From: Fidelibacterota bacterium
GTDB lineage: Bacteria > Fidelibacterota > UBA2242 > JAFGTP01
Assembly (NCBI GenBank): GCA_016934035.1
Contig: JAFGTP010000062.1
Location: 1 to 64,000, forward strand
Direction of reading: 5' to 3'
DNA: 64,000 bases
Below, piece after piece: positions 1-64,000 of the stretch. The notes under the pieces were generated by a model. The model was given only the letters and a program-made list of their open reading frames with translations. It was not told where the DNA came from and ran no database searches. The translations under genes were made by a program, and so were the position numbers. How positions within the stretch are numbered: position 1 is the first letter of the stretch; the number at the start of each line of letters is the position of its first letter.

Positions 1-1205
1 CGCATGATTTCCGGTAAAGTCGGCCTTTTGCCATACAGCAAAATAGCTGTCCTGAAGATTTTTCCGGCAATTAACATCGTTACACCAACAGAAGCCACCA
101 GGACTACTGTGGTTGTGACAATTTGGACCATTGACGGCATCTGTACGCCTATTCTCAAGATCATGAAAAAAGGCGTCATTACGGGAATGTAGGAAAGAAC
201 TACCGTCATGGTTGCATTGGGATTGGCGACGACAAAGGAGGAGAGCATGATTGGGACGACGGTTATCAGAGACAAAACTGATGTCGCCTGCTGGGCTTCC
301 TGTTCATTGTCAAAGATGGAGCCGATGGCTGCAAAAATCGCTGAGTAGAGCAGATATCCGAAGATAAAATAGACAATGAAGAAAAGGACCTCCACACCGG
401 ATATCAGATCCAGTCCCTGATAGGATGAAACACCAACACCGATCACAAGATAAACAGCCAGTTGCAGCAATCCCAGCAAACCCAGTCCCAGGATTTTACC
501 GCTCATCAGTTCACTGGCACTGACCGATGACAGTAGCGTTTCCACCAGTTTATTGGATCGTTCCTGCAACACACTACGCAGCAAGATCTGAGAGGTCATA
601 AAAATAGTGAAGAACAACATCATAACAAAAATAAAAGGCACAAAATAGGAGAGCAATTCATCGGACTGCTCAGCCGTTTTGCCGGGTTCCAGAGTAATAA
701 AATCGATGCGGCGATTCAGTTTATCCACCACGTCAGGATCAATATTTTCTAGGATCATTCGTTCCCGGGAGATGACAGTATTAGCAGTGCTGCGCACTTC
801 CGCCACCCCTTTGAAATCCCCCAGGGTTTTGGAAAAATATGTAACTTTATTACTGTCAACCACATTGGCCGGAATGATTAAATAGCCGTCGATAACCGAG
901 GAGTCCAACAAGGATGCAGCCAGTTCCGCTTCATGGGATTTGAACTGCATTACCTGGTATTTTTGTTCACCGTTATTCAGTTTATAGTCCTCGGTTAATT
1001 TGACTTCAATCTTGCCTCCGAGAAATCCTGTGCTGTCCAATACTCCGATAAGTTTGTTCTCGGTATCAACTTTGGTCATCAACAATGACGGAACAACAGA
1101 GATACCGATAATGAGGATTGGAAACAGGATTGTCGAAAGCAAAAACAATTTTGATTTGACACGGGTTAAAAATTCCCATTTGGCAACAACAATCATATTT
1201 TTCAT
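1..1205 (-). CDS. ABC-2 type transporter permease (NatB-like), C-terminal end cut by window edge
   Basis: Membrane subunit of an ABC exporter of the NatB/ABC-2 type, partner of the ATPase encoded just upstream on the same strand. The frame opens at an ATG at 1203-1205 and stays open for 401 codons to the window edge, so the stop codon lies outside. The N-terminus MKNMIVVAKWEF leads into one hydrophobic helix (about residues 18-38), then a soluble loop of some 140 residues, then about five hydrophobic segments. The last visible residues, LLYGKRPTLPEIM, resemble the usual end of this family, so little is probably missing. The gap to the ATPase stop is three bases, which suggests translational coupling. 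Related systems export sodium, drugs or peptides; the substrate here cannot be read from the sequence. Confidence 0.85.
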   Translation of the reverse strand, partial: MKNMIVVAKWEFLTRVKSKLFLLSTILFPILIIGISVVPSLLMTKVDTENKLIGVLDSTGFLGGKIEVKLTEDYKLNNGEQKYQVMQFKSHEAELAASLLDSSVIDGYLIIPANVVDSNKVTYFSKTLGDFKGVAEVRSTANTVISRERMILENIDPDVVDKLNRRIDFITLEPGKTAEQSDELLSYFVPFIFVMMLFFTIFMTSQILLRSVLQERSNKLVETLLSSVSASELMSGKILGLGLLGLLQLAVYLVIGVGVSSYQGLDLISGVEVLFFIVYFIFGYLLYSAIFAAIGSIFDNEQEAQQATSVLSLITVVPIMLSSFVVANPNATMTVVLSYIPVMTPFFMILRIGVQMPSMVQIVTTTVVLVASVGVTMLIAGKIFRTAILLYGKRPTLPEIM

Positions 1206-1208
1206 GGC

Positions 1209-2105
1209 TTACTCCGTTTTCTTCACTTGTTCGATGAAAATCTGTTCGAGACTGGGTTCATTGATTCTGAAACCTGTGACAGAGACCAGCGAAATGAGTT
1301 CTTTCAAAACCTCATTGATGCTGACCTTTTCCAACAATTCACCATACAATTGTTTTTCATCCAGTTCCATTACTTTCACTGTTTGAAGGTTTTGCAAAAG
1401 GTCTTTCTCACCGGAATAATCCACAGTGACGGTTCTCAGCCCGTAATTGGCTTTAATGTTTTTCAGATTGCCATGGAGTACAATCCGTCCTTTGTTGATC
1501 AGACAAATGTCGTCGCACATTTTTTCTACCTGTTCCATCTGATGGGTAGAAAAAATAACCGTTGCGCCCTTTTCATTGATTTCGTTGATAATGTCCTTCA
1601 ACAAAATCTGGTTGACCGGGTCCAAGCCGGAAAAGGGCTCATCCAGGATGACCAACTTCGGGTCGCTGATTATAGAGATAATAAACTGGACTTTCTGCTG
1701 GTTTCCTTTGGATAATTCCTGAATTTTTCGATCGGCATATTCTTCCAGATCAAATCTTTTGAGATACGTTTCGGCTCGATGCCGGGCTTCATGAACGGAC
1801 AAGCCTTTAAGTTCCGCAAAATAGACAATGGTTTCTTTCAGTTTATTTTTTTGATAAAGGCCCCTTTCTTCCGGCAGATAACCGATCTTATGATAATCGG
1901 TTTTTTTAAGGGGATGATTGTCCAGCAGGATTTCACCTTCATCGGGCTTGATAATGTCCATAATCATGCGAATCGTGGTGGATTTCCCCGCACCGTTAGG
2001 GCCAAGAAGGCCAAAAACCGATCCGGAAGCAATTTCCAGGTCCATCGCCTGGACTGCCTTGGTCTGATTAAAGGTTTTGTTAATGTTTTTTAAAGTCAGC
2101 ATCAT
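1209..2105 (-). CDS. ABC transporter ATP-binding protein (NatA-like)
   Basis: Nucleotide-binding subunit of the exporter whose permease follows at once. Walker A GPNGAGKST is at residues 35-43, the ABC signature LSKGNQQK at 131-138, Walker B with catalytic Glu (LVILDEP) at 151-157, and the H-loop in IFSTHQ about 30 residues later. After the ATPase core comes the roughly 80-residue C-terminal extension (DUF4162 type) seen in NatA-like ATPases. Length (298 aa) is normal. Two ATGs in tandem (2103-2105 and 2100-2102) follow an AGAGG Shine-Dalgarno; the second has the better spacing. The gene begins six bases after the stop of a YfhO-type gene, so the exporter may be co-expressed with the glycan locus, although it is not a classical Wzm/Wzt O-antigen exporter. 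Confidence 0.93.
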   Translation of the reverse strand: MMLTLKNINKTFNQTKAVQAMDLEIASGSVFGLLGPNGAGKSTTIRMIMDIIKPDEGEILLDNHPLKKTDYHKIGYLPEERGLYQKNKLKETIVYFAELKGLSVHEARHRAETYLKRFDLEEYADRKIQELSKGNQQKVQFIISIISDPKLVILDEPFSGLDPVNQILLKDIINEINEKGATVIFSTHQMEQVEKMCDDICLINKGRIVLHGNLKNIKANYGLRTVTVDYSGEKDLLQNLQTVKVMELDEKQLYGELLEKVSINEVLKELISLVSVTGFRINEPSLEQIFIEQVKKTE

Positions 2106-2111
2106 AACCTC

Positions 2112-4631
2112 TTACTTATTTTTATTGATCGATAATAGTCTATTTCTGTTTTTATACACCAGGACCCCAAATAACAATAACCATACAGCGTAGGTGAAAA
2201 TATTCGATATGAGACCCGCCCTTCGATAACTTTCCGGTTCAAAAACGAAGGTAATATTATGGCTTCCGGCTGGGATTTGCACACCTCTCAGCACATGATT
2301 GATCTGGAAAATAGTAGTTTCTTTCTCATCAATCAGGCATTTCCAGCCGGCCGGATAATAGGCTTCAGAGAGGACCAAAAAGGCATCTGCATCGGCGGTT
2401 GCTTTCAGTTTCATGGAATTGGGTGTATAGTCAAGTAATTCTATTGGGCCTTTGCCCATAAAGGTCTGATTATTTAAAAAACCAGCACTGACCAGGGCCT
2501 GGGTTGCAGGATCAAAATTGTCTGTGTTCATATACTTCAGAACTTCTTTTTCGTCAGAAAATTTCAGCAACTGTTCAATAAAAAACGCCCTCGGTAAATA
2601 TTTTTTATTGAGATAAAGGCCCTTATTATTTTGTTTGTCAAAACTTAAAAATTTTAAATCATCATGCTTGAGTACTACCGGTGAAACAATATATTTGACA
2701 TTGCACATGCTGATTACCGGTAGATTTAAGTTAAGGTCAGGATTGTTGCTGGCATTAAAATTATTATCAAAAATATCCTGAATCAGCTGGGGTTTGATCG
2801 CTGAATACCCGGCCATAGTCTGATAACGAAAAGCTAGGCCGTTGGTAAACATTTCTTTACCCAATTCAACCATGCGGACCTTTTGCTGTTCCTGTTCAAA
2901 AATCAAATCAAATTTGGTTTTGGGAAAATATTTATTTTCCGCAGTTTTTTCATTGTATAGGCTCATGGACTCATTGTATCGAAAACTAACAGAAATCGAA
3001 TCAAAGGCGATCAATGAAAGGATTATGACAATCAGCAGCGGTTTTTGAATTTTCTTCAGATAATTGAGAAAAACCGAGCCCACAAACAGCAGAACCAGCA
3101 ACACCATTCTGAGATTGTCCTGAATCATGTAATCTTTCCGAATGTCCCGCAATATTTGTATGGATTGTTCATTTCCTGCATTTCTGGTGTCGTCCAAACC
3201 GGCAAAAGACAATAACTTAGGCGCAAGGACAAACAATAATCCCAAAAAGGTAACGGCTCCGGCGATAATCAGCAAGGGCTTCAATTTTTCTTTGGAATCA
3301 ATCCGGAGCAAGGCCTGAAAACCGTACATGGCTAAAATGATGACCACAAAATTCAATAGGATAATCGTCATAACCGGCGCACGAAATTTGTCAAAATAAG
3401 GTACATGGAAGAAAAACAGTTTATACAATATCGGAAAATGCTTTCCAAAGGCAAGCAACAGTGAAAAAAGCGCGAGAATTGAAAAAGTGATCACCAATCC
3501 TTCTTTTCTGAAAACCCAAATTCCCAGAAAAGCCAGTATGACAAGAATAACACCAATGTATTCCGTTGTCATGGTAAAATACATCTTCCCCCAGTAAGTC
3601 GCGAGGTTGTGGTTTTTTAGTTTTGGATATTTGTCTCCCCGGTAAGGTTCCTGAGTAATGCCGCCGAAAAACCTTGAAGAAATGAAGGTCATCATTTCCG
3701 CTGGCGCCAAAGACCACTCAGTTGCATAATCAAAGGAAACGCCCCCTGATTTAGTTTTTGCTGCTTTCGGGTCTTGTTCTTTGAGTGTAATTTCGTTTCC
3801 ACCCCGAGTGGAATGGGGTGTATATTCCCTGCTGACAAACAGTGGCTTGGCAGCTGTCAGGACCGATACAACAAGCGCCAGCAGAAAAAATGATAGGGTT
3901 CTGGCTATTCTTTTGTATTCCTTTTCTTTTACCCAGACTGCGATATTGTAAACTCCGACAAAAAAGAGCGCCATTAAATTGTAAAAAATAACCTGATAAT
4001 GCCGCGTACGAATTTGGACACTCAATATCAGAATAAACAAGAGCAACGTCACCATATCCCGTTTTTTGACATAATTCAAAAAGGCATAAAGCACCAGGGG
4101 CATCACACAAATTGCCCGGATTTTCATATTATGCCCAACGGAAATTAATCCCTGTAGATGAGGCCAGAAAATAAAAGCCAGGGCACCGATAGCACTGATA
4201 TACCACTCAAATCCCAGACGGCGCAAAAGCAAAAACATCCCTACAGCTCCCACCAGGAGCCAGGAAAAAATCCAGTCAATAAAAAAATCATCCAGAAAAT
4301 CAATGAGAACATCCAAATTAAAACTGGTCCCATTCAGATTGAAATAGATGGGAATTCCAAGAAAAATATTGGGGTTCCACAGGGCCAGTTCACCACTTTC
4401 TTCTTCCCATTTTGTATACTGCGAGGTTTCACCGATGTTTTTGCGAATATCGCTGCCGGCCGGTTCCAGCCGGTCAATGACGATAGGTTTATAGAAAAAA
4501 ACCAGCAGAAGGACGAGTGCCAAAAACAGAACCAGATAAATCTGGCTTTCCTTAAAAACCCGTGGATTGCCCGGCTTACTGCTGTGATTTATATGCTGTT
4601 TTTTTTCTGATTTTGGTCTCTTTTTAGACAT
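2112..4631 (-). CDS. YfhO-family multispanning membrane protein, copy A
   Basis: One of three YfhO-type (PF09586-like) paralogues in this locus, 839 aa. The family is believed to act as GT-C-like glycosyltransferases that take a sugar from a polyprenyl-phosphate carrier outside the cytoplasmic membrane; Bacillus YfhO works with the GT2 enzyme CsbB in glycosylating lipoteichoic acid. Seen here: a first helix near residues 30-48, an extracytoplasmic loop with GSDIRKNIGE, more than ten hydrophobic helices, the block EYTPHSTRGG, then YATEWS and RFFGG. A C-terminal extracytoplasmic domain carries YYPAGWKCLID and LRGVQIPAG (about residues 758-788) and is followed by a last helix. The start has a strong AGGAGG five bases upstream. 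It lies nine bases downstream of copy B. Its exact donor and acceptor are unknown. Confidence 0.85.
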   Translation of the reverse strand: MSKKRPKSEKKQHINHSSKPGNPRVFKESQIYLVLFLALVLLLVFFYKPIVIDRLEPAGSDIRKNIGETSQYTKWEEESGELALWNPNIFLGIPIYFNLNGTSFNLDVLIDFLDDFFIDWIFSWLLVGAVGMFLLLRRLGFEWYISAIGALAFIFWPHLQGLISVGHNMKIRAICVMPLVLYAFLNYVKKRDMVTLLLFILILSVQIRTRHYQVIFYNLMALFFVGVYNIAVWVKEKEYKRIARTLSFFLLALVVSVLTAAKPLFVSREYTPHSTRGGNEITLKEQDPKAAKTKSGGVSFDYATEWSLAPAEMMTFISSRFFGGITQEPYRGDKYPKLKNHNLATYWGKMYFTMTTEYIGVILVILAFLGIWVFRKEGLVITFSILALFSLLLAFGKHFPILYKLFFFHVPYFDKFRAPVMTIILLNFVVIILAMYGFQALLRIDSKEKLKPLLIIAGAVTFLGLLFVLAPKLLSFAGLDDTRNAGNEQSIQILRDIRKDYMIQDNLRMVLLVLLFVGSVFLNYLKKIQKPLLIVIILSLIAFDSISVSFRYNESMSLYNEKTAENKYFPKTKFDLIFEQEQQKVRMVELGKEMFTNGLAFRYQTMAGYSAIKPQLIQDIFDNNFNASNNPDLNLNLPVISMCNVKYIVSPVVLKHDDLKFLSFDKQNNKGLYLNKKYLPRAFFIEQLLKFSDEKEVLKYMNTDNFDPATQALVSAGFLNNQTFMGKGPIELLDYTPNSMKLKATADADAFLVLSEAYYPAGWKCLIDEKETTIFQINHVLRGVQIPAGSHNITFVFEPESYRRAGLISNIFTYAVWLLLFGVLVYKNRNRLLSINKNK

Positions 4632-4640
4632 AAAAACCTC

Positions 4641-7115
4641 CTATTCAATTTTCAGAATTTTAGTTTTTTTATTTTTCAGAACCCATGCGATTACCAGAAG
4701 CAGGTAAACAGAATATAGACTGATACTGGAAATAAATTCTGCCCGTATGAAACTATCCGGTAAAAATCTAAATTTTACCAGATGGTCACCTTCGGGAATT
4801 TCAACCCCTCTCAGCGCATGATTGACCTGGAGTATTTGTGTTTCATCATTGTCAATATAGCACGTCCACCCTTTAGGGTAATAGGCTTCGGATAAAACCA
4901 TAAAGGCAACATCAGGCGCGGCTGTTTTCAGAACAATGCAATTGGGTGTGTATTTCACTATCTTGACTTTGGCTTTCATTGAGTATCTTTTGTTCATAAA
5001 CAAGGGTTCGTGAAGCAGGGCCTGGGTTGAAGGATCAAATTCCGAAGTATTCATAAAAGCAATGATATTCCTTTCATCCTCGAAATATTTGGTTTCACGG
5101 ACAAAATAAGCTCTGGGCAAGGCCCATCTGTTAAAATACAGGTATTTGTTCCTTTGCTTATCCATAGCGATATATCGAAAATTTTCATGGGATATTTTAG
5201 AATTTGAAATGACATACTTCACATTGAACATGTTGAGTATATCAAAATTCAACTGGAAAGCCGAGTCTTTGGTATGCATCAGATTGTAGTCAAAAATGTT
5301 TTGAATTAACTGAGGCTTAATGGCAGAGTAGCCTCCTAAAATCTGATATCGAAAAGCCAAAGCATTTGAATAAAAATTATTTCCGGTTTCCAAAATTCGA
5401 AAATGAAAGTCGGCGTTTTGTAATACATCATTAAATTCATATTTCGAAAAAATGGTCTTTTCAATCTCTTTTTCGGATATAAATCGCATCGGTTTTCGAT
5501 AGCGCTGGCAAATGGAAATAGTATCAAAAGCCACGAGAAAAAGAACAAAACCAATAATGATCGGCATCGGCAGTAAATGTTTTACAAAAAGAACCAGCAC
5601 ACCGAGTAATAGGGCTGTCAATAATAGCAATCTTAGAATATCCCAATTCAAAAATTCCTGCCGAATAATTTTCAATTTTTGCAGGGTTTCAGCATTGGCT
5701 GCATTGAGGCTATCCGTTGATTTTTCAAAGGGCAACACTTCCGGAAAGAGCAAAAAGAAAAGGCTGACCACCGCCACCAATCCAATGATAAAATATAAAG
5801 GTTTCAGATTCGCTGCCGATCTTGCACTGAAGAGCGCCTGAATGCCATACATTGCCGTAATCAAAACGGAAAAATTGAATAATATCAAAGCCATGTTGGG
5901 GGCCCTGAATTTACTGAAATAAGGGATGAATTGATAAAATATCTTATACCATAACCCAAAATATTTACCCAATGAGAGCAATAAGGCCAGCAGGGCAATC
6001 ACCGCCCATGAAAGTACCATGCCATTTTTTCGAAATACCCAAAGTCCGTAGAAAAAAAAGATAATTACAAAGAGGCCGACATAGTCACTGGCTTCCAGAA
6101 AAAGCATTTTTCCCCAATAAGTTGGAATTCTCTGGTTCCGAATGTAATCAAACTTTCTGCCATCATATAATTCCTTTGAAGTCCCGCCATAAAAACGGGG
6201 AATCATGAAAGAGAGCATTTCTTCAGGTGGAAAGGACCATTCAGTAGCATACTTGAAGGATTTTTCTTTATTCATTTCTCCTTCAGCCATTTGAATGTCA
6301 TCCCCGCTACGGGTGGAATATTGAGTATACTCATTGGTCAAAAACAATGGCCGGGCTGCGATAAGGGCTGTAATGAGAAAGGAGGCCAGTAATGCCAGAC
6401 TTACCAGCAGAATTCGCTTCAAGGCCCTTTCCTTTAACCAGCGAGTGAAGAAAAGGATACCGAGAACAACCAGGGGAGCCAAGGTATAAAATACAACCTG
6501 ATAGTGCAATGTGCGCAACTGCAAACTGAAAAACAAAATAAAAACCAGTAGTGATATCCCGTCTCTTTTTTTTAGGTAGTTGAGGTAGGTAAAGACAACC
6601 ATAGGCATCGCACAGATTGCGCGAATCTTGGTAAAATGACCTGATTCTATCAGTCCCTGAAGATGGGGCCAGAATATAAACAACAGGGCCCCAAGAGAAC
6701 TGATATACCACTCAAACCCCAGTGATCGTAATAACAAAAACATACCAATTGCAGCCAAAAGGATCCAATAATATAACCATCCAAAAGCGATATCACCGAA
6801 AAAATTGAGTATGTTATCTAAATGAAGGCTTGTTCCGGGTAATCTAAAATAGATAGGGACACCGGCAAAAATCTGCGGATTCCAAAGGACCTCTTCATTG
6901 TTTTCTTTCTGATAGGTGATATACTGATGGACCTGGGCCAGTGAACTTTTGACATCCTCACCGCCAGGCAACTTTTTCTCAATCGTCATTGGTTTATAAT
7001 AAAAAAGTACAGTCACGATCAAGATTACCAGCAATAACAAGGACCTTCTTCGGTCATTCAATTTCCGAATAAATCCTATCTGAGATGTTGTTTTACCGGA
7101 ATTATTATTCATCAT
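4641..7115 (-). CDS. YfhO-family multispanning membrane protein, copy B
   Basis: Second YfhO-type paralogue, 824 aa, collinear with copies A and C along its whole length. It shares the N-terminal loop with GGEDVKSSLAQ, the block NEYTQYSTRSG, YATEWSFPPEEM with RFYGG, the transmembrane signature GFEWYISSLGALLFIFWPHL and the C-terminal extracytoplasmic motif YYPKGWTCYID. Differences from copy A are spread evenly, which points to old duplication and divergence and not to a recent copy. The start is a tandem ATGATG at 7110-7115 behind a modest AAGGT. It follows the flippase gene by 25 bases and precedes copy A by nine, so all are probably one transcript. Like its sisters it is probably a polyprenyl-phosphate-sugar-dependent transferase; this is inferred from family knowledge. 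Confidence 0.85.
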   Translation of the reverse strand: MMNNNSGKTTSQIGFIRKLNDRRRSLLLLVILIVTVLFYYKPMTIEKKLPGGEDVKSSLAQVHQYITYQKENNEEVLWNPQIFAGVPIYFRLPGTSLHLDNILNFFGDIAFGWLYYWILLAAIGMFLLLRSLGFEWYISSLGALLFIFWPHLQGLIESGHFTKIRAICAMPMVVFTYLNYLKKRDGISLLVFILFFSLQLRTLHYQVVFYTLAPLVVLGILFFTRWLKERALKRILLVSLALLASFLITALIAARPLFLTNEYTQYSTRSGDDIQMAEGEMNKEKSFKYATEWSFPPEEMLSFMIPRFYGGTSKELYDGRKFDYIRNQRIPTYWGKMLFLEASDYVGLFVIIFFFYGLWVFRKNGMVLSWAVIALLALLLSLGKYFGLWYKIFYQFIPYFSKFRAPNMALILFNFSVLITAMYGIQALFSARSAANLKPLYFIIGLVAVVSLFFLLFPEVLPFEKSTDSLNAANAETLQKLKIIRQEFLNWDILRLLLLTALLLGVLVLFVKHLLPMPIIIGFVLFLVAFDTISICQRYRKPMRFISEKEIEKTIFSKYEFNDVLQNADFHFRILETGNNFYSNALAFRYQILGGYSAIKPQLIQNIFDYNLMHTKDSAFQLNFDILNMFNVKYVISNSKISHENFRYIAMDKQRNKYLYFNRWALPRAYFVRETKYFEDERNIIAFMNTSEFDPSTQALLHEPLFMNKRYSMKAKVKIVKYTPNCIVLKTAAPDVAFMVLSEAYYPKGWTCYIDNDETQILQVNHALRGVEIPEGDHLVKFRFLPDSFIRAEFISSISLYSVYLLLVIAWVLKNKKTKILKIE

Positions 7116-7140
7116 ACCTTAACCAATTCATCATGATTCA

Positions 7141-8610
7141 TCAAATCCTTGCTTTAATTTTATCTATAATCTGTCTGGAAATTTCAAGCCCAAAAGCCAC
7201 TTCCCTCTTTTCAAGTACGCCCAGCCAATAGAGAACAAAAGGATAACAGGCTAATAAAACTGATTTCCAAACGATTCTGCCCAATCTGTTGAAAGAAGAA
7301 ATATAATAAGCAATCCACAAAAATAATAGTACCGTTAAAAAAATCCTACCCAGTTTTTTCCACTCAATGTTAACATAATATATTTTCACAGATAATAAAT
7401 AGGCGATGACAATAATCGATGAAAAGGATATAAATGTGGACAAAGCAGCTCCCAGCATCCCAAACTGAGGTATCAAAATAATATTGAGCATAATATTAAT
7501 GACACCTGCAACAGTCACTATGGCAGGAATATAATTTGTCCTTCCTTGGATTTCAAAACCAATGCGAAATAGTGGAAACAGCCCCTTGATAGCCACAGCA
7601 AAAGTAACAATTCCGACTATTTTATAGGATTCCCAATATTGCTGGCTCTGAACAAAATTTTTAATAATTCCTTTGGCAAAGACCGACAGAAACAGGCTGA
7701 TCCATACGGTAAACATCGTGTAATAGGTGATCACTCGCGTGTGAAATTCCTTAAAATTTTCGTCCTTCAATTTATTCCACATCATCGGTTTGAGTGCCGT
7801 ATGGAAGGAATTGATTATCAAGGTTTTGATCAGGGAAGCAAATTTATATCCCAGATCATAGCACCCCACAACCGCCATAGTCGACATGGCTGACAATAGG
7901 TAACGGTCCCCGCCTTCCAGAATATTATTCGATATGGTTGATAAAGAGAGCGGCCAGCCGTATTTGATCATTTCAAAAAGTAGCCTGATATCTAAACGTA
8001 CTGTTATTTTCTGATGAATAATCAGAATGGTAGCCGGAATGACAATGCAAAATCCAATTACCTGCCCCAGGAAAATACCCAGTATTCCTATTTTTAGCAC
8101 TGCAACGAAAATGACTGTAGACAAAAGTTGTATCGCAAAATTTGAAAAATTTAATACCGCATAAATAACCGAATATTCTTTGTACCAAATGTATCCCGAC
8201 AGAAATTTATAAAAAATATCAAGTCCGATGACAAAAGGCATTAAATAGATGATTTTAATAAAAATGGAATTCAACGAAACAGCCTGGGGTATGATTTGCA
8301 TTCCGGCCACCACCACTAATGCCAAAATTAAATTTATCAGCAGAGAATAGACGATGCCGGAAAAAAGGACAATGCCCTGTCTGTCAGGTTGAATCGAGTA
8401 CCACCGCAGAGAGGCCGAATCAAGGCCCAACATTAGAAACTGGCTGATAATCTGGGCTGTTATCAGAAAAATTGCATAGACACCAAAATCCGATACCGGT
8501 ATATGCTTTGTGTAAACCGGGATCAGCACAATGCCAATGGATTTGGTCAATATATTTCCCAGTGTATAGATGGAACTATGTTTCACCAGGTTTTTAATAT
8601 CTTTCTGCAT
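7141..8610 (-). CDS. Wzx-like polysaccharide flippase
   Basis: Integral membrane protein of 489 aa with about 12-14 hydrophobic helices and the N-terminal pattern of the MATE/Wzx polysaccharide transporter superfamily (SSIYTLGNILTKSIGIVLIP, then FGVYAIFLITAQI). These proteins flip lipid-linked repeat units or sugars from the cytoplasmic to the outer face of the inner membrane. A conserved GMLGAALSTF block in the second half supports the family call. It sits between two YfhO-type genes, so it may supply the flipped polyprenyl-linked sugar or oligosaccharide that they use. A second, clearly different flippase lies at 13818-15320; two flippases in one locus suggest two lipid-linked substrates. 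No key deviations seen. Confidence 0.88.
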   Translation of the reverse strand: MQKDIKNLVKHSSIYTLGNILTKSIGIVLIPVYTKHIPVSDFGVYAIFLITAQIISQFLMLGLDSASLRWYSIQPDRQGIVLFSGIVYSLLINLILALVVVAGMQIIPQAVSLNSIFIKIIYLMPFVIGLDIFYKFLSGYIWYKEYSVIYAVLNFSNFAIQLLSTVIFVAVLKIGILGIFLGQVIGFCIVIPATILIIHQKITVRLDIRLLFEMIKYGWPLSLSTISNNILEGGDRYLLSAMSTMAVVGCYDLGYKFASLIKTLIINSFHTALKPMMWNKLKDENFKEFHTRVITYYTMFTVWISLFLSVFAKGIIKNFVQSQQYWESYKIVGIVTFAVAIKGLFPLFRIGFEIQGRTNYIPAIVTVAGVINIMLNIILIPQFGMLGAALSTFISFSSIIVIAYLLSVKIYYVNIEWKKLGRIFLTVLLFLWIAYYISSFNRLGRIVWKSVLLACYPFVLYWLGVLEKREVAFGLEISRQIIDKIKARI

Positions 8611-8643
8611 ACAAAAAAGACAGGTCAGTTTTTTTGAAAAAAA

Positions 8644-11193
8644 TTAGCCGGTAACTTTTTTTCGAAATTTTGCAATGTATGCACCGATCAGCAAAAGCCA
8701 GGCTCCATAGGTAAAGATGGCCGTCAATAGAGAAGCCCGTTTATAACTTCGGGGACTGAAATTGAATATAATGCTGTGATCGCCTGCCGGTAGTTCAATA
8801 CCTCTTAAAGTGTGGTTTACCTGAAAAATTTCAGCCGGCTTGCCATCAATGAGACATGTCCATCCGATAGGATAATAAGCTTCTGACAATACGAGAAAAG
8901 CCTCGGAACCTGTAGATGTTTGCAATTGGATTCTGTTTGGAGTATAATCAGTAATCTCAACCATACCTTCAACGGAGTAAGCCTTTTCTGCCAGTTTGGG
9001 ATTAGAACAAACGGCGATACTGTCCGGTTTAAAAGCCGGATCATTCAGGAACCGGAGCACCTCTCTTTCATCAGGAAACTGTTTTATTTGTCTGACAAAA
9101 TAGGCTCGCGGCAGGGTCCTCATATTTTCATACAATACTTTTTGTTTTTCTGAGTCCAAAGCCAGTTCCTTCAAATCAGAATGCTCAACCAGTCCAGGGG
9201 TGATAATATATTTTCCATTCAGCATGCTGATGACGGGCAAGTTCACCGGCATCATCGGGTCATTACTGCGATACAGATTATTATCAAAAATATCCTGAAT
9301 CAACTGCGGTTTGATCGCTGAATAGCCACCAATTATTTGATGATGATAGGCCAGATCATTGGAAGTAAAATCAGATCCCAGCTCAATTATCCTGTTCAGC
9401 GACGGGTCTTCATTCACAATCTTATCAATTAACGTTTTCTTAAAATAATGCTTTTCTGTTCGTTTCAAATCAAAAAAACTGATTTTGCTAAAAGACCGGT
9501 AACTGACCGCTACAAGGTCACCAGAAACCAACAAAAAGATACCTAAAATAATTGGCCACCGGGTTTGATTGGACACTAAATAATTATAAAAAAAAGACAA
9601 ACGGATTTTTTTGAAAAAACCTTCAAGTTTTTTAGGATTGACCAGAAAATGAAGGTTGAACAACACTACCAGAAGCACAAAGTAAATCAGGTACCTGACC
9701 ATTCTCAAAGTATCAGTTACCATCATTTCCTGACGAATATTTTTATACATTTCCAGGACTTGCGGATTATTGCCAAACTGAGCATCCTTGGGAGATGAAA
9801 AGGACAATAACCCCGGTATCAGCAGAAATAGGATACCCAGGGCCAGAAAAAAGCCGGCAACAATAAGAAAAGGGCGCATTTTCCGTTTCCCATTTATTTC
9901 AAGCAAAGAATTCAGACCATACATTGCCATCAGGTTGACAAGAAAAACAAAGAGAACAAGCGTCATGACCGGCGCCCTGAATTTATCAAAATAGGGTACA
10001 TAATAAAAAAACAACTTATACAGCGCAGGAAAATGACTGCCAAAAGATAAAAACAATGAAAATAATGCAATAATAAAAATAGAAATAAAAAGACCGTTTT
10101 TCCGGTTGGTCCAAAGACCAAAACCCGCCAAAACGACAACAATAATACCGATATATTCCGATGATTGAGTAAAAGGCATATCGCCCCAGTAGGTCCCCTG
10201 TATCATTTTATTTTTTAAGTGAGGATACTTTTTCCCGGTATATTTTTCTGCCGATGTACCGCCAAAAAAATTGGGCGATATTAAGGTCATCATCTCCTTT
10301 GGAGAAAAAGACCACCGGGTTGCATAATCAAAGGAAACACCCCCGGATTTTTTAGTTTTTTCTGATGATTTTTCGTGAATATCTATCGCTTTGCCGCCTC
10401 GCGTTGAGAAAGGGGTATATTCATTGGCAAGGAACAAGGGCTGTGCGGACATCAAAATACCCACAGTCATCGCCAGGATGAATGGCGGAACCGTTTTTTG
10501 AATGTTTTTTACTTCATGATTCATTATCCATGAGAATATATAAAAAAGGCCCAGACCCAGAATAACAATCAACAAATAGAAAATTATCTGGTAATGCTGG
10601 GTCCGCAACATCACCGAAAATATCAAGGCAAACCAGAGCAGCGAAATTAAATCTTTCCTTTTTACATAATTAATAAAGGTGAACAAAACCAAAGGCATAG
10701 CGCAAATTGCCCGTATTTTAGCATTATGCCCGACCTCTATCAATCCCTGCATGTGAGGCCAAAAAATGAATGCAATCGAACCGATAGAAGCGATATACCA
10801 TTCAAATCCCAGAGCCCTTAATAATAGGAACATACCGATGGCTCCCAGGAACAGCCAGCTGATGCGCCAGTCAAGGAATTTCAATTCTAATATTGCAATG
10901 AAGCGATCAATGTTAAAAGTTTTACTGTGATGCTTAAAATACAACGGCAGACCGATAAAAATATTCGGGTTCCACAAGGCCCGTTCATGAGTATTTTTTT
11001 CAAATTCTTTGATCTGATTAAGGTTGCCGATACTGCTGGTGACATCTACTCCTTTGGGATCCAGACCATCAAGAGCGATGGGTTTATAAAAAACAAGTAG
11101 AATTAAAAATAACCCAATAGCCAAAAACATGTTCAAATAAAAACCTGGCGTCAAAAAAATTTTTGTTTTTGCCCGAATACCTGATTTATTCAT
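8644..11193 (-). CDS. YfhO-family multispanning membrane protein, copy C
   Basis: Third and longest YfhO-type paralogue, 849 aa. It has the family blocks GVDVTSSIGN in the first extracytoplasmic loop, NEYTPFSTRGG, YATRWSFSPKEMM with NFFGG, SEYIGIIVVVLAGFGLW, and the C-terminal YYPIGWTCLID with LRGIELPAGDH. Compared with copy A it has an insertion of about ten basic residues in the cytoplasmic stretch ahead of the helix IILGIFLLVSGD. The ATG is preceded by AGAGGGGAAA, a strong ribosome-binding site. It is the first gene of the leftward transcript that begins in the 221-bp gap shared with the divergent MBOAT gene. Copies A and C look slightly closer to each other than to B by eye; an alignment would decide. 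Confidence 0.85.
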   Translation of the reverse strand: MNKSGIRAKTKIFLTPGFYLNMFLAIGLFLILLVFYKPIALDGLDPKGVDVTSSIGNLNQIKEFEKNTHERALWNPNIFIGLPLYFKHHSKTFNIDRFIAILELKFLDWRISWLFLGAIGMFLLLRALGFEWYIASIGSIAFIFWPHMQGLIEVGHNAKIRAICAMPLVLFTFINYVKRKDLISLLWFALIFSVMLRTQHYQIIFYLLIVILGLGLFYIFSWIMNHEVKNIQKTVPPFILAMTVGILMSAQPLFLANEYTPFSTRGGKAIDIHEKSSEKTKKSGGVSFDYATRWSFSPKEMMTLISPNFFGGTSAEKYTGKKYPHLKNKMIQGTYWGDMPFTQSSEYIGIIVVVLAGFGLWTNRKNGLFISIFIIALFSLFLSFGSHFPALYKLFFYYVPYFDKFRAPVMTLVLFVFLVNLMAMYGLNSLLEINGKRKMRPFLIVAGFFLALGILFLLIPGLLSFSSPKDAQFGNNPQVLEMYKNIRQEMMVTDTLRMVRYLIYFVLLVVLFNLHFLVNPKKLEGFFKKIRLSFFYNYLVSNQTRWPIILGIFLLVSGDLVAVSYRSFSKISFFDLKRTEKHYFKKTLIDKIVNEDPSLNRIIELGSDFTSNDLAYHHQIIGGYSAIKPQLIQDIFDNNLYRSNDPMMPVNLPVISMLNGKYIITPGLVEHSDLKELALDSEKQKVLYENMRTLPRAYFVRQIKQFPDEREVLRFLNDPAFKPDSIAVCSNPKLAEKAYSVEGMVEITDYTPNRIQLQTSTGSEAFLVLSEAYYPIGWTCLIDGKPAEIFQVNHTLRGIELPAGDHSIIFNFSPRSYKRASLLTAIFTYGAWLLLIGAYIAKFRKKVTG

Positions 11194-11414
11194 TTTCCCC
11201 TCTTTTCAATAATTATTTTCAGGATGTAAGTTAAAGAAAAATATTCAAAATAAAAACCAGTATGCACATTAAGAATATTAAAATTAGAAGCCGGACCATA
11301 GGAAAATTTCACCTTTTATTTTATCCATTTGTATTATAAATTTCTCAAAATACATTCGCACATGTGACAGAAAAAATGATCATAAGCAATTTGATAAGAA
11401 AGTTCGGAAAATAG
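11194..11414. promoter_or_regulatory. Divergent intergenic region between YfhO copy C and the MBOAT gene
   Basis: A 221-base, very AT-rich gap between two genes transcribed away from each other; it must contain the promoters for the YfhO/flippase/ABC transcript (leftward) and the MBOAT-SGNH pair (rightward). It contains the 8-bp palindrome CACATGTG at 11359-11366. No convincing -35/-10 pair could be chosen by eye. Confidence 0.4.
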
Positions 11415-12878
11415 ATGCTTTTTAACTCGCTAGATTTTGCTATCTTTTTACCCATAGTATACATTCTGTATTGGTTCGGGACCAGCCGCAATTTAAAGTT
11501 ACAAAATCTTTTAATTGTTCTATCCAGTTATATTTTTTACGGATGGTGGGACTGGAGATTTTTATCCCTGATTCTTTTCAGTACCTTAGTCGATTATCTG
11601 GTCGGTCTCAGGCTGGAAACCGAAAATAATTCAAAAAAACGACTAATATGGCTGTGGACCAGTATTCTTGTAAACCTAGGGTTTTTAGGTTTCTTTAAAT
11701 ATTATAATTTTTTCATTGAAAACTTTATGACGGCTTTTTCTATCTTCGGGATTCCTTTGAAAGCAAATTCATTGAATATCATTTTACCCGTGGGGATCAG
11801 TTTTTACACCTTTCAGACCCTGAGCTATACCATTGATGTTTATAAAAAAAAATTAGCACCCACAAAAGATTTTATCGCTTTTGCTGCTTTCGTCAGTTTT
11901 TTCCCCCAACTGGTAGCAGGACCTATCGAAAGAGCGACACACTTATTGCCTCAATTTTTTAAAAAAAGGACTTTTGATTATGAAAATTCGGTGATGGGGC
12001 TGAGACAGATTTTATGGGGATTTTTTAAAAAATTAGTCATTGCCGACAATTGCGCGGAACTGGCTAATCTTATCTTTGAAAACTATTCGACCTTTTCCGG
12101 ATTGACACTGCTTTTAGGGGCCCTCTTTTTCGCTTTCCAGATTTACGGAGATTTTTCAGGCTATTCTGACATAGCCATCGGAACTTCAAAATTATTTGGT
12201 TTTAGTTTAATGCAAAACTTTGCTTTTCCTTATTTTTCTCGTGATATCGCAGAATTCTGGCGCCGCTGGCATATTTCCTTATCAACCTGGTTCCGGGATT
12301 ACCTCTATATTCCACTTGGTGGCAGCCGGGGAAGTGCACTGAAAAAACTCCGAAACACGTTAATCATTTTCACTGTCAGTGGATTCTGGCACGGGGCCAA
12401 CTGGACATTTATTTTCTGGGGTTTTCTCAATGCAGTTTATTTTATACCACTTTTGATTACAGAAAAAAACAGGTCAAACCTGGATATTATTGCAATGGGC
12501 AAAATTTTACCCGGAATAAAAGAATTTTTACAAATGACCCTAACTTTTTTTATGACTCTCATTGCCTGGATATTTTTTCGATCTGAAAGTATGGGAAAAG
12601 CCTTTCATTATATCGGAAAAATTTTCTCACCCTCAATCCTGCAGTTACCCAGCGCTTCTGAATTTATGACCATTAAAATGAATCCTTTTTACACTGTATT
12701 TTTAATTCTTTCCTTTCTGGTCATCGAATGGCTTGGCAGAGAAGGGACCTTCGCAATTGAAGGAATGAAAAACAGATTTCCTCAATATTTCCGTTGGCTT
12801 ATTTACCTATCCCTCGGGCTTATTATTTTTATTTTTGGCAATTTTACTAAAACTGAATTTATATATTTTGCATTTTAG
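11415..12878 (+). CDS. MBOAT-family O-acyltransferase (AlgI-like)
   Basis: Membrane-bound O-acyltransferase of 487 aa, close in layout to AlgI/DltB-type proteins that move acetyl groups across the membrane for O-acetylation of exopolysaccharides. The signature WRRWHISLSTWFRDYLYIPL is at residues 282-301, and the catalytic His is H326 in the motif FWHGANWTFIFWG. The usual N-terminal LPVGISFYTFQTLSYTID block (124-141) is present, along with about ten hydrophobic helices. The next gene, five bases downstream, encodes an SGNH-like protein with one N-terminal helix; this pairing is the standard partner arrangement (AlgI with AlgJ/AlgX). The pair lies on the plus strand inside a locus otherwise read leftward, converging with the second flippase. 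Confidence 0.93.
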   Translation: MLFNSLDFAIFLPIVYILYWFGTSRNLKLQNLLIVLSSYIFYGWWDWRFLSLILFSTLVDYLVGLRLETENNSKKRLIWLWTSILVNLGFLGFFKYYNFFIENFMTAFSIFGIPLKANSLNIILPVGISFYTFQTLSYTIDVYKKKLAPTKDFIAFAAFVSFFPQLVAGPIERATHLLPQFFKKRTFDYENSVMGLRQILWGFFKKLVIADNCAELANLIFENYSTFSGLTLLLGALFFAFQIYGDFSGYSDIAIGTSKLFGFSLMQNFAFPYFSRDIAEFWRRWHISLSTWFRDYLYIPLGGSRGSALKKLRNTLIIFTVSGFWHGANWTFIFWGFLNAVYFIPLLITEKNRSNLDIIAMGKILPGIKEFLQMTLTFFMTLIAWIFFRSESMGKAFHYIGKIFSPSILQLPSASEFMTIKMNPFYTVFLILSFLVIEWLGREGTFAIEGMKNRFPQYFRWLIYLSLGLIIFIFGNFTKTEFIYFAF

Positions 12879-12883
12879 AACCC

Positions 12884-13810
12884 ATGAAGAAACTAATCAT
12901 TAAAATATTGTTCTATTTCCTGCTATTATTCACCATCATTATAATCAGCATCGGGATTTCAAGTCATATCGTCAAAAAAAGACATTTCAAAAATTTTGAA
13001 ACCGAAAGCAACCTGTTAGTGATGCAAAAGAACCATCAATATGATATGCTGATAATGGGAATCTCTCATGCGAGAAATTTTACTCGATATCACAATCATG
13101 AAATCATTGAAAAGATACTGGATCAGGATATCCTGAATATCGGCCGGGGAAAAGGTAAATGTGGCTCCAGAGAACAGCTGTTTTATCTGGATTATTTTTA
13201 CCATGAAAATAACCATGCCCGACAACTGGTCTATGTGATTTCACCACCATTGTTTTTTTCCGATGCCTTACCCGTTGCTTCCAATACCTTTGACAAGGAA
13301 CCTTTCGAATTGGATTTCATCATTCGTTATCTTCATTTCAAATCGGAAAATAAATTTCAACGAATAGTATCTTATCTTCAAACCAAACTCAGACCGTCAT
13401 GGTTCATCCATCATCCCTCTTCACAAAAAAGTATGGATATAAAACTTGATAAAATTGATCCTGTAGCTGTGGAAAAAGGCCAGAACTATGCCTATGACAG
13501 CCCAACCTTGAAAATGGAAAATTTCGATTTCAATGCCGCCACAATTGAAGAAACAATTGATTTGGCTTTAAGCCAAAAATCCGAAGTCTTCTTAATCATT
13601 ACACCGGCCCTCTTCGGAAAGTGGCGCGGTCATGAATTTGTTGATGAGTTTGGCAAAAAAATGGCGTTGAAAGATGGTGTTCAATATTATGATTTTTCCG
13701 AATCAATCCTGGAGCCGGAATATTATTTTGACCATCACCACTTAAACACAGCTGGGGTTATTTTTTTTACAGAGCACTATTTAAAACCTGTACTTCAAAT
13801 TCAGGAGTGA
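12884..13810 (+). CDS. SGNH-like O-acetylation partner protein, membrane-anchored
   Basis: Protein of 308 aa with one N-terminal hydrophobic anchor (about residues 4-28) and an extracytoplasmic domain. Two features fit the SGNH/AlgJ-AlgX-DltD type of acetyl- or acyl-handling enzymes: GISHARN near residues 59-65, where S61 is a plausible nucleophile, and DHHHLNTAG at 283-291, giving the C-terminal D-x-x-H pair (D283, H286) followed by the common HLN-x-x-G. Overall similarity to named families is weak, so it is described by motif only. It starts five bases after the MBOAT stop. Likely role: receives the acyl group exported by the MBOAT protein and places it on the surface polymer. It ends eight bases from the convergent flippase gene, with no terminator between them. 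Confidence 0.7.
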   Translation: MKKLIIKILFYFLLLFTIIIISIGISSHIVKKRHFKNFETESNLLVMQKNHQYDMLIMGISHARNFTRYHNHEIIEKILDQDILNIGRGKGKCGSREQLFYLDYFYHENNHARQLVYVISPPLFFSDALPVASNTFDKEPFELDFIIRYLHFKSENKFQRIVSYLQTKLRPSWFIHHPSSQKSMDIKLDKIDPVAVEKGQNYAYDSPTLKMENFDFNAATIEETIDLALSQKSEVFLIITPALFGKWRGHEFVDEFGKKMALKDGVQYYDFSESILEPEYYFDHHHLNTAGVIFFTEHYLKPVLQIQE

Positions 13811-13817
13811 CCAGAGT

Positions 13818-15320
13818 TTATTTTTTCAAACCCACTTTTACCAAAACCTCTTGGAACAATTGTTTTTCATCATCATCAAGTCTAAGCAATAGAAGAACCA
13901 TAATAAACAATGAGAAAAACAAAATGCCTCCCAGTGCAATATTAAGCAAAAAATGAGATTGAAACTGCATCTTAAAAATGTAAGTTACAGCCGAGGAAAT
14001 CAGAACTGAAAAAGCCGGTTTCCAATAGGATAGTTTATACGGATGAATTTTTTCAAAATAATAGACCTGGGCTAACCTTAATAAATTGATAATGCTGACA
14101 GAGAGCATCTGAGCAATACCTGCTCCCAAAAGCCCAAATTTAGGGATAAAGAGAACACTAAATAAAATAGTAATAAACAGAGAAATCAAAGAATTATAAA
14201 AAGAAACCTTGACTTTGTTGGTCATAATTAAAATATTGCCAGCCGAGCCAATGGATACATTTACTAATTCTCCTGTCAGCACAATAACCAGCAGCAATTG
14301 CCCTTCGGTAAAATCCTTACCGAAAATAGTTAAAATATCTTTTGCAAAGAGGACAAAAAACATAAACAAACTCAATGAAAAGGTGAAAATCCACTTGGTC
14401 CCTGATTTATAAAAAGACTCTATCAAATCAATTTTTTTCTGTCCGTAAAATTTGGAAATTTTGGGAGCAAAGACCAGATTAAAACTTCGCAGGCTGATGG
14501 TTAGGACCGCAGACACTTTTAAACATATGTCATAAATTCCAATATCCCTTGAAACCATAAAATAACTGATGATATAAACAGGAATTTTATTCTTACTTCT
14601 GATTAAAAAGGTCTGCAGATAAAGTGGCATGGAAAATTTAATCCACTCAACAATATGATAATCAGGTTTTATGGTTCGAATAAGCTGTCCAATATCCTTT
14701 TTAAACCTGGCCATGACCCACAGAATCACCAAAAAATTACTGAAAACATAAAAAAAGATCACCCTGATGAGCCCAATCTTTGTAAAACTGGCAAGGATCA
14801 ATAAAACAAAAACCAATCCCGGTACAAATATGTTCTCGGCTATAACCTGGATTTTTGGCCGCTCAAAGCCTGTAAAAATATTCATAAAAATTGATAACAG
14901 GTTGAGAACCGGCACCAGAGGTATAAAATATCTGAAAACGCTTAAGAGTTCCGGGGCTTTCAAAATTTTTGCAATAGTTCCCGTATAAATGTACAATATC
15001 AAAACAGTGATCATGGAAAAAATCAGCACACTGAGCAGGCTGAAGGCGATTATTCCCTTGACATCCTTATAATTATTTTCAATTCGGTAATGGGAGATAA
15101 ATTTGACAACAGTCTGATCAAACCCAAGTAAAGAAATGGAATTTGCAAATATGATAATGCTCATTCCCAGAGAAAATACACCATAATGATCACTTCCCAG
15201 AGTACGGGTCAGGACCACACTGATGAGGTAATTAATAAAAAAAAAGAAAAAGAATCCGAACCCGGCAATTCCACTTTCCTTTGATATGTTTTTCAATTCT
15301 TTTTGATAGGTATTTTCCAT
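13818..15320 (-). CDS. Second Wzx-like polysaccharide flippase
   Basis: Integral membrane protein of 500 aa with 12-14 predicted helices, belonging to the MATE/Wzx polysaccharide transporter superfamily. The N-terminal block VLTRTLGSDHYGVFSLGMSI and the later LLGAGIAQMLSVSIINLLRL are typical. It is the last gene of the leftward operon that begins with the winged-helix regulator, so it probably flips the lipid-linked repeat unit made by that operon. Sequence similarity to the flippase at 7141-8610 is low by eye, so they are not recent copies. Only about 29 bases separate it from the upstream GNAT-like gene. Start is ATG at 15318-15320. Confidence 0.88.
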   Translation of the reverse strand: MENTYQKELKNISKESGIAGFGFFFFFFINYLISVVLTRTLGSDHYGVFSLGMSIIIFANSISLLGFDQTVVKFISHYRIENNYKDVKGIIAFSLLSVLIFSMITVLILYIYTGTIAKILKAPELLSVFRYFIPLVPVLNLLSIFMNIFTGFERPKIQVIAENIFVPGLVFVLLILASFTKIGLIRVIFFYVFSNFLVILWVMARFKKDIGQLIRTIKPDYHIVEWIKFSMPLYLQTFLIRSKNKIPVYIISYFMVSRDIGIYDICLKVSAVLTISLRSFNLVFAPKISKFYGQKKIDLIESFYKSGTKWIFTFSLSLFMFFVLFAKDILTIFGKDFTEGQLLLVIVLTGELVNVSIGSAGNILIMTNKVKVSFYNSLISLFITILFSVLFIPKFGLLGAGIAQMLSVSIINLLRLAQVYYFEKIHPYKLSYWKPAFSVLISSAVTYIFKMQFQSHFLLNIALGGILFFSLFIMVLLLLRLDDDEKQLFQEVLVKVGLKK

Positions 15321-15349
15321 TCAAATCTCAAATATGACTCATTGTGCCA

Positions 15350-16291
15350 TTATTTTTCTTTCAGCAGTCTGGCAATTCCCAGCCATTTCGGTTTGAACTT
15401 GTAGACGTTCAGATAGGGTGTCTGAATCGCACCGAAGCGTCGAAAAAAGCGTTCAACTCCGGCAATCATGGACCCTTCAAAATTGAATTGATCAACATGC
15501 TGACTGCAAAACTTTATGCCCTCCCAAAGAACATGATAGGCTGCCTGGCTGTTCAAAAATTCCGGGTCTGTTCCGCTAATCAGATAATAGGCCATGACAT
15601 CATCCCAGACAAACAGCTGACAGGAATGAACATTATTTTGAGCATCAATAGCCGCTAACAATTGACCCTGGTTTCTTTGTCGGCAGACGCTATAAATTCT
15701 TTTAATGGTCTCAATTTCACTATTTTTTATGGTAATGCCCTGTTTTTTGAAAGTTTTGATATAAAGAGCGATCAATACATCAATATCATCAATTTCCCTG
15801 ACTTCAAAATCGACTTTACTATTAAAAATCGCTCTTTTGGTTTTGGGATGTAATTCCAATTTTAATTTTTCATGATCTTTAATATCATTCAACAAATAGG
15901 TATAGCGAGTTGTCTGTGAAAAACCCTTCCAGTAAAAAGGCAGCCAGTTGTTTATACTAATGTGAAATTTCAGGTTTATGTAAATCGCAACAGGAAGTTT
16001 TTCAATCAGCGCTTCCATTGCCAAATGTTGTTGGGACAGTTGCATGACATATTTGTCCTTCACTTTCGGAAATAAAATTCCGGCATATTGCGTAAAAGGA
16101 GGCATAACAACCTGCTTTTGACCTAATTTTTCTTTGATAACCACCGGCAGAACAGCTTCAATATTCTTTCCTTTTTCAGCTATGATATATTGATATCGGC
16201 CTGGAGCAACCGCTTCGAGCCACCACGGGTAGCAAAATATATTTCGCTGAGGGGAGTTTTCAATAAATTGTAATATTTTTTCACGATCCAA
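15350..16291 (-). CDS. FemAB/GNAT-type acyltransferase in the glycan operon
   Basis: Cytosolic protein of 313 aa with the double-GNAT layout of the FemAB/Acetyltransf_6 group. Support: RNIFCYPWWLEAVAP near the N-terminus (residues 15-29), a charged central region HPKTKRAIFNS, and FNFEGSMIAGVERFFRRFGA near residue 275-295, the glycine-rich segment usual in these enzymes. Members in exopolysaccharide loci transfer acetyl or aminoacyl groups to amino sugars; acceptor and donor are not visible here. The only start in reach is TTG at 16289-16291, preceded by GCGGGAA. It lies 15 bases after the DegT-like gene, which could provide the amino sugar that it would acylate. Confidence 0.75.
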   Translation of the reverse strand: MDREKILQFIENSPQRNIFCYPWWLEAVAPGRYQYIIAEKGKNIEAVLPVVIKEKLGQKQVVMPPFTQYAGILFPKVKDKYVMQLSQQHLAMEALIEKLPVAIYINLKFHISINNWLPFYWKGFSQTTRYTYLLNDIKDHEKLKLELHPKTKRAIFNSKVDFEVREIDDIDVLIALYIKTFKKQGITIKNSEIETIKRIYSVCRQRNQGQLLAAIDAQNNVHSCQLFVWDDVMAYYLISGTDPEFLNSQAAYHVLWEGIKFCSQHVDQFNFEGSMIAGVERFFRRFGAIQTPYLNVYKFKPKWLGIARLLKEK

Positions 16292-16306
16292 AATATTCCC
16301 GCTTTC

Positions 16307-17554
16307 TCAATTGATGTTACTTAACCTTTTCCAGATATTATCATCCCAATTGGGAATGTTGATAATTTCACATGTTAATTGCTTGGAATTTATATAGTTA
16401 TCTTTATTTAAATGCTGCAGTTCCCGAAACCCTTCAAAAGACAAACGGTCCCAGTTATAAGGTCCGGCTTCAATGCCATTGTCTGATAAAAGTTCAATGA
16501 CCGTTTTTGGATCTTTGGCCAGAACCGGAAATCTCAAATACCAACTGGGTTCAATATTTCCAGTCACATAATCCGGTATTTGAATATCCTTAAACATTTT
16601 TTTAAAAAATGAGACCGTCTTCTCTTTAATTTCATAATAGAATTTCTTATCCTTTTGAAACTGCGGATAGACATGCTGGAAATAGGTCCGCTTTAAATAT
16701 CCCATCCGTTGAACATTTATTTTAATACTGAAAATTCTGTGAACCCATGAATTAAATATTTTCCTGAAAATAAGTAATGGTTTCGTGCCAGCCAGTTTCA
16801 GTAAAGCCATTGCGGCATTCATTGGGATTATTTTACGGCGGGCAAGGTAAACGATGAGAGCATCGACCCGATCATTCAATCTTCTTTCTTGGGTGTAATT
16901 CATTGATGAGGTTATTTCATGGTATAACAATAACCGAACTAAATCGGATTTTTCTTTATTAAAACTTTCCGGTTTAATCGAATGATAACTCTCCTGCAGT
17001 TCCAGGTCATCATTTCGAATAAAAATCATGCCTCCGTTCATGGTGGAGACCGGTTTATCAAAACCGAAACTGTAGAAATAACAGTCCGATAACTCCTCCA
17101 GACAGTGGTGATCAATCCTACTAAAAAGAGTCTGTGACAGATCATCAATTATCCCAATATCCAACTCTTTGCATTTTTCTTTTATCAGGAGATAGTCAGG
17201 ATTTGGAATTCCATATAAATGGGATAAAATGAGAATGTCAATTTTATTAAAATCAATTTGGCCAATAAGAGTGGTAAAATATTTTTTATCGACATCAAAA
17301 TAATAGGGTTTATTCCCAGATTCCAAGACAGCCTGAGTGACGACAGAACAGGTGAAAGCCTGTAAACCGACGACCAGACTTTTATTTTGCTTATTTTTTA
17401 AATAAGTCAGATACCATTTCAGTGAGGACCTGCCTGAATTAAAAAAGAATTTATTCCGATCTGTCAACAGCTCATCCGGTATGGACCCTGATTGGGTGTC
17501 AATCAGCGCATGTAATTTTTCTCGGTCAATCTTTGGCCTGGCTCTTACAAACAT
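16307..17554 (-). CDS. DegT/DnrJ/EryC1-like PLP-dependent enzyme
   Basis: Fold-type I PLP enzyme of 415 aa, distantly like the sugar aminotransferases of the DegT/DnrJ/EryC1/StrS family. The pattern of that family is recognisable: FNSGRSSLKWYL (38-49) for the N-terminal substrate/PLP loop, LILSHLYGIP (108-117), IIDDLSQ (135-141) for the cofactor Asp-x-x-x-Gln region, and YSFGFDKPVSTMNGG (161-175), where K167 sits at the place of the Schiff-base lysine. The usual GEGG is replaced by MNGG, so this is a divergent member; it may be a sugar aminotransferase or a dehydratase-type relative. It overlaps nothing: one base separates it from the sulfotransferase and 15 from the FemAB-like gene. Confidence 0.72.
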   Translation of the reverse strand: MFVRARPKIDREKLHALIDTQSGSIPDELLTDRNKFFFNSGRSSLKWYLTYLKNKQNKSLVVGLQAFTCSVVTQAVLESGNKPYYFDVDKKYFTTLIGQIDFNKIDILILSHLYGIPNPDYLLIKEKCKELDIGIIDDLSQTLFSRIDHHCLEELSDCYFYSFGFDKPVSTMNGGMIFIRNDDLELQESYHSIKPESFNKEKSDLVRLLLYHEITSSMNYTQERRLNDRVDALIVYLARRKIIPMNAAMALLKLAGTKPLLIFRKIFNSWVHRIFSIKINVQRMGYLKRTYFQHVYPQFQKDKKFYYEIKEKTVSFFKKMFKDIQIPDYVTGNIEPSWYLRFPVLAKDPKTVIELLSDNGIEAGPYNWDRLSFEGFRELQHLNKDNYINSKQLTCEIINIPNWDDNIWKRLSNIN

Positions 17555-17555
17555 T

Positions 17556-18542
17556 TCAACCTTTTAGAAATACTTTTTTTATAACTTCCTGTAATTTTTC
17601 CAGTTCACTATCTTTCAGATAATTGGATTTGGATAAATATAATTCCGGCAAATTGAATTTCTTTTTATATTCGATCTTTAGATTAGTAAGTGACTGATAT
17701 TTTTGAAGAACCACATCAAAAATTTTCTCAGGATTTTGGCAAAATTCTTCATAATAAAATAAATGGTAATTGTTTGAAAAATAATTTTTCAAATCTTCTT
17801 CGATTTGTTTTTCAATAAAGAAGATTTGTTGCACGACCTGCTCAAAAGAGTCCAGGTCCTTGAGCTCATCATATTCTTTCGGTCTGATAGACCACCAGTG
17901 GTTTCTGTCCTGATAAAGTTTATCTCGTGTTTTGATTATAGATTGAGCAACATACAGCGGGTCTCTTTTGATAAATATAAAAAATGCACCGGGAAAAATC
18001 TCTTTCAGCAATCGAATACGCTGTCCGCAATTCATATTTTTAAAAACCAGAGGTCTGTTGAATTTGTTTGTTATTGCCGTTAAAATTTGACCAATTTCCT
18101 GCTTATGTTTTTCACCAACTTCATCAAAATCAACAAAATGCCTTTCCCGTGGCAGCCAACGGTACCAGAAATCGCCGGACTCGCTGGGAGCGTTCATCCC
18201 TTGGGTATCTCCAAAAGAAGATTCAAAACAATCATGGGGCTTATTTTTAAAAAGGATTTCGGAAAGGATACTGGCTGAAAAAAGAACCTGATGCAAATTA
18301 TCCATTAAATTATTGATATAACTGACATTAAAATAATTAGTAAAATATTCATAAAAAATGGTTGATCCAACTCTGGGAGCTCCAATAATAAAAATGGGAG
18401 AATATTGGATGGTTTGTCCCTTGTATTTCCTAAGGCACAGTTTTTCCGGGGGAACAAGAGGCAATGAAATAAGCGTAAAACAAAAAAGTTTTAGTTTTTG
18501 TTTAAATTTTTTAAAAAATCGATTAAAAAAATTACAACTCAA
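17556..18542 (-). CDS. Sulfotransferase-family protein
   Basis: Probable PAPS-dependent sulfotransferase, 328 aa. The 5'-phosphosulfate loop IIGAPRVGST is at residues 52-61, directly after a beta strand. The 3'-phosphate-binding segment FIFIKRDPLYVAQSI, with Arg and a conserved Ser, lies near residues 180-195. These two are the defining motifs of the family. A hydrophobic stretch at 18-30 may anchor the protein at the membrane. The start is TTG at 18540-18542 with AAAGGGA five bases upstream; no ATG is available nearby. Its position in a sugar-polymer operon with a C5-epimerase and deacetylases suggests that it sulfates the polymer or its lipid-linked repeat. Substrate is inferred only. Confidence 0.82.
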   Translation of the reverse strand: MSCNFFNRFFKKFKQKLKLFCFTLISLPLVPPEKLCLRKYKGQTIQYSPIFIIGAPRVGSTIFYEYFTNYFNVSYINNLMDNLHQVLFSASILSEILFKNKPHDCFESSFGDTQGMNAPSESGDFWYRWLPRERHFVDFDEVGEKHKQEIGQILTAITNKFNRPLVFKNMNCGQRIRLLKEIFPGAFFIFIKRDPLYVAQSIIKTRDKLYQDRNHWWSIRPKEYDELKDLDSFEQVVQQIFFIEKQIEEDLKNYFSNNYHLFYYEEFCQNPEKIFDVVLQKYQSLTNLKIEYKKKFNLPELYLSKSNYLKDSELEKLQEVIKKVFLKG

Positions 18543-18563
18543 GTTTTCCCTTTCAATATTGGC

Positions 18564-19907
18564 CTATGGCTTGATACAATCCTTAAATTGGATAAATTTA
18601 ATATCATTCTCCTTTAATCTCCTGATTAAATCCACAAATACTTTCCCCCAGCCGGACTTGTAACCACTAAAAAATTTATTATGCCACAAAAGGTTCAGGG
18701 TTCCATTAAATTTTCCAACTTCTTCGATGAGTGGTATAACTGCATCCAGTGCTGTGTCAACAGCGCAATTCATATACTGCTCATTTTCTAAAGTGATATC
18801 CATAATCATCAGCGGAAATTCCAGAAATTTAAAAGGAATATCCAGCGTGATATTATATGGGTAATAAGGATAACAGTACCCGTTTCTAAAACCAATGAAA
18901 CGGGCAAAACCCATGGATGAATCATACTTCAACCCACTTTGCTCCAGAATTTCAAAGGTCTTGGGCAGATTGATTGCCAGATAATGAAACCTGCCGCCAT
19001 TAATTTCATGGTCAAATTCAAGAATTTCAGTTTCAAACCTCTGATTATTTAATCCGGTCCCAAAACTGCCATGAATACCGATTTCATGACCCTTGCGAAT
19101 AAGATCGTTAATAGTCATTTCTATTTTTTTTGATTTTATGTTGTAATCCGCATTTTTTATGTTGCCGGTTTTTTTATTTGACGGCAGAAAAAAATAAGTC
19201 GCACTAATGCCCATTTTTTCTTCAATTTCCATAATTTTATCAAAATTGAACCAAATATCTTTATGAAATACTTTGCGAAGGACCATTTCCAGGGATTTCA
19301 AAACCTGGAAGTTTTTTAAGTACCAAAAAGCATTATAACCCCATCCTGTCATACATTCATCAATATCATGAGTAACAAGGGTCTGCATTTTTTCATTTCG
19401 CAGGGATATCCCGGTGATGCCGGTTTTTATTATGGCTTCAGCCAAAATATCAAAATAATAATTAACAACCGGAATTTTCAGACAATCAAGTTTGTAGAGT
19501 AAGTGCGATTCTGCCGGAAAACGCCCATATTTGTCCTTGTCCTGGCTGTGCCATTCCTGCCAGGAGGACAGAAAATAAAAAGCCGAAGCAACAATATCAT
19601 AATTAATTGTAATTCCTTTATGACTTTCCGTAACGATTTCCGGGCCATTTCCAGAGTTAAAAAGCAATGGCAGTTTTTGTCCTTTCCAATTGTGCATAGT
19701 ATAATTTTTTAAAACTGGCTGTGCAGCTCGAAAAAAATCCAACACTTCTTCACCGGGTTTTACGGATAGGTATGCTCCATCACTGGCCTCCCCATAGGCA
19801 ATTGAAATATCGGATGTTAATTTGTATACCGAATTAAAATGATCTATGACATAGTGCCATTTCGAAGACAGAATAGTATATTTATCGGGTATTATCAATT
19901 TTAACAT
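18564..19907 (-). CDS. Polysaccharide deacetylase-like protein with long N-terminal domain
   Basis: Protein of 447 aa. An N-terminal domain of about 170 residues, seen in other deacetylases of exopolysaccharide loci, precedes a NodB-like (CE4) domain. Motif 1 is VTHDID (178-183), in place of the usual TFDDG, with two metal/catalytic aspartates; motif 2 is GHEIGIHGS (273-281) with the two histidines. The later segment TLNLLWHNKFFSG would be the region of the last catalytic His. It probably removes N- or O-acetyl groups from a sugar polymer or lipid-linked sugar; no signal peptide is visible, so action in the cytoplasm is likely. Its start overlaps the wecB stop by seven bases, indicating coupled translation. 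Confidence 0.75.
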   Translation of the reverse strand: MLKLIIPDKYTILSSKWHYVIDHFNSVYKLTSDISIAYGEASDGAYLSVKPGEEVLDFFRAAQPVLKNYTMHNWKGQKLPLLFNSGNGPEIVTESHKGITINYDIVASAFYFLSSWQEWHSQDKDKYGRFPAESHLLYKLDCLKIPVVNYYFDILAEAIIKTGITGISLRNEKMQTLVTHDIDECMTGWGYNAFWYLKNFQVLKSLEMVLRKVFHKDIWFNFDKIMEIEEKMGISATYFFLPSNKKTGNIKNADYNIKSKKIEMTINDLIRKGHEIGIHGSFGTGLNNQRFETEILEFDHEINGGRFHYLAINLPKTFEILEQSGLKYDSSMGFARFIGFRNGYCYPYYPYNITLDIPFKFLEFPLMIMDITLENEQYMNCAVDTALDAVIPLIEEVGKFNGTLNLLWHNKFFSGYKSGWGKVFVDLIRRLKENDIKFIQFKDCIKP

Positions 19908-20950
19908 TTGAAACTTTCTTTCAACAGATAGTCAATAATCTGTTCCGCAGCATGGCCATTACCGAATTTTTCAATTATATTATACTCTCCGCATTTAACT
20001 TTTTCTGCATTACAGATTTTTTCTTTATCCGCTCCAACCAGCATGTTCCAGTTGTTTTCCAATGTTTCCGGCCATTCGGTTTCATCTCTGAGGGTGATAC
20101 ACTTTTTATTGAGAAAAAAACTTTCTTTTTGCAAACCGCCGGAATCAGTTAGAACTAAATCACTGTAAAATAACAGATTCAGCATATCCAGGTATCCGAC
20201 CGGTTCTATGATCTGGACATTATTCGGAATTTTCAATTGATTCAGAGCCCGTCGCAATCTCGGATGGGCCGGCAATATTATTTTCTTTTGGAATGAATGG
20301 AAGGCTTCAAGAATAGACAACAAATGATTGGCATTATCGGTATTAGCCGGTCTGTGAATCGTAGTCAGGTAATAATCATGATAAAATGGCCTCCTTTGTC
20401 TTATACTCTTACTGAAAAATTTGACAGAATCGTACATCACATCCCCACTGAATACACTGTGCTCGGAGAGGCCTTCCTTTGCCAAAAAGTCCATGGCTGT
20501 GCGGGTTGGCGCAAATAAAAAATCAGCAATATGATCAGTAACAATTCGATTGATTTCCTCAGGCATATCTCTATTGAAACTACGCAACCCGGCTTCTACG
20601 TGAGCGACTGGGATATTCAGCTTGACAGCCGTCAACGTACCGGCCAGGGTTGAATTGGTGTCGCCATAAACAATCACCAAATTGGGTTTTTCATGGACCA
20701 AGACCGGTTCCAGGGCCTGCAATATTTTTCCTGTTTGTAATCCGTGATGGCCACCTCCTGCTGCCAGATTGTAATGGGGCTGCGGAATCTTTAACTGCTC
20801 AAAAAAAACTTTCGACATATTATCATCATAGTGCTGACCGGTATGGATCATAATTTCATCAATGTCCTTTCTGTTTTTTATCACTCGGGACAGAGTCGCC
20901 ACTTTGATAAATTGAGGTCTGGCACCAACGATACTACAGATTTTCATCAT
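19901..20950 (-). CDS. wecB: UDP-N-acetylglucosamine 2-epimerase (non-hydrolysing)
   Basis: Converts UDP-GlcNAc to UDP-ManNAc in the cytoplasm, providing ManNAc or, after oxidation, ManNAcA for surface polymers. The 349-aa protein has the family signatures: GARPQFIK near the start (8-15), HTGQHYDDNM (36-45), VEAGLRS, MPEEINRIVTDHIAD, TIHRPANTDN and the UDP-binding TDSGGLQKE. Length is a little short of the usual 360-380 but complete. Two ATGs in tandem begin it, overlapping the last 17 bases of the regulator gene. No UDP-ManNAc dehydrogenase (WecC) is in the window, so the product may be used directly or oxidised by an enzyme encoded elsewhere. Confidence 0.93.
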   Translation of the reverse strand: MMKICSIVGARPQFIKVATLSRVIKNRKDIDEIMIHTGQHYDDNMSKVFFEQLKIPQPHYNLAAGGGHHGLQTGKILQALEPVLVHEKPNLVIVYGDTNSTLAGTLTAVKLNIPVAHVEAGLRSFNRDMPEEINRIVTDHIADFLFAPTRTAMDFLAKEGLSEHSVFSGDVMYDSVKFFSKSIRQRRPFYHDYYLTTIHRPANTDNANHLLSILEAFHSFQKKIILPAHPRLRRALNQLKIPNNVQIIEPVGYLDMLNLLFYSDLVLTDSGGLQKESFFLNKKCITLRDETEWPETLENNWNMLVGADKEKICNAEKVKCGEYNIIEKFGNGHAAEQIIDYLLKESFKC

Positions 20951-21482
20951 TTTTTTCCAGAAGAACCAGTTTTGGTTCTATGTTAAAATTTGCTGAGAGC
21001 CTGTCAAATTCCGAAAGAGACAGCATTAGAACATTAATTTTTCTTGAGATTAATCCTTCAGTTTTCGATCTGACCCGTTCTAGTTCTGCTGCATTAATGT
21101 CCTTGCCCACTACAACCAGATCAATCAGCCCGCTATCTTTACCGACAGCATAATCCCCTCGTATAAATGCAAAATGGATCTCACCCAGTTTGTCGATAAT
21201 ATTGGAAAGCACCTGGTCAATTCCGGTGGATTTCAATACTATTTGACGAATATCGAAAAACAACGGGTGTGCGTCATTTGCCTGATACACCTTATTTCTC
21301 CCCACCTTTTGGGATTTTAAAATCTTTGCTTCCTCGAGTTTATTGAGTTCAAGGCGAATGGAATTGGTCGATTCGTTAAATTCTTTTGCCAGTTGTCGAA
21401 GATACCCATGATTATTGGTATTCAGAAAGAATTTCATCAATAGTTTGATTTTGGTTTTAGATGTAATTAGTGATTCTAACAT
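20934..21482 (-). CDS. Winged-helix regulator fused to a nucleotidyltransferase-like domain
   Basis: Protein of 182 aa in two parts. Residues 1-75 form a winged-helix DNA-binding domain (ArsR/MarR-like layout: LRQLAKEFNESTNSIRLELNKL, then a wing with LKSQKVGRNKVYQ). Residues 90-165 resemble a minimal nucleotidyltransferase fold: IRGDYAVGKDSG followed by LIDLVVVG and, later, KINVLMLSLSEF. In active enzymes the second block reads D-x-D; here only one Asp remains (LIDL), so it is probably a ligand-sensing or structural domain. Proteins of this kind head surface-polysaccharide operons in several FCB genomes. It begins the operon leading to wecB and sits just behind a perfect inverted repeat (21489-21519), a likely autoregulatory operator. 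Confidence 0.78.
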   Translation of the reverse strand: MLESLITSKTKIKLLMKFFLNTNNHGYLRQLAKEFNESTNSIRLELNKLEEAKILKSQKVGRNKVYQANDAHPLFFDIRQIVLKSTGIDQVLSNIIDKLGEIHFAFIRGDYAVGKDSGLIDLVVVGKDINAAELERVRSKTEGLISRKINVLMLSLSEFDRLSANFNIEPKLVLLEKNDENL

Positions 21483-21488
21483 AAAAAC

Positions 21489-21519
21489 ATATTTCGAGTT
21501 AATTTATTACTCGAAATAT
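21489..21519. promoter_or_regulatory. Perfect 11-bp inverted repeat, candidate operator of the glycan operon
   Basis: Arms ATATTTCGAGT (21489-21499) and ACTCGAAATAT (21509-21519) are exact reverse complements with a 9-base AT-rich spacer. The nearer arm ends six bases before the ATG of the winged-helix regulator, covering the place of its ribosome-binding site and probably its promoter. A bound regulator would block initiation here. It is not followed by a T-run on either strand, so a terminator is less likely. The link to the regulator is inference. Confidence 0.65.
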
Positions 21520-21553
21520 ATTAAAAATTAAATTTCAATTTTACAATGGAAAT

Positions 21554-22552
21554 TTATAACCGGCCGATATTTTTCAGGGATTTGTATTTGAGCCTGTACA
21601 TCCTCAGGGCATTGAAAATAGTGTCCTGGGAAGCAAATTTTTTGGCATAATCCTGAAAAACCGCGATGCCGGTCATCCTGTACATGAATTCCATCTGTCT
21701 GACGTGGAGACGCTGGTACAAAATCGTGGCCGGGTCAATTTTGGGATACCAATCTGCTTGACAATTATTATACTTGCTCCAGAATCCAATATCATATTCC
21801 GGCAAGACTTTGGCCAGAGTCTCAATTCCATCCCTGATCAGTTGATCAGCCTGGTTGTTTTCAGGAAAAACCCGCTGGTAATCAAAAAGACCGCATAATG
21901 AAAAAACCATTCCATTGAGCACCATTGTCGGCACTTTGGCTGTATATTCCTCATAAAAGGGCCCCCAGGGTGTAAAAGAGGTCACGCCACCTTCCTGAGC
22001 GGAAATGAAAAAAGGTTTCAAAGCTTTATGCGCAAGTTCTGCATACTTTTCATTTTGGGTCAACTGGTAGCCACGCAGGAGAATATTCAGGGCGCGAGCC
22101 TGGGCAAAAGCCGAAGCCCAGGGTCCCGGATTTTGATATTGAGGCAAGGATACATCCGTCAGCCATCTTGCACCAAATTTTTCAGATACCTCAGCATGTT
22201 CAACAAACCAGTCCACAAACTTTAAAAATCGCTCTTTATCTTTCACGGATTGGGTTTTGAGAAAGGTGTGAAAGATGGATATTCCCATCTGCCCGATAGA
22301 AATAGGAAAATAGACATATTCTTTGTCTATAACATCAATGTAAGTCTTGTTTATGGGAATTCCATTTTCGTCAAATTTATTGATCAGCGCCTGGTCTTTG
22401 CCTGTCGATATTCTGGTCTCGTCAAAAAGAAAATAATAATAACCCAGGTATGGGGATTCAAAGTCATCCGCCAGTTGATAACTTTCAGCAGGTCGGCGCA
22501 GGTCCATCCAGAGTTTGTTGAGCATAAATAACTTTTTATTGAGCTTTTTCAT
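21554..22552 (-). CDS. D-glucuronyl C5-epimerase-like protein
   Basis: Protein of 332 aa resembling the C-terminal catalytic (alpha/alpha barrel) domain of D-glucuronyl C5-epimerases, the enzymes that turn GlcA into IdoA in heparan-type chains. Supporting blocks in family order: PISIGQMGISIFHTFLKT (a Tyr or Met is common here), RWLTDVSLPQY, NPGPWASAFAQARALNILLR (the W-x-S-x-x-A-Q-G/A-x-A motif), then PTMVLNGMVFSLCGLFDY. No signal peptide, so action on a lipid-linked or nascent chain in the cytoplasm is likely. Its ATG overlaps the asnB stop (TGATG), so the two proteins are made together. The polymer substrate, a hexuronic acid chain, is inferred from the family. Confidence 0.82.
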   Translation of the reverse strand: MKKLNKKLFMLNKLWMDLRRPAESYQLADDFESPYLGYYYFLFDETRISTGKDQALINKFDENGIPINKTYIDVIDKEYVYFPISIGQMGISIFHTFLKTQSVKDKERFLKFVDWFVEHAEVSEKFGARWLTDVSLPQYQNPGPWASAFAQARALNILLRGYQLTQNEKYAELAHKALKPFFISAQEGGVTSFTPWGPFYEEYTAKVPTMVLNGMVFSLCGLFDYQRVFPENNQADQLIRDGIETLAKVLPEYDIGFWSKYNNCQADWYPKIDPATILYQRLHVRQMEFMYRMTGIAVFQDYAKKFASQDTIFNALRMYRLKYKSLKNIGRL

Positions 22553-24495
22553 CAGGTTTCGATATAATCCTCTAAATTAAATTTCCGCTCGATAAATTTA
22601 TTGCTCTTTATGAACATTTCTTCCCAGATGGCTATTCCCAGAACAATCCATAAAAAATTATAATGCCAGCGTAGCTTTGGCGAGGCCGGATAATGAATAA
22701 TCCGCGCAATATAATCATGATTGAAAATCCCCTGCCTGTCGACAAATTCTTTAGTCAGCACTCGCTTGGCGATTGCGCCGAGGTCTTTTTTAAATTGCAA
22801 ATATGGATTGACGGTAAACCCCCATTTTTTCTTGGTTACAATCTTCGGAGGCAACAGGTCTTTCATGGCTTTACGAAAGAGATATTTGGTCTGATTGTTT
22901 TTTATTTTCAAATCTACGGGAATGGAAAAGCCAAAGTTTACCAGATCAATATCCAGAAAAGGGACTCTTTCCTCAATGGAATTTGCCATGGACATTCTAT
23001 CTTCCACCAGAAGATAATCATTGACCATTTTGGATTGGAATTCTGTCAAGAGTACCCTGTCCAGCATATTAAAATTTTTACTTTGCTCAAAAAAGGGCAC
23101 AAATTCATTTCTGATTTTGCTGACTTCATTCAACATTTTTTTATAAAACAGAGGATGATAGATATCCCTGTAAAAGCCATTGTCAAAATCCCAGACATTT
23201 CTTAGAATCAGATAAAATTTTTCAATCTGGCCAATAGCCAACAGCATTTGCAGACCTCTGCGATACTCATCGAAACGAAGTGTTTTTGTGGAGTTTTGTA
23301 ATTTAAACAAAAAGCCGGCCTTGAAATCCAATAATTTTTTCATCCATCCGGGAACACTGTCATTGATGCGGTTGAAGGGATAGATAAATTTGTGAATATC
23401 ATAACCGGCAAATAATTCATCACCACCCAAACCGCCAAGCACAACCCGAATGTCTTTGCTGACAAATTTGGACATATTGAAACCCTGAAGGAGATTTATT
23501 TTCGGCTCTTCCGCATGCCATAGTACCTGGGGAAACTGTTGCATCGGGTTCATCGATAAACTCAGTGTATGATGATTGGTATTAAAATATTTAGATATTC
23601 GGTCTGCATCAGGAAATTCATCGGTGGGTTCATTAAATCCCAGTGTAAAAGTATTGATTTCCGGTACCCCCAGTTCAGACATTTTCTGAACAATAGTAGA
23701 AGAATCCATGCCACCGGATAAATATACACCCAGGGGAACGTCGCTCATCAACTGCCGTTGGACAGCGGTTTTCAGATGAAAATGAAGTTTTTCAATCGCT
23801 TCATCTTCTTTCATTTCCGGGTTTATTTCCGGTTTGAGGGACCAATACCTTTTTATTGAAATTTGATTATTTTCTAAAACAAGGTAGTGAGCCGGCGGCA
23901 ACCTTTTTATATCAGCAAAGAGGGTCTCGTCTCCCTGAGTGTACCTCAGGTTGATCTGTGAATGTAATGCTTTGTAGTTTATTTGTCTATCCACTCCAGG
24001 ATGCAGCAGAATCGATTTTTGTTCAGAGCCAAAGACCAGGATTCCATTTTGAAAATAATAATGCATGGGCTTTACACCAAAAGGGTCTCTGGCCAGAAAC
24101 AACTTTTCCTTTCGAATATCCAGGAGCGCAAAGGCAAAGATACCATTTAAGCGAGAAAAAAAAGAGGTGTTCCACTCTTCATAAGCATGGACCAGAATTT
24201 CCGTATCAGACTTCGTTCTGAACTGATGACCCTTTTGCTGCAGTTCCCGTTTGATGACTTCAAAATTATATATCTCGCCATTAAAAACCACACAAAGAGA
24301 TTTGTCTTCGTTAAAGATCGGCTGGTCGCCAGTCTCAAGATCAACAATGGATAAGCGACGATGTCCCAGACAAAAACTATGATTCTGGTATACCGATGCC
24401 AAATCAGGACCGCGATGGGCGATGATATCCAGCATGTTTTTCATCAACGCTTCATTGTTAACATCTTTTTCGTATATTCCGCATACACCGCACAT
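22552..24495 (-). CDS. asnB: Asparagine synthase-type glutamine amidotransferase
   Basis: Class II glutamine amidotransferase of 647 aa. Cys2 is the glutaminase nucleophile (MCGVCGIY), with RLSIVD and NGEIYN in the N-terminal Ntn domain; the synthetase domain carries the ATP pyrophosphatase loop YLSGGMDSS (258-266). In the cell AsnB makes asparagine from aspartate. Copies in O-antigen and capsule loci (for example the WbpS/WbtH type) instead amidate the carboxyl group of hexuronic acids. Its position between a glycosyltransferase and a translationally coupled uronate C5-epimerase favours the second role, but the sequence alone does not separate them. It follows the glycosyltransferase gene by two bases. 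ATG start. Confidence 0.92.
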   Translation of the reverse strand: MCGVCGIYEKDVNNEALMKNMLDIIAHRGPDLASVYQNHSFCLGHRRLSIVDLETGDQPIFNEDKSLCVVFNGEIYNFEVIKRELQQKGHQFRTKSDTEILVHAYEEWNTSFFSRLNGIFAFALLDIRKEKLFLARDPFGVKPMHYYFQNGILVFGSEQKSILLHPGVDRQINYKALHSQINLRYTQGDETLFADIKRLPPAHYLVLENNQISIKRYWSLKPEINPEMKEDEAIEKLHFHLKTAVQRQLMSDVPLGVYLSGGMDSSTIVQKMSELGVPEINTFTLGFNEPTDEFPDADRISKYFNTNHHTLSLSMNPMQQFPQVLWHAEEPKINLLQGFNMSKFVSKDIRVVLGGLGGDELFAGYDIHKFIYPFNRINDSVPGWMKKLLDFKAGFLFKLQNSTKTLRFDEYRRGLQMLLAIGQIEKFYLILRNVWDFDNGFYRDIYHPLFYKKMLNEVSKIRNEFVPFFEQSKNFNMLDRVLLTEFQSKMVNDYLLVEDRMSMANSIEERVPFLDIDLVNFGFSIPVDLKIKNNQTKYLFRKAMKDLLPPKIVTKKKWGFTVNPYLQFKKDLGAIAKRVLTKEFVDRQGIFNHDYIARIIHYPASPKLRWHYNFLWIVLGIAIWEEMFIKSNKFIERKFNLEDYIET

Positions 24496-24497
24496 GA

Positions 24498-25754
24498 TTA
24501 ACCTATATATTGTTCAAAAATTCCGACCAGTTTTTGCGTCAAATTTTTTCGATGAAATTGATTGATATAATCGAAGTTGGGCTTCGGTATTTGTCCTATT
24601 TGCCAATTTTTTATCTCGTTTTCAAGAAACTGCTGCACATCTTCCTGATAGTTAAAGGTTTCACCTATATTGGCATGTGTAATGATTTCCCTGATTTCTT
24701 TATTGTCATCGTTACTGATACATAAAATTCGGTTTCCCGAACCCAATAATTGAAAGAGTTTTCCAGTCAGAATTCCCTCACCATTTTTGGATGGTATCGT
24801 CAAAAGAAGAAGGTCCGCGTTTTTTATTTCTGCCTTTACCTGATTCAAAGGAATATATCCATGAAGCCGAATATTTGTACAATGATGGCGCACCATGGAT
24901 TTTTCCAGTTCTCCGTCAAAATTTCCAAAAAAGTCTATGTCTATATTTTCTAGTTTTGATATTGTTCGAATAAAATTTTCCGGCACCTGAAGTTTTGACA
25001 TTGATCCCAGATATTTTATTCGAAAGGTAACGGATGGTTCTTTTTTTTCATGAAAATCATCAAAACCATTATGAATCCAACAGGCATTTTGCGTTTTACT
25101 TTGATATTTTTCAGCCAGAAACTTTGAGACAGTGATAAAAGCATTCGTTCTGGTTAATACTTTCAACTCCAGGGAGCGGCTGATTCTCTGAGCCAGGTTT
25201 GTTTGATAATTGTCTGACATTATAAAAAAATCACTCCAGGGGTCACGAAAATCAGCCACCCATGGCAATCCTGTTTTTTGAGCAATTTTTTGGGCGATTA
25301 ATTGTAGTGAATGCGGGGGTGACGATGAAAAAATCAAATCGATTCCTTCATTTTTTACAATCTCCCGGCCCTTTTTTACAGCAAAGGGATACCAGCCAAT
25401 CCGGGCATCAGGAATAAAAAAATTAGCCCGAATAAATTTTGTTATTTTGCTAAACAAACTTTTTTTTGAATCAGCCATCACGAAAGTGTTAATTTTTTTT
25501 TCAGTTTTTTTACCTTTCTGGAAAAACTTATAAACAGCAAAGGGTTCGATCGATTTGGTCTTGAAGACTTTGCATTCGGCTGGTATATCTCTTTCCAGTG
25601 TCTCGTCAATGGCCGGATATTCACCATCTTTGACAGTCAGCACAATGGGTTGCCAACCAAATTGCGGTAAATATTTAGCAAACTTTAAAACCCTCTGAAC
25701 GCCGGGCCCACCGGATGGCGGCCAGTAGTATGTTATTATCAAAACTTTTTTCAT
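24498..25754 (-). CDS. GT-B fold glycosyltransferase (GT4-like)
   Basis: Glycosyltransferase of 418 aa with the two-Rossmann-domain layout of GT4-type enzymes. The N-terminal YYWPPSGGPGVQRVLKFAKY (about residues 9-28) and WQPIVLT define a subgroup common in exopolysaccharide loci; VADFRDPWSD follows in the acceptor domain. The C-terminal domain has LGSMSKLQVPENFIRTI and TGKLFQLLGSGNRIL, where the nucleotide-sugar would bind; the usual E-x-7-E motif is weak (GEGILTGKLFQLL). No membrane helix. It sits two bases ahead of asnB and five after the GT2 gene in the same transcript. Donor and acceptor cannot be told. Confidence 0.85.
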   Translation of the reverse strand: MKKVLIITYYWPPSGGPGVQRVLKFAKYLPQFGWQPIVLTVKDGEYPAIDETLERDIPAECKVFKTKSIEPFAVYKFFQKGKKTEKKINTFVMADSKKSLFSKITKFIRANFFIPDARIGWYPFAVKKGREIVKNEGIDLIFSSSPPHSLQLIAQKIAQKTGLPWVADFRDPWSDFFIMSDNYQTNLAQRISRSLELKVLTRTNAFITVSKFLAEKYQSKTQNACWIHNGFDDFHEKKEPSVTFRIKYLGSMSKLQVPENFIRTISKLENIDIDFFGNFDGELEKSMVRHHCTNIRLHGYIPLNQVKAEIKNADLLLLTIPSKNGEGILTGKLFQLLGSGNRILCISNDDNKEIREIITHANIGETFNYQEDVQQFLENEIKNWQIGQIPKPNFDYINQFHRKNLTQKLVGIFEQYIG

Positions 25755-25759
25755 GAGGA

Positions 25760-26794
25760 TTATTTATAATATTTTTTAACAAAACCGGTGTACTCGTCTT
25801 TGCCCAGAATTTTTCTACGAATGTAATTGATGGTGAACCCATACCCATAGGCAAAAACCTGGCAAACAGCCACAACCGGTGATAACAGGGCAGCCCTGCT
25901 GTCTTTGTATTTCTTAAAGGAATCATAAATGATAAAGATGAACAACAAAAAAGCCAGCAATGTGGCGCCGGTCCATAATTCCGTTGTCACCCCGGTCAGC
26001 AGTGTAAATAAAGTCAGCAAAGTATATCCCACAGATCCAATGGCCGGTATAAAATGCAGTGGTTCCAGAATACCCTGATCCAGCATAGTTAGATTAATTC
26101 GGGCAACTCCCCAGTTAAACATCTGACGGAAAAATTTTTTCAGACTGGTCCGGCGCTTATGATAGACTTTTGCATCCGGTATCGGAATCACTTTAGCACC
26201 GCTGGCAACAATTCGCCGGCTAAATTCCAGGTCCTGTCCATGACGCAATGTTCCCATACCGCCCAAGGTTTCATAAATTGTCCGTTTAATTCCCATATTG
26301 AAACTGCGTGGATAATATTTGGCCAGTTTCTTCTTGGAATGGCCGCGCATACCGCCGGTGGTTAAAAAGGATGTCATGGAATAATCAATGGCTTTTTGCA
26401 GGGGTGTAAAATTTGGCAACACGCCATCAGGCCCGCCAAAGGCATCAGGTTTCTCACTTTCGATGGCCTTTTCCAGTTCTTTCAACCAGTTTTTATCTGC
26501 AATACAATCGGAATCTATAAAAAGGAAATATTCACCTGCAGCCTGGGCCATACCAAAGTTTCTCGCCGGGCCTGGTCCTTCGTGATCTCTTTTAAAGAAA
26601 CGAATTTGAAAGGTCATCCGATGAATGAAGTTTTCGATAAGTTTTTCAGTCTCATCGGTTGAACCATCATCGACAATAATAACTTCAAATTTACTTTTAT
26701 CAATTTCCAGGGCATTAAAAGATTCAATCAGTTCCACCAGTTCACCGGATCGATTGAAAGAAGGAACAATAATAGAAAATAGAAATTCCGACAT
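25760..26794 (-). CDS. Family 2 glycosyltransferase with C-terminal membrane helices
   Basis: GT-A fold glycosyltransferase of 344 aa. The nucleotide-binding start SIIVPSFNRSGELVELI (7-23) leads to VDDGSTDET (41-49); the metal-binding DxD is DSD at 94-96 (LFIDSDC). FNMGIKRTIYETLGGM is the usual acceptor-side block, followed by GQDLEFSRR with the catalytic-base region (ED-like). After about residue 240 come two hydrophobic helices, so the enzyme works at the inner face of the cytoplasmic membrane, probably on a polyprenyl-linked acceptor. ATG start, fifteen bases after the next GT2 gene. Substrate unknown. Confidence 0.88.
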   Translation of the reverse strand: MSEFLFSIIVPSFNRSGELVELIESFNALEIDKSKFEVIIVDDGSTDETEKLIENFIHRMTFQIRFFKRDHEGPGPARNFGMAQAAGEYFLFIDSDCIADKNWLKELEKAIESEKPDAFGGPDGVLPNFTPLQKAIDYSMTSFLTTGGMRGHSKKKLAKYYPRSFNMGIKRTIYETLGGMGTLRHGQDLEFSRRIVASGAKVIPIPDAKVYHKRRTSLKKFFRQMFNWGVARINLTMLDQGILEPLHFIPAIGSVGYTLLTLFTLLTGVTTELWTGATLLAFLLFIFIIYDSFKKYKDSRAALLSPVVAVCQVFAYGYGFTINYIRRKILGKDEYTGFVKKYYK

Positions 26795-26809
26795 TGATAA
26801 ATTCCTGAA

Positions 26810-27727
26810 TTATTTATTTTTATTAAAATATGTAATCAATTCACAAATCAAACCGATGGAAAACATTTGGATACCGAGAATAATCATCAGTGCCCCAAGG
26901 AGCAGCATGGCAATATGAAGCTGAAAACTATGTCCAAAACCAAATTTTAAAACCAAAATGTAGACTTCCGCCAAGATTCCGCCGGAGATAAAAATGGTTC
27001 CCCAGGCACCAAAAAAATGCATGGGCCGTTTAAAATATTCCGTGACAAATTTTATCGTAATCAAATCAAAAAAGCCACGCCAAAAGCGACTGATGCCATA
27101 TTTTGTTTCGCCATATTTTCGTTCAAAGTGCCGGACTTTCATTTCTCCGCTGGTAAATCCCTGCTGCTTTGCCAGAACAGGAATATAGCGATGCATCTCA
27201 CCATAGACAACGACATTTTTGACTACGATGGATTTATAAACCTTCAATCCATTATTCGTATCATGCAGTTTGATTCCGGTAAGTATTCTTGTAAAGAAGT
27301 TATAAATCTTTGAGGTGTGTTTTTTTATAAACTTGTCTTTACGATCCTGCTTCCAGCCTGAAACCAAATCAACACCAGTTTCTTTGATTTGTTTGACCAT
27401 ATCCGGTATTGCATAAGGATCATCCTGCAAATCCCCATCAATTGTGGCAACATAATCACCATCAGCAATTTGAAAACCCCGGTTAAGAGCCGCAGCTTTA
27501 CCCTGATTGGCGATCAATTTTTCGACTATAATGTTTTTATTTTCGCAGGCTAGTTTTTCTTCAACCTCAACAGATCCGTCTTTTGAGCCATCATCAACGA
27601 AAATCAAATTATAATCATATTCAGAATTATCCAGAGCATCACACAACTGACGATGCAATTCAAACAGTGATTCAACTTCATTGTAGACAGGAATGACGAC
27701 AGATATCTTTTCTTTTGTATTATTCAA
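26810..27727 (-). CDS. Polyprenyl-phosphate glycosyltransferase, GT2 (CsbB/GtrB/DPM1-like)
   Basis: GT2 enzyme of 305 aa with two C-terminal transmembrane helices, the layout of CsbB, GtrB and ArnC, which load a sugar from its nucleotide onto undecaprenyl phosphate at the inner face of the membrane. Motifs: VVIPVYNEVESL (10-21), FVDDGSKDGS (43-52), ATIDGDLQDDP (94-104) with the metal-binding DGD, SGWKQDRKD, and the helical end GTIFISGGILAEVYILVLKF. The start is TTG at 27725-27727, behind GGGGAG and overlapping the end of the LolB-like gene by eight bases. In Bacillus, CsbB supplies the lipid-linked sugar used by YfhO; three YfhO-type proteins are encoded in this locus, so a similar pathway is proposed. 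Confidence 0.88.
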   Translation of the reverse strand: MNNTKEKISVVIPVYNEVESLFELHRQLCDALDNSEYDYNLIFVDDGSKDGSVEVEEKLACENKNIIVEKLIANQGKAAALNRGFQIADGDYVATIDGDLQDDPYAIPDMVKQIKETGVDLVSGWKQDRKDKFIKKHTSKIYNFFTRILTGIKLHDTNNGLKVYKSIVVKNVVVYGEMHRYIPVLAKQQGFTSGEMKVRHFERKYGETKYGISRFWRGFFDLITIKFVTEYFKRPMHFFGAWGTIFISGGILAEVYILVLKFGFGHSFQLHIAMLLLGALMIILGIQMFSIGLICELITYFNKNK

Positions 27728-28421
27728 TTTCTCCCCTTTTCTTATGACTTGATAAATTAAAGTATTCCATAGAAAAATGGTAGAATTTAATTTTCAGGTC
27801 CACTCCTTTGTTCAAATCCAAAATCTGCAGGGCTGAAGGCAAAAATATATCCTTTTCGAGACTGAATTCAGAGTAGATAAACAATGTAGACAATTCCCCA
27901 GGTGCATTAAAAATTTCCACCCGCTCCGGCAAGCCTGACGGGCCTAAAAAAGTTGTCACCGCCTGAGATGAGTCCCGGCTAACCAAAGGCAGTCCTAAAA
28001 ATAACTGCCGGATTTGGTCTAGTTTTAAAGTTTTCAAGACAAATAAGGAAAATTCATCGGGTATTTCTTCTCTACCCAGTTTTCTGTTTTCCCGTTGCAT
28101 CCACAATTCAAAATTTTCACCAGCTAAACTCATCAAGGCCTGCTTGCGTCCGAGGACATCACGAAATTGAATGACCAGGGTATCCGGCATGATGTAGTCA
28201 AAGGTTGCATTGAGTTTACCCTCGTTTTCACCGCTGGTGATGATCAGATTTCCTTTCATGACCAGTTTTGAGAGAGATTGAATTTTTTTCTCATTTAGGG
28301 TCTTGTGGGGAGCTGGATCGATCGGCTGGATTTTAAATAATGAGCATTGGGTGAGGAACATCATCAGGATTGGAACGAAAAAAATTAATCTATCGAAGGA
28401 TTTTTTCTTGGAGTAATTCAT
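27720..28421 (-). CDS. LolB-like / DUF4292-type lipoprotein
   Basis: Protein of 233 aa from the ATG at 28419-28421 (an upstream TTG at 28433 would add four residues but lengthens the overlap with the previous gene). The N-terminus is a lipoprotein signal: KKKSFDR, a hydrophobic core and the lipobox LTQC. The body has the DUF4292/LolB-like character: KLVMKGNLIITSGENEGK, then DTLVIQFRDVLGRKQALM and ENFELWMQR, as expected for an outer-membrane lipoprotein chaperone with an open beta-barrel fold. Function is uncertain; it may help place lipoproteins or glycolipids in the outer membrane. It overlaps the TPR gene by 32 bases and the GT2 gene by eight, so the three are tightly coupled. Confidence 0.68.
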   Translation of the reverse strand: MNYSKKKSFDRLIFFVPILMMFLTQCSLFKIQPIDPAPHKTLNEKKIQSLSKLVMKGNLIITSGENEGKLNATFDYIMPDTLVIQFRDVLGRKQALMSLAGENFELWMQRENRKLGREEIPDEFSLFVLKTLKLDQIRQLFLGLPLVSRDSSQAVTTFLGPSGLPERVEIFNAPGELSTLFIYSEFSLEKDIFLPSALQILDLNKGVDLKIKFYHFSMEYFNLSSHKKRGEIE

Positions 28422-29874
28422 TACGGGGATCAAGTTCCAGTGCTTTTTGATAATGTCTTTGGGCTTCGTCTATTTTTCCTAATTTGGATAACACATCACC
28501 CAGATGCTCCAAAATTTCTGCATTTTCACCAATGATATTCAAGGCTTTCACCAAATATTCTTCAGCTTCTTTAAAATTTCCTTTTTTATAGAGGATCCAT
28601 CCTTTGGTATCCAGGTAGGATGCATTATTCGGGACAATTTCAAGTGCGCGGGTTACCATTTCATGGGCTTTTTCAAGATTATCACCTCTGGTAGCCAGAC
28701 TGTAGGCATAGTTATTTAATGCTACCGGATCATCAGGATTCTGCCTGATCATAAAATTATATAATGAATCCGATGATGAAAATTGTCCGGATTCTTCATA
28801 TATCGTGGCTTTTAAATGTAATACCTGCAAACTGTCATCAGTCACCATTAGTGCAGAATCCAGGAAAAACAGGGCTTCATCCCGGTCGCCTTTTTCATGG
28901 TAAAGGGAGCCAAGAATGAAAAACAAGTCCGGGTCTTGAGCAAACCTTACTTTTACTGACAGTAACAATTGAAGGGCCTCGTCAAGCCGGTTGTTGTTGA
29001 CCAGGTAGTAAGCCAGGTTTTTGTAATTTTCTACATTTTCAGGATATTTATGAATCAAATTCTTTAAAAATTCTTCCGGTTGATATTTTTCCTCTCTGAC
29101 CTGGGATAGTATTTCACCCAGATTTTCTTCAATCTGAGGGTCATCGGGTAAAAGTTGAATCAGTCGGTTATATAGGACAATAGCCTTGTCAATATTTTGG
29201 GTTAGAATGGCGAGGTCAGCACTGGTTTTTAGATATTCGGTATTATTGGGATCCAGTTGGACCAGAAAATCAAAATATTGGGCGGCTTTATTAAAATTTT
29301 TTGAGAGGAATAATATCTCACCGGCTCTTTCCAGGGCCCCCAGTTGGGTCCTGTCTTTTCGAAATATATTTTCATATTTTTCCAAAGCTTCGGCTATTCT
29401 TTTAGTTCGCAGATAAATGTCAGCCAGTTTATAGTCAATATCAATATTTTCAGTCAGTTTAGCAGCCAGAAAATTATATTCTTTTTCCACAGTTTCAAAA
29501 TTGCCTTCTGTAAACTTGATATCTGCAAGTTGTTTCCGTGCTATATAGTTGCAGCTATCGAGTTCTACAGCAGTCATCAGGGCCACTTCAGCGTTGTCGA
29601 GTTTACCCAGATTTAAAAAAGCGTTTCCGATGGAAGCATAAATGGTCGTTGATGTGGAGTCAAACCGGGCTGCATCCTGATATTCGATCGCAGCCATGGC
29701 CCAGTCCCCATGCAGAGAATAAATTTCACCGTTCATATAATGCCGAATAGCTTCGGAATTGTAAATTTTTATCGGTTCTTTTTCAAGTGTATCAGGCTTT
29801 TTTCCTGCGCAATGAATCAAAAAAAGGGAGAGAATGAACAATAAAATAAAAGATATATCAATTTTGCTTTTCAT
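28390..29874 (-). CDS. TPR-repeat lipoprotein
   Basis: Lipoprotein of 494 aa. Signal FILLFILSLFLIHCAGKK gives the lipobox with Cys22. The remainder is a solenoid of about a dozen tetratricopeptide repeats, with typical elements such as AMAAIEYQDAARFDSTS, NLGKLDNAEVALMTAVELD and IDEAQRHYQKALELDPRN at the end. Such proteins act as scaffolds in the outer membrane or periplasm, often in surface-glycan export; no enzyme motif is present. It is the first gene of the leftward glycan transcript, standing behind the terminator at 29911-29943. The ATG is at 29872-29874. It is followed, with overlap, by the LolB-like lipoprotein. Partner unknown. Confidence 0.85.
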   Translation of the reverse strand: MKSKIDISFILLFILSLFLIHCAGKKPDTLEKEPIKIYNSEAIRHYMNGEIYSLHGDWAMAAIEYQDAARFDSTSTTIYASIGNAFLNLGKLDNAEVALMTAVELDSCNYIARKQLADIKFTEGNFETVEKEYNFLAAKLTENIDIDYKLADIYLRTKRIAEALEKYENIFRKDRTQLGALERAGEILFLSKNFNKAAQYFDFLVQLDPNNTEYLKTSADLAILTQNIDKAIVLYNRLIQLLPDDPQIEENLGEILSQVREEKYQPEEFLKNLIHKYPENVENYKNLAYYLVNNNRLDEALQLLLSVKVRFAQDPDLFFILGSLYHEKGDRDEALFFLDSALMVTDDSLQVLHLKATIYEESGQFSSSDSLYNFMIRQNPDDPVALNNYAYSLATRGDNLEKAHEMVTRALEIVPNNASYLDTKGWILYKKGNFKEAEEYLVKALNIIGENAEILEHLGDVLSKLGKIDEAQRHYQKALELDPRNELLQEKILR

Positions 29875-29910
29875 GAATATCCTAAAATATTTTTTCTGTT
29901 AATTATAAAA

Positions 29911-29943
29911 TAAGAGTTAAGGAACATTGTTCCCTAACTCTTA
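29911..29943 (-). terminator. Rho-independent terminator of the zinc-ribbon gene
   Basis: Arms 29911-29926 and 29928-29943 pair over 16 positions with one mismatch on the plus strand that becomes a G-U pair on the minus strand, so the structure belongs to leftward RNA. The innermost pairs must open to leave a loop. A U-rich stretch follows on the minus strand (29910 downward, TTTTATAATT). It lies 17 bases beyond the stop of the 65-aa gene. Confidence 0.8.
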
Positions 29944-29959
29944 AAATATTTAAACAGAA

Positions 29960-30157
29960 TTATTTGTAGATTTCGCTCTGGTTACATTTGCATACTTTTA
30001 TCATTTTTTCATTAAATCTGATTGTATTTTCACCAGAATCTGTAACAACGTGCTTTACCTGGGTTATATCACCGCCGCAAACGGGGCAGATTTTATGTTT
30101 GTCCTGCAAAGCTTTTTCTGTTTTTGATGCAAATCCTTTGGTTACTCGTTTTGCCAT
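29960..30157 (-). CDS. Small zinc-ribbon protein, function unknown
   Basis: A 65-aa protein that I do not recognise by name. C24-P-V-C27 and C56-K-C58 could bind one zinc ion as a short ribbon; the N-terminal 20 residues are strongly basic (AKRVTKGFASKTEKAL), which suggests contact with nucleic acid or the ribosome. The ATG at 30155-30157 follows a clear AAGGAG, and a strong terminator lies 17 bases after the stop, so it is a real, well-expressed gene. It stands 11 bases downstream of the diguanylate cyclase gene. No disulfide or export signal. It may be a small RNA- or DNA-binding factor; this is a guess from charge and zinc ligands. Confidence 0.7.
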   Translation of the reverse strand: MAKRVTKGFASKTEKALQDKHKICPVCGGDITQVKHVVTDSGENTIRFNEKMIKVCKCNQSEIYK

Positions 30158-30168
30158 TTTTTTCTCCT

Positions 30169-31881
30169 TTATTCTTTATACATTTTTACTTGGTTACCTT
30201 GCATATCTTTGACTCGATACATGGCCTGATCTGCATTGGCAATGATGTTATGCGTGTCTTCACCATGTTCGGGAAATTGCGAAAGTCCAATACTGATTGT
30301 TATTCTTTCTTTTTTTCCGTCAAATTCAAAGGCAAAGTTTTCAACATTGCTTCTGATTCTTTCTGCTGTCAAAAAGCTTTTTTCTTTTTCCGAATTGATC
30401 AAAATAACACCGAACTCTTCCCCACCATACCGACCGACAATATCTATTTTACGAACACTGGCTTTAATGATTTGGGCAATTTTTTTCAGCACATAATCGC
30501 CAAAAAGGTGACCGTGGGCATCATTGACACCTTTAAACTTATCGATATCGATCATCAGATAGGTGAGATTGGTTTGATAGCGTTTGCTTCGTTCAATTTC
30601 GTATTTCAACTGGTCTTTCAGGGCCTTGTGATTGAAGAGGTTTGTCAGTCCATCAATCATCGATAGGTCTTTGACAACCTTATATTCAACACTTTTGCGG
30701 GTGTTGTTCTCCATATTGGTACTGATATTTCTTAACAGACGAAAATCCGATTCGGAATAATTACCGGCCACAAAACTTTCCAATATCATGCAACTCTGTA
30801 ATTCCTGAGTGATATTCATGACAATCCCGACAGCCGATTTAAAAGGCAGGTTGCTCATATCATTGGGTTTAAACCGGAACGGAATATCGCTGTTATTATA
30901 ATCGGTTATCAGAAATTTTTCACTCTTTACGATTCTTTCAAAAATTGTATTTTTCACATCCAGAAGGTCTCCGACAGTAAAATCGGTTTCAACACCATCG
31001 ATAAAATCAACGGTTACTTTGGTCTCACCACTTCTCAATGTCAATATAGAAAGTTTGTCATAGGTCAAATATTTCTCAACAAGATTGACATATTCCCGGT
31101 AGACCAGATTTGAATCATGTTCGTTCTTGATCGATAGGTTTAAGTCCTCCAGTTCCTGCATAAAGTCAATCTTTCGGTTTAACTTTTCCATATTTTCCAA
31201 CTGAGAAATGAACTGGCTGATGATATTGGTATATTCGGTCAGCAGTTCCAGATCGTGTTCAAACCATGAATCTTCCTTACTGCTGTCGACACCGACAAAA
31301 CCGATAAATCCACCGAAAATGACCGGGGAAAGCATCATGGATTTCATGGAATGTTGAAAAGGATAATGACTTTCAGTGAAATATTTTAATTCCTGCTCTG
31401 AATAGATACGTGGCCGTACCGCATCGCGAAATTCATTATAAAAATCATTTTCCTGAATTAGCTCATTCAATTCCATGTTTAGATCAGTGATATAGTGCTG
31501 TAATCGAAAATAATGTTCTACCGGGTTATATAGATAAAAAAATGAAGAGTCGGCAAGGAGCGAATGTTTGATGGTTTTGATGAGTTTTTTTGTCAGTTGG
31601 TGATACTTTTCATTAGGATCCGAAATATTGGAATAAAAATCTGTTATCCGTTTTTCTTCTTCCGTTTCTGGAATTTCTTTTTGTTTTTTTTCACTTATTT
31701 TCTGGATTTTTAATAATTCCATGGAAAAATAGGCCAGGTAAGCAGTAATTCCAAAAAAAAGAAGAAAGGGGAGTATTGAATTTAAACCCCTAAAAAAATC
31801 AATACCGGGATACAAAAAAGACCCGGTAAGAACAAGAAAAACCAGAATGTTACCCACTAAAATTTTCTTACTATTTTCCAT
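30169..31881 (-). CDS. Membrane-bound GAF-GGDEF diguanylate cyclase
   Basis: Makes the second messenger cyclic di-GMP from two GTP. The 570-aa protein has two hydrophobic helices at the N-terminus (about 8-26 and 33-55), a central region of GAF-like character (about 100-390) with two sensor-like parts, and a C-terminal GGDEF domain. The active-site loop GGEEF is at 486-490. The RKID five residues before it fits an intact RxxD inhibitory site, so product feedback is likely. Other catalytic-domain marks: DGLTNLFNHKAL at the start and DIDKFKGVNDAHGH. The signal sensed by the GAF region is unknown. Cyclic di-GMP commonly controls exopolysaccharide, and the glycan locus lies just downstream, but a link is only suggested. 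Confidence 0.92.
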   Translation of the reverse strand: MENSKKILVGNILVFLVLTGSFLYPGIDFFRGLNSILPFLLFFGITAYLAYFSMELLKIQKISEKKQKEIPETEEEKRITDFYSNISDPNEKYHQLTKKLIKTIKHSLLADSSFFYLYNPVEHYFRLQHYITDLNMELNELIQENDFYNEFRDAVRPRIYSEQELKYFTESHYPFQHSMKSMMLSPVIFGGFIGFVGVDSSKEDSWFEHDLELLTEYTNIISQFISQLENMEKLNRKIDFMQELEDLNLSIKNEHDSNLVYREYVNLVEKYLTYDKLSILTLRSGETKVTVDFIDGVETDFTVGDLLDVKNTIFERIVKSEKFLITDYNNSDIPFRFKPNDMSNLPFKSAVGIVMNITQELQSCMILESFVAGNYSESDFRLLRNISTNMENNTRKSVEYKVVKDLSMIDGLTNLFNHKALKDQLKYEIERSKRYQTNLTYLMIDIDKFKGVNDAHGHLFGDYVLKKIAQIIKASVRKIDIVGRYGGEEFGVILINSEKEKSFLTAERIRSNVENFAFEFDGKKERITISIGLSQFPEHGEDTHNIIANADQAMYRVKDMQGNQVKMYKE

Positions 31882-31961
31882 GCTACCTAACTTTTGTTAC
31901 AGCAGGCAAAGATACTACATGTATGACGTAATTTCAACAAATAATTATTGAAAATAATGAA

Positions 31962-32528
31962 TTATTTCTTTTGATAATCCACTTTATTCATATTATTCTC
32001 AAAATTTCGTACATTGTCACCCTGAACTGATTTTCCACTATCCGCTTTCGCCTTAGCCAATGTCTCCTCAGGTAAATGAGCCGGTGTTGCATCGAATTGC
32101 TGCTGAAAAGTCGTTTTTGCATTATTGATTTTTTCCTGAGCAGCAATCGGAATTTGTTGTTCCTGATTTGTGGCATTTACCGGCATTTGCAAATAAATAA
32201 ATCCGGCTATCACCAAAATCATGAGCGATGAAAAACCGTAAGCAAAAGCAGGAATTTGCCGGAAGGAAAAACCTTTGTTTTGAGATGCCAGAATGCGACT
32301 ATTGCGGTCCTTTAGAATTTTATTTCTTAAGGATTCCATAAACTGGTTGCTGGTTTCTACCGAAGTCAGGGAACCGAGTCGCTGTTTCATGGAAAAGACA
32401 GAGGTATAGAGTGACTGGCAACTACTACATTCATTTTTGTGTGATTCAAAAAATTTTCTGTCTCGGAATGAGATTTCTTTGTCGATATAATTTGATATAA
32501 GTGACTTAAACTTGTAACAATTTTTCAT
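31962..32528 (-). CDS. Zinc-type anti-sigma factor (zf-HC2), membrane-anchored
   Basis: Protein of 188 aa, partner of the ECF sigma factor encoded 28 bases upstream. The N-terminal anti-sigma domain has the ZAS pattern: Cys4, then HKNECSSC (H30, C34, C37). One transmembrane helix (about residues 91-112) follows, then a periplasmic tail of some 70 polar residues, rich in Lys, Gln and Ala, with no known sensor fold. It would hold the sigma factor at the membrane until a periplasmic or redox signal releases it. The start ATG at 32526-32528 has AAGGAG about 12 bases before it. The small gap to the sigma gene supports a single transcript. Confidence 0.85.
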   Translation of the reverse strand: MKNCYKFKSLISNYIDKEISFRDRKFFESHKNECSSCQSLYTSVFSMKQRLGSLTSVETSNQFMESLRNKILKDRNSRILASQNKGFSFRQIPAFAYGFSSLMILVIAGFIYLQMPVNATNQEQQIPIAAQEKINNAKTTFQQQFDATPAHLPEETLAKAKADSGKSVQGDNVRNFENNMNKVDYQKK

Positions 32529-32556
32529 TAAACGCCATTTCTCCTTATTTAAGTTT

Positions 32557-33141
32557 TTATAAATTTGCCAACTCTTTTTGTAATCTGAGTCTGGCGCGAT
32601 TGATTCTTGATTTCACAGTACCGATTGGTTTTCCTATGATATTACATATTTCTTCATAAGAAAGTTCCTGAACATCTCTTAAAATAATCGCAATACGAAA
32701 ATGTTCCGGTAATTTTGCAATTGCTTCCTGAATTATTTTTTCATCAAATTGTCCCTCAACCATCTGCTGGCTGGTAATGTCGTCCGCAGGTAAATCCAGG
32801 TCTTTGTCTTCCGGTCCCAATTGCGAAAAAAACATCAGTTTGCGTGTTTTTCTTTTGCGAAGCAAGGTTTTAGCAAGATTGGCGGCAATTGTATAAATCC
32901 AGGTTGAAAATTTGGCAATTTCCTTATAGGCATGTTTGTTTTGATAGAGTTTCAAAAAGGTATCTTGCACCAGGTCTTCTGCTTCTCTTTGATCATTAAT
33001 ATACCGAAAAACAAAATTCGTCAAACGGTTTCTGTATCGATTGACAATTTCCTCAAAGGCCCAAAGATCACCTTCCTGGAACCGTTTTATTAATTCTTCA
33101 TCAGTCAGTTGGACTTTTTTTTGTTTTTTTTCCATAATCAT
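32557..33141 (-). CDS. ECF-type RNA polymerase sigma factor (RpoE-like)
   Basis: Alternative sigma factor of 194 aa. Region 2 is at about residues 25-90 (FEEIVNRYRNRLTNFVFRYI, then EAEDLVQDTFLKLYQ and FSTWIYTIAANLAKTLLRKR for promoter -10 recognition). Region 4 is at about 130-190 (LPEHFRIAIILRDVQELSY, then IGKPIGTVKSRINRARLRL) as the -35-binding helix-turn-helix. It overlaps the end of holA by four bases (ATGA), and a second in-frame ATG (33133-33135) two codons later is an alternative start. It is followed by its zinc-type anti-sigma factor. Regulon unknown; in FCB bacteria such factors often answer envelope stress. Confidence 0.93.
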   Translation of the reverse strand: MIMEKKQKKVQLTDEELIKRFQEGDLWAFEEIVNRYRNRLTNFVFRYINDQREAEDLVQDTFLKLYQNKHAYKEIAKFSTWIYTIAANLAKTLLRKRKTRKLMFFSQLGPEDKDLDLPADDITSQQMVEGQFDEKIIQEAIAKLPEHFRIAIILRDVQELSYEEICNIIGKPIGTVKSRINRARLRLQKELANL

Positions 33142-34088
33142 GCGTTTATTATCTCATAAATTAATGGCACTATCAATTCTTCTGTCAATAGGCCGGTTGA
33201 CTTACTTTTTAAATCTGAATCTGCAAGGTGATGAAAGATTTTTCCAAAATTTGCATCCCGGTAATTTCCAAGGGACCTGGAAATCTGAGTCTTTTTCTGC
33301 CAGTTGTAACCAAAAAGTTTATTGACATCTTCCTCATAACAAACATACATATCACTAAAAAAATTATATAGTGACATGATAAAAAAGGGTGGTGGTGTTC
33401 CCATTTGCACCAAAGATTCACAGATTTCTATTGCTTTATAAAAATTTTTGTTCCCAACAGCATCCAGGAAATCCCATATGCTATATTTTTTTTCACCACC
33501 TACAACTTTTTTCACATCTTCTGCTGTAATCTTTCGATTGGCTCCGGTGTTAATCAATACTTTTTCAAATTCCGCAAAAGTATGATACAAAGAGTCATTG
33601 GTCATTGAAGCCAGCAGATTAATGGCCTCTCCGGTGGCATTCATCCCCAATCTTTCAATTTGTTTTCTTACGAACTCAATATACTGGTTCGGAAAGGGTG
33701 TCCAAACTTTCACATGAGTGGCTTTAGACACTATATCTTTGGTGAAATTATTAGTAGCTTTTTCAGCTGTAAAGATCAGTGTCATCATTTTATCCGGTTT
33801 TGAGATATAACTCAAGACTTTATTCCGGTATTTACTGGTAAATTTATCAATATCATAGTAAACCAGGATTTTTCGGGACGCAAAAAGACCAAAGCTGACC
33901 AAGTTGTCCAGAAAGGCCACATCTTCATTCTGATTGGCGTGAAAAATTTTCTTCTCGGCCTGACTGTCGGTTTTAAACAGGGTACTTACAAATTCCTGCT
34001 TCATAAAAAGATCATTGCCCAATAAAAAATAGATCCCTGCAGTCCGTCGTTTTTCAATTTTTTCAAGTTCTTTGAAATATTGGTCCAT
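33138..34088 (-). CDS. holA: DNA polymerase III delta subunit
   Basis: Clamp-loader delta subunit, 316 aa, which opens the sliding clamp during DNA replication. Family marks: GIYFLLGNDLFMKQEFV (18-34) near the N-terminus, ILVYYDIDKFTSK, KVWTPFPNQYIEFVRKQIER, then INLLASMTNDSLYHTFAEFEK and the C-terminal collar domain with SLVQMGTPPPFFIMSLYNFF. Length is somewhat below the usual 330-345, but all domains are present. Its ATGA stop overlaps the sigma-factor start, and uppP lies eight bases upstream, so replication, envelope and sigma genes share one transcript. ATG at 34086-34088. Confidence 0.88.
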   Translation of the reverse strand: MDQYFKELEKIEKRRTAGIYFLLGNDLFMKQEFVSTLFKTDSQAEKKIFHANQNEDVAFLDNLVSFGLFASRKILVYYDIDKFTSKYRNKVLSYISKPDKMMTLIFTAEKATNNFTKDIVSKATHVKVWTPFPNQYIEFVRKQIERLGMNATGEAINLLASMTNDSLYHTFAEFEKVLINTGANRKITAEDVKKVVGGEKKYSIWDFLDAVGNKNFYKAIEICESLVQMGTPPPFFIMSLYNFFSDMYVCYEEDVNKLFGYNWQKKTQISRSLGNYRDANFGKIFHHLADSDLKSKSTGLLTEELIVPLIYEIINA

Positions 34089-34096
34089 TTTTTACT

Positions 34097-34897
34097 CTAT
34101 AACAATATTAATACGAATAAACCCGCCAGAAAACAATACGGGGCAAACCAGAAAAACTTACCTTTATTGATGATATTTAACAAAAATCTGATGGCTAGAT
34201 AACCAACCAGAAAAGAAGATAAAAAACCTGTGGCCAGAGATAATATTTGCTGCCCGCTGATACCCGAAATTATTAGATCTTTTATTTCCAGCACCGCTGC
34301 TCCCAAAATCGCCGGAATGGATAACAAAAATGAAAACCTGGCCGCTTCTCTTTTTGATATTCCGCAAAACAAGGCCGTGCTGATCGTGGTTCCTGATCTT
34401 GAGATGCCGGGAAAAATAGCCAGGGCTTGACCGGTGCCGATTAGGAGTGAATTTATGAGGCTCAATTTTTTATCAATTTTATTTAAAAATTTTGTACTAA
34501 GTAATATTGCACCTGTAATGATCAAAGTAATTCCCACCAGGGATGAATTATGAAAAATTCTCTCAAAAAAATCTTTGAATAGCAATCCGGCAAATACAGC
34601 CGGTATAGTGCCCACCATAATTTGAATTGCCAGTTTAAAATATTCATCCTGGATATAGGCTGATTTCGGGTTCCTGATGCCAATACACAAACTTTTGATT
34701 AAGTTGAGGAGATCATTATAAAAAACCACAAATACACTCATCAGTGTGCCTAAATGGACAATGATCTCAAAAGCAAGATTATCGGATGCTATGCCCAATA
34801 ATTTTTGAAAAATGACCAAGTGGCCGGAACTACTAACGGGCAGAAATTCCGTCAATCCCTGTATCATACCTAATAGTAACGATTCTATAAAATTCAT
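34097..34897 (-). CDS. uppP: Undecaprenyl-diphosphatase
   Basis: Membrane phosphatase (BacA/UppP) of 266 aa that returns undecaprenyl pyrophosphate to the monophosphate carrier needed for peptidoglycan and the surface glycans made by this locus. The two catalytic blocks are present: GLTEFLPVSSSGHLV (15-29) with the conserved Glu, Ser and His, and PGISRSGTTIS (about 162-172) with the conserved Arg and Ser. Seven to eight transmembrane helices. ATG at 34895-34897. It precedes holA by eight bases. High demand for undecaprenyl phosphate from two flippases and three YfhO-type proteins would fit, although this gene is also an ordinary housekeeping gene. Confidence 0.95.
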   Translation of the reverse strand: MNFIESLLLGMIQGLTEFLPVSSSGHLVIFQKLLGIASDNLAFEIIVHLGTLMSVFVVFYNDLLNLIKSLCIGIRNPKSAYIQDEYFKLAIQIMVGTIPAVFAGLLFKDFFERIFHNSSLVGITLIITGAILLSTKFLNKIDKKLSLINSLLIGTGQALAIFPGISRSGTTISTALFCGISKREAARFSFLLSIPAILGAAVLEIKDLIISGISGQQILSLATGFLSSFLVGYLAIRFLLNIINKGKFFWFAPYCFLAGLFVLILL

Positions 34898-35073
34898 ATA
34901 TTAAACAATCCTTTATTTTTGGGGTAAAATTTATCTGCCAGGCTGTTTTATAGCAAGTAAGATTTTAATTTGATATTTATGATTATTATTTAAACAGGTA
35001 ACAATTTTCGATAATTAATTATACCAAAATATTATGGTTATTCAAAACTTTTTTTGTCAGAATCGTGGGAAAA

Positions 35074-35454
35074 TTACTCTTCCCAATGGTCTAGGAGATC
35101 AAGCATGTCCTTTAATCCGTGCCGAATTTTGACAACAGCTTCTTTGTAGCGGTCGATTTCTTTCCTGGATTGATTTCCAAGGGCTTGATTTTTTTCAAAG
35201 TCCGACAATTCATGGTTTTTCAAATTGGTCAGTTTGAGTTTGGCTCCTTCGATAGTGAATTTTTTATTATAAAGTAAATCTTTAATAAAACGGACAATCA
35301 GGACGTCTTTTTCTTTGTAAATTCTGTTTCCGGCCCTGTTTTTAGAAGGTGTCAATATTGAAAATTCGGATTCCCAATATCTCAAGACATGAGGCTTAAC
35401 ACCAATCATATCAGCAACTTCACCAATTGAGTAATATAATTTTTTTATTGCCAT
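35074..35454 (-). CDS. MerR-family transcriptional regulator, minimal
   Basis: Small regulator of 126 aa. Residues 5-75 form the MerR winged helix-turn-helix: YYSIGEVADMIGVKPHVLRY is the recognition part, followed by WESEFSIL and NRAGNRIYKEKDVLIV. The remaining 50 residues are helical and charged, consistent with the dimerising coiled coil, and there is no effector domain and no cysteine. This type (short, with YSIGEVA and HVLRYWE) is common in FCB and delta-proteobacterial genomes without a known ligand. It lies 45 bases downstream of the deacetylase gene on the same strand. The 176 bases between it and uppP hold no visible gene or terminator. Confidence 0.88.
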   Translation of the reverse strand: MAIKKLYYSIGEVADMIGVKPHVLRYWESEFSILTPSKNRAGNRIYKEKDVLIVRFIKDLLYNKKFTIEGAKLKLTNLKNHELSDFEKNQALGNQSRKEIDRYKEAVVKIRHGLKDMLDLLDHWEE

Positions 35455-35499
35455 AAATCATTTTCTATCTGATATCACTGAATTATAAAAAGCGATTCT

Positions 35500-36300
35500 T
35501 TATAAAGCAAGTTTTTCTTTGATTCCTTTTACGATAATCGTTCCGTTATTACAAAAATTAATAAAATTTTGTTTCATTACCGGCCACTTCAGGGTCTGGA
35601 CATCAAGAGCGAGTTTTTTTTCTACTGATTGGGGAGTATCTCCCATATAGACACCCAGCCTGGGCACATAGTTTTCTTCACAAGGCCTGTGCAGCAATTT
35701 GATCGGATAAAAGCCGCAACACCCCAGATATCCACTATTTTGACAGATTTGGAGAATCCGATTATTAATTTTTCCAAAAGGGGCTGAATAAAAATTAATT
35801 TGGGACTGAAATTTATTTTCTAAAAATTCTTTGGACTGACCAATATCATGCTCAAGTTCTTGTACTGGGGCATTTAGCAAACAGCGATGTCCAATACCAT
35901 GAGACCCGATTTCCCAACCGGCCCCAATCAATTCAGCAATTTCACTTTCATCCAAATGCATAAATTTAATTCCCAGCAGATTGGCGTCCCAGTCATTAGA
36001 TTTTCCGATTGCTGAGGTAATAATAAAAACCGTGGCGGGGATATTAAATTGTTTCAGGACCGGATAGGCATAGCGATGGACATTCTGGTATCCGTCATCA
36101 AAGCAAATTGCAATTGTTTTCTCATCCTGACTAAAAAAAAGTTCGGAAAGGGTAACCAGACGATACCCTTTCCGAACCAAAAATTCCACCTGTTTTCTAA
36201 AGGCTTTCGGATGGACAACAGTAATCCCGAGTTCTTTCTTTGTATCAACCTTATGATAGTTCAGAATGCGATTGGGTGTTGCGGTCCGCCTGCCATTCAT
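35500..36300 (-). CDS. Polysaccharide deacetylase (NodB/CE4-like)
   Basis: Metal-dependent deacetylase of 266 aa. Motif 1 is ICFDDGYQN (about 69-77) with the catalytic/metal Asp pair; motif 2 GSHGIGHRCL carries the two metal-binding histidines; motif 3 FYSAPFGKINNRI follows. No signal peptide is obvious, so it may act on a cytoplasmic or lipid-linked substrate, or leave by an unusual route. It follows the aminotransferase by three bases. A deacetylase (ylxY) and an M16 peptidase next to pnp also occur in Bacillus, so the neighbourhood may be ancient. The acetylated target is unknown; peptidoglycan or a surface glycan is likely. Confidence 0.85.
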   Translation of the reverse strand: MNGRRTATPNRILNYHKVDTKKELGITVVHPKAFRKQVEFLVRKGYRLVTLSELFFSQDEKTIAICFDDGYQNVHRYAYPVLKQFNIPATVFIITSAIGKSNDWDANLLGIKFMHLDESEIAELIGAGWEIGSHGIGHRCLLNAPVQELEHDIGQSKEFLENKFQSQINFYSAPFGKINNRILQICQNSGYLGCCGFYPIKLLHRPCEENYVPRLGVYMGDTPQSVEKKLALDVQTLKWPVMKQNFINFCNNGTIIVKGIKEKLAL

Positions 36301-36303
36301 AGA

Positions 36304-37554
36304 CTAAACAGGTGTAAAATTATGTTTTGCATAAAATTTTGCTGTAAAATCCTTGATGGCGTTATAGGCTTTGATCAGGATTTTTTCCTGGGGCAGGAAC
36401 ACAATCCGGAAATGATGTGTACCATCTTTCTGACCAAAACCACTTCCAAAAACCACTAGGACGCCGGTTTCTTCCAGCAGTTCAAGAACATACTCTTTGT
36501 CAGTCACACCTTTCGGCAATTTAATTTTTGGAAAAGCGTAAAAGGCGCCTTCAGGTTTGACACAACTGATTCCGGGTATGTCATTGAGCATTTTATAGGT
36601 AATATCTCTGCGTCTGGTGATTTTATCCATCACTTCGGCAAAATGTTCAGTTGTTTCATCCAGTGCCGGTGCAATCATGTGTTGTTGCGGATGAGGCGAA
36701 CACAATCTTGCACGGAGCAGTTTATTGACCGCTTCACGGTAATCAGACATAACCCCGGAAGGATCATGAAAAATCGCCCAACCGACCCGCCAACCAGGCA
36801 TGATATAATTTTTGCTCAATCCACCAAAGGTAATGACCGGAACATTTTTGGAAAGTGATGCAATGGCGATATGATTTTTACCGTCCATGAGCAATTTATC
36901 ATAAATCTCATCGGCAAAAACCACCAGATTATGTTTTTCCGCAAATTTCAAAATATTTTCAATGGATTCTTTGCTGTAATTTGCACCAGTGGGATTGTTG
37001 GGGTTAATGACAACAATTGCTTTGGTTTTATCATTGACGACTCTTTCAAGTTCTTCCATGTCAATCTGCCAACCGGTTTCTTCATTGAGATTGTAGGGGT
37101 TCAGTTCGCCATGGTAGACCGGAATTTGTCCGCTGTAAAGCGGATAACCCGGGGATGGTGTCATGATATTTTCGCCGGGATTGATCAAAGCGGAAATGCA
37201 GAGCGTAATTGCCTCGGATGCACCACTGGTAATAAAGACATTATCCGCTGTGATATTTGGAATATTTTTTACTTTGACGGCATCTCTGGCCACGGCTTCA
37301 CGGGCGCTTTTGATTCCCATTGAATCACAATAGGTGGATACATTCAGGGTTGCACCCTGATGGGATTGCCTGATTTTATCAGCCACGATATTGCGCAAAC
37401 TGGCGGGAGTTTCAAAATCATAGACCGGCGGATCACCGATATTCAAATAAAGAATCTCCAAGCCTTTTGCCTCCAGTTCTTTGGCCCTTACAACAATATC
37501 ACGGATTGCGTAAGTGACCTTGTTTGTTCTCTCTGCAGGAATAATTTTTTTCAT
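36304..37554 (-). CDS. Class I/II pyridoxal-phosphate aminotransferase
   Basis: Fold-type I aminotransferase of 416 aa in the aspartate/alanine/aromatic group (AlaA-like). K248 in TFGGLSKNYIMPGWRVGW is the Schiff-base lysine; NPNNPTGANYS (184-194) and SPGYPLYSGQ are cofactor and substrate blocks; FADEIYDKLL has the PLP-ring Asp; the C-terminal HHFRIVFLPQ provides the carboxylate-binding Arg. Complete length. Amino-acid specificity cannot be fixed; alanine or aromatic 2-oxo acids are probable. Its transcript partners are the M16 peptidase (upstream, 26 bases) and the polysaccharide deacetylase (downstream, three bases). ATG at 37552-37554 behind GGAGGGAAAACC. Confidence 0.92.
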   Translation of the reverse strand: MKKIIPAERTNKVTYAIRDIVVRAKELEAKGLEILYLNIGDPPVYDFETPASLRNIVADKIRQSHQGATLNVSTYCDSMGIKSAREAVARDAVKVKNIPNITADNVFITSGASEAITLCISALINPGENIMTPSPGYPLYSGQIPVYHGELNPYNLNEETGWQIDMEELERVVNDKTKAIVVINPNNPTGANYSKESIENILKFAEKHNLVVFADEIYDKLLMDGKNHIAIASLSKNVPVITFGGLSKNYIMPGWRVGWAIFHDPSGVMSDYREAVNKLLRARLCSPHPQQHMIAPALDETTEHFAEVMDKITRRRDITYKMLNDIPGISCVKPEGAFYAFPKIKLPKGVTDKEYVLELLEETGVLVVFGSGFGQKDGTHHFRIVFLPQEKILIKAYNAIKDFTAKFYAKHNFTPV

Positions 37555-37580
37555 GGTTTTCCCTCCTGACTCTTCAATCT

Positions 37581-38819
37581 TCAGTTTGCCGGAACAATCC
37601 TGGATTCCACAAACTGCTGTTCGTCATATAGATATGTAGCTACATCCTGAATATCTGATGCAGAAATTCCATTGATGATTTCCAGTAATTGATCAATGGT
37701 CTGCAATTCTTTTTCAAAAATTTCCATTTTGGCTATTCGGCTCATCCTTGATTGCATGCTTTCAAGGTGAAGCATGGCTGAGCCTTTAAATTGCTGCTTC
37801 ACTTTTAAAAGTTCTTTTTCGTCAATTCTCTTATCAGCTATGTCACGCATTTCTTTGTAAATCAATTTTCGGGTAAAGTCAATCTTGTTTTTATCCGTGG
37901 CGACATATATACTGAAATCTCCTTCATTGAGGTAAAATTCTGTCATACTGTAAATCGAATAGATAAAACCATATCGTTCACGGATATTGTTAAAAAACCT
38001 GGAAGAAAGTCCACCACTGAGGAGGATGTTGAGTAATGAGATTGCATGACGTCTGGGGTCATTCTTGGCAAAAATACGTCGTCCCAGTAACATATGGGAT
38101 TGCTGAATATCCCTTTTATATTCTTTTTCTTTGACCTGAATATCAATAATTGGTTTAATTTTAAAAGATAAACCTTCTGTCGGCATATCGGCTGTATATT
38201 TTTCGACCAACTTCACCAGTTCAGCATGATTGACACGACCGGCAGCCGTTACCAGCAGGTTTTTTGTTGTGTAGTTGTTTTTATAAAAACTGACCACATC
38301 TTTTTTGGAAAATTTCTGAACTGAATCCCAGGTCCCCTGTATAGGCCTTCCCAGAGAATGATTCGGAAATAACTGAAGATGATGGAGGTCAAAGATCAAG
38401 TCAGAAGGGTTATCTTCCACACTTTTGATTTCCTCAAAAATGACAGTTTTCTCCTTTTTAAAATCCTCCCGATGATATTGCCAGTTGATGACAATATCAG
38501 AGAGCACATCAACACCTGTTTCCAGGTCTTCATTCATCAGGCGGACATAGTAACAGGTGACACTTTTACTGGTAAAGGCATTCAGAATACCTCCAAGGGA
38601 TTCAATATCGTTAGCGACATCAAAACTATCTCTTTTTTGGGTCCTTTTGAACACCATATGTTCCAGCATATGCGCCATGCCATTATATTTTTCGGTTTCA
38701 TTAATGGAACCAACCAGGAGCCAGTACCCTAATGAAACCGAATGCACTGTATCGATATTTTCAGAAATTACAGTCACACCATTTTTTAAAATGGTTTTCT
38801 GAAAATTTTCTTTATTCAT
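37581..38819 (-). CDS. M16-family zinc peptidase
   Basis: Inverzincin-type metallopeptidase of 412 aa. The inverted zinc motif HMLEH is at 50-54 (H50, E53, H54), and the downstream third ligand lies in VIFEEIKSVEDNPSD (about E129-E130). The C-terminal half-domain with YGFIYSIYSMTEFY and GLSSRFFNNIRERYGF is the usual RY motif area that binds substrate. A one-chain half-size member, which would work as a homodimer, as in YmxG/mitochondrial processing peptidase relatives. It lies 12 bases after pnp, a position held by M16 peptidase genes in many Gram-positive genomes. No export signal, so it is probably cytoplasmic. Natural substrate unknown. Confidence 0.93.
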   Translation of the reverse strand: MNKENFQKTILKNGVTVISENIDTVHSVSLGYWLLVGSINETEKYNGMAHMLEHMVFKRTQKRDSFDVANDIESLGGILNAFTSKSVTCYYVRLMNEDLETGVDVLSDIVINWQYHREDFKKEKTVIFEEIKSVEDNPSDLIFDLHHLQLFPNHSLGRPIQGTWDSVQKFSKKDVVSFYKNNYTTKNLLVTAAGRVNHAELVKLVEKYTADMPTEGLSFKIKPIIDIQVKEKEYKRDIQQSHMLLGRRIFAKNDPRRHAISLLNILLSGGLSSRFFNNIRERYGFIYSIYSMTEFYLNEGDFSIYVATDKNKIDFTRKLIYKEMRDIADKRIDEKELLKVKQQFKGSAMLHLESMQSRMSRIAKMEIFEKELQTIDQLLEIINGISASDIQDVATYLYDEQQFVESRIVPAN

Positions 38820-38831
38820 AAGAAGCTCGGT

Positions 38832-41036
38832 TTAATCTCTTCTTCTGTCTCTTCTGTCACGTCCGCCGTGGAAGTCTTTACGGTCTTTTCGATCGCGGGA
38901 GCCATTTCTTTCTTCCGGTTTACGGGGAGGTCTTTCGACATATCCTTCCGGTTTTGGCAAGAGCACTTTACGACTGAGTTCCAGTTTACCCCTGTCAGCA
39001 ATACCAACCAGTTTTACTGTGATCGTATCACCAACTTTGAGTTTTTCATTGATATCCTTAGTCCTATCCCATTCCAATTCAGAAATGTGGAGCAGTCCAT
39101 CGGTCCCAGGCAAAATATTGACAAAAGCGCCATAAGATTCAAGTCGCGTGATGGGGCAATCTTCGTAGATTTTTCCAACTTCCGGTTCTTCCAATGATTT
39201 GATAATCATCTCTCTGGCAGCTTCCGCATTGGCTGTATTGGGTGCAGAAATGACAACGGTACCATCATCTTCGATTTCAACAACGGTCTGTGTCTTTTCC
39301 TGTAATGCTTTGATATTTTTCCCACCGGGGCCAATGATTTCACCAATTCTACCCGGATCAATTTTCAAAGAGACAATTTTGGGCGCATGGGGTGCTATGT
39401 CCGGACGAGGTTCCGAGATGGTTTGTTCCATGATGTCAATAATATGGAGTCGTCCTTTGCGGGCCTGTTCCAGGGCAATTCTCATGGTATCAGTTGAAAT
39501 TCCTTTAACCTTCAGGTCCATCTGGATGGCGGTAATACCATCTTTGGTTCCGGTGACTTTGAAATCCATATCTCCGAAATGGTCTTCGGCACCCTGAATA
39601 TCAGAGAGAACAAAGGGTTCGGTTTCTGTAGTTATCAATCCCATAGCAATGCCGGCCACAGTTTTTTTGATCGGCACACCGGCAGCCATCAGAGACAGCG
39701 AACCGGAACATACGGAAGCCATGGAAGATGAGCCATTGGATTCCAGTACTTCTGATACGCAACGAATTGTGTAAGGAAAATTTTCATCATTGGGCACTAT
39801 TTTTTTCAGGGCCCTTTCAGCCAGGTTGCCATGGCCGATTTCTCTTCTTTTCGGGCTGCCGAGTCGTCCGACTTCGCCAACACTGAAAGGTGGAAAATTA
39901 TAATGCAAGTAAAAATTCTTTTTAAATTCTTCCTGACCAACATTATCAATGATCTGTTCATCTCGCTTTGTACCCAAGGTTGTGGCACCCAAACTCTGGG
40001 TCTCCCCACGGGTAAAGAGCGCAGAGCCATGAGCCCTGGCCAGAATATCCAATTCGCAGGTGATCGGGCGAATCTCATTTAATTGACGACCATCAAGACG
40101 AATATTTTTTTCTGCTATCAATTTTCTCATATCCTCTTTCAGGATTTCATCAATGGTTTCAATGATAATTCCTGCTGAATCGGGATAGGTTTCCCCCAGC
40201 TCTTTGATGAGCTCTTTGGTAAATTGACTGATGGCTTTTTCCCGGGTCTTTTTGGTGACCCTGGCAAATTCCTGCCATTGCTGCAAATGGGGCTCTGTCT
40301 TTTCCCGGATAATTTTCAGCAGTTCCGGGTCACGCTCAAGTTTTACAACCGGAACTTTTACCGGTTTGATTTCATTGAAAAGTTCCAATTGAAGATCTAT
40401 CAGTTTTTTGATTTCTCCATGGGCAAATTCAATGGCTGAAACGAGAGTTTCTTCGTTAACTTCATTTAGTTCACCTTCAACCATGACAACAGAATCCATG
40501 CTGCCAGCTACAACAATTTCCAACTCAGAATTTTCAATCTGTTGAAAAGTCGGGTTGATGATAAATTCATCACCAATTTTACCGACACGAACACCTGCGA
40601 TGGCTTCATGGTAAGGAATATCAGAAATCAGCAGGGCACAGGAAGCACCGGTGATCCCCAATACATCGCCTGGATTGATTTGATCGCTGGACAACAGGGT
40701 TGCAATTACCTGTGTTTCGCACATAAAACCTTCTTCAAACATAGGGCGGATTGGACGATCCATGAGTCTGGCTGTCAGGACTTCATCATCTCCAGGCCTA
40801 CTTTCCCGTTTGTAAAAGCCACCCGGAAATTTTCCGGAAGCATAGGCTTTTTCTTTGTATTCACATTGCAACGGGAAAAAATCCTGCACAACTTCTGTGT
40901 TTAAATTTGCAGCAGCTGTGACGAGAACTGCGGTTTCTCCGTACTGAATGAATACAGAGCCATTGGCTTGTTTGGCCATTCTACCAGTTTCAATACTGAG
41001 AGGGCGTCCACCAAACATTATTTCTTTTTTAATCAA
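38832..41036 (-). CDS. pnp: Polyribonucleotide nucleotidyltransferase (PNPase)
   Basis: Phosphorolytic 3'-5' exoribonuclease, core of the RNA degradosome, 734 aa. Layout: first RNase PH-like domain (1-210), a helical linker, second RNase PH domain (about 300-540, with ALFTRGETQSL and GSSSMASVCSGSLSL), KH domain with GEIIGPGGKNIKAL (about 570), and S1 domain from VGKIYEDCPITRLESYGAFV. The C-terminus ends in a very basic, Arg/Asp-rich tail (about 40 residues) that probably binds RNA. The start is TTG at 41034-41036, with AAAGGAG six bases ahead; MIKKEIMFGG is the usual N-terminus, so this start is preferred to the ATG six codons later. It follows rpsO, the classical order. Confidence 0.97.
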   Translation of the reverse strand: MIKKEIMFGGRPLSIETGRMAKQANGSVFIQYGETAVLVTAAANLNTEVVQDFFPLQCEYKEKAYASGKFPGGFYKRESRPGDDEVLTARLMDRPIRPMFEEGFMCETQVIATLLSSDQINPGDVLGITGASCALLISDIPYHEAIAGVRVGKIGDEFIINPTFQQIENSELEIVVAGSMDSVVMVEGELNEVNEETLVSAIEFAHGEIKKLIDLQLELFNEIKPVKVPVVKLERDPELLKIIREKTEPHLQQWQEFARVTKKTREKAISQFTKELIKELGETYPDSAGIIIETIDEILKEDMRKLIAEKNIRLDGRQLNEIRPITCELDILARAHGSALFTRGETQSLGATTLGTKRDEQIIDNVGQEEFKKNFYLHYNFPPFSVGEVGRLGSPKRREIGHGNLAERALKKIVPNDENFPYTIRCVSEVLESNGSSSMASVCSGSLSLMAAGVPIKKTVAGIAMGLITTETEPFVLSDIQGAEDHFGDMDFKVTGTKDGITAIQMDLKVKGISTDTMRIALEQARKGRLHIIDIMEQTISEPRPDIAPHAPKIVSLKIDPGRIGEIIGPGGKNIKALQEKTQTVVEIEDDGTVVISAPNTANAEAAREMIIKSLEEPEVGKIYEDCPITRLESYGAFVNILPGTDGLLHISELEWDRTKDINEKLKVGDTITVKLVGIADRGKLELSRKVLLPKPEGYVERPPRKPEERNGSRDRKDRKDFHGGRDRRDRRRD

Positions 41037-41053
41037 AATTACTCCTTTGCGGG

Positions 41054-41314
41054 TTATTTTCTCAGACCAAGTTTTTCAATCAATTGCTGATATGCTTGTT
41101 CATTTCTTCTTCTGTAGTATTTCAGCAGTTTTTTACGTCTGTTTACCAATACCAGAAGACCTCTTTTTGAAGCATGGTCTTTTTTATTAACTTTAAAATG
41201 TTCTGTCAGATTTGAAATTCTTTCGGTCAATATTGCTACCTGAGTGTCGACTGCACCCGGGTTATTACCATATTCTTTAATAATTTCAGTTTTTCTTTCT
41301 TGTGTGATTGACAT
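41054..41314 (-). CDS. rpsO: 30S ribosomal protein S15
   Basis: Small-subunit primary binding protein for the central domain of 16S rRNA, 86 aa (usually 88-89). Conserved blocks: [19 protein letters not shown] (about 23-41), [20 protein letters not shown] and the C-terminal [13 protein letters not shown] type end ([13 protein letters not shown]). The ATG is at 41312-41314. Located between ribF and pnp, as in most bacteria, where S15 also represses its own translation; no obvious pseudoknot could be drawn by eye in the short 19-base leader between ribF and rpsO. Confidence 0.98.
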
Positions 41315-41333
41315 TGTGCTTATCCTCCATTTG

Positions 41334-42281
41334 TCAATTATATTGTTTCATTAAATTTTCTCCCATTGCCTTATCGAGTTTCATCTGATCGATCAGTTTT
41401 TCAATGGTTTCATATCTTATTTCATCTCTCAGTCTTCGCAACAAGTCCACCTCTATGTGGCGATGATAGAGGTTTTTTCCATCCAGGTCATAGATGTATA
41501 TTTCGATGATCAGATCCTGTTCATCAAAAGTCGGCCTGGTTCCGATATTGCAAAGCCCGAATTTGGTTTCATTGTTAATTTTTACTTTTGTAAAGTATAC
41601 TCCGGTTGCCGGAATTAATTTATATTTATTGCTAACGTCAACATTGGCAGTTGGAAACCCCAGTCCCGTTCCCCGTCCTGAGCCATAAACAACGGTACCG
41701 GAAAAATGATAGTCATATCCCAGTAATCCTTTTGATTTTTCCAAATCACCAGCCAGTAAATATTTTCGAATCAGGGAAGAACTGACGATTTCATTTTCTT
41801 TTTTCAAGGCACCAACCTGAATCACATCAAAGTGATATTTCTCTCCACAGAACTGCATCAGATCAATATTGCCTTTGCGGTCTTTCCCAAAATGGAAATC
41901 ATACCCAAAAACTACTTTGGAAACTTTAATTTTATCCACAATAACGTCTTTTAAAAATCTCTCAGCTTCCAAATCTAAAAGTTCCTCTGTCATTTCAAGG
42001 TACAGGACACCATCCAAGGCAGTGCATGATAAAATATTGTTCTTTTCATCATTGGTATTGAGCAACGGTGTTGCATCACAGCCGGATTTTTGTGAAAAAT
42101 AAATTCGCGGATGCCGGTCAAAAGTGACCAGCAGCGATTTTGCTGCCATCTTTTGGGCTTCCGATATACAGATTTCAATAATTTGCCGATGCCCTGTATG
42201 GACGCCGTCAAAATTGCCAAGGCAGATAACTGCTTTTTGGTAACTGATGGGTAAATTTTCCAATCCATGAAAAATTTCCAT
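41334..42281 (-). CDS. ribF: Bifunctional riboflavin kinase / FAD synthetase
   Basis: Makes FMN and then FAD from riboflavin, 315 aa. The N-terminal FAD synthetase domain has [15 protein letters not shown] (about 20-34), a nucleotidyltransferase HxGH-like motif, and [13 protein letters not shown]; the C-terminal flavokinase domain has [16 protein letters not shown] and GVYFTKVKI, ending in the Zn/Mg-binding [16 protein letters not shown] choose the ATG at 42279-42281 ([10 protein letters not shown]) because AAGGAAA lies upstream and it avoids overlap with truB. The TTG at 42303-42305 would add eight residues inside truB. It stands immediately after truB and before rpsO, the standard order. 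Confidence 0.95.
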
Positions 42282-42282
42282 A

Positions 42283-42972
42283 TTAATTAGCTGTTTCCTT
42301 TTCAATCAAATACTTTTTTTCTTCCTGCAAAACAATGGGTAGTTCTGTCAATTGAACTGCATTTTCCAGGTTGTAAGGACCAATAGATTCCCGGGTCAAT
42401 TCTGTCAAGTAGCCGACGGTTCCAAGTTTTTCAGCAATCTCTTCTCCTAAAACCCTGATATAGGTCCCACTGGAGCAAGTTACCCAAAATTCCAGAACAT
42501 CATCCTTTTTCTTCTCTATATCCAAGTTATAAATTTGGACTTTTTTAGGTTTCAGTTCAACGGATTCACCTTTCCGTACATATTTATAGGCCGGTCTGCC
42601 CCGGACTTTTTTCGCTGAATGCTGGGGTGGTGTCTGTAAATATTCCCCAACAAAGAACTTACTAACCTGTTGCAACAAGAGGTCATCAATCACTGGAATT
42701 TCCCTGGTTTCAATCACATCACCTTCAGTATCCGCACTTTCAGTTTTTGATCCCAACTGCAACAAAGCACGATAGCTCTTTTTCAGTTTCAGTAGTGTTT
42801 CCATCTGCCGGGTTGCGCCACGACCAATCAGTATCAGAAGCACCCCATCAGCAAAAGGATCCAATGTACCGCCGTGCCCGACCTTCTTAAAATTTAAAAA
42901 CTTTTTGACCTGCTGGACAACAGCGAAGGAAGAGATGCCAACGGGCTTGTTAATATTTAATATTTTATTGAT
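42283..42972 (-). CDS. truB: tRNA pseudouridine(55) synthase with a non-canonical start codon
   Basis: Isomerises U55 in the T loop of tRNAs. The conserved family N-terminus ILNINKPVGISSF, then KKVGHGGTLDPFADGVL with the catalytic Asp, is encoded from about 42963 to 42850. In this frame no ATG, GTG or TTG exists between the in-frame stop (43006-43008) and a TTG at 42862-42864 that encodes the Leu next to the catalytic Asp. The start must therefore be AUC (42970-42972, overlapping the rbfA stop), AUA (42961-42963) or AUU (42952-42954). I set it at AUC; AGAGGA lies 14 bases before. The rest, with PPQHSAKKVRGRPAYKYVRKG and CSSGTYIRVLGEEI, is intact. Total about 229 aa, normal for the shorter type. 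Confidence 0.85.
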   Translation of the reverse strand: MNKILNINKPVGISSFAVVQQVKKFLNFKKVGHGGTLDPFADGVLLILIGRGATRQMETLLKLKKSYRALLQLGSKTESADTEGDVIETREIPVIDDLLLQQVSKFFVGEYLQTPPQHSAKKVRGRPAYKYVRKGESVELKPKKVQIYNLDIEKKKDDVLEFWVTCSSGTYIRVLGEEIAEKLGTVGYLTELTRESIGPYNLENAVQLTELPIVLQEEKKYLIEKETAN

Positions 42973-43333
42973 GGCTTCTATCTTTTTCCTCTTGATGCAC
43001 CTGGTCTATCAATTTGTCAATCTTTTCGGCATAATCCAATGAATCATCCAAATAAAATTCCAATTCAGGCACATGCCGGAAACGCACAGAATTTCCAAGC
43101 AGGCCACGGACAACTCCTTTTTTTTTCTTTAAAAGGAGTAATTTCTCCTGTTTGCTTTCATCAGATTCATCATAAATACTGATATAAATTTTGGCATATC
43201 TCAAGTCAGCAGAGCATTTGACTTTCGATACTGTCAAAAAGCCTAACTTTGTATCATAAATTTCAGTAGAAAGAATCGAACCGACCGTTCTTTTTATTTC
43301 CTCCTGAACTTTTTCCAATCTTACTCTTGCCAT
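42965..43333 (-). CDS. rbfA: 30S ribosome-binding factor A
   Basis: Cold-shock and ribosome maturation factor that binds the 30S subunit near helix 1 of 16S rRNA, 122 aa. Start chosen at the ATG 43331-43333 (MARVRLEKVQEEIKRT), which overlaps the ylxP stop as TAATG; a longer frame from 43420 would run through ylxP and has no RbfA similarity. KH-type fold blocks: VSKVKCSADLRYAKIYISIY, then VRFRHVPELEFYLDDSLDYAEKIDKLI, which is diagnostic for RbfA. The last codons overlap the probable truB start. Part of the rimP-pnp operon. Confidence 0.94.
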   Translation of the reverse strand: MARVRLEKVQEEIKRTVGSILSTEIYDTKLGFLTVSKVKCSADLRYAKIYISIYDESDESKQEKLLLLKKKKGVVRGLLGNSVRFRHVPELEFYLDDSLDYAEKIDKLIDQVHQEEKDRSHQ

Positions 43334-43614
43334 TATAACATTTCCATGTTTCTGTATACTAGAACAACACCAAATTCTGTGGAGACAAACTGTTCGACCT
43401 GGGTCAATATTTGATGGCAATGATCAGCCTTATTTGAGAGGGTGGTCACACCGATCAACGCTTTTCCGACTGAATCATTTTGCTCCAATTCTGAAATGGC
43501 CACATTATATTTTTTTCGAACCCGATGAAATATATGTTTGATAACTGAACGTTTATCTTTTAAAGATTTTGAATTCGGCAGCATAATTTCCATTTGTAAA
43601 AGCCCAATTGTCAT
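43333..43614 (-). CDS. ylxP: DUF503 / YlxP-like protein
   Basis: Protein of 93 aa of the DUF503 (YlxP) family, found in this place, between infB and rbfA, in many bacteria. Signature: LQMEIMLPNSKSLKDKRSV (7-25), then RKKYNVAISELEQND and KALIGVTTLSN. Small ferredoxin-like fold; ribosome-related function is suspected because of its constant neighbours, but the activity is not established. ATG at 43612-43614, seven bases after infB stops; stop overlaps the rbfA ATG by one base. Confidence 0.93.
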   Translation of the reverse strand: MTIGLLQMEIMLPNSKSLKDKRSVIKHIFHRVRKKYNVAISELEQNDSVGKALIGVTTLSNKADHCHQILTQVEQFVSTEFGVVLVYRNMEML

Positions 43615-43621
43615 TCGGCTA

Positions 43622-46261
43622 TTATTCCAACTTTCTTTTTACGGATTTTATTTCAAAGCCTTCAATGATATCGCCTTCGAGGTAGTTATCAAATCCTTCC
43701 AGATTAATACCGCACTCATAGCCTTCTTTGATACTTTTTACGTCATCTTTGAAACGTTTAATAGTGCCAATTTCACCTGTATGAATCACCTGACCGTCCC
43801 GTATCAGGCGTCCCATTGAGCCCCGGAAAAGTTCTCCGTGAGTAACATAGGAACCGGCGATATTCCCGACATTGGGTACACGAATAACCATTCGCACTTC
43901 CGCTGTACCGGTTTTTTCTTCAACTTTATCCGGTGTCAAAAGACCTTCAAGGGCGCTTTTTATATCATCCTGAAGTTCATAGATAATGCGATATCTTCGA
44001 ATTTCAACATTTTCCTGTTTGGCCAGTTCCTTTACTTTCGGATTGGCAGGAACGTTAAAACCAATGACAATCGAGTCTGAGGCTTTGGCCAGCAGGACAT
44101 CATTTTCACTGATATGTCCGGCAGCTTTGTGTTTAATGGATACGGAAACTTCCTTATTCCCGAGTTTTCCCAGCACTTCAGACAGGGCCTCTACCGATCC
44201 ATCCATATCTGCTTTGAGGATCACATTCAATGTTTTAGCATTTCCTTCAGCTATCCTCGCTGAAATAGCATCAAGTGAGAAAACTTGTTTTACCTGGCGA
44301 TGTTGCTGCTCACGTAATATTTTCTGACGTTCTGCTGCGATTTTGCGGGCTTCTTTCTCACTCTCCACACCGGCAAAAATATCTGCCAGTTTGGGGACGA
44401 TATCAAAACCGACAATTCGAACAGGCTGTCCGGGTGTCACTTCATCCAGTTTCATACCATTTTCATTGAACATCACACGCACTTTGCCAAAGGCGCCACC
44501 GCAAACAAAGGGTTGGCCAACTTTCAAAGTACCTTTCTGTAACAGAACTGTTGCGATAGGTCCATGGCGATTGTCAATTCTGGCTTCGATTACGGTTCCT
44601 TTGGCCAGAGTGTTGGCGTTAGCTTTTAAATCCAGAATTTCGGCTTCCAGCAGGATCAGTTCCATCAAATGTTCAACACCTTTACCGGACTTTGCAGAAA
44701 TTTCTGAACTTTGGATTTCACCGCCCCAACTTTCAACTAAAATGCCGTGTTCCGATAATTCACGTTTGACTTTTTCTATGTTCGCTTCAGGTTTATCAAT
44801 TTTATTGATTGCGACAATAATGGGGACTTCGGCGGATTTTGCATGATTGATTGCTTCGACAGTTCTGGGCATGACGCCATCATCGGCAGCAACAATTAAA
44901 ACCACAATATCGGTTACCTGGGCGCCACGGGCACGCATCGCCGTAAAGGCCTCATGACCTGGTGTATCAAGAAAAGTAATCTTATCGCCATTTTCCAGTT
45001 CTACCTGATAGGCACCAATATGCTGGGTAATCCCACCTGATTCTCCGCTTACGACATTGGTTTTTCTGATATAATCCAGCAAGGTCGTTTTTCCATGGTC
45101 CACATGGCCCATGACTGCGACAATTGGACTGCGCCGAATGGCTTTTTCAATATCTTCTTCACTTTCGTCGATTTTCAGGACTTCTTCGCCGTATTGTTTC
45201 AACTGTTCAACTTCATACTCAAATTCAGAAGCGATCAGCTGAATGGTATCAAAATCCAGACGCTGATTGATAGTCACAAACATTCCCAAAGAAATACAGT
45301 GTTTGATCACTTCAGCTGGCTCAACATTGAGGTGTTTCGCAAGGTCCTCAACAGTGGAAAATTCACTGATTTTGATTAACCGTGAATCTTCATCGATGTC
45401 CTCATCATGTCTTCTTTTCTTATATTTCTTTTTGACCGTTTTTTGGCTCATTTTGGCCATGGTCTGTTTTATATTTTGATCTACTTTCTCTGCATCCACC
45501 TGTTTGCCGCGTTTATTTTTTTTCTTTTTTCCTCGGGCCTGCCGGTTAACATCATCCTCAATATCCGTAATTGTTACCCGTTTCAGTTTTTTCCCTTTAC
45601 TGCCGGCATGCCTGATAGAGTCTAGTTTCTCAGCCAAATCAGATTTAACTTTTTTAGGTTTTTTACCAAATTTATTTTCATCCGTTTCATTTTCTTGGGT
45701 TTTCTTTGGTTTTTCCATGACTGGTTTAGGCTGCATTACAGGTGTTGTAGTTTTGGCATCTTTTTTATGGTGCTGAGCAAAAAAAGGTTTGTTTTTTTCA
45801 GTTTTAACAGGCTCATTCAGAATTTCTTTTTCTGAAACCACCACAGTTTCTGACACCTCTCGGGCTATTTCGGCTGGCTCATTTTTTTTCTTATCCGTCA
45901 CTAAGTCATTATACAAATCCGCAACGGTGGTCATAATATAATCAGAGGCCTGGCTGACAAAATCATCGGATAAACTGGTTGCATCCGCAAGTATTTCCTT
46001 GTGCAGTTTTTCTGCTTCCAAACGGGCAGTTTCTTCTTCTTTCCGTTTTTTCTCAGCTTCTTTTCTGGCTTTTTCCTTATTAATTCTCTCAACAATATCT
46101 TTTTCTTTTGAGAAATTTCGAAGGATTTTAAAATACACGTCTTCATCGACAGATGTATTGATGCTGATATCTGAAGCATCATCTTTTTTTAAGAACTTAA
46201 TGATTTCGATATGTGAAATATTAAGCTCTTTTGCGATATGGAATATTCTTCTTTTTTTCAT
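43622..46261 (-). CDS. infB: Translation initiation factor IF-2
   Basis: GTPase that brings initiator tRNA to the 30S subunit, 879 aa. The ATG at 46259-46261 ([15 protein letters not shown]) is preceded by AAGGA at the right spacing and is preferred to a GTG 13 codons upstream. N-terminal IF2_N domain, then a long highly charged Lys/Glu-rich linker (about 70-280), a second IF2_N module ([21 protein letters not shown]), and the G domain with [16 protein letters not shown] (P loop), DTPGHEAF (G3) and NKIDKP (G4). Domains II-IV follow, ending in [19 protein letters not shown]. Follows nusA by 46 bases. No YlxR or YlxQ genes stand between nusA and infB, unlike in Firmicutes. Confidence 0.97.
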
Positions 46262-46307
46262 TTTGTCCTTATTTAGCGACTTACCTCTGTAAAAATACAC
46301 CGTATTT

Positions 46308-47822
46308 TTATATCAACATATTTTCACTAATATCTTCTTCATCATCCTCGTCTTCTTCCTGTTGAACAACGCTGTTGTCAGGAATAATGACGTTCGGGAT
46401 AATTTCATCTTCTTCATCAATTAAAATCCTGTCAGAGATGTTCTCCGGAATCATATCGGTAATATCTTTTTCACCCGGTTCTTCAAAGGTTTCATCCATG
46501 GTTTCAGGAACTAATTCATCTTCTTCGAATTCAGATTCTGAAGCGTTTAATTCTTCCTTTTGGGCTTTTGATTCTCTGATCTTTTCCAGCCTTTCGAGGG
46601 CTTCTTCAATTTTTTCACTGAGAGGTTCGATTTTATCTTCATTAAAACCGGGAATATCCTTGAGTTCTTTGATACTGGCGGAAAGGAACTCATCGGCAGT
46701 TTCAATGCCTACGGAGTATAATAATTTCCAATCCTGCTCATCAATTCCCTGAATATCTTCAAGATAAAGAGTATCTTCGCCACTGCCTTCATAATCACTT
46801 CTTTTGATCGCATCGATAGAGTAGCCGGTAACTCTGGATGCCAGGCGAATATTTTGTCCGGCTTTACCAATTGCAACAGAAATATCTTCATCTTCAAAAA
46901 TGGCCAAGGCTGATTTTTTTTCTTCATCTATTTCCAGCATATAGGGTTTTGCCGGAGAGAGTGCCCGGGTAATCACGATTTCCGGTTCGCTGCTGTAATT
47001 TATAATATCAATTTTCTCATTATTTAATTCACGTACAATGGCTTGAATTCGGCTTCCCTTGATGCCGACACAAGCGCCTACCGCATCTATTCTAGGATCA
47101 TTGGATGCAACAATCACTTTGCTGCGGTCACCAGGTTGACGGGCTATGCTTTTCACTTCAATCGTTCCATCGTAAATTTCCGGCACTTCATTTTCAAAAA
47201 GTTTTGCAAGGAAGCTGCCATCGGCTCTGGATACAATAATTTCAGGGCCGGATTTACCCATAATCGCATCTTTAATAACGCCTTTAATCGATTCACCACG
47301 TCTGTATTTTTCACGAGGAATTTGCTCTTCTCGCGGCATTTTCAGTTCGGCTTGTCCCACATTGATAAAAATCGCATCACGCCGAATTTGGTGAACATCG
47401 CCAATGATTATATCGCCAATTTTCTTTTCGTATTCCTCAAACATCACATTTTTTTCCAGTTTCATAATCTGCTGGCTGAGGATTTGTTTGGCTGTTGTGA
47501 TGAGCCGGCGGCCGAAACTGGCGGGGTTGATAATTTCGATATAGGGATCACCAACTTCGAGATCGGGTTCAACTTCCTGCGCATCCAGGAGAGAAATTTC
47601 AGTAACCTCATCTTCAACAACATCAACGATCGTTTTTTGCTGATAGATTTCGATTTCACCTTTATCCATATTGACAATGACATCAAAATTTTCATCACTA
47701 CCATATTTTTTTATGATAATTTTTCTGAATACAGTCTCGATTATATCGCTTAACTCACTTCTGTCAACATTTTTTTCTCGAGCAATTTCTGCAAAAGCTG
47801 AGATGATTTCACGATTAATCAA
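46308..47822 (-). CDS. nusA: Transcription termination/antitermination factor NusA
   Basis: RNA polymerase-associated elongation factor that enhances pausing, termination and antitermination, 504 aa. Order: N-terminal RNAP-binding domain (MINREIISAFAEIAREKNV), S1 domain (about 135-200, KKIGDIIIGDVHQIRRDAIFI), KH1 (GACVGIKGSRIQAIVRELNNEKIDI) and KH2 (EDISVAIGKAGQNIRLAS), then a helix-hairpin-helix stretch and an acidic tail of about 80 residues with many Glu/Asp. The start is TTG at 47820-47822 with AGGAGA seven bases before it; no ATG is near. It lies 14 bases after rimP and precedes infB. In many bacteria NusA regulates this operon. Confidence 0.97.
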   Translation of the reverse strand: MINREIISAFAEIAREKNVDRSELSDIIETVFRKIIIKKYGSDENFDVIVNMDKGEIEIYQQKTIVDVVEDEVTEISLLDAQEVEPDLEVGDPYIEIINPASFGRRLITTAKQILSQQIMKLEKNVMFEEYEKKIGDIIIGDVHQIRRDAIFINVGQAELKMPREEQIPREKYRRGESIKGVIKDAIMGKSGPEIIVSRADGSFLAKLFENEVPEIYDGTIEVKSIARQPGDRSKVIVASNDPRIDAVGACVGIKGSRIQAIVRELNNEKIDIINYSSEPEIVITRALSPAKPYMLEIDEEKKSALAIFEDEDISVAIGKAGQNIRLASRVTGYSIDAIKRSDYEGSGEDTLYLEDIQGIDEQDWKLLYSVGIETADEFLSASIKELKDIPGFNEDKIEPLSEKIEEALERLEKIRESKAQKEELNASESEFEEDELVPETMDETFEEPGEKDITDMIPENISDRILIDEEDEIIPNVIIPDNSVVQQEEDEDDEEDISENMLI

Positions 47823-47836
47823 TTTATTCTCCTATC

Positions 47837-48283
47837 TTATTTAAATTTGATTTCAACTTTACCCTGCACAATACGGTCCATTGGAATGATTTTTTCACCA
47901 AAATTTCCACTGAGTTTGATTTGCTGTTCATTAACTTCAGTCAGTGTTCCGGACAAAGTGAAGGTCGCATCTTCTTCTTGATATTTCACCTTGATATTTC
48001 TGTTTAACTGACGACGAAAATCCTTGTAATGTTTCATTGGATAATCCAATCCGGGAGAACTGACTTCCAACCGGAAATCCAGCGGAAATTGCGCTTCAAA
48101 TTCTTCATTGTTATTGATCCGAGAAGTGATTTCAGAAATCTGGTCCAGATTGACATTTCCTTCAGGCGTATCCACCAGCAGACGGAGTGAACTGCGCTGT
48201 TTGTTTTGGTTCATATGAAAATCAACCAACTCCAATCCTTTCTCTTCGATTATTTTCGTAACAATTTCCCTTACTTTTTCCAT
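47837..48283 (-). CDS. rimP: Ribosome maturation factor RimP
   Basis: Assembly factor for the 30S subunit, 148 aa. Marks: GLELVDFHMNQNKQRSSLRL (about 15-34), the N-terminal domain end NVNLDQISEITSRIN and the diagnostic FRLEVSSPGLDYPMKHYKDF (about 85-105), followed by an Sm-like C-terminal domain. ATG at 48281-48283. First gene of the translation operon; a hairpin with a U-run and a candidate promoter lie 29-95 bases upstream. Immediate neighbour of nusA with a 14-base gap. Confidence 0.96.
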   Translation of the reverse strand: MEKVREIVTKIIEEKGLELVDFHMNQNKQRSSLRLLVDTPEGNVNLDQISEITSRINNNEEFEAQFPLDFRLEVSSPGLDYPMKHYKDFRRQLNRNIKVKYQEEDATFTLSGTLTEVNEQQIKLSGNFGEKIIPMDRIVQGKVEIKFK

Positions 48284-48311
48284 TTAAATTTCCAATTTTC
48301 AATTACTTATA

Positions 48312-48339
48312 CGAAAAAAGTGGGTCTCCTGACCCACTT
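48312..48339 (-). terminator. Intrinsic terminator or leader hairpin ahead of rimP
   Basis: Arms AAGTGGGTC (48318-48326) and GACCCACTT (48331-48339) are perfect complements with a four-base loop; on the minus strand the stem is followed by a run of six T (48312-48317, partly paired). It lies 111 bases after the TPR-protein stop and 29 bases before the rimP ATG. It is either the terminator of the TPR gene or a leader attenuator of the rimP-nusA operon. Confidence 0.85.
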
Positions 48340-48348
48340 CCTCGCAAA

Positions 48349-48375
48349 ATTATAAAATTTATCTCTTTATTGCAA
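48349..48375 (-). promoter_or_regulatory. Candidate promoter of the rimP-nusA-infB operon
   Basis: On the minus strand a perfect -10 TATAAT (48349-48354) follows a TTGCAA at 48370-48375 with a 15-base spacer, or CTTGCA with 16. Transcription would start near 48342, placing the hairpin at 48318-48339 at the very 5' end of the message. The spacer is short for a sigma-70 promoter, so the call is tentative. Confidence 0.4.
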
Positions 48376-48449
48376 GATATATTCTAAAAAACTCCCTTGT
48401 ATGTTTAAACCTGAATCTCATCTTTTGGGGTTCGTTTTTTCACTGGAAT

Positions 48450-49130
48450 CTAGTTTTCCAGGACAACCAGTTTACCAGACAATAATTCTACCTGCATGTT
48501 CAGATTATATTCTGGTTCATTGTTTTTTACTTCATCCAACAGTTTTCTGGCACCGGCCAAATCTCCCAGATTCATGGATATACGAGCCAGATTGACCTGG
48601 GATATTTGTTTTTGAAATTTAAATTCTGCGGCTTTGACTGCTTTTTTATAATTTTCTGCTGCTTCTTCAAAATTTCCAGTATTTTCAAAGCAGACACCCA
48701 AAGCGTCCAAAGCACCTGCTTTCCCAATTGCATCATCGTACTTATTCACATATTCAGAATAGTATTTTTTTGCGGTCTCGTATTCCTCTTTTTCCATATA
48801 GATTTGTCCAAGCTGAAGGCAGGCGGCTCCGGCAGAAGATAATCCGCTGAAATCTTCAAGCACTTCTTCCAGTCGTAATACTGCGTCATCAAGGTCACCG
48901 TTTTGATAGGCCATTTGGGCCAATCCGAGTTTTCCGGAAGCATTCAGTTTCTTGGTTTTGCCGGATTTCATCATAAAAACTCCAACAATAACTACAAGAG
49001 CGACGACTCCAAAGGCAATTAATAATGTTTGGGCATGAGTACGAATAAATTTCTCCATTAAAATAGTCTTTTCCAGTACAGGATCACGTTCGATTTCTTG
49101 TTTTGTGAATTTTTTCTTTGGTTGTAACAT
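48450..49130 (-). CDS. Membrane-anchored TPR protein (YfgM/YbgF-like)
   Basis: Protein of 226 aa. A short basic N-terminal part (KPKKKFTKQEIERDP) is followed by one transmembrane helix (about residues 34-54, LLIAFGVVALVVIVGVFMM), then tetratricopeptide-like repeats: AQMAYQNGDLDDAVLRLEEV, GQIYMEKEEYETAKKYYSEY, and ALGVCFENTGNFEEAAENYK. Layout agrees with the TPR_21/YfgM family, inner-membrane proteins with a periplasmic TPR domain that associate with secretion or folding factors. Precise role unknown. ATG at 49128-49130 with GGAG upstream. It follows the tRNA-Arg gene by 30 bases on the same strand, so the two may be co-transcribed. Confidence 0.78.
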   Translation of the reverse strand: MLQPKKKFTKQEIERDPVLEKTILMEKFIRTHAQTLLIAFGVVALVVIVGVFMMKSGKTKKLNASGKLGLAQMAYQNGDLDDAVLRLEEVLEDFSGLSSAGAACLQLGQIYMEKEEYETAKKYYSEYVNKYDDAIGKAGALDALGVCFENTGNFEEAAENYKKAVKAAEFKFQKQISQVNLARISMNLGDLAGARKLLDEVKNNEPEYNLNMQVELLSGKLVVLEN

Positions 49131-49160
49131 CTATTACTCCTCTAAATTTCATTTTTATTG

Positions 49161-49233
49161 TACCCTCGCCGGGACTTGAACCCAGATCAAAGGATTAGGA
49201 ATCCCTTATTCTATCCTGTTGAACTACAAGGGC
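49161..49233 (-). tRNA. tRNA-Arg (anticodon CCU)
   Basis: A 73-base cloverleaf on the minus strand. Acceptor GCCCTTG pairs with CGAGGGT (two G-U pairs), discriminator A. D-stem GTTC/GAAT, anticodon stem AGGGA/TCCTT around the loop TTCCTAA, whose CCU reads codon AGG (Arg). T-arm CTGGG-TTCAAGT-CCCGG. The variable loop has four bases. CCA is not encoded (CAA follows), so tRNA nucleotidyltransferase must add it. Confidence 0.97.
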
Positions 49234-49608
49234 AAACCAAACAATCCGTCACCTTTTTTAAGTTGACAAAATTGTTTAATAATTGTTTATCATATTCACA
49301 ATAACCTTAAGCAAAGTATCGTCAACTTCTTTCCAATATCATGTTGAAAATAAGCAGGCAAAATATAATTGATTAATTTATATAAAGAAATAATTTTTTA
49401 TATTACAACTCCAGTTGTTAAGGTGTCTGTATTTCACGACATTTAATAAAAAACAAATAATTTTTGAATATTTTCTTTTAAGTTTCAATTTCACAAAATC
49501 CAATACGATCATTTCAATTCCTACAAAAGCGTTGGCATTTTGCCTCCAATTCCCATATATTTATTTTGATATTTCCAATACTCGTTGAAAAACAACAAAG
49601 GACCCATT
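49234..49608. other. Long intergenic region between tRNA-Arg and the DUF362 gene
   Basis: About 375 bases, very AT-rich, between divergently read units. It must hold the tRNA promoter (leftward) and the promoter of the DUF362-polyferredoxin unit (rightward). A TTGACA occurs on the plus strand near 49263-49268, but no -10 box at good spacing was found. No open frame with a ribosome-binding site, no repeat array, and no clear hairpin was seen. Confidence 0.6.
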
Positions 49609-50532
49609 ATGAACCATAGAAAAATAACAAGAAGAAATTTTGTGAAGGCTTCACTATCCATGAGCGCCCTGACTTTTGGCAGTAATTTTTGGCTGAACCC
49701 GCTGTTTGGAGCGAATAAAAACACCTTGCCGGACATAGTTGCCGTTCGCAATGGAGAACCGGATGTCATGTATCACACAGCCATAGAAGCCCTGGGTGGT
49801 ATAAAAAAATTCATAAAAAATGGACAAACCGTTCTTGTAAAGCCCAATATCGGTTGGGCACGGGAGCCGGAAAACGGGGCAAATACCAATCCACTGCTTG
49901 TTGAAACAATAGTAAAAGATGTGCTTCAGGCTGGTGCAAAAAAAGTCTATGTATTCGATCATACCTGCAATGAAAGTCAAAAATGCTACACCCTGAGCAA
50001 AATTCAAGAAAGCGCTAAAAATGCCGGTGCCATTGTCGTACCCGGAGATTTGGAAAAAGATTATGTCGATATCAAAATCCCCCAGGCTAAAATTCTCAAA
50101 GAAACCAAAATCCATCGAATATTGGCTGAAAGTGACGCAGTTATTAATGTGCCTGTACTCAAACACCATGGTTCTTCCAAAATGACCTGTGCCATGAAAA
50201 ACCTCATGGGCGTTGTCTGGGACCGTGGCTATTATCACAGGAGCGGCCTTCATCAGTGTATTGCTGATTTCTGTCTGCATACCAAACCAGTGCTAAATAT
50301 TGTTGACGGTTACAGGGTCACAATGGATAATGGCCCCCAAAGAGCCCAACCGGAAGATGTTGTGATTCGTAAAATGCTTCTGGTCTCTCAGGACATTGTT
50401 GCTGTTGATGCGGCCGTATCCAAAATTCTAAATTATGAACCCGAGCAGATTGAACACATTCTTTTCGGCCATGAAATGAAAATTGGCAATATGGACTTGA
50501 CTCAACTTCAAATTCATAGGATTGTTCTCTAA
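49609..50532 (+). CDS. Tat-exported DUF362 iron-sulfur-associated protein
   Basis: Protein of 307 aa from the ATG at 49609-49611, which has AGGA seven bases upstream (a TTG at 49585 adds eight residues but has no such site). The N-terminus carries a twin-arginine signal, TRRNFVKASLSMSALTFG, typical of periplasmic redox proteins. The body is DUF362: DIVAVRNGEPDVM, VLVKPNIGWAREPENGANTN, KHHGSSKMTCAMKNLMGVVW and a CxxxK-type segment; NMDLTQ near the end. The fold is linked to metal or cluster handling, but activity is unknown. A polyferredoxin gene lies 99 bases downstream on the same strand, so the pair is probably an electron-transfer or cluster-insertion unit. Confidence 0.85.
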   Translation: MNHRKITRRNFVKASLSMSALTFGSNFWLNPLFGANKNTLPDIVAVRNGEPDVMYHTAIEALGGIKKFIKNGQTVLVKPNIGWAREPENGANTNPLLVETIVKDVLQAGAKKVYVFDHTCNESQKCYTLSKIQESAKNAGAIVVPGDLEKDYVDIKIPQAKILKETKIHRILAESDAVINVPVLKHHGSSKMTCAMKNLMGVVWDRGYYHRSGLHQCIADFCLHTKPVLNIVDGYRVTMDNGPQRAQPEDVVIRKMLLVSQDIVAVDAAVSKILNYEPEQIEHILFGHEMKIGNMDLTQLQIHRIVL

Positions 50533-50631
50533 AAAACTATTTTATATGTCGGTTAAAACCTATTGACAAAAGTATATAATCAGGATTACATACCACTTTT
50601 TTTCGGGAGGCCTGCTTAAAAGAATATATTT

Positions 50632-52146
50632 ATGATGAAACTAAAAAGACTCAGACAAAGTATTGCAGCCACCATATTCATCTTTTTGACTCTGGCCTTT
50701 TTGGGCTTGGATTTTTTACCTCATCGCATTTACGGAGCGCTGGCCCATTTTCAACTCATACCCGGCATCGTAGGCATATTGACCGGCGCAGGACTGATGT
50801 TTGCGGTTTCTACTGTTATTATTCTCATTTTGACCTTGCTTTTCGGACGCGTTTATTGCAGCCACCTATGTCCCATGGGAATATTCCAGGACCTGCTGGC
50901 AAAGGTCTTTTTTCAAAAAAAACAACAAAAAATTCATGCATGGCAAGGGATTCTTGCAAAAATAATATTCATTCTGGTTCTGATTTTCAGTGCCATCGGT
51001 TCTCTCTGGCTGTTAAATATACTTGATCCCTATTCGCTTTTCGGAAAACTTTTTTCAACAATTTTCCGGCCGGTATTTTATATGATTAATAATTTAATTG
51101 TCAATATTTTACATCATTTTGATAACTATTCCGTTTCGGTTTTGAAATATGGACTGATTTCCGGATCTTTATTATTTTTTTCCGCTACTATGCTAGTTCT
51201 TTTCCTTGGGACGTCCTTTTATCAAAAGCGTTTCTTCTGTACCACCCTGTGTCCGGCTGGTCAGTTTTTATCTCTTTTTACAAACCACTCTCTCTTTAAA
51301 ATTCATTTGAACGGAGATAAATGTATCAATTGCTCAGCCTGTAAACGGGTCTGTAAAACTGATTGCATTGATTATAAAAACAATCAAATCGATAACAGAG
51401 CATGTGTAACCTGTTTTAATTGTATCGATAGTTGTCCCACCGGCGCCATAACTTTCAGCAGAAAAAAATTAACAACAAAATTTCAACCGGCAAGACGTGA
51501 ATGGCTGCAAAACAGCGGACTCGCTGCCACATTTTTATTACCTCTTCTCTTTAGAAAAAAAATAAAGGAAAAATGGACCCCTTCGCAACCACCTGTTATG
51601 CCGCCTGGCGCAAAAAACATTCATCATTTTACCGAGAGTTGCACCGCCTGTCAACTTTGCATCACCCACTGTCCGACAAAAGTCTTGAAACCGGCTTTCT
51701 TTCAGTACGGATTGACCGGTCTTTTTCAACCCTATCTGGATTTTGACTTTGCCTATTGTCAATATGAATGCAACACCTGCACCGATATTTGTCCAAGCGA
51801 TGCCCTACAGCCATTAAATATGGAAACCAAAAAACTCACACAACTGGGAACTGTCGAACTGAAGACAGACCTGTGTGTGGTCTATAAAAACCATACCGAC
51901 TGCGGCGCCTGTGCCGAGGGTTGTCCCACCCATGCAGTCTATACAGAAATGACTGATAATGTCAATTATCCCAAGACCCGTCTGGATATTTGTATCGGTT
52001 GTGGCGTTTGCCAAAACATGTGTCCGGTCACTCCAAAAGCAATCATTGTTCATGCCAATGAGGAACAAATCATAGCCAAAAAACCATTTCATGATGAAAA
52101 TCCCCGGCAGCCTGCCAACAGTTCCGATGATGATTTTCCTTTTTAA
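50632..52146 (+). CDS. NapH/MauM-like membrane polyferredoxin with six [4Fe-4S] motifs
   Basis: Protein of 504 aa that would carry electrons across or along the cytoplasmic membrane. Four to five helices in the first 215 residues include the NapH-type YCSHLCPMG and CTTLCPAG motifs. Six ferredoxin-type cysteine clusters follow: CINCSACKRVC, CVTCFNCIDSCP, CTACQLCITHCP, CQYECNTCTDICP (C-x3-C-x2-C-x3-C), CGACAEGCP, and CIGCGVCQNMCP. A hydrophobic helix with an upstream RREWLQNS sequence (about 282-300) separates the second and third clusters. Quinol oxidation or redox transfer to the DUF362 partner is inferred. A GGGAGG is 21 bases before the ATG pair at 50632, unusually far; TATAAT at 50575-50580 could be its -10 box. 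Confidence 0.87.
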   Translation: MMKLKRLRQSIAATIFIFLTLAFLGLDFLPHRIYGALAHFQLIPGIVGILTGAGLMFAVSTVIILILTLLFGRVYCSHLCPMGIFQDLLAKVFFQKKQQKIHAWQGILAKIIFILVLIFSAIGSLWLLNILDPYSLFGKLFSTIFRPVFYMINNLIVNILHHFDNYSVSVLKYGLISGSLLFFSATMLVLFLGTSFYQKRFFCTTLCPAGQFLSLFTNHSLFKIHLNGDKCINCSACKRVCKTDCIDYKNNQIDNRACVTCFNCIDSCPTGAITFSRKKLTTKFQPARREWLQNSGLAATFLLPLLFRKKIKEKWTPSQPPVMPPGAKNIHHFTESCTACQLCITHCPTKVLKPAFFQYGLTGLFQPYLDFDFAYCQYECNTCTDICPSDALQPLNMETKKLTQLGTVELKTDLCVVYKNHTDCGACAEGCPTHAVYTEMTDNVNYPKTRLDICIGCGVCQNMCPVTPKAIIVHANEEQIIAKKPFHDENPRQPANSSDDDFPF

Positions 52147-52301
52147 AACCATTCATTAATTCCTTCTGCCGAATCAAATTCAATTTTTAAACAGTTCACC
52201 TAAAAATTTTGACAATAATAAAGCTTCACTACTTGAAAAATAAAATTAATTTTATAACATTAATACCATTGTAGAATTTTAATAAAAATTCGGAGTATAA
52301 A

Positions 52302-53387
52302 ATGGCTATATTAGAAATTTCATTGGCTGATCAAAATCCTGTCGTTAACTATCTATCGTACAATCTAGCAGATCCAGAAATTCTCATCTGGCTGATCCCT
52401 GAAAATTACGAATACCATCTTGAGGATATTCAAAAAAAAGTTGATCCGGAAACCCGAACAGAATTCATCATGAAAAATATACCGGAGAATGATCTGCCCG
52501 GAATCCTTAATATTTGTCAAAAAATAAAAGATGAATATCCCGACCACGAAATTCACATCAATGTCACCGGTGGTAAAAAAGTGCAGGCCCTCATCATCAC
52601 CAACTTCTTCAAAGATATCGCCAAACGAATATACTATGTTGACGTGAAACATTCCCGCATTTACGACATACTCAATGGAAAAACCAATAATTATTTCTTC
52701 GATCTGACGGTCAATGAATATCTGGAAATTCAGGGAATTGCAATGGAATCAGGCCTGCGGTTTGATCCGGAGATCGGCGTCCGCAGCAATCTCTCCTACT
52801 ATATTGGCAATAATATCTATGCCCTCTCACCCTTTATCGATCAGGTCCGTGATGAATACCATCAAAATCAAGCCAGTGATAAAGATATCAAATGGGAAAT
52901 CAATAAAAAAGAAGTGCAAATGTCTGTCACCTATCAACCCGGCACATCCAAAATGCTGTTTACTTTTAGTTCCTTTGAAAATCAAAACACCATTGAAATG
53001 GACAGAGACAAAGGACTGGATTATTTTCTTCAGGGAGGCTGGTTGAGGGAACTGACTTTTCTGCGCATTCATAAAGGTACAAATTTCGATGCCCGGCTCA
53101 ATATCAAACTGGACCGCAGCACACTGCCCGAAGGAGAACACCTGGAACACCTGCTGGACATTGCCAGCATCAAGGGCAGCAGTCTTTATATTTTTCAGTG
53201 TTTTGCTTATCCCATTGATAAAAATTCTTATATAGAACTTAAAGCCATCCGCAATACCAAGAATTTGCTTCATGCTGACGCTTTTGTTATGCTGGCCCAT
53301 AAACCCAACAGAAGTTTTGTCGATCAGGCCCATACCGATGGAATTAAGATTGTCTATGGAAAGCGAATCAGCAAGTTTAATTTTTAA
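52302..53387 (+). CDS. CARF-domain protein, Card1/Can2-like (DUF1887), with degenerate nuclease motif
   Basis: Protein of 361 aa resembling Card1/Can2, effectors of type III CRISPR systems that bind cyclic oligoadenylate through a CARF domain and cut nucleic acid with a PD-(D/E)xK domain. N-terminal CARF part (about 1-150): the ligand-binding loop is INVTGGKKVQAL (86-97; the family has TGG-x-K). Middle: a linker and FTFSSF. C-terminal nuclease-like part: GGWLREL (245-251), then LLDIAS (284-289) with one likely acidic residue, then LYIFQCFAY. The place where active relatives have I-E-C-K is here F-Q-C-F (Q299, F301), so cleavage is doubtful. No cas gene or array is in the window. ATG with CGGAG seven bases before. 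Overlaps the convergent DMT gene by four bases. Confidence 0.8.
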   Translation: MAILEISLADQNPVVNYLSYNLADPEILIWLIPENYEYHLEDIQKKVDPETRTEFIMKNIPENDLPGILNICQKIKDEYPDHEIHINVTGGKKVQALIITNFFKDIAKRIYYVDVKHSRIYDILNGKTNNYFFDLTVNEYLEIQGIAMESGLRFDPEIGVRSNLSYYIGNNIYALSPFIDQVRDEYHQNQASDKDIKWEINKKEVQMSVTYQPGTSKMLFTFSSFENQNTIEMDRDKGLDYFLQGGWLRELTFLRIHKGTNFDARLNIKLDRSTLPEGEHLEHLLDIASIKGSSLYIFQCFAYPIDKNSYIELKAIRNTKNLLHADAFVMLAHKPNRSFVDQAHTDGIKIVYGKRISKFNF

Positions 53388-54244
53388 GCAAACGCAATAA
53401 TCGCAGCACCGGCAATGATGATCATACCGCCGAACAATCGCTCTTTGATATTTTGTTCCTTAAAAATAATCCATCCATATAAAATCGCAAAAAGCAGCGA
53501 GAGGCGCTTAATGGAAATCATATAGGCCACATTGATCATGCTGATGGCAGTGAAATGGGTTATCGCCATCACAGCCATAGCAATCCCGATTTTGAATTTG
53601 CCAAAACTTCGACTGAACATTTTTGAGGGGGGTGTCTTGCCAACTGTCATCACAAGTGGTGTGAAAGCCAAAGCCAGCCCGGAAAAATAAATAATCGCCA
53701 TAAACATAGGCGAAGAGTGAATAATCGCGATTTTTCCAAGGTTTGCCGTAATCGCATAGGAAAAAGAAACAATCAGCATAAACAGTGAGCCTTTGTTTCT
53801 GAATATAGCTTTGATGGGTTCCATTAATCCATATTTTGCCCTGTCAATCTGTAAGATATAGGCGCCAAAGGAAATAAAAAGAATTCCCAGCAATCCCAGC
53901 CACGATACAGTTTCACCCAAAACCAGATAACTAATCAATAAGGAAAACACTGGTGTCAGTCCCATATAGGGAATTGTCAGGGAAAGCGGAGCAATCTTGA
54001 TTGCTTTCATGTAAAGCATTGTCGTGAACAGATCCATTACCACGCAAGCCAGGATCGCCCACCAGAAAACCGCATCCACTTCAGGTATTTCAATAAAAAA
54101 CAGGAACGGTAGCATAAACGGCAAGGCATAGGCTTCCCGCACCCAACTCAGATGAATTGTCGTCATATATTTGGATTCCTGCTTGCTGAAAGCATCAGCT
54201 GTGGCAGCGGAAAATCCCGATAAGAGTGTCATCAAGTACCACAT
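53384..54244 (-). CDS. EamA/DMT-superfamily transporter
   Basis: Membrane protein of 286 aa with ten hydrophobic helices made of two repeated five-helix halves, the layout of drug/metabolite transporters (EamA). Marks: IAPLSLTIPYMGLTPVFSLL in the first half, with the following helix LGETVSWLGLLGILFISFG; the second half has IKRLSLLFAILYGWIIFKEQ. Transports amino acids, sugars or other small metabolites in characterised members; substrate here unknown. Reads toward the CARF gene and overlaps its last four bases, and shares a 115-bp divergent promoter region with the TonB-receptor gene. ATG at 54242-54244. Confidence 0.88.
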   Translation of the reverse strand: MWYLMTLLSGFSAATADAFSKQESKYMTTIHLSWVREAYALPFMLPFLFFIEIPEVDAVFWWAILACVVMDLFTTMLYMKAIKIAPLSLTIPYMGLTPVFSLLISYLVLGETVSWLGLLGILFISFGAYILQIDRAKYGLMEPIKAIFRNKGSLFMLIVSFSYAITANLGKIAIIHSSPMFMAIIYFSGLALAFTPLVMTVGKTPPSKMFSRSFGKFKIGIAMAVMAITHFTAISMINVAYMISIKRLSLLFAILYGWIIFKEQNIKERLFGGMIIIAGAAIIAFA

Positions 54245-54359
54245 ATTCTTCTTCTTACCTCAATAAAATTCATTTCAAAAACAGTTTGAAAATTAATCGA
54301 GAATAAAGGATATTCAAATGTATAATGTAGATAATTGTTAAATCCTGATTGGAGAATTT

Positions 54360-56471
54360 TTGAAATCACTATTTATCTCTTTTTTCATTACTTTACTGGT
54401 AACAACAATATTTGCAGATCAAAATAAAGCCTATGAAGAACTCCGCCAAATGTCAATCTTGGAGTTAATGAATTTAAAAATCACTACTGCCGGGAAAACT
54501 TCAGAAAAGGTTAGTGATATTCCGGCTTCAGTTGTTATCATTACTCGAAATGAAATTGCCCAAAACGGCTACCAGACCTTACAGGAAATTCTGGAAAACA
54601 CCCTTGGCATGTATCCGATTAATGATTATAATGTTTTAGGAACAGACATCGGTGTCCGAGGACATAAATCGGCCAGAGCCAATGAGAATATTATTTTCCT
54701 GGTAAATGGGGTCAATCAAACCAATGATATGTATAAGAACAATCCTCTAAATCAAATCATAATTCCAGTTGAAGCAATTGATAAAATTGAAATTGTCAGA
54801 GGCCCGATGTCTGTGATTTATGGTAGTGGCGCTTTCTTTGGCGCAATTAATATTATTACCCACAGCAGTGAAAATACAAAGCCGGTCAATCTCGCATCCC
54901 TTTCCTATGGCTCTTTTAACAGCAAAAAGGCTTTTGTGCGCTTTGAAGATCATATTGCAGATTTACATCTGAGTATAAATGGCTCGCTCTATGGCGATGA
55001 TGGAATGGAAATAGTGTATGACGACATTTCAACAATCCCACCCAATATCCACGATGGCACAACCAAAAATAACATGGCGAAATTCGAGCAATATTTTAAT
55101 CTATCGGGCAAAATGAACGCAGTATATTTTGACATGAGTTATACCAATAGCAAAAACAATCCTTTTGTAAATTATCCCTTAAGCCAAAATGCGCCTGCAA
55201 TTATAACAGGAACAAGTGCCTCTTTTGGTATCCAAAAAAAGGTATCAAACTTAATAGAATTTGATGGAAAACTCAGTTTTTCCAGTTACCAGGAAGAGGT
55301 TATCAGTGATTTTTATGATAGTGATGCTTTCACTCATTACGAATTATTTAAATCCAACACCTATGAAACGGATTTGAATACCTTTATAAAACCAAAATCA
55401 GATGTTGATATTACCTGTGGAATATATTACAGATATTCTCCTGATGTTGCGATTCGAATCCATGCACCTAGCGAGGGAATGCCGGGAACTCATGCGGAAA
55501 TTACAGATGGGCAGTCCAGTCAGGCTGCATATTCACAGCTCCATTACCGGCCAACCGACAAATTACAGTTTACCGGTGGCGTGAGGGCCGAGAAAAAAAG
55601 TGGTTATTATGTGGACCTGGTTTTTAATTCCGGACCCAGCCCCTGGCTGGAAGCCTCAAAATTCCTTAAAGATGATAAAATTCATTTTATTCCGCGGTTG
55701 GCAGCAATCTATCAAATCAATCAGAACCATCATATCAAACTATTGTACGGTGAAGCCTTGAAATATGCTTCATTTCACCTCAGTATCACAAGCCTGTATA
55801 TGCCGAACCAGCCCTTATTGAATCCAGAAAATATTAAGACCTTTGAAATTAATTACCTGGGTAAATTGACCTCAAAAATTTCTACTAATATCAGTATTTT
55901 TCATAACAGGATGAACAATCTGATCAGCAGAGTATCCGGAGTCAATGAAGAAGGCCATTATTATCAATATGATTCCAATAAAGGAAAATTGAATAGCAAC
56001 GGCATAGAAGCCACCATCAATATTCAGCCTGTGGACAAGACGACATTCAAACTCTCAGGTTTGTATCAGCATACAGAAAATTTACATCAAAAAGATTTAA
56101 AACCTTCATTTTCGCCAAATTACTTGGGTTATTTTCAGGCATCCTATAGTCCTAAAAAAAACACAATCATGTCATTAACAGGACGGTATGTCAGTAAAAT
56201 GCAACCCTATTGGGATATCTCCAGAACCCAAAATGATCCTGACCAATTATCAGCAGGTTTTATAGGCGATGAAATCGAGGGCTATTTTATCCTGAATGGA
56301 AATCTCCGGTTCAACGACCTTTTAAAATATGGGTTATTTATAAATTTTAAAGTCAGCAACCTGCTGGATACAGAATTCCGATATCCAACCACATCGGAAG
56401 TCAGTTGGGCAGACAAAGGATACCTGGGGCCGGGAAGAACATTTTTGATAAGTCTTGGAAGGGAATTTTGA
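54360..56471 (+). CDS. TonB-dependent outer-membrane receptor
   Basis: Outer-membrane gated channel of 703 aa. A signal peptide (about 1-20, LFISFFITLLVTTIFA) is followed by an N-terminal segment, then the plug domain: SILELMNLKITTAGK, DIPASVVIITRNEI, DKIEIVRGPMSVIYGSGAFF and INIITHSS. The rest is a 22-strand barrel that ends with the aromatic TFLISLGREF. It lacks the carboxypeptidase-like domain of SusC, and no SusD gene follows, so it resembles siderophore/vitamin or metal receptors more than glycan ones. The start is TTG at 54360-54362 behind GGAG. TATAAT at 54321-54326 is a possible -10 box. Its TGA overlaps the start of the next gene (TTGA), so the two proteins are probably coupled. Substrate unknown. 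Confidence 0.92.
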   Translation: MKSLFISFFITLLVTTIFADQNKAYEELRQMSILELMNLKITTAGKTSEKVSDIPASVVIITRNEIAQNGYQTLQEILENTLGMYPINDYNVLGTDIGVRGHKSARANENIIFLVNGVNQTNDMYKNNPLNQIIIPVEAIDKIEIVRGPMSVIYGSGAFFGAINIITHSSENTKPVNLASLSYGSFNSKKAFVRFEDHIADLHLSINGSLYGDDGMEIVYDDISTIPPNIHDGTTKNNMAKFEQYFNLSGKMNAVYFDMSYTNSKNNPFVNYPLSQNAPAIITGTSASFGIQKKVSNLIEFDGKLSFSSYQEEVISDFYDSDAFTHYELFKSNTYETDLNTFIKPKSDVDITCGIYYRYSPDVAIRIHAPSEGMPGTHAEITDGQSSQAAYSQLHYRPTDKLQFTGGVRAEKKSGYYVDLVFNSGPSPWLEASKFLKDDKIHFIPRLAAIYQINQNHHIKLLYGEALKYASFHLSITSLYMPNQPLLNPENIKTFEINYLGKLTSKISTNISIFHNRMNNLISRVSGVNEEGHYYQYDSNKGKLNSNGIEATINIQPVDKTTFKLSGLYQHTENLHQKDLKPSFSPNYLGYFQASYSPKKNTIMSLTGRYVSKMQPYWDISRTQNDPDQLSAGFIGDEIEGYFILNGNLRFNDLLKYGLFINFKVSNLLDTEFRYPTTSEVSWADKGYLGPGRTFLISLGREF

Positions 56472-59257
56472 AAAAGCTACTCCTCATTTTCTTATTCATG
56501 AAATTCCTCATGGCACAGGACCCATCTGATATTCATTGGAAACAGATCCAAAGCGATCAATACACTCTCATATTTCCTGAGGAAATCTCACAACATGCTA
56601 TCAGGATTGCCAATCGTCTGGAATATATCAGTCCTAAGATCGGCTTTTATCTCCAGGATGAACACCAGCCTTTATCATTGATATTATCCAACCGAAGTGT
56701 CTGGTCAAATGGTTATGTCACCATGTTTCCCTACAAATCGGAATGGTATTCCCTTCCCTACACCGGCAAATCCATATTCATTGGTGACTGGCACAATATG
56801 TTATCATTGCATGAAACACGACATGTTCACCAATATACTTATCTGAACCACGGCTTGATTAAATTTTCCGGATTTCTCTTCGGTGACTATGGCCGTGGCA
56901 TTGCTATGAATATCATGATTCCCGATTGGTACAAAGAAGGTGACGCTGTATTGACCGAAACCCTCTGGTCTTATTCCGGCCGGGGACGAATTGCCAACTT
57001 CCAACAATGTTACCGCACAATTCTGCTCACAGAACCAAATCTGAAATATGAAACAGCACGGTTTGGCAGTTACAAGCGCCCCACACCCGATGACTATGAA
57101 CTCGGCTATTTTATGACAGCATTTCTGGCAAGAAAATATGGTTATGAAGCATGGAGCGGGATTTTAAAAAGCGCCACATGGTTATCCTTTAAGAATCCCA
57201 TATCGCCAATGAGCGCTGCCATTGAAAAATATACTGACTATGAAGGCACAAAAAAATTGTTTTACAGTATGCAGGTGGAACTGAAAGAGATTTGGTTTAA
57301 GCAGGATGAAGGAATAAAGTCTGACAGCCTTTTCCATTACAGGTCTGCCAAAGATAAACATTTCACCGATCATGTTCTTCCCTACAAAGACCAAAAGGGA
57401 ATCTTATATTATCTAAAGTCCAGCAATGCCTTCGGAACAGCGGTTTATTGTGAAAACAAAAAAATTATCAACGTACCACACTATGTTGCAACGTATGGAT
57501 TGGATATTCGCAATGAAAAAATCATCTGGTCACAATATCGAGAGGATAAAAGATGGGACAAGCAGAGCTGGTTAGACATAGCAATATTTAACATAAAGAA
57601 TAGGGAACTGAAAATCCTGACGAAAAACCGCCGATACTTTTGCCCATCAATATCTTCTGATGGCACAAAGATCGCCGCTGTTGAATTCACAGACACCCGA
57701 CAATGCAATATTGTGATTATTGAGGCCAATAGTGGTGAATTGATCCAGAAAATACATTCTCCGGATAATGAAATGGTCCATTATCCAACCTGGTCGTCAG
57801 ATGATCAGCAATTGGTCTTTACATCAACAGGGTATAAAGGACGAGCAATAAATGAATTGAATCTGGATAATCATATTTTTACGCAATTAACCAACTACAC
57901 CCATGAAGACCTTTTCCGTCCAAAATACTGGAATAATTATATTATCTTTGAATCAGGATTTTCAGGTCTTGATAATATCTATGCTTTGGATAGAAATACA
58001 AAGCAGATTTATCAGGTCACATCAAGACAATATGGGGCAGCCTATCCGACCATTTACAAGGATAGATTACTTTTCAGTGATTACACACCAAAGGGTTATA
58101 AAATTTCAGAAATGCTATTAACCGAAATGAACTTTATCCCGATCCATCAAATTTCGTTGACCAGAACAGATTATTTTCAGCCATTGTTGACGGATGAATT
58201 TCAACCCATCGAAGAGAAGGACATTCCACAGAAGCAACACAAAATTACTGATTACAAAGGATTGGGCAGCATGTGCAATCCCCATAGCTATTCCCCGCTA
58301 ATTACACCTTTTTTCTATGGTGGAATCCTTCGGTCCGATAATCTTTTGGAAACTCATTCCCAAACCCTTTATTTCCTGAAAGCTATTGACGACGAAGAAT
58401 ACATTGGCGGATTTCACTTCGATTACCTGGGAATCTACCCAAAAATCAGCACCAGGATGACCTTTGCCAATCGAACTGAATCAAATATTGAAAATGATCC
58501 CTTCATAATTAAAGACTCCTGGAAGGAACTGGAATTTTCGCTCAATACAGAATGGCCGTTATTCAGAACAGACAAAGGTGTACAGACCTCCATTTCGAAT
58601 GCAAATATTGGTGCCGGATACAAATACATTTTCAATCGGGAAGTGCTTTGGGACCCTGCAAGTTCCTATTTCCACAACTTTGATGACCAATTTACAGTAC
58701 CATTATATTTTTCTATAAATGGGCTTACCATCAGACAAAAATCTCTGCAGGCCCTGGTTCCGACCTACTCCCAGTTGACAATCTACAGCAATCATACCGT
58801 TGGCAATGCATCAATGGAAGGCACCCAGTCAGGCTGGCAATTCAAGCAGGGAATTGACCTTGGCTATGCTTTTGGAATGACGCTGGATGTGATGTATGAG
58901 TACAACAAAGACAAAGGTTACTCATTCAAAAGACAATTTGAACCCATGCCGGTATTTGATGATTTTGACAGCAACACCCAGACTAAACTCCTCTTCATCC
59001 TCAAACGCCATCTTTGGTTTCCGGATATTGATTTTTTCTGGCTGGTTTATGTGAAACGGTTTTCCATGTCATTGCTCTATGAAAGCTACGGTAACTTTTT
59101 TTGCAGCAACATAGACAATCAATGCGCCCTGGGTATTGGACTGACAACGGAAATCGGCGGAATTGCAACCATCCGGACCAATTTTCCTGTCACCCTGTTT
59201 TACTATATTAACATTGAATCAAAGGAAAAAGGAGTAAGGTTTTCACTCGAAATATGA
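56468..59257 (+). CDS. Gluzincin-like protease / TolB-propeller / outer-membrane barrel fusion protein
   Basis: Protein of 929 aa from the TTG at 56468-56470, which overlaps the receptor stop and has GGAAGG upstream; an upstream ATG (56405) would lie inside the receptor gene. Signal peptide LLLIFLFMKFLMA. N-terminal domain with the zinc-peptidase motif HETRH (115-119) and, about 40 residues on, DWYKEGDAVLTET, matching the gluzincin third ligand region. Middle (about 300-600): TolB/WD40-type repeats such as CPSISSDGTKIAA, YPTWSSDDQQLVFTS and FRPKYWNN. C-terminal about 250 residues: alternating amphipathic strands ending in VRFSLEI, like an outer-membrane barrel. Such proteins are common in FCB bacteria but their role is not established; here it may process the receptor or its cargo. 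Confidence 0.78.
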   Translation: MKKLLLIFLFMKFLMAQDPSDIHWKQIQSDQYTLIFPEEISQHAIRIANRLEYISPKIGFYLQDEHQPLSLILSNRSVWSNGYVTMFPYKSEWYSLPYTGKSIFIGDWHNMLSLHETRHVHQYTYLNHGLIKFSGFLFGDYGRGIAMNIMIPDWYKEGDAVLTETLWSYSGRGRIANFQQCYRTILLTEPNLKYETARFGSYKRPTPDDYELGYFMTAFLARKYGYEAWSGILKSATWLSFKNPISPMSAAIEKYTDYEGTKKLFYSMQVELKEIWFKQDEGIKSDSLFHYRSAKDKHFTDHVLPYKDQKGILYYLKSSNAFGTAVYCENKKIINVPHYVATYGLDIRNEKIIWSQYREDKRWDKQSWLDIAIFNIKNRELKILTKNRRYFCPSISSDGTKIAAVEFTDTRQCNIVIIEANSGELIQKIHSPDNEMVHYPTWSSDDQQLVFTSTGYKGRAINELNLDNHIFTQLTNYTHEDLFRPKYWNNYIIFESGFSGLDNIYALDRNTKQIYQVTSRQYGAAYPTIYKDRLLFSDYTPKGYKISEMLLTEMNFIPIHQISLTRTDYFQPLLTDEFQPIEEKDIPQKQHKITDYKGLGSMCNPHSYSPLITPFFYGGILRSDNLLETHSQTLYFLKAIDDEEYIGGFHFDYLGIYPKISTRMTFANRTESNIENDPFIIKDSWKELEFSLNTEWPLFRTDKGVQTSISNANIGAGYKYIFNREVLWDPASSYFHNFDDQFTVPLYFSINGLTIRQKSLQALVPTYSQLTIYSNHTVGNASMEGTQSGWQFKQGIDLGYAFGMTLDVMYEYNKDKGYSFKRQFEPMPVFDDFDSNTQTKLLFILKRHLWFPDIDFFWLVYVKRFSMSLLYESYGNFFCSNIDNQCALGIGLTTEIGGIATIRTNFPVTLFYYINIESKEKGVRFSLEI

Positions 59258-59324
59258 GCAGTCAACCTATTTTCCAACAAAGGGCTTCCTGAAATATTTC
59301 CACGTAATATGATCAATCATGGGC

Positions 59325-60734
59325 CTACCTGAGCAGCAAACATTTTTTTGTATCAAAGAATTCATCTGTGTGAATACAGATCAGATATATGCCGGAGGGA
59401 AGATTTGTGGCGGGTTTCCATTCAATTTTGTGCTCTCCCTGACACTGATCACCGGTTACTAAAGTCTGAACCAGATTGCCTGTAATCCTGCAAACCGATA
59501 ACTTTAGGTTGGTTGCCTTTGGCAGTATGTATTGAATTGTAGTTGCGGCATTAAAAGGGTTCGGATAGTTTTGTTGCAGAAGCAAATATTGTGTCAGCGA
59601 TTGATGGTTGGTCAATCCGGTCTCCTTTTCCTCAAAAACGGATACTGAACTCAGTAATTCTCCGGAAAAATTAAAAAGCGTCACATTCTCCCAGGATGAA
59701 CCTGCTTCCGGTGCCGATATCCATCCCGGTTCCCAATAGCATACTCCCAAACCCTTATAATTGGGAATATTCTTTATAATTTCCATCAAATCCGCCAAAA
59801 AACACCTCTGCCCTTCAACAGATGCCGGATATCCTCTATGCAGTTGATTGGAATTTCCAAGCATATTATGGGTATCATCATTCCAGTTCAGGGTCCAGGG
59901 ATAAGCTGTTTCCACAAGGAATATATTTTTATTATAGCGTTGGGCCAGATCATTAACATTATTTTCCAAATCGTTTAAAGTCCCATGCCACCAGGGATAA
60001 TAGGACAGACCAATGATGTCAAATTCCATGTCAGTGCCCGGTAAATGGTCAAAAAACCACTGACTGCTACTGTTATCAGCTCCCCTGTCAATATGGATCA
60101 TTGTTTTCACTGAATCACCCGGGCCCAAAGCCGTCCGGAGCCCCAGAATTCCCTGTCCTAAAAGTTCTGCCAGTTGTGCCCATTGCTCCGGTGTATTGAA
60201 GGAATCACAGATGCAGCCATCATCCCACAATAATCCACAGATGATTTCATTGCCGAATTGCACCATATCCGGAAGTGTGTTTTGCTTTTTGAGAGAAGCC
60301 ATGACGTTGAAGGTATATTGAAAAACACTGTCTGCCAGTTGTTCAAAGGATAATCCGTCCCATGACTCAGGTTTGGACTGTTGTCCGGGATCCGCCCAGG
60401 TATCGGAATAATGTAAATCCAGTAAAAATTTCAGTCCCATAGACTTGATACGCCTTGCCATAACAAGGGTTTTTTCAAGATTGCAATAGCCCGCTGAAGG
60501 TGTATGCCAAATCCTTAAACGAACGAGGTTGACACCATGGTTTTTGAAAATGAGGATAGGGTCTGAGATAATACCCTTTTCTTTAAAAATCCCGCCACAC
60601 TCTTCAACTTCTGGCAGAGAGGAGAGGTCGACACCTTTGATAAACATCTCTTGTAATTGGGTATCGGTGGCCAGCAATATCCGATTTGCAAAAAAACTCA
60701 CAAAAATTAATATCCAAACAGTTCTCCTTTTCAT
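59325..60734 (-). CDS. Secreted GH53 endo-beta-1,4-galactanase with C-terminal sorting domain
   Basis: Arabinogalactan endo-1,4-beta-galactosidase, 469 aa, cutting type I galactan (pectin side chains). Signal peptide about 1-22. The GH53 (beta/alpha)8 domain spans about 28-350: FIKGVDLSSL, then VRLRIWHTPS, LDLHYSDTWADPGQQ, the acid/base Glu163 in VQFGNEI, YYPWWHG, and the nucleophile Glu275 in LVETAYPW. The last 80 residues form a small beta domain with NYPNPFN (389-395), LPSGIYL and KKCLLLR, a T9SS/FlgD-like sorting tail. It converges with the outer-membrane fusion gene and precedes a NimA-like gene. No other glycosidases are near, so it may act alone. ATG at 60732-60734. Confidence 0.92.
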   Translation of the reverse strand: MKRRTVWILIFVSFFANRILLATDTQLQEMFIKGVDLSSLPEVEECGGIFKEKGIISDPILIFKNHGVNLVRLRIWHTPSAGYCNLEKTLVMARRIKSMGLKFLLDLHYSDTWADPGQQSKPESWDGLSFEQLADSVFQYTFNVMASLKKQNTLPDMVQFGNEIICGLLWDDGCICDSFNTPEQWAQLAELLGQGILGLRTALGPGDSVKTMIHIDRGADNSSSQWFFDHLPGTDMEFDIIGLSYYPWWHGTLNDLENNVNDLAQRYNKNIFLVETAYPWTLNWNDDTHNMLGNSNQLHRGYPASVEGQRCFLADLMEIIKNIPNYKGLGVCYWEPGWISAPEAGSSWENVTLFNFSGELLSSVSVFEEKETGLTNHQSLTQYLLLQQNYPNPFNAATTIQYILPKATNLKLSVCRITGNLVQTLVTGDQCQGEHKIEWKPATNLPSGIYLICIHTDEFFDTKKCLLLR

Positions 60735-60772
60735 TTCATGACCTTAATTTTATACTGGCTGGAGCAAAATTT

Positions 60773-61246
60773 TTAATCCTTCAGCAAATCCTTCGAAGCC
60801 TTTCCCGTCATCTCTGTGATTTTCAACTTCAGGATAGTGGTTATTTTTACATTTTTCTTATCAAATTCATGGAGATGGGGTGCTCCAAAATGCGACATCA
60901 GGATTTTGAGGGCTTCAATTTTCTGCTGGTTATCTTCAATGATTTCAATGTCACCATAGCCGATAATGGACCGAAAGGATGTAGTCCATTTGCAGGCTTT
61001 TTCCCCGCCAATAATCCTGACTGAGTCCTCCACTTCAAAGCAAACATGAATGTTATGTCGCAGGAGATCAAGTTTTTTTCCTTCGGTTGCACAATGGATG
61101 TAAAGACAATTTTCATGATAACCGTAATTTAACGGAACAATGTAGGGTTTATCACCATCCATTATCGCAATGCGGACTACGTTGGCCGATTTGAGGATTT
61201 CTTTCAGTTTACTTCTGTCTTTTATTTCACGGTCGTGCTTTCGCAA
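60773..61246 (-). CDS. PNPOx-like flavin-binding protein (NimA family)
   Basis: Protein of 157 aa of the pyridoxamine 5'-phosphate oxidase-like split-barrel family, NimA/nitroimidazole-resistance subgroup. It binds FMN as a dimer and may reduce nitro or other compounds. Supporting blocks: LKEILKSANVVRIAIMDGDKPYIVPLN (split for reading: LKSANVVRIAIM and KPYIVPLNYGY), LYIHCATEGKKLDLL, NIHVCFEVED and SIIGYGDIEI. The start is TTG at 61244-61246 with GAGGGGG about five bases upstream; no ATG alternative. It is separated from the GH53 gene by 38 bases on the same strand. Drug resistance is only one of the functions of this family; no evidence for it here. Confidence 0.82.
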   Translation of the reverse strand: MRKHDREIKDRSKLKEILKSANVVRIAIMDGDKPYIVPLNYGYHENCLYIHCATEGKKLDLLRHNIHVCFEVEDSVRIIGGEKACKWTTSFRSIIGYGDIEIIEDNQQKIEALKILMSHFGAPHLHEFDKKNVKITTILKLKITEMTGKASKDLLKD

Positions 61247-61366
61247 GAGACCCCCTCTAAAGTAAAATCAAATAGTAACTATATTTCAAGTCAATTTTGT
61301 CAAAACCCAAGGTGATGCATTTGGAATTTGTCTTTTTCTGATTGAGAAGTGCGGAGATTGGATTTT

Positions 61367-61900
61367 TTATCCACGGTAATTGTCAATATCAATATCCACA
61401 TTCATTTCAGCAGCCACCTCGTCCAGTTCCTCAGCCCAGGTCTGAATGGTTTTTTTCGGCGGGGCCATGACAATGGCATTCATATTAAATAGGGCCGTGC
61501 CACTCATGGGAGCCATGGTGATTTTTGTATCGATGGATTCGACATTCATCCCATTTTTCGCCAGCCGGCTGGTGACCTGGTTGATAATTCCCTCATGGTC
61601 CGCTCCGGTGATGGTAATTTCATAAGGCAGCCACCCTTTGAATTTGGCCGGGGTCTCATCGAAAGTTTCCTTGTAGAAAACTTGGAAGCCCTGGTCCTCC
61701 AGTCCTGCAATAGTCATTTCCAGCAGTTTTCTTTCATTATCATCGACGCGGATTTGCAGAAGCATGGCAAATTCACCCCCCAGCCGGGCCATTTTGCTCT
61801 CAGTGATGTTTCCATGATATTTCAAAACAATACGGGTGACTTTTTCAACAATACCAATTTCATCTTTACCGATTAATGTTACTACTAAATTTTTTGTCAT
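61367..61900 (-). CDS. Tandem ACT-domain protein (GcvR-like)
   Basis: Protein of 177 aa with two ACT domains (about 4-80 and 92-165), the layout of the glycine-cleavage repressor GcvR and related amino-acid sensors. Marks: VVTLIGKDEIGIVEKVTRIV, ITESKMARLGGEFAMLLQI, then EITITGADHEGIINQVTSRLA and GMNVESIDTK. The domains bind a small ligand, probably an amino acid, and change the activity of a partner protein; there is no DNA-binding domain. No glycine-cleavage gene lies in the window. ATG at 61898-61900; the gene is followed by about 120 bases without a clear signal, then the NimA-like gene, and lies 25 bases after the MscS gene. Confidence 0.87.
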   Translation of the reverse strand: MTKNLVVTLIGKDEIGIVEKVTRIVLKYHGNITESKMARLGGEFAMLLQIRVDDNERKLLEMTIAGLEDQGFQVFYKETFDETPAKFKGWLPYEITITGADHEGIINQVTSRLAKNGMNVESIDTKITMAPMSGTALFNMNAIVMAPPKKTIQTWAEELDEVAAEMNVDIDIDNYRG

Positions 61901-61924
61901 TATTGATCTCCTGTAAATTGGACT

Positions 61925-62842
61925 TTAACCTTGTCTATTTTTTCCGGGTTTTCCTTCATCCAGGTTATTATAAAACCGTTGGGTTGGATAGGCAAAATCG
62001 ATATCCCCATGTTTTTCAAACTCCTCAAGGATCTGCTCCCAGACCTGTTGTTCAATTCCTCTTTTGTGGCGGGGATTGATTAGAAATCGCAATGTCAGGA
62101 CAACCCCAAAATCATTGACCCGGGTATAGACAATGGGTGTCAGATGTTTGTAGTAAATCATAAATTTGCGGGAAGCATTTTTGATTTCCTTTTCAGCTGT
62201 GTGGCTGATATTTTCCGTCGTTCTGTGAAGGATATCCTGCAAAATCTTTTTGGCTTTTTGCCAGTTGGATTCAAAGGTAATGACCAGGCTGATTTCATTC
62301 CAGATATACTGAAATCCCATGGTGTAATTGGCAATGGACTTTGCAAAAATCCAGTTATTGGGAATATGAACAATCCTGCCGGTGCTTTGTTCTGCACCCA
62401 CCCAGTTTCCCACTTCAATCATGACAATCTGGGAAACGCCAATATCGATGATATCGCCTTTAATGCCGCCGATTTCAATACGATCACCAACCACAAAGGG
62501 TTTGCGAAAGACAATAAAAATCCAGCCGAAAAGATTGGTCACCGGTTCTTTCAGAGCAATAGCGATACCGGCGGATAATAGTCCAAGATAGGTGCCCAGG
62601 GATTTCAGCCCGCTCATCCAGACCAATCCCGTCAGAAGAAAAAAAAGGATAGTGACGAAGTAGGTCACTGTTTTTCGCCAGATATATCTTGTTTTGACAT
62701 CTTCGGATTGCCTGAATAAAATTTTTAAAAAGAGGAATCGTAGGCCAAAAAGAAAAACCAACAGCACCAGGCTTTTAATTACCTTTAGTTGAATATTTCC
62801 GCTAATACCAATTTTTTCTTCAATCAGAGTGATAATATCCAT
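61925..62842 (-). CDS. Small-conductance mechanosensitive channel (MscS family)
   Basis: Membrane protein of 305 aa. Three or four helices in the first 110 residues lead to the pore/TM3 motif LLSAGIAIALKEPVTNLFGW and the beta domain with FRKPFVVGDRIEIGGIKGDI. The characteristic IDIGVSQIVMIEVGNW and IPNNWIF follow, then the C-terminal alpha/beta domain. Opens on membrane tension to protect against osmotic downshock. The sequence is longer in its C-terminal part than the minimal MscS, with a charged tail (DEGKPGKNRQG). ATG at 62840-62842. Lies 25 bases before the ACT gene, same strand. Confidence 0.93.
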   Translation of the reverse strand: MDIITLIEEKIGISGNIQLKVIKSLVLLVFLFGLRFLFLKILFRQSEDVKTRYIWRKTVTYFVTILFFLLTGLVWMSGLKSLGTYLGLLSAGIAIALKEPVTNLFGWIFIVFRKPFVVGDRIEIGGIKGDIIDIGVSQIVMIEVGNWVGAEQSTGRIVHIPNNWIFAKSIANYTMGFQYIWNEISLVITFESNWQKAKKILQDILHRTTENISHTAEKEIKNASRKFMIYYKHLTPIVYTRVNDFGVVLTLRFLINPRHKRGIEQQVWEQILEEFEKHGDIDFAYPTQRFYNNLDEGKPGKNRQG

Positions 62843-62927
62843 TTAATCGCCTGCTGTTTTAATTAAAATAAATATAATCCAATAATTGGTTCATGCCAAG
62901 TTTATTTACAATAAAATAAGGAGGAGG

Positions 62928-63005
62928 AGGGTACGATAAAACTTTTCTTTGGTGAAGAAAGGAGGGAGGTTTTAGGGAGGGATTTATTTATGTTTATCGT
63001 ACCCT
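62928..63005. repeat. 13-bp perfect inverted repeat around a purine-rich core
   Basis: Arms AGGGTACGATAAA (62928-62940) and TTTATCGTACCCT (62993-63005) are exact reverse complements, 52 bases apart. The core between them is purine-rich (GGAGGGAGG, TTAGGGAGGG) and contains a small stem (TTTCTT/AAGAAA). It lies between the MscS gene and the hybrid kinase gene, ten bases beyond the kinase stop. It may be a terminator, a structured RNA or a small mobile/terminal-repeat element; no gene or target-site duplication was seen. Confidence 0.6.
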
Positions 63006-63015
63006 TTTATTTATG

Positions 63016-64000
63016 CTACGTTGTGTGTAAATCTACGGTAAAAGTGGAACCCACATCAGGTTGACTGGAAACAGAAACATCTCCATGGTACATGCCTGAA
63101 ATTTTTTTCAAGATGGACAGTCCCAGCCCACTTCCCAAAATATTCCGGGTCTTTTCATTTTTAATTCTCTTGAACTCTGAAAAGAGGGAATCTGCTTCTT
63201 CCCGGGTCATTCCGATTCCGGTGTCCTGGACAGCAATGGTAATTTTATGGTCCTCTTTGGTAATGGTCACATCAACCTGTCCGTTGTCTCTGTTATATTT
63301 GACGGCGTTGCTGATGAGATTGTTCATGATGATTTCAATTTCACCACTATCCGCCACCATATTAATTTCTTCAGCAGCATGAAGGTTGAGTTTAATATTT
63401 TTTTCAGCAGCAGCGACTTCACTGGTTTCCATGGCGTGTTTTGCGATTTCCGTGACATTGACCGGTTCCAGGCTGCGAATTTTTTGCCCGGATTCGATTC
63501 GGGTCAGGTCGAGAAGATCGGCGATCATTTTTTTCATTCCGCGGATTCGGACCAGACTTCTGGAAACCATGTCGTCATACTTGTCGATTTCAGTACCCAG
63601 CACTTTATCGGCTAAAATACCAAGGTAGCCTTCCACTGCATTGATAGGCGCCTTCAGTTCATGTCCCAAAACAGAGATAAACTGAAATCGGACCTGTCTT
63701 CGCTCTTCTTCCAGTTTTTTTACCTGGCGGGCAAGGAGCAGGCTGCGGGCGGCTTTTTCCACCACATCGCGCAACTCTTTGGGCTCAAAAGGTTTGGCCA
63801 GAAAATCAAAGGCACCTCGTTTTATAGCTGATACCGCCGTCTCCAGAGAGGCATAAGCCGTGACCATGATGGTAACCATCTCACTGTCTTCGGCTGTGAC
63901 CTCTTCCAGTACTTCCAGTCCTGACATGGTCGGAAGCTTATAATCCAGCAACATGACATCGGGCTGAAAAGAAGCTACTTTTTCCAGGGCCTCTTCTCCG
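63016..64000 (-). CDS. Response regulator-histidine kinase hybrid (start outside window)
   Basis: Two-component signalling protein, 328 codons visible; the frame is open at the right edge, so the N-terminus lies beyond 64000. Visible: most of a receiver domain with the phospho-acceptor Asp in PDVMLLDYKLP and a conserved Lys in FLAKPF; a short linker with a coiled-coil segment (ARQVKKLEEERRQVRFQF); a HisKA domain with the phospho-histidine in VLGHELKAPINA; and a HATPase domain with N box NNLISNAVKYN, G1 DTGIGM and G2 GSGLGLSI. Such receiver-first kinases often read the phosphate state of another kinase and answer in a second output. Stop at 63016-63018, ten bases before the inverted repeat. 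Signal unknown. Confidence 0.93.
   Translation of the reverse strand, partial: GEEALEKVASFQPDVMLLDYKLPTMSGLEVLEEVTAEDSEMVTIMVTAYASLETAVSAIKRGAFDFLAKPFEPKELRDVVEKAARSLLLARQVKKLEEERRQVRFQFISVLGHELKAPINAVEGYLGILADKVLGTEIDKYDDMVSRSLVRIRGMKKMIADLLDLTRIESGQKIRSLEPVNVTEIAKHAMETSEVAAAEKNIKLNLHAAEEINMVADSGEIEIIMNNLISNAVKYNRDNGQVDVTITKEDHKITIAVQDTGIGMTREEADSLFSEFKRIKNEKTRNILGSGLGLSILKKISGMYHGDVSVSSQPDVGSTFTVDLHTT

Follow-up and report, generated by a model that had tools for sequence, protein, structure and literature searches.

A locus of an uncultured Fidelibacterota bacterium (UBA2242; JAFGTP01; assembly GCA_016934035.1) probably directs the assembly, in the cytoplasm, of a lipid-linked oligosaccharide for the cell surface, which carries a sugar of the Wbp/Vim type and is additionally sulfated and C5-epimerized. 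The window, i.e. the whole 64,000-nucleotide stretch that was analysed, corresponds to positions 1-64,000 of the forward strand of contig JAFGTP010000062.1. Gene identities rest on homology, residues and neighbourhoods; the substrates, the order of steps, the product and its use are what we infer.

Gene run and C5-epimerase

The open reading frames of a deacetylase, a sulfotransferase and a C5-epimerase are confirmed within positions 17,556-22,552, all on the minus strand, with matches to the VimE model, PF13469 and PF06662, respectively; the sequence-only reading was thus right to place three such proteins within 5 kb. They lie in a tight run of 14 co-directional genes in which the gaps do not exceed 29 bp, with the single exception of 71 bp between the C5-epimerase gene and a gene for a small HTH and nucleotidyltransferase-like protein (20934-21482, minus strand). 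The latter is conserved near such cassettes, with 64-67% identity to its counterparts in loci L041, L062, L069 and L072, and also adjoins deacetylase cassettes in L142-L146. The grouping is not due to chance, since epimerase and GT4 genes are adjacent in several phyla and a sulfotransferase lies near the deacetylase in 15 of 34 deacetylase loci, the window's included.

The C5-epimerase (21554-22552, minus strand) matches the C5-epim_C domain PF06662 with 140.1 bits (cut-off 23.3) and the PDB entries 4pw2 and 6hzz with E values of 3.5e-19 to 1.7e-17. Mapping onto the catalytic residues listed for human Glce (PMC13308652) shows that all five are kept: Glu202, Tyr203, Asn213, Tyr261 and Tyr279 correspond to Glu499, Tyr500, Asn510, Tyr560 and Tyr578. 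The protein consists of the catalytic helical domain only (332 residues) and has no obvious signal sequence. Judged by its sequence, the glucuronyl C5-epimerase-like protein of the sequence-only reading is a genuine Glce-family member with a complete set of catalytic residues.

The gene touching that of the epimerase (22552-24495, minus strand) encodes an AsnB-type glutamine amidotransferase that scores 450 bits with TIGR01536, above the cut-off, and 442 bits with the WbpS/eps_aminotran_1 model TIGR03108, below the cut-off of 816.9. The same AsnB type touches the C5-epimerase gene in L054-L057, and its proposed role is amidation of a uronic acid. This gene had been overlooked in the sequence-only reading, as had the FemAB and DegT proteins downstream. 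The minus strand also carries a GT4 glycosyltransferase (24498-25754), a near-constant neighbour of the C5-epimerase in other genomes, and two GT2 glycosyltransferases identified by profile matches and synteny (25760-27727). At the other end of the locus are a Wzx-type flippase (PF01943; 13818-15320, minus strand) and, on the opposite (plus) strand, an MBOAT and DltD/SGNH-like pair with a possible role in O-acetylation (11415-13810).

Amino-sugar epimerase, deacetylase and FemAB partner

The gene at 19901-20950 (minus strand), previously read as a wecB that supplies an amino sugar, is instead predicted to encode a WbpI-type UDP-GlcNAc3NAcA 2-epimerase. The score is 354 bits for the family of PDB entry 8sxv versus 141 bits for Escherichia coli WecB, and the closest solved relatives are UDP-GlcNAc3NAcA 2-epimerases. 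The positions diagnostic of the WbpI type, at which the residues are reported to set substrate choice, are Trp307, Tyr96 and a small residue at Ala18 (Thermus thermophilus numbering); here they are occupied by Trp293, Tyr95 and Val17 (Val for Ala). Trp293 replaces the arginine of WecB that contacts the C3 hydroxyl of UDP-GlcNAc, and on these diagnostic residues an identity as WecB was rejected despite a match over the cut-off of the WecB model TIGR00236. The gene points to 2,3-diamino-2,3-dideoxy-mannuronic acid rather than GlcNAc or ManNAc as the predicted sugar.

The deacetylase (18564-19907, minus strand; DUF7033 plus a NodB/CE4-type N-deacetylase domain) matches the VimE model NF053580 with 169.7 bits (E 8e-50), a family match only, being below the equivalog cut-off of 440. 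His180, Asp181, Asp183, His279, His308 and His409 are invariant in an alignment of 14 homologues. A PDB search with the single sequence returned noise only, while the family profile matched chitin deacetylases weakly; an AlphaFold model built from four sequences (pLDDT 36) was discarded as unreliable. On the profile and alignment evidence the enzyme is predicted to be VimE-like, not NDST-like.

Among the recognized partners of the deacetylase in other genomes, a FemAB protein is the commonest, being present in 19 of the 34 deacetylase loci. In the window this FemAB/GNAT-fold aminoacyltransferase (15350-16291, minus strand; PF02388, PF13480) resembles VimA in matching TIGR03019 (PMC7468200), here with 29 bits, below the equivalog cut-off, and its family profile matches the Lipid II:glycine glycyltransferase 6snr in the PDB. 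The amine freed by the deacetylase is probably aminoacylated by this protein and not N-sulfated. Between the FemAB and sulfotransferase genes lies a divergent DegT/PLP aminotransferase-like protein (16307-17554, minus strand) that matches PF01041 with 55.6 bits and has Lys167 in the usual lysine context.

Sulfotransferase and precursor supply

The sulfotransferase (17556-18542, minus strand) matches PF13469 with 52.8 bits (cut-off 27) and contains both PAPS motifs (GAPRVGST and RDPLYVAQS), so that the earlier assignment as a PAPS-type enzyme holds. A PDB search with the single sequence matched nothing. By profile, and by a model (pLDDT 57) that served only to confirm the sulfotransferase fold, the nearest enzymes are the tyrosylprotein (TPST) and CurM sulfotransferases; NDST1 ranked only 14th among the structural matches of this weak model. 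Two types of sulfotransferase occur in the 34 deacetylase loci: type A, to which the window's predicted PAPS-dependent enzyme belongs, is accompanied by FemAB in nine of ten cases, and type B in none of five.

These results bear on the sequence-only reading of the locus as a heparan-like modification set, in which a GlcA/GlcNAc backbone would be N-deacetylated, N-sulfated by the sulfotransferase and C5-epimerized to IdoA. Consistent with it are the complete active site of the epimerase, the proximity of deacetylase and sulfotransferase genes here and in 14 other loci, the recurrence of all three genes in L066, L069 and L108, where the deacetylase gene directly follows that of the C5-epimerase, and a report of N-sulfated GAG-like exopolymers in Pontiella with PF13469 sulfotransferase genes (PMC7356697). 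However, the amine would be consumed by the FemAB partner, the amino-sugar epimerase is of the WbpI type, the sulfotransferase is nearest to the tyrosylprotein and CurM enzymes by profile and weak model, and cassettes of deacetylase and type A sulfotransferase mostly occur without a C5-epimerase. On account of the FemAB partner and the WbpI-type epimerase, this reading was rejected as the best explanation, and we regard it as improbable. Its Glce-family epimerase and PAPS sulfotransferase stand, and the product is still likely to be a sulfated glycan containing uronic acid; the VimE-like deacetylase, the FemAB partner, the WbpI-type gene and an operon combining wbpB, wbpD and a candidate wbpE with PAPS genes count against the rest. 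The FemAB-free set of C5-epimerase, deacetylase and type B sulfotransferase in L069 and L108 fits a heparan-like reading better than the window's locus does.

That operon lies on another contig (C27) of the same genome, in the order wbpE-wbpD-wbpB-PAP phosphatase-cysC-cysD-cysN, so that the PAPS synthesis genes which the heparan-like reading implied are present. WbpB matches PDB entry 3oa2 with 379 bits and WbpD the acetyltransferase 3mqg with 209 bits; the wbpE candidate is a DegT-family protein beside them that matches only related NCBIfam aminotransferase models, below cut-off. Two other genomes with the cassette of type A sulfotransferase, FemAB and deacetylase, G005 and G271, also have adjoining wbp and PAPS genes; in two further cassette-bearing genomes (G245 and G101) no clear wbp genes were found next to the APS kinase gene. 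wbpE adjoins the cassette in L143, L145 and L146, and wbpD adjoins the deacetylase gene in L111. The literature searched yielded no description of Wbp sugar genes and sulfate activation in one operon.

UDP-glucose dehydrogenase, likewise implied by the heparan-like reading, was not found, as no member of the WbpA/Ugd family of NDP-sugar dehydrogenases exceeds the cut-off in the 88.6%-complete assembly. The family is represented in 26 of 28 relatives and in all nine other genomes with the epimerase family. The absence probably reflects an assembly gap, since wbpB, wbpD and the wbpE candidate are present and require the product of WbpA; for the same reason it was not accepted as a sign that uronic acid is lacking.

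A different division of the locus is into two independent modules, with GT4, C5-epimerase and AsnB acting on GlcA of an ordinary Wzx-dependent exopolysaccharide, and the WbpI-type epimerase, deacetylase, sulfotransferase and FemAB acting on another sugar or glycan. The C5-epimerase occurs in many loci without Wbp/Vim-like genes, so its substrate may be unrelated to them; the GT4-epimerase pair is kept across phyla where the deacetylase cassette is absent, the cassette has no C5-epimerase nearby in L112, L113, L115, L116, L143, L145 and L146, and the largest gap in the run directly follows the C5-epimerase gene. Against this stand the close, co-directional packing of the genes, the three loci in which deacetylase directly follows C5-epimerase and the adjacency of wbpB and wbpD to the C5-epimerase in L061. 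We consider two separate modules rather unlikely.

Proposed pathway and related systems

In the favoured single pathway, WbpA (not found in the assembly), WbpB, WbpE and WbpD would yield UDP-GlcNAc3NAcA, which the window's WbpI-type epimerase would convert to the manno form. The VimE-like deacetylase would then free the 2-amine, the VimA-like FemAB protein would place an amino acid on it and the AsnB-type enzyme would amidate a uronic acid. After assembly of the oligosaccharide by the glycosyltransferases, the Glce-family enzyme would invert a uronic acid residue at C5 (D-GlcA to L-IdoA, or D-manno to L-gulo), the type A sulfotransferase would O-sulfate the glycan with PAPS and Wzx would flip it; the product may serve as a surface polysaccharide or as an anchor for type IX secretion cargo. 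Points against this pathway are the WbpA/Ugd family member that was looked for and not found, the matches to the VimE, WbpS and femAB models, all of which fall short of the equivalog cut-offs, and the many loci that have the C5-epimerase but no Wbp/Vim-like genes.

In Porphyromonas gingivalis, 2-N-seryl-3-N-acetylglucuronamide is the product of an enzyme set of this kind, and in Tannerella forsythia a mannuronic form goes with a predicted epimerase (PMC7468200, PMC13086638). The present genome shares with these Wbp/Vim systems, which make the linking sugar of type IX secretion (T9SS), the predicted WbpB/D/E, WbpI-type epimerase, VimE-family deacetylase, FemAB/VimA-like transferase and WbpS-like amidotransferase, as well as a wealth of T9SS sorting domains (143 matches, 140 over the cut-off). 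It differs in the added PAPS sulfotransferase and Glce-family C5-epimerase, in the union of wbp genes and PAPS synthesis in one operon, in the lack of a detected WbpA and in VimE and WbpS matches that stay below equivalog level.

A narrower form of the favoured explanation, whose probability overlaps with it, confines the product to one role, that of the sugar anchoring T9SS cargo, and makes it a sulfated counterpart of the SAGA/A-LS linker of P. gingivalis. The number of sorting domains and a Wbp/Vim-like gene set that is full except for WbpA speak for it; however, nothing ties the locus to secreted proteins, and VimE-like genes are found in only 21 of 245 members of the phylum, so that such a sugar cannot be the general T9SS anchor there. 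We know of no sulfated linking sugar, and regard this specific use as rather unlikely. The fullest version, in which an aminoacylated, sulfated 2,3-diamino-uronamide is C5-epimerized by the Glce-family enzyme (L-gulo/L-ido) and anchors type IX cargo, with its sugar genes sharing an operon with the PAPS supply, is doubtful.

Heparan sulfate modification (Glce, NDST and O-sulfotransferases) has in common with the locus the five Glce catalytic residues, a PAPS sulfotransferase and an N-deacetylase. In contrast, the epimerase here is reduced to its catalytic domain, the deacetylase is a separate protein of predicted VimE type in place of NDST, FemAB, AsnB and WbpI partners accompany it, and UDP-glucose dehydrogenase is not found. 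Among prokaryotes, the glucuronyl C5-epimerase RED65_08024 of Bermanella marisrubri (Raedts 2013) is reported to have a GlcE-like mechanism (PMC4432689, PMC13308652), and resembles the present enzyme by that description. Agl32 and two sulfotransferases of Halobacterium salinarum produce a sulfated IdoA N-glycan (PMC13308652, PMC11980604), likewise a short glycan that is epimerized and sulfated, but an archaeal N-glycan, and the catalytic residues of GlcE are missing from Agl32 (PMC13308652). The Pontiella exopolymers are similarly sulfated bacterial polysaccharides linked with PF13469 sulfotransferases, but the available text of PMC7356697 describes neither an epimerase nor a Wbp/Vim set.

The locus offers a set of genes with which the proposal of a sulfated diamino-uronic acid glycan can be tested in hard-to-culture bacteria, and adds new bacterial members with complete active sites to the Glce epimerase family. 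The two sulfotransferase types can be told apart, with type B, beside C5-epimerase and deacetylase and without FemAB, being the more promising candidate for an N-deacetylase/N-sulfotransferase/epimerase set in bacteria. Beyond the two oral pathogens in which the Wbp/Vim route is known, the results suggest sulfated relatives of this route in several other phyla.

The gene run and its C5-epimerase

The window belongs to contig C15 of the source assembly (4.2 Mb, 69 contigs, 88.6% complete). From 29,874 to 13,818, fourteen genes follow one another on the minus strand, all co-directional; neighbours overlap or are ≤29 bp apart, with a sole exception of 71 bp after the C5-epimerase. They encode, in order, a TPR protein, a small protein, two GT2 proteins, a GT4 protein, AsnB, the C5-epimerase (21554–22552), an HTH-nucleotidyltransferase protein, a 2-epimerase (19901–20950), a deacetylase, a sulfotransferase, a DegT protein, FemAB and a flippase. 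The sequence-only reading had placed a heparan-like set (deacetylase, sulfotransferase and C5-epimerase, with WecB supplying an amino sugar) at 17556–22552; its coordinates and enzyme classes are correct for all but WecB, and the heparan analogy is mostly unsupported, though the enzymes are real.

Three large YfhO-like membrane proteins adjoin the cluster in near-tandem (2112–4631, 4641–7115 and 8644–11193), and a relative frequently accompanies the GT4–C5-epimerase pair in other genomes. The HTH-nucleotidyltransferase protein (20934–21482) shows 64–67% identity across phyla, above most of its neighbours, and again adjoins deacetylase cassettes in loci L142–L146.

The C5-epimerase, which comprises the helical catalytic part only, matches PF06662 (140 bits) and has zebrafish and human Glce as its best PDB relatives. 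Its assignment is borne out by E202, Y203, N213, Y261 and Y279, which align with the human catalytic residues E499, Y500, N510, Y560 and Y578 (PMC13308652). In Neomarinimicrobiota, Calditrichota, Cloacimonadota, KSB1 and one Saprospiraceae genome, the gene usually directly follows a GT4 gene and the downstream genes vary; the C5-epimerase is the constant element, and the remainder of the set is not.

A divergent clade adjoining AsnB (L054–L057) has two altered catalytic positions (N to D in VLDG and Y to F in RFNLC). L055–L057 also carry genes for a PIG-L deacetylase and an ATP-grasp protein alongside, perhaps another deacetylate-then-ligate pair. At nine loci (cluster c5; L072:10993–12861 and relatives), a divergent AsnB-like protein of ∼620 residues immediately follows the C5-epimerase; the one member scanned gave no Pfam match and weak amidotransferase matches. 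The C5-epimerase match in L026 (G031:C6:50516–51478), broken by ten in-frame stop codons on read-through, is apparently a decayed or frameshifted copy.

Wbp-type genes and PAPS synthesis

The best solved relatives of the 2-epimerase are UDP-2,3-diacetamido-2,3-dideoxyglucuronic acid (UDP-GlcNAc3NAcA) 2-epimerases (354 bits, versus 141 bits for Escherichia coli WecB). Since 4neq, a UDP-GlcNAc epimerase from an archaeon, reaches a high score too (311 bits), the assignment rests on residues. Between UDP-GlcNAc enzymes and the UDP-GlcNAc3NAcA enzyme, Arg is replaced by Trp307, His/Gln by Tyr96 and Leu/Met by Ala18 (PMC10622841); at these positions the protein encoded here carries W293, Y95 and V17, on which basis the WecB identity is rejected in favour of a WbpI-type enzyme.

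Contig C27 of the same genome carries one operon, wbpE–wbpD–wbpB–PAP phosphatase–cysC–cysD–cysN (L162:12700–19606), supplying the PAPS genes that the sequence-only reading had proposed to seek; its WbpB matches PDB entry 3oa2 (379 bits) and its WbpD-type acetyltransferase 3mqg (209 bits). Two genomes with the sulfotransferase A–FemAB–deacetylase cassette (type A being the window's PF13469 type) show similar linkage: cysC adjoins wbpE/D/B in G005 (L165) and cysC/D/N adjoins wbpB/D in G271 (L171). No clear wbp–PAPS link was seen in the stretches examined, some of them short, of cassette carriers G245 and G101 or of G246, G272 and G111, which carry a second sulfotransferase type, B. In addition, wbpE adjoins the cassette at three Calditrichota loci, wbpD adjoins the deacetylase in L111, and wbpB and wbpD adjoin the C5-epimerase in L061. 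These neighbourhoods link sulfation to Wbp sugars better than any one annotation.

An NDP-sugar dehydrogenase (WbpA or Ugd, the latter also on the sequence-only reading's list) was not found in the 88.6%-complete assembly; one is present in 26 of 28 relatives and in all nine other C5-epimerase genomes. Because WbpB acts on the WbpA product, the absence is taken as a probable assembly gap.

Deacetylase, FemAB and two sulfotransferase types

The deacetylase matches the VimE model at 169.7 bits, under the equivalog cut-off of 440. It retains H180, D181, D183, H279, H308 and H409, which do not vary across 14 homologues and are in keeping with a NodB-type metal site. The FemAB family profile matches Lipid II:glycine glycyltransferase and aminoacyl-tRNA-dependent peptide synthases. 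The proposal for Porphyromonas gingivalis is that VimE takes off an acetyl group and that VimA places Ser on the freed amine (Gly in Tannerella forsythia); the AsnB-type WbpS yields a uronamide (PMC7468200).

Of 34 deacetylase loci compared, 19 have FemAB no more than five genes away and 15 have a sulfotransferase of type A or B at such a distance. FemAB accompanies type A in 9/10 loci (the exception, L144, is truncated by a contig end) and type B in 0/5; the loci being related, the Fisher p of 0.002 is only descriptive. In our reading, aminoacylation uses up the amine at loci with FemAB, and sulfotransferase A acts on oxygen there. Where FemAB is lacking, sulfotransferase B could catalyse N-sulfation, a reading weakened by the short APS-kinase matches, the only ones in type B genomes G217 and G066. 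In L069:9980–13223 and L108:7198–10475, genes for C5-epimerase, deacetylase and type B sulfotransferase directly follow one another and FemAB is lacking; these loci are better candidates than the window's set for heparan-like N-deacetylation, N-sulfation and epimerisation.

Product and use

Sulfated IdoA has a precedent in the N-glycan of a haloarchaeon (PMC11980604, PMC13308652). Among bacteria, Bermanella has a Glce-type enzyme (cited in PMC4432689), and N-sulfated GAG-like exopolymers are reported for Pontiella, together with PF13469 sulfotransferases (PMC7356697). Our search found no literature joining the type IX secretion system (T9SS), a linking sugar and a sulfotransferase, which does not prove novelty.

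The best-supported reading of the product, and to us a reasonably probable one, is a sulfated, C5-epimerised glycan resembling that of the Wbp/Vim pathway, which makes the T9SS linking sugar of P. gingivalis and T. forsythia. The window appears to work like that pathway and is not classed as a member, because the deacetylase falls below the VimE equivalog cut-off and no WbpA turned up in the assembly. In this genome 143 matches to the T9SS sorting domain were counted, 140 of them above the cut-off, and the product may possibly serve as a T9SS linking sugar. VimE-like genes occur in just 21 of the 245 genomes of the phylum, and use in a surface polysaccharide is therefore at least as likely.

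What the first reader, a model, noticed from the sequence alone, without database searches (positions are those of the whole stretch)
52302..53387. Solitary CARF/Card1-like protein with a changed nuclease motif and no CRISPR neighbours
The protein has the CARF ligand loop (INVTGGKKVQAL) and the DUF1887-type GGW segment of Card1/Can2, but where active nucleases have I-E-C-K it has F-Q-C-F, keeping only one plausible acidic residue (D286). No cas gene, repeat array or cyclic-nucleotide synthase lies in the window. It could be a catalytically dead sensor, a sponge for cyclic oligoadenylate, or part of a different, undescribed signalling system.
Basis: partly seen in the sequence, partly recalled or inferred. 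Interest (0 to 1): 0.75.

Follow-up and report, generated by a model that had tools for sequence, protein, structure and literature searches.

The report
Order-wide CARF sensor with rebuilt nuclease
A protein built like the Card1/Can2 CRISPR nucleases, but with its cutting site replaced by a different and strictly conserved set of residues, is kept as one copy in essentially every member of one order of uncultured bacteria, mostly without the CRISPR system that switches its relatives on, so it probably belongs to a separate, undescribed signalling role.

Summary
Window 52302-53387 (+) encodes a 361-aa CARF + PD-(D/E)xK-fold protein. The published catalytic set E-x-D...E-x-K of Can1/Can2/VC1899 reads L284-x-D286...Q299-C300-F301, and a Glu shared by Card1, Can2 and VC1899 in the preceding helix is R249.

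It is not a strain mutation. Full-length or split orthologues occur in 21 of 23 genomes of one order of Candidatus Neomarinimicrobiota. In the other two the contig ends before the expected site. Q-C-F is present in every orthologue; R249, E250, D263, R265, E282, D286 and H333 are invariant in the 20 full-length ones. dN/dS is 0.06-0.15, and the nuclease-like core is the best-conserved part.

The "no CRISPR" remark is true for the window, not the genome: another contig carries a type III-D locus with a GGDD Cas10 and two CARF proteins of its own. Across the order, however, Cas10 appears in only 5 of 23 genomes and RAMPs in 9; six carriers at least 90% complete lack Cas1, Cas10 and RAMPs.

Best reading: a CRISPR-independent, vertically inherited CARF sensor whose nuclease domain became a ligand-gated nucleic-acid-binding domain, or less likely a rewired enzyme. 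Ligand and target are unknown. New variant of a known kind.

The parts
52302..53387 (+). CARF + PD-(D/E)xK-fold protein, 361 aa, with Q299-C300-F301 in place of E-x-K
52302..52730 (+). CARF domain (about residues 1-143): loop D10-x-x-P13 and N87-x-T-G-G-x-K93 ligand loops
   Evidence: Pfam CARF_Card1 52-140; profile alignment to Can2 15-161 and VC1899; column counts
52731..53021 (+). middle segment (residues 144-240) with invariant D155-P-x-I-G-x-R161-S
   Evidence: alignment
53022..53384 (+). nuclease-like core (residues 241-361), best-conserved part of the protein; R249, E250, D263, R265, E282, D286, Q299, C300, F301, H333 invariant in 20 full-length orthologues
53196..53204 (+). Q299-C300-F301 codons (cag tgt ttt), the place of E-x-K
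   Evidence: sequence, alignment to VC1899 and Card1
52292..52295 (+). GGAG ribosome-binding-site-like sequence
   Evidence: read from sequence
53384..54244 (-). convergent EamA/DMT-family transporter gene whose stop overlaps the CARF gene's stop; the neighbour in 18 of 21 loci across four families (functional link not shown)

Best explanation
It is an order-specific, vertically inherited, single-copy member of the DUF1887/CARF4 (Can2-VC1899-like) superfamily that has left the CRISPR world. Shown: the sequence family and predicted fold, the loss of the canonical E-x-D/E-x-K site, the fixed replacement residues, strong purifying selection, near-universal presence in the order, and presence in genomes without detectable type III CRISPR. 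Inferred: it works as a homodimer like its relatives. The CARF pair binds a small nucleotide-type ligand that is not necessarily cyclic oligoadenylate and need not come from Cas10. Binding changes the cleft between the two nuclease-like domains. Those domains no longer cut by the metal-dependent mechanism; through a conserved basic set (R249, R255, R265, K/R/H307, H333, K/R/H334, R337) they bind a nucleic acid or another phosphate-bearing partner. In short, a ligand-gated binding switch in ordinary cell physiology or stress sensing rather than a suicide nuclease.
For: Fold and homology. Distribution: 21 of 23 genomes of the order, one locus each (split across two contigs in G017), none in about 220 other genomes of the phylum, no hits in plasmids, phages or viral contigs; the two absences fall at contig ends. 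The gene tree needs only the minimum 3 changes for family labels, so it fits vertical descent. dN/dS 0.06-0.15; nuclease-like core 22/121 invariant positions against 6/143 in the CARF part. Q-C-F in all 21 rows. 16 of the 20 columns that are at least 90% basic lie at residue 153 or beyond. Decoupling from CRISPR: PF22335 in 5/23, RAMPs in 9/23, Cas1 in 9/23; G002, G004, G010, G012, G018 and G019 (at least 90% complete) carry the gene and none of these. [quoted passage not shown] VC1899 is an orphan not regulated by cA4 (PMC7969007), and its D9-Q-D-P loop resembles D10-Q-N-P here.
Against: No ligand, nucleic-acid binding or dimer was tested. The invariant residues include four acids (E250, D263, E282, D286), Q299, C300 and H333, which is as compatible with a new active site as with a binding surface. 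The model's coordinates could not be inspected, so the spatial grouping of these residues is unverified. Absence of Cas10 rests on incomplete MAGs, and CRISPR loci assemble poorly. The closest relatives with known function are CRISPR effectors.
Confidence: 0.45

Rival explanations
1. Rewired enzyme: the PD-(D/E)xK fold keeps catalysis with migrated residues (for example D263/E282/D286 with Q299, R249 and H333, or a C300/H333-based chemistry), so it is an active nuclease or phosphodiesterase of unusual site.
For: Density of invariant charged or polar residues in the core; E282 keeps strand parity with D286 (i-4 instead of the canonical i-2), as if the lost acid had moved; strongest constraint on this domain.
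Against: Both E-x-K residues gone, K replaced by Phe, helix Glu replaced by Arg; no alternative E-x-K seen. Such swaps normally abolish metal-dependent catalysis (general knowledge of the fold).
Confidence: 0.25
2. Catalytically dead accessory of type III CRISPR: a cOA sponge, ring nuclease or dominant-negative partner that dampens signalling by Cas10.
For: CARF fold and N-x-T-G-G-x-K/R loop; own genome has a GGDD Cas10 with two other CARF proteins on C68; many ring nucleases possess CARF domains (PMC12669027).
Against: Gene fixed in the order, Cas10 in 5/23 and RAMPs in 9/23; no cas-type neighbour among the conserved genes at these loci; conservation lies in the nuclease-like domain, not the CARF part; Ser19 of Can2 is Asp/Asn here.
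Confidence: 0.12
3. Functional partner of the convergent EamA-family transporter: the CARF protein senses the nucleotide-like cargo or regulates the transporter.
For: Tail-to-tail pair kept in 18/21 loci across four families while the other flank changes.
Against: Convergent genes are seldom a functional unit; the two are on different contigs in G012 and G003; the stop overlap and low rearrangement could keep them together.
Confidence: 0.08
4. Decaying relic or single-strain mutation of a Card1-type nuclease.
For: Loss of catalytic residues.
Against: Same replacements in all orthologues, dN/dS 0.06-0.15, no internal stops in any.
Confidence: 0.01

Closest known systems
VC1899 of Vibrio cholerae (DUF1887, PDB 1XMX)
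   Same: Full-length profile match (E 2.2e-8, residues 5-350) and full-length fold match; D-x-x-P first CARF loop; orphan outside CRISPR, not regulated by cA4 (PMC7969007).
   Different: VC1899 keeps E291/D293 and E-C-K; here L284/D286 and Q-C-F. Whether VC1899 is a fixed core gene in its own group was not tested here.
Can2 / Card1 (cA4-activated PD-D/ExK nucleases of type III CRISPR)
   Same: CARF + nuclease fold over the whole length; PADLOC CARF4 CARF_PDDEXK in 20/20 members.
   Different: Active site lost in a fixed way; cA4-contact positions only partly kept; no cas neighbours; vertical, order-wide.
Nuclease-like domain of Can1
   Same: Same fold without canonical active-site residues; basic residues thought to bind DNA (PMC6981274).
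   Different: In Can1 it is one half of a fused protein beside an active nuclease; here no active partner is known.
RtcR (CARF-containing regulator of RNA repair)
   Same: A CARF protein working outside CRISPR (PMC9650030 and PMC7790460, abstracts).
   Different: RtcR has AAA+ and HTH domains and a divergent CARF (PMC4012209); none of that here.
CARF4-PDDEXK protein of the own genome's type III-D locus (L074:7666-8934)
   Same: Same broad CARF4 family.
   Different: Sits beside Cas10 and keeps the helix Glu and P-E-I-D; not detected by the A1 profile in the 17-kb locus.

Membership tests
Can2/Card1 (cA4-activated CARF nuclease) | N-terminal CARF domain | tested here: met
   Pfam CARF_Card1 E 2.9e-9 over cut-off
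Can2/Card1 (cA4-activated CARF nuclease) | C-terminal PD-(D/E)xK fold, overall Can2 architecture | tested here: met
   Foldseek full-length matches 8bao, 7bdv, 1xmx, 6wxw
Can2/Card1 (cA4-activated CARF nuclease) | Catalytic E-x-D ... E-x-K | tested here: not met
   L284-x-D286 ... Q299-C-F301 in alignment to VC1899/Card1/Can2; fixed in the family
Can2/Card1 (cA4-activated CARF nuclease) | cA4 contacts Ser19, Thr42, Lys99, Tyr118 (SthCan2) | tested here: inconclusive
   Equivalents are D/N at 10, variable at 33 (T in 9/20), K/R/Q at 93, and mixed aromatic/aliphatic at 112; binding not testable
Can2/Card1 (cA4-activated CARF nuclease) | Association with type III CRISPR | tested here: not met
   Gene in 21/23 genomes, Cas10 in 5/23, RAMPs in 9/23; conserved neighbours are not cas genes
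Can2/Card1 (cA4-activated CARF nuclease) | cA4-dependent DNase/RNase activity | not testable with these tools
   needs purified protein
VC1899-type orphan DUF1887 | No CRISPR association | tested here: met
VC1899-type orphan DUF1887 | Intact nuclease residues (Glu291/Asp293, E-C-K) | tested here: not met
CARF4 CARF_PDDEXK class (PADLOC grouping) | Sequence match to class profiles | tested here: met
   PDLC01880 matches 20/20 members, best E 1.9e-34
CARF ring nuclease | cOA degradation in the CARF pocket | not testable with these tools
   needs enzyme assay
RtcR-like regulator | AAA+ and HTH domains after the CARF | tested here: not met
   only CARF_Card1, Card1_endonuc and (weakly) Cas_NE0113 match; model shows the nuclease-like fold

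The most novel reading that the evidence does not exclude
A CRISPR-independent CARF signalling pathway that is part of the core genome of a bacterial order: an unknown nucleotide second messenger or RNA-damage product is sensed by a CARF dimer and passed to a nuclease-fold domain rebuilt, with a new invariant residue set (R249/E250/D263/R265/E282/D286/Q299-C-F/H333), into a regulated nucleic-acid binder or an enzyme of new chemistry.
Probability: 0.4. Interest if true: 0.78.

Novelty: new variant of a known kind. Interest (0 to 1): 0.57.

Why it matters
CARF domains are known almost only as patchily distributed sensors of CRISPR signalling. A CARF protein fixed by descent in a whole order, under purifying selection, without a matching Cas10 and with its nuclease site exchanged for another conserved set, suggests that CARF sensing has a stable cellular role and a ligand source still to be found. 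It makes the old question 'what do orphan CARF proteins such as VC1899 sense?' testable on a family with a clear conservation pattern. It also warns against counting every CARF4 hit as an active CRISPR nuclease.

Tried and rejected
Single-protein scans of genome contigs and viral contigs found nothing; the alignment-based scan then found only Neomarinimicrobiota. Relic/single-strain mutation: rejected by conservation and dN/dS. True absence in G008 and G016: not supported, since the contigs end about 250 and 305 bases past the last gene before the expected site. Universal Csm1 (TIGR02578) hits of about 520-aa frames over model positions 7-108: set aside as the HD domain of an RNase Y-like protein (inference from size and universality), not Cas10; a partial frame beside Cas1 in G009 (C98) could be Cas10 or Cas3, so G009 is not counted as CRISPR-free. 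CD-NTase (SMODS) as a universal alternative messenger source: in only 2 genomes, one of them lacking the CARF gene in its assembly. The ribosomal operon upstream in family f4 was identified from gene sizes and order, with L17 by sequence; the link is absent in the window's own genome, so it is taken as synteny, not function. BFVD structure search gave no full-length viral relative. The 2020 CARF classification paper and the Card1 paper were not held.

Full report
What is there. The ORF 52302-53387 (+) encodes 361 aa with an ATG and a GGAG a few bases upstream. It is a real CARF + nuclease-fold protein: Pfam CARF_Card1 E 2.9e-9, Card1_endonuc 1.9e-4 (below that model's cut-off); PADLOC CARF4 CARF_PDDEXK 4.5e-26 over residues 6-358. 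The AlphaFold2 model (best pLDDT 85.9, pTM 0.81; the other four models 68-78) matches Can2 (8bao, 7bdv), VC1899 (1xmx), Cdn1 and Card1 over the full length.

The changed site. Published active-site residues are Glu541, Asp543, Glu560 and Lys562 in Can1, overlapping those of VC1899 (PMC6981274), and Glu276/Asp278 in SthCan2 (PMC7969007). The profile alignments to VC1899 and Card1 put L284, D286, Q299 and F301 at these places. In addition the W-[LF]-E glutamate common to Card1, Can2 and VC1899 in the preceding helix is R249. So one of four published catalytic residues is kept. A distant relative in another family of the phylum (G049, L139) still has the Glu in the helix, N-E-I-D and E-C-K, which shows what the unaltered form looks like.

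Not a mutation of one strain. Searching genomes of the phylum found orthologues in 20 of 22 other genomes of the order and in none of the roughly 220 genomes outside it at E <= 0.001. The family profile adds only three weak partial matches outside the order. Plasmids, phages and viral contigs gave nothing. In all 21 rows the site is Q-C-F. In the 20 full-length rows R249, E250, R255, D263, R265, E282, D286, Q299, C300, F301, P304, S309 and H333 are invariant. dN/dS of close pairs is 0.06-0.15. The nuclease-like core has 22 invariant positions of 121; the CARF part only 6 of 143. Sixteen of the twenty columns that are at least 90% basic lie at residue 153 or beyond.

Vertical inheritance. The gene is single-copy per genome (in G017 split over two contig ends). 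The gene tree needs the minimum of three changes for the four family labels. The two genomes without a hit, G008 and G016, have contigs that end about 250 and 305 bases after the last gene before the place where it lies in relatives, and they also lack the neighbouring EamA gene in their assemblies, so the absence may be only a gap.

Neighbourhood. Eighteen of 21 loci have a convergent EamA-family gene directly downstream, across four families, although the upstream flank differs. In G012 and G003 the EamA orthologue is on another contig. In the window the two stop codons overlap. In family f4 the gene lies downstream of what gene sizes and order show to be the ribosomal alpha operon; the L17 gene is recognisable by sequence in G016. 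In several f4 genomes a GHL10 gene, two ATP-grasp ligases, a GNAT and a lysine-2,3-aminomutase-like gene lie between. None of this is shown to be functional.

CRISPR. But the same genome has, on contig C68, a type III-D locus with Cas10d (I-I-G-G-D-D motif), Cas5, Cas7 and Csx19 genes and two CARF proteins, and on C33 Cas1 beside an array of about 47 repeats. Across the order Cas10 (PF22335) is found in 5 of 23 genomes, RAMPs in 9 and Cas1 in 9. Six carriers that are at least 90% complete (G002, G004, G010, G012, G018, G019) show none of the three. CD-NTases are in two genomes only. Therefore, as far as these assemblies show, neither Cas10 nor CBASS synthases can be the common source of a ligand.

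Ligand pocket. Of the four cA4-contact residues of Can2 (Ser19, Thr42, Lys99, Tyr118; PMC7969007), the family has Asp/Asn at the first place, mixed residues at the second (Thr in 9 of 20), Lys/Arg/Gln at the third, and mostly aromatic or aliphatic residues at the fourth. The first loop D10-x-x-P13 resembles VC1899's D9-Q-D-P, the orphan that does not respond to cA4. The N-x-[ST]-G-G loop is kept in most but not all rows (N-L-S-G-Y, N-L-S-G-D, N-A-T-C-G). This points to a CARF pocket that still binds something, not clearly cOA. It is inference.

Mechanism. The evidence fits best with a CARF sensor whose nuclease domain has been turned into a regulated binding domain; Can1 offers a published precedent of a nuclease-like domain without active-site residues whose arginines matter for activity. 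A rewired active site is the main rival, because invariant acids, Gln, Cys and His remain in the same domain. A CRISPR sponge or ring nuclease is less likely given the distribution. Nothing here was tested at the bench.

Verdict. Observation confirmed, interpretation partly supported: a new, order-specific, CRISPR-independent variant of the DUF1887/CARF4 kind.

Noticed in passing
L074:6521-16405 (own genome, contig C68:76520-86404): Complete-looking type III-D locus with GGDD Cas10d, Csx19, Cas5/Cas7 and two CARF genes (CARF5 and CARF4-PDDEXK) in the window's own genome.
   Followed up: partly
L074:7666-8934: The CARF4 protein of that locus keeps the helix Glu and P-E-I-D but has G-T-S-C-T-T where E-x-K is expected; a second, different departure from E-x-K within CARF4, possibly with catalytic residues migrated into the following helix.
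   Followed up: no
L075:1-3000 (own genome, contig C33): CRISPR array of about 47 repeats (GTTTCAATTCCTCATAGGTAGAATCAGAAT) near Cas1.
   Followed up: no
window 49612-52146: DUF362 protein followed by a NapH-like membrane 4Fe-4S ferredoxin (at least five Fer4 stretches), directly upstream of the CARF gene; no evident link.
   Followed up: no
window 54360-59257: TonB-dependent receptor overlapping a 950-aa protein with a PD40 propeller repeat; looks like an outer-membrane uptake pair.
   Followed up: no
L024:265-7316 and equivalents (L025, L031, L032, L036): In one family of the order the CARF gene sits downstream of the ribosomal alpha operon followed by a GHL10 glycosidase-like gene.
   Followed up: partly
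L123 (G005:C5:23889-24299): CD-NTase-like (SMODS) frame interrupted by a TGA.
   Followed up: no
G000 contig C34:37906-38136 and one place in most genomes of the order: Weak Csm1/Cas10-model hits to HD domains of about 520-aa proteins (likely RNase Y); they could be mistaken for Cas10.
   Followed up: partly
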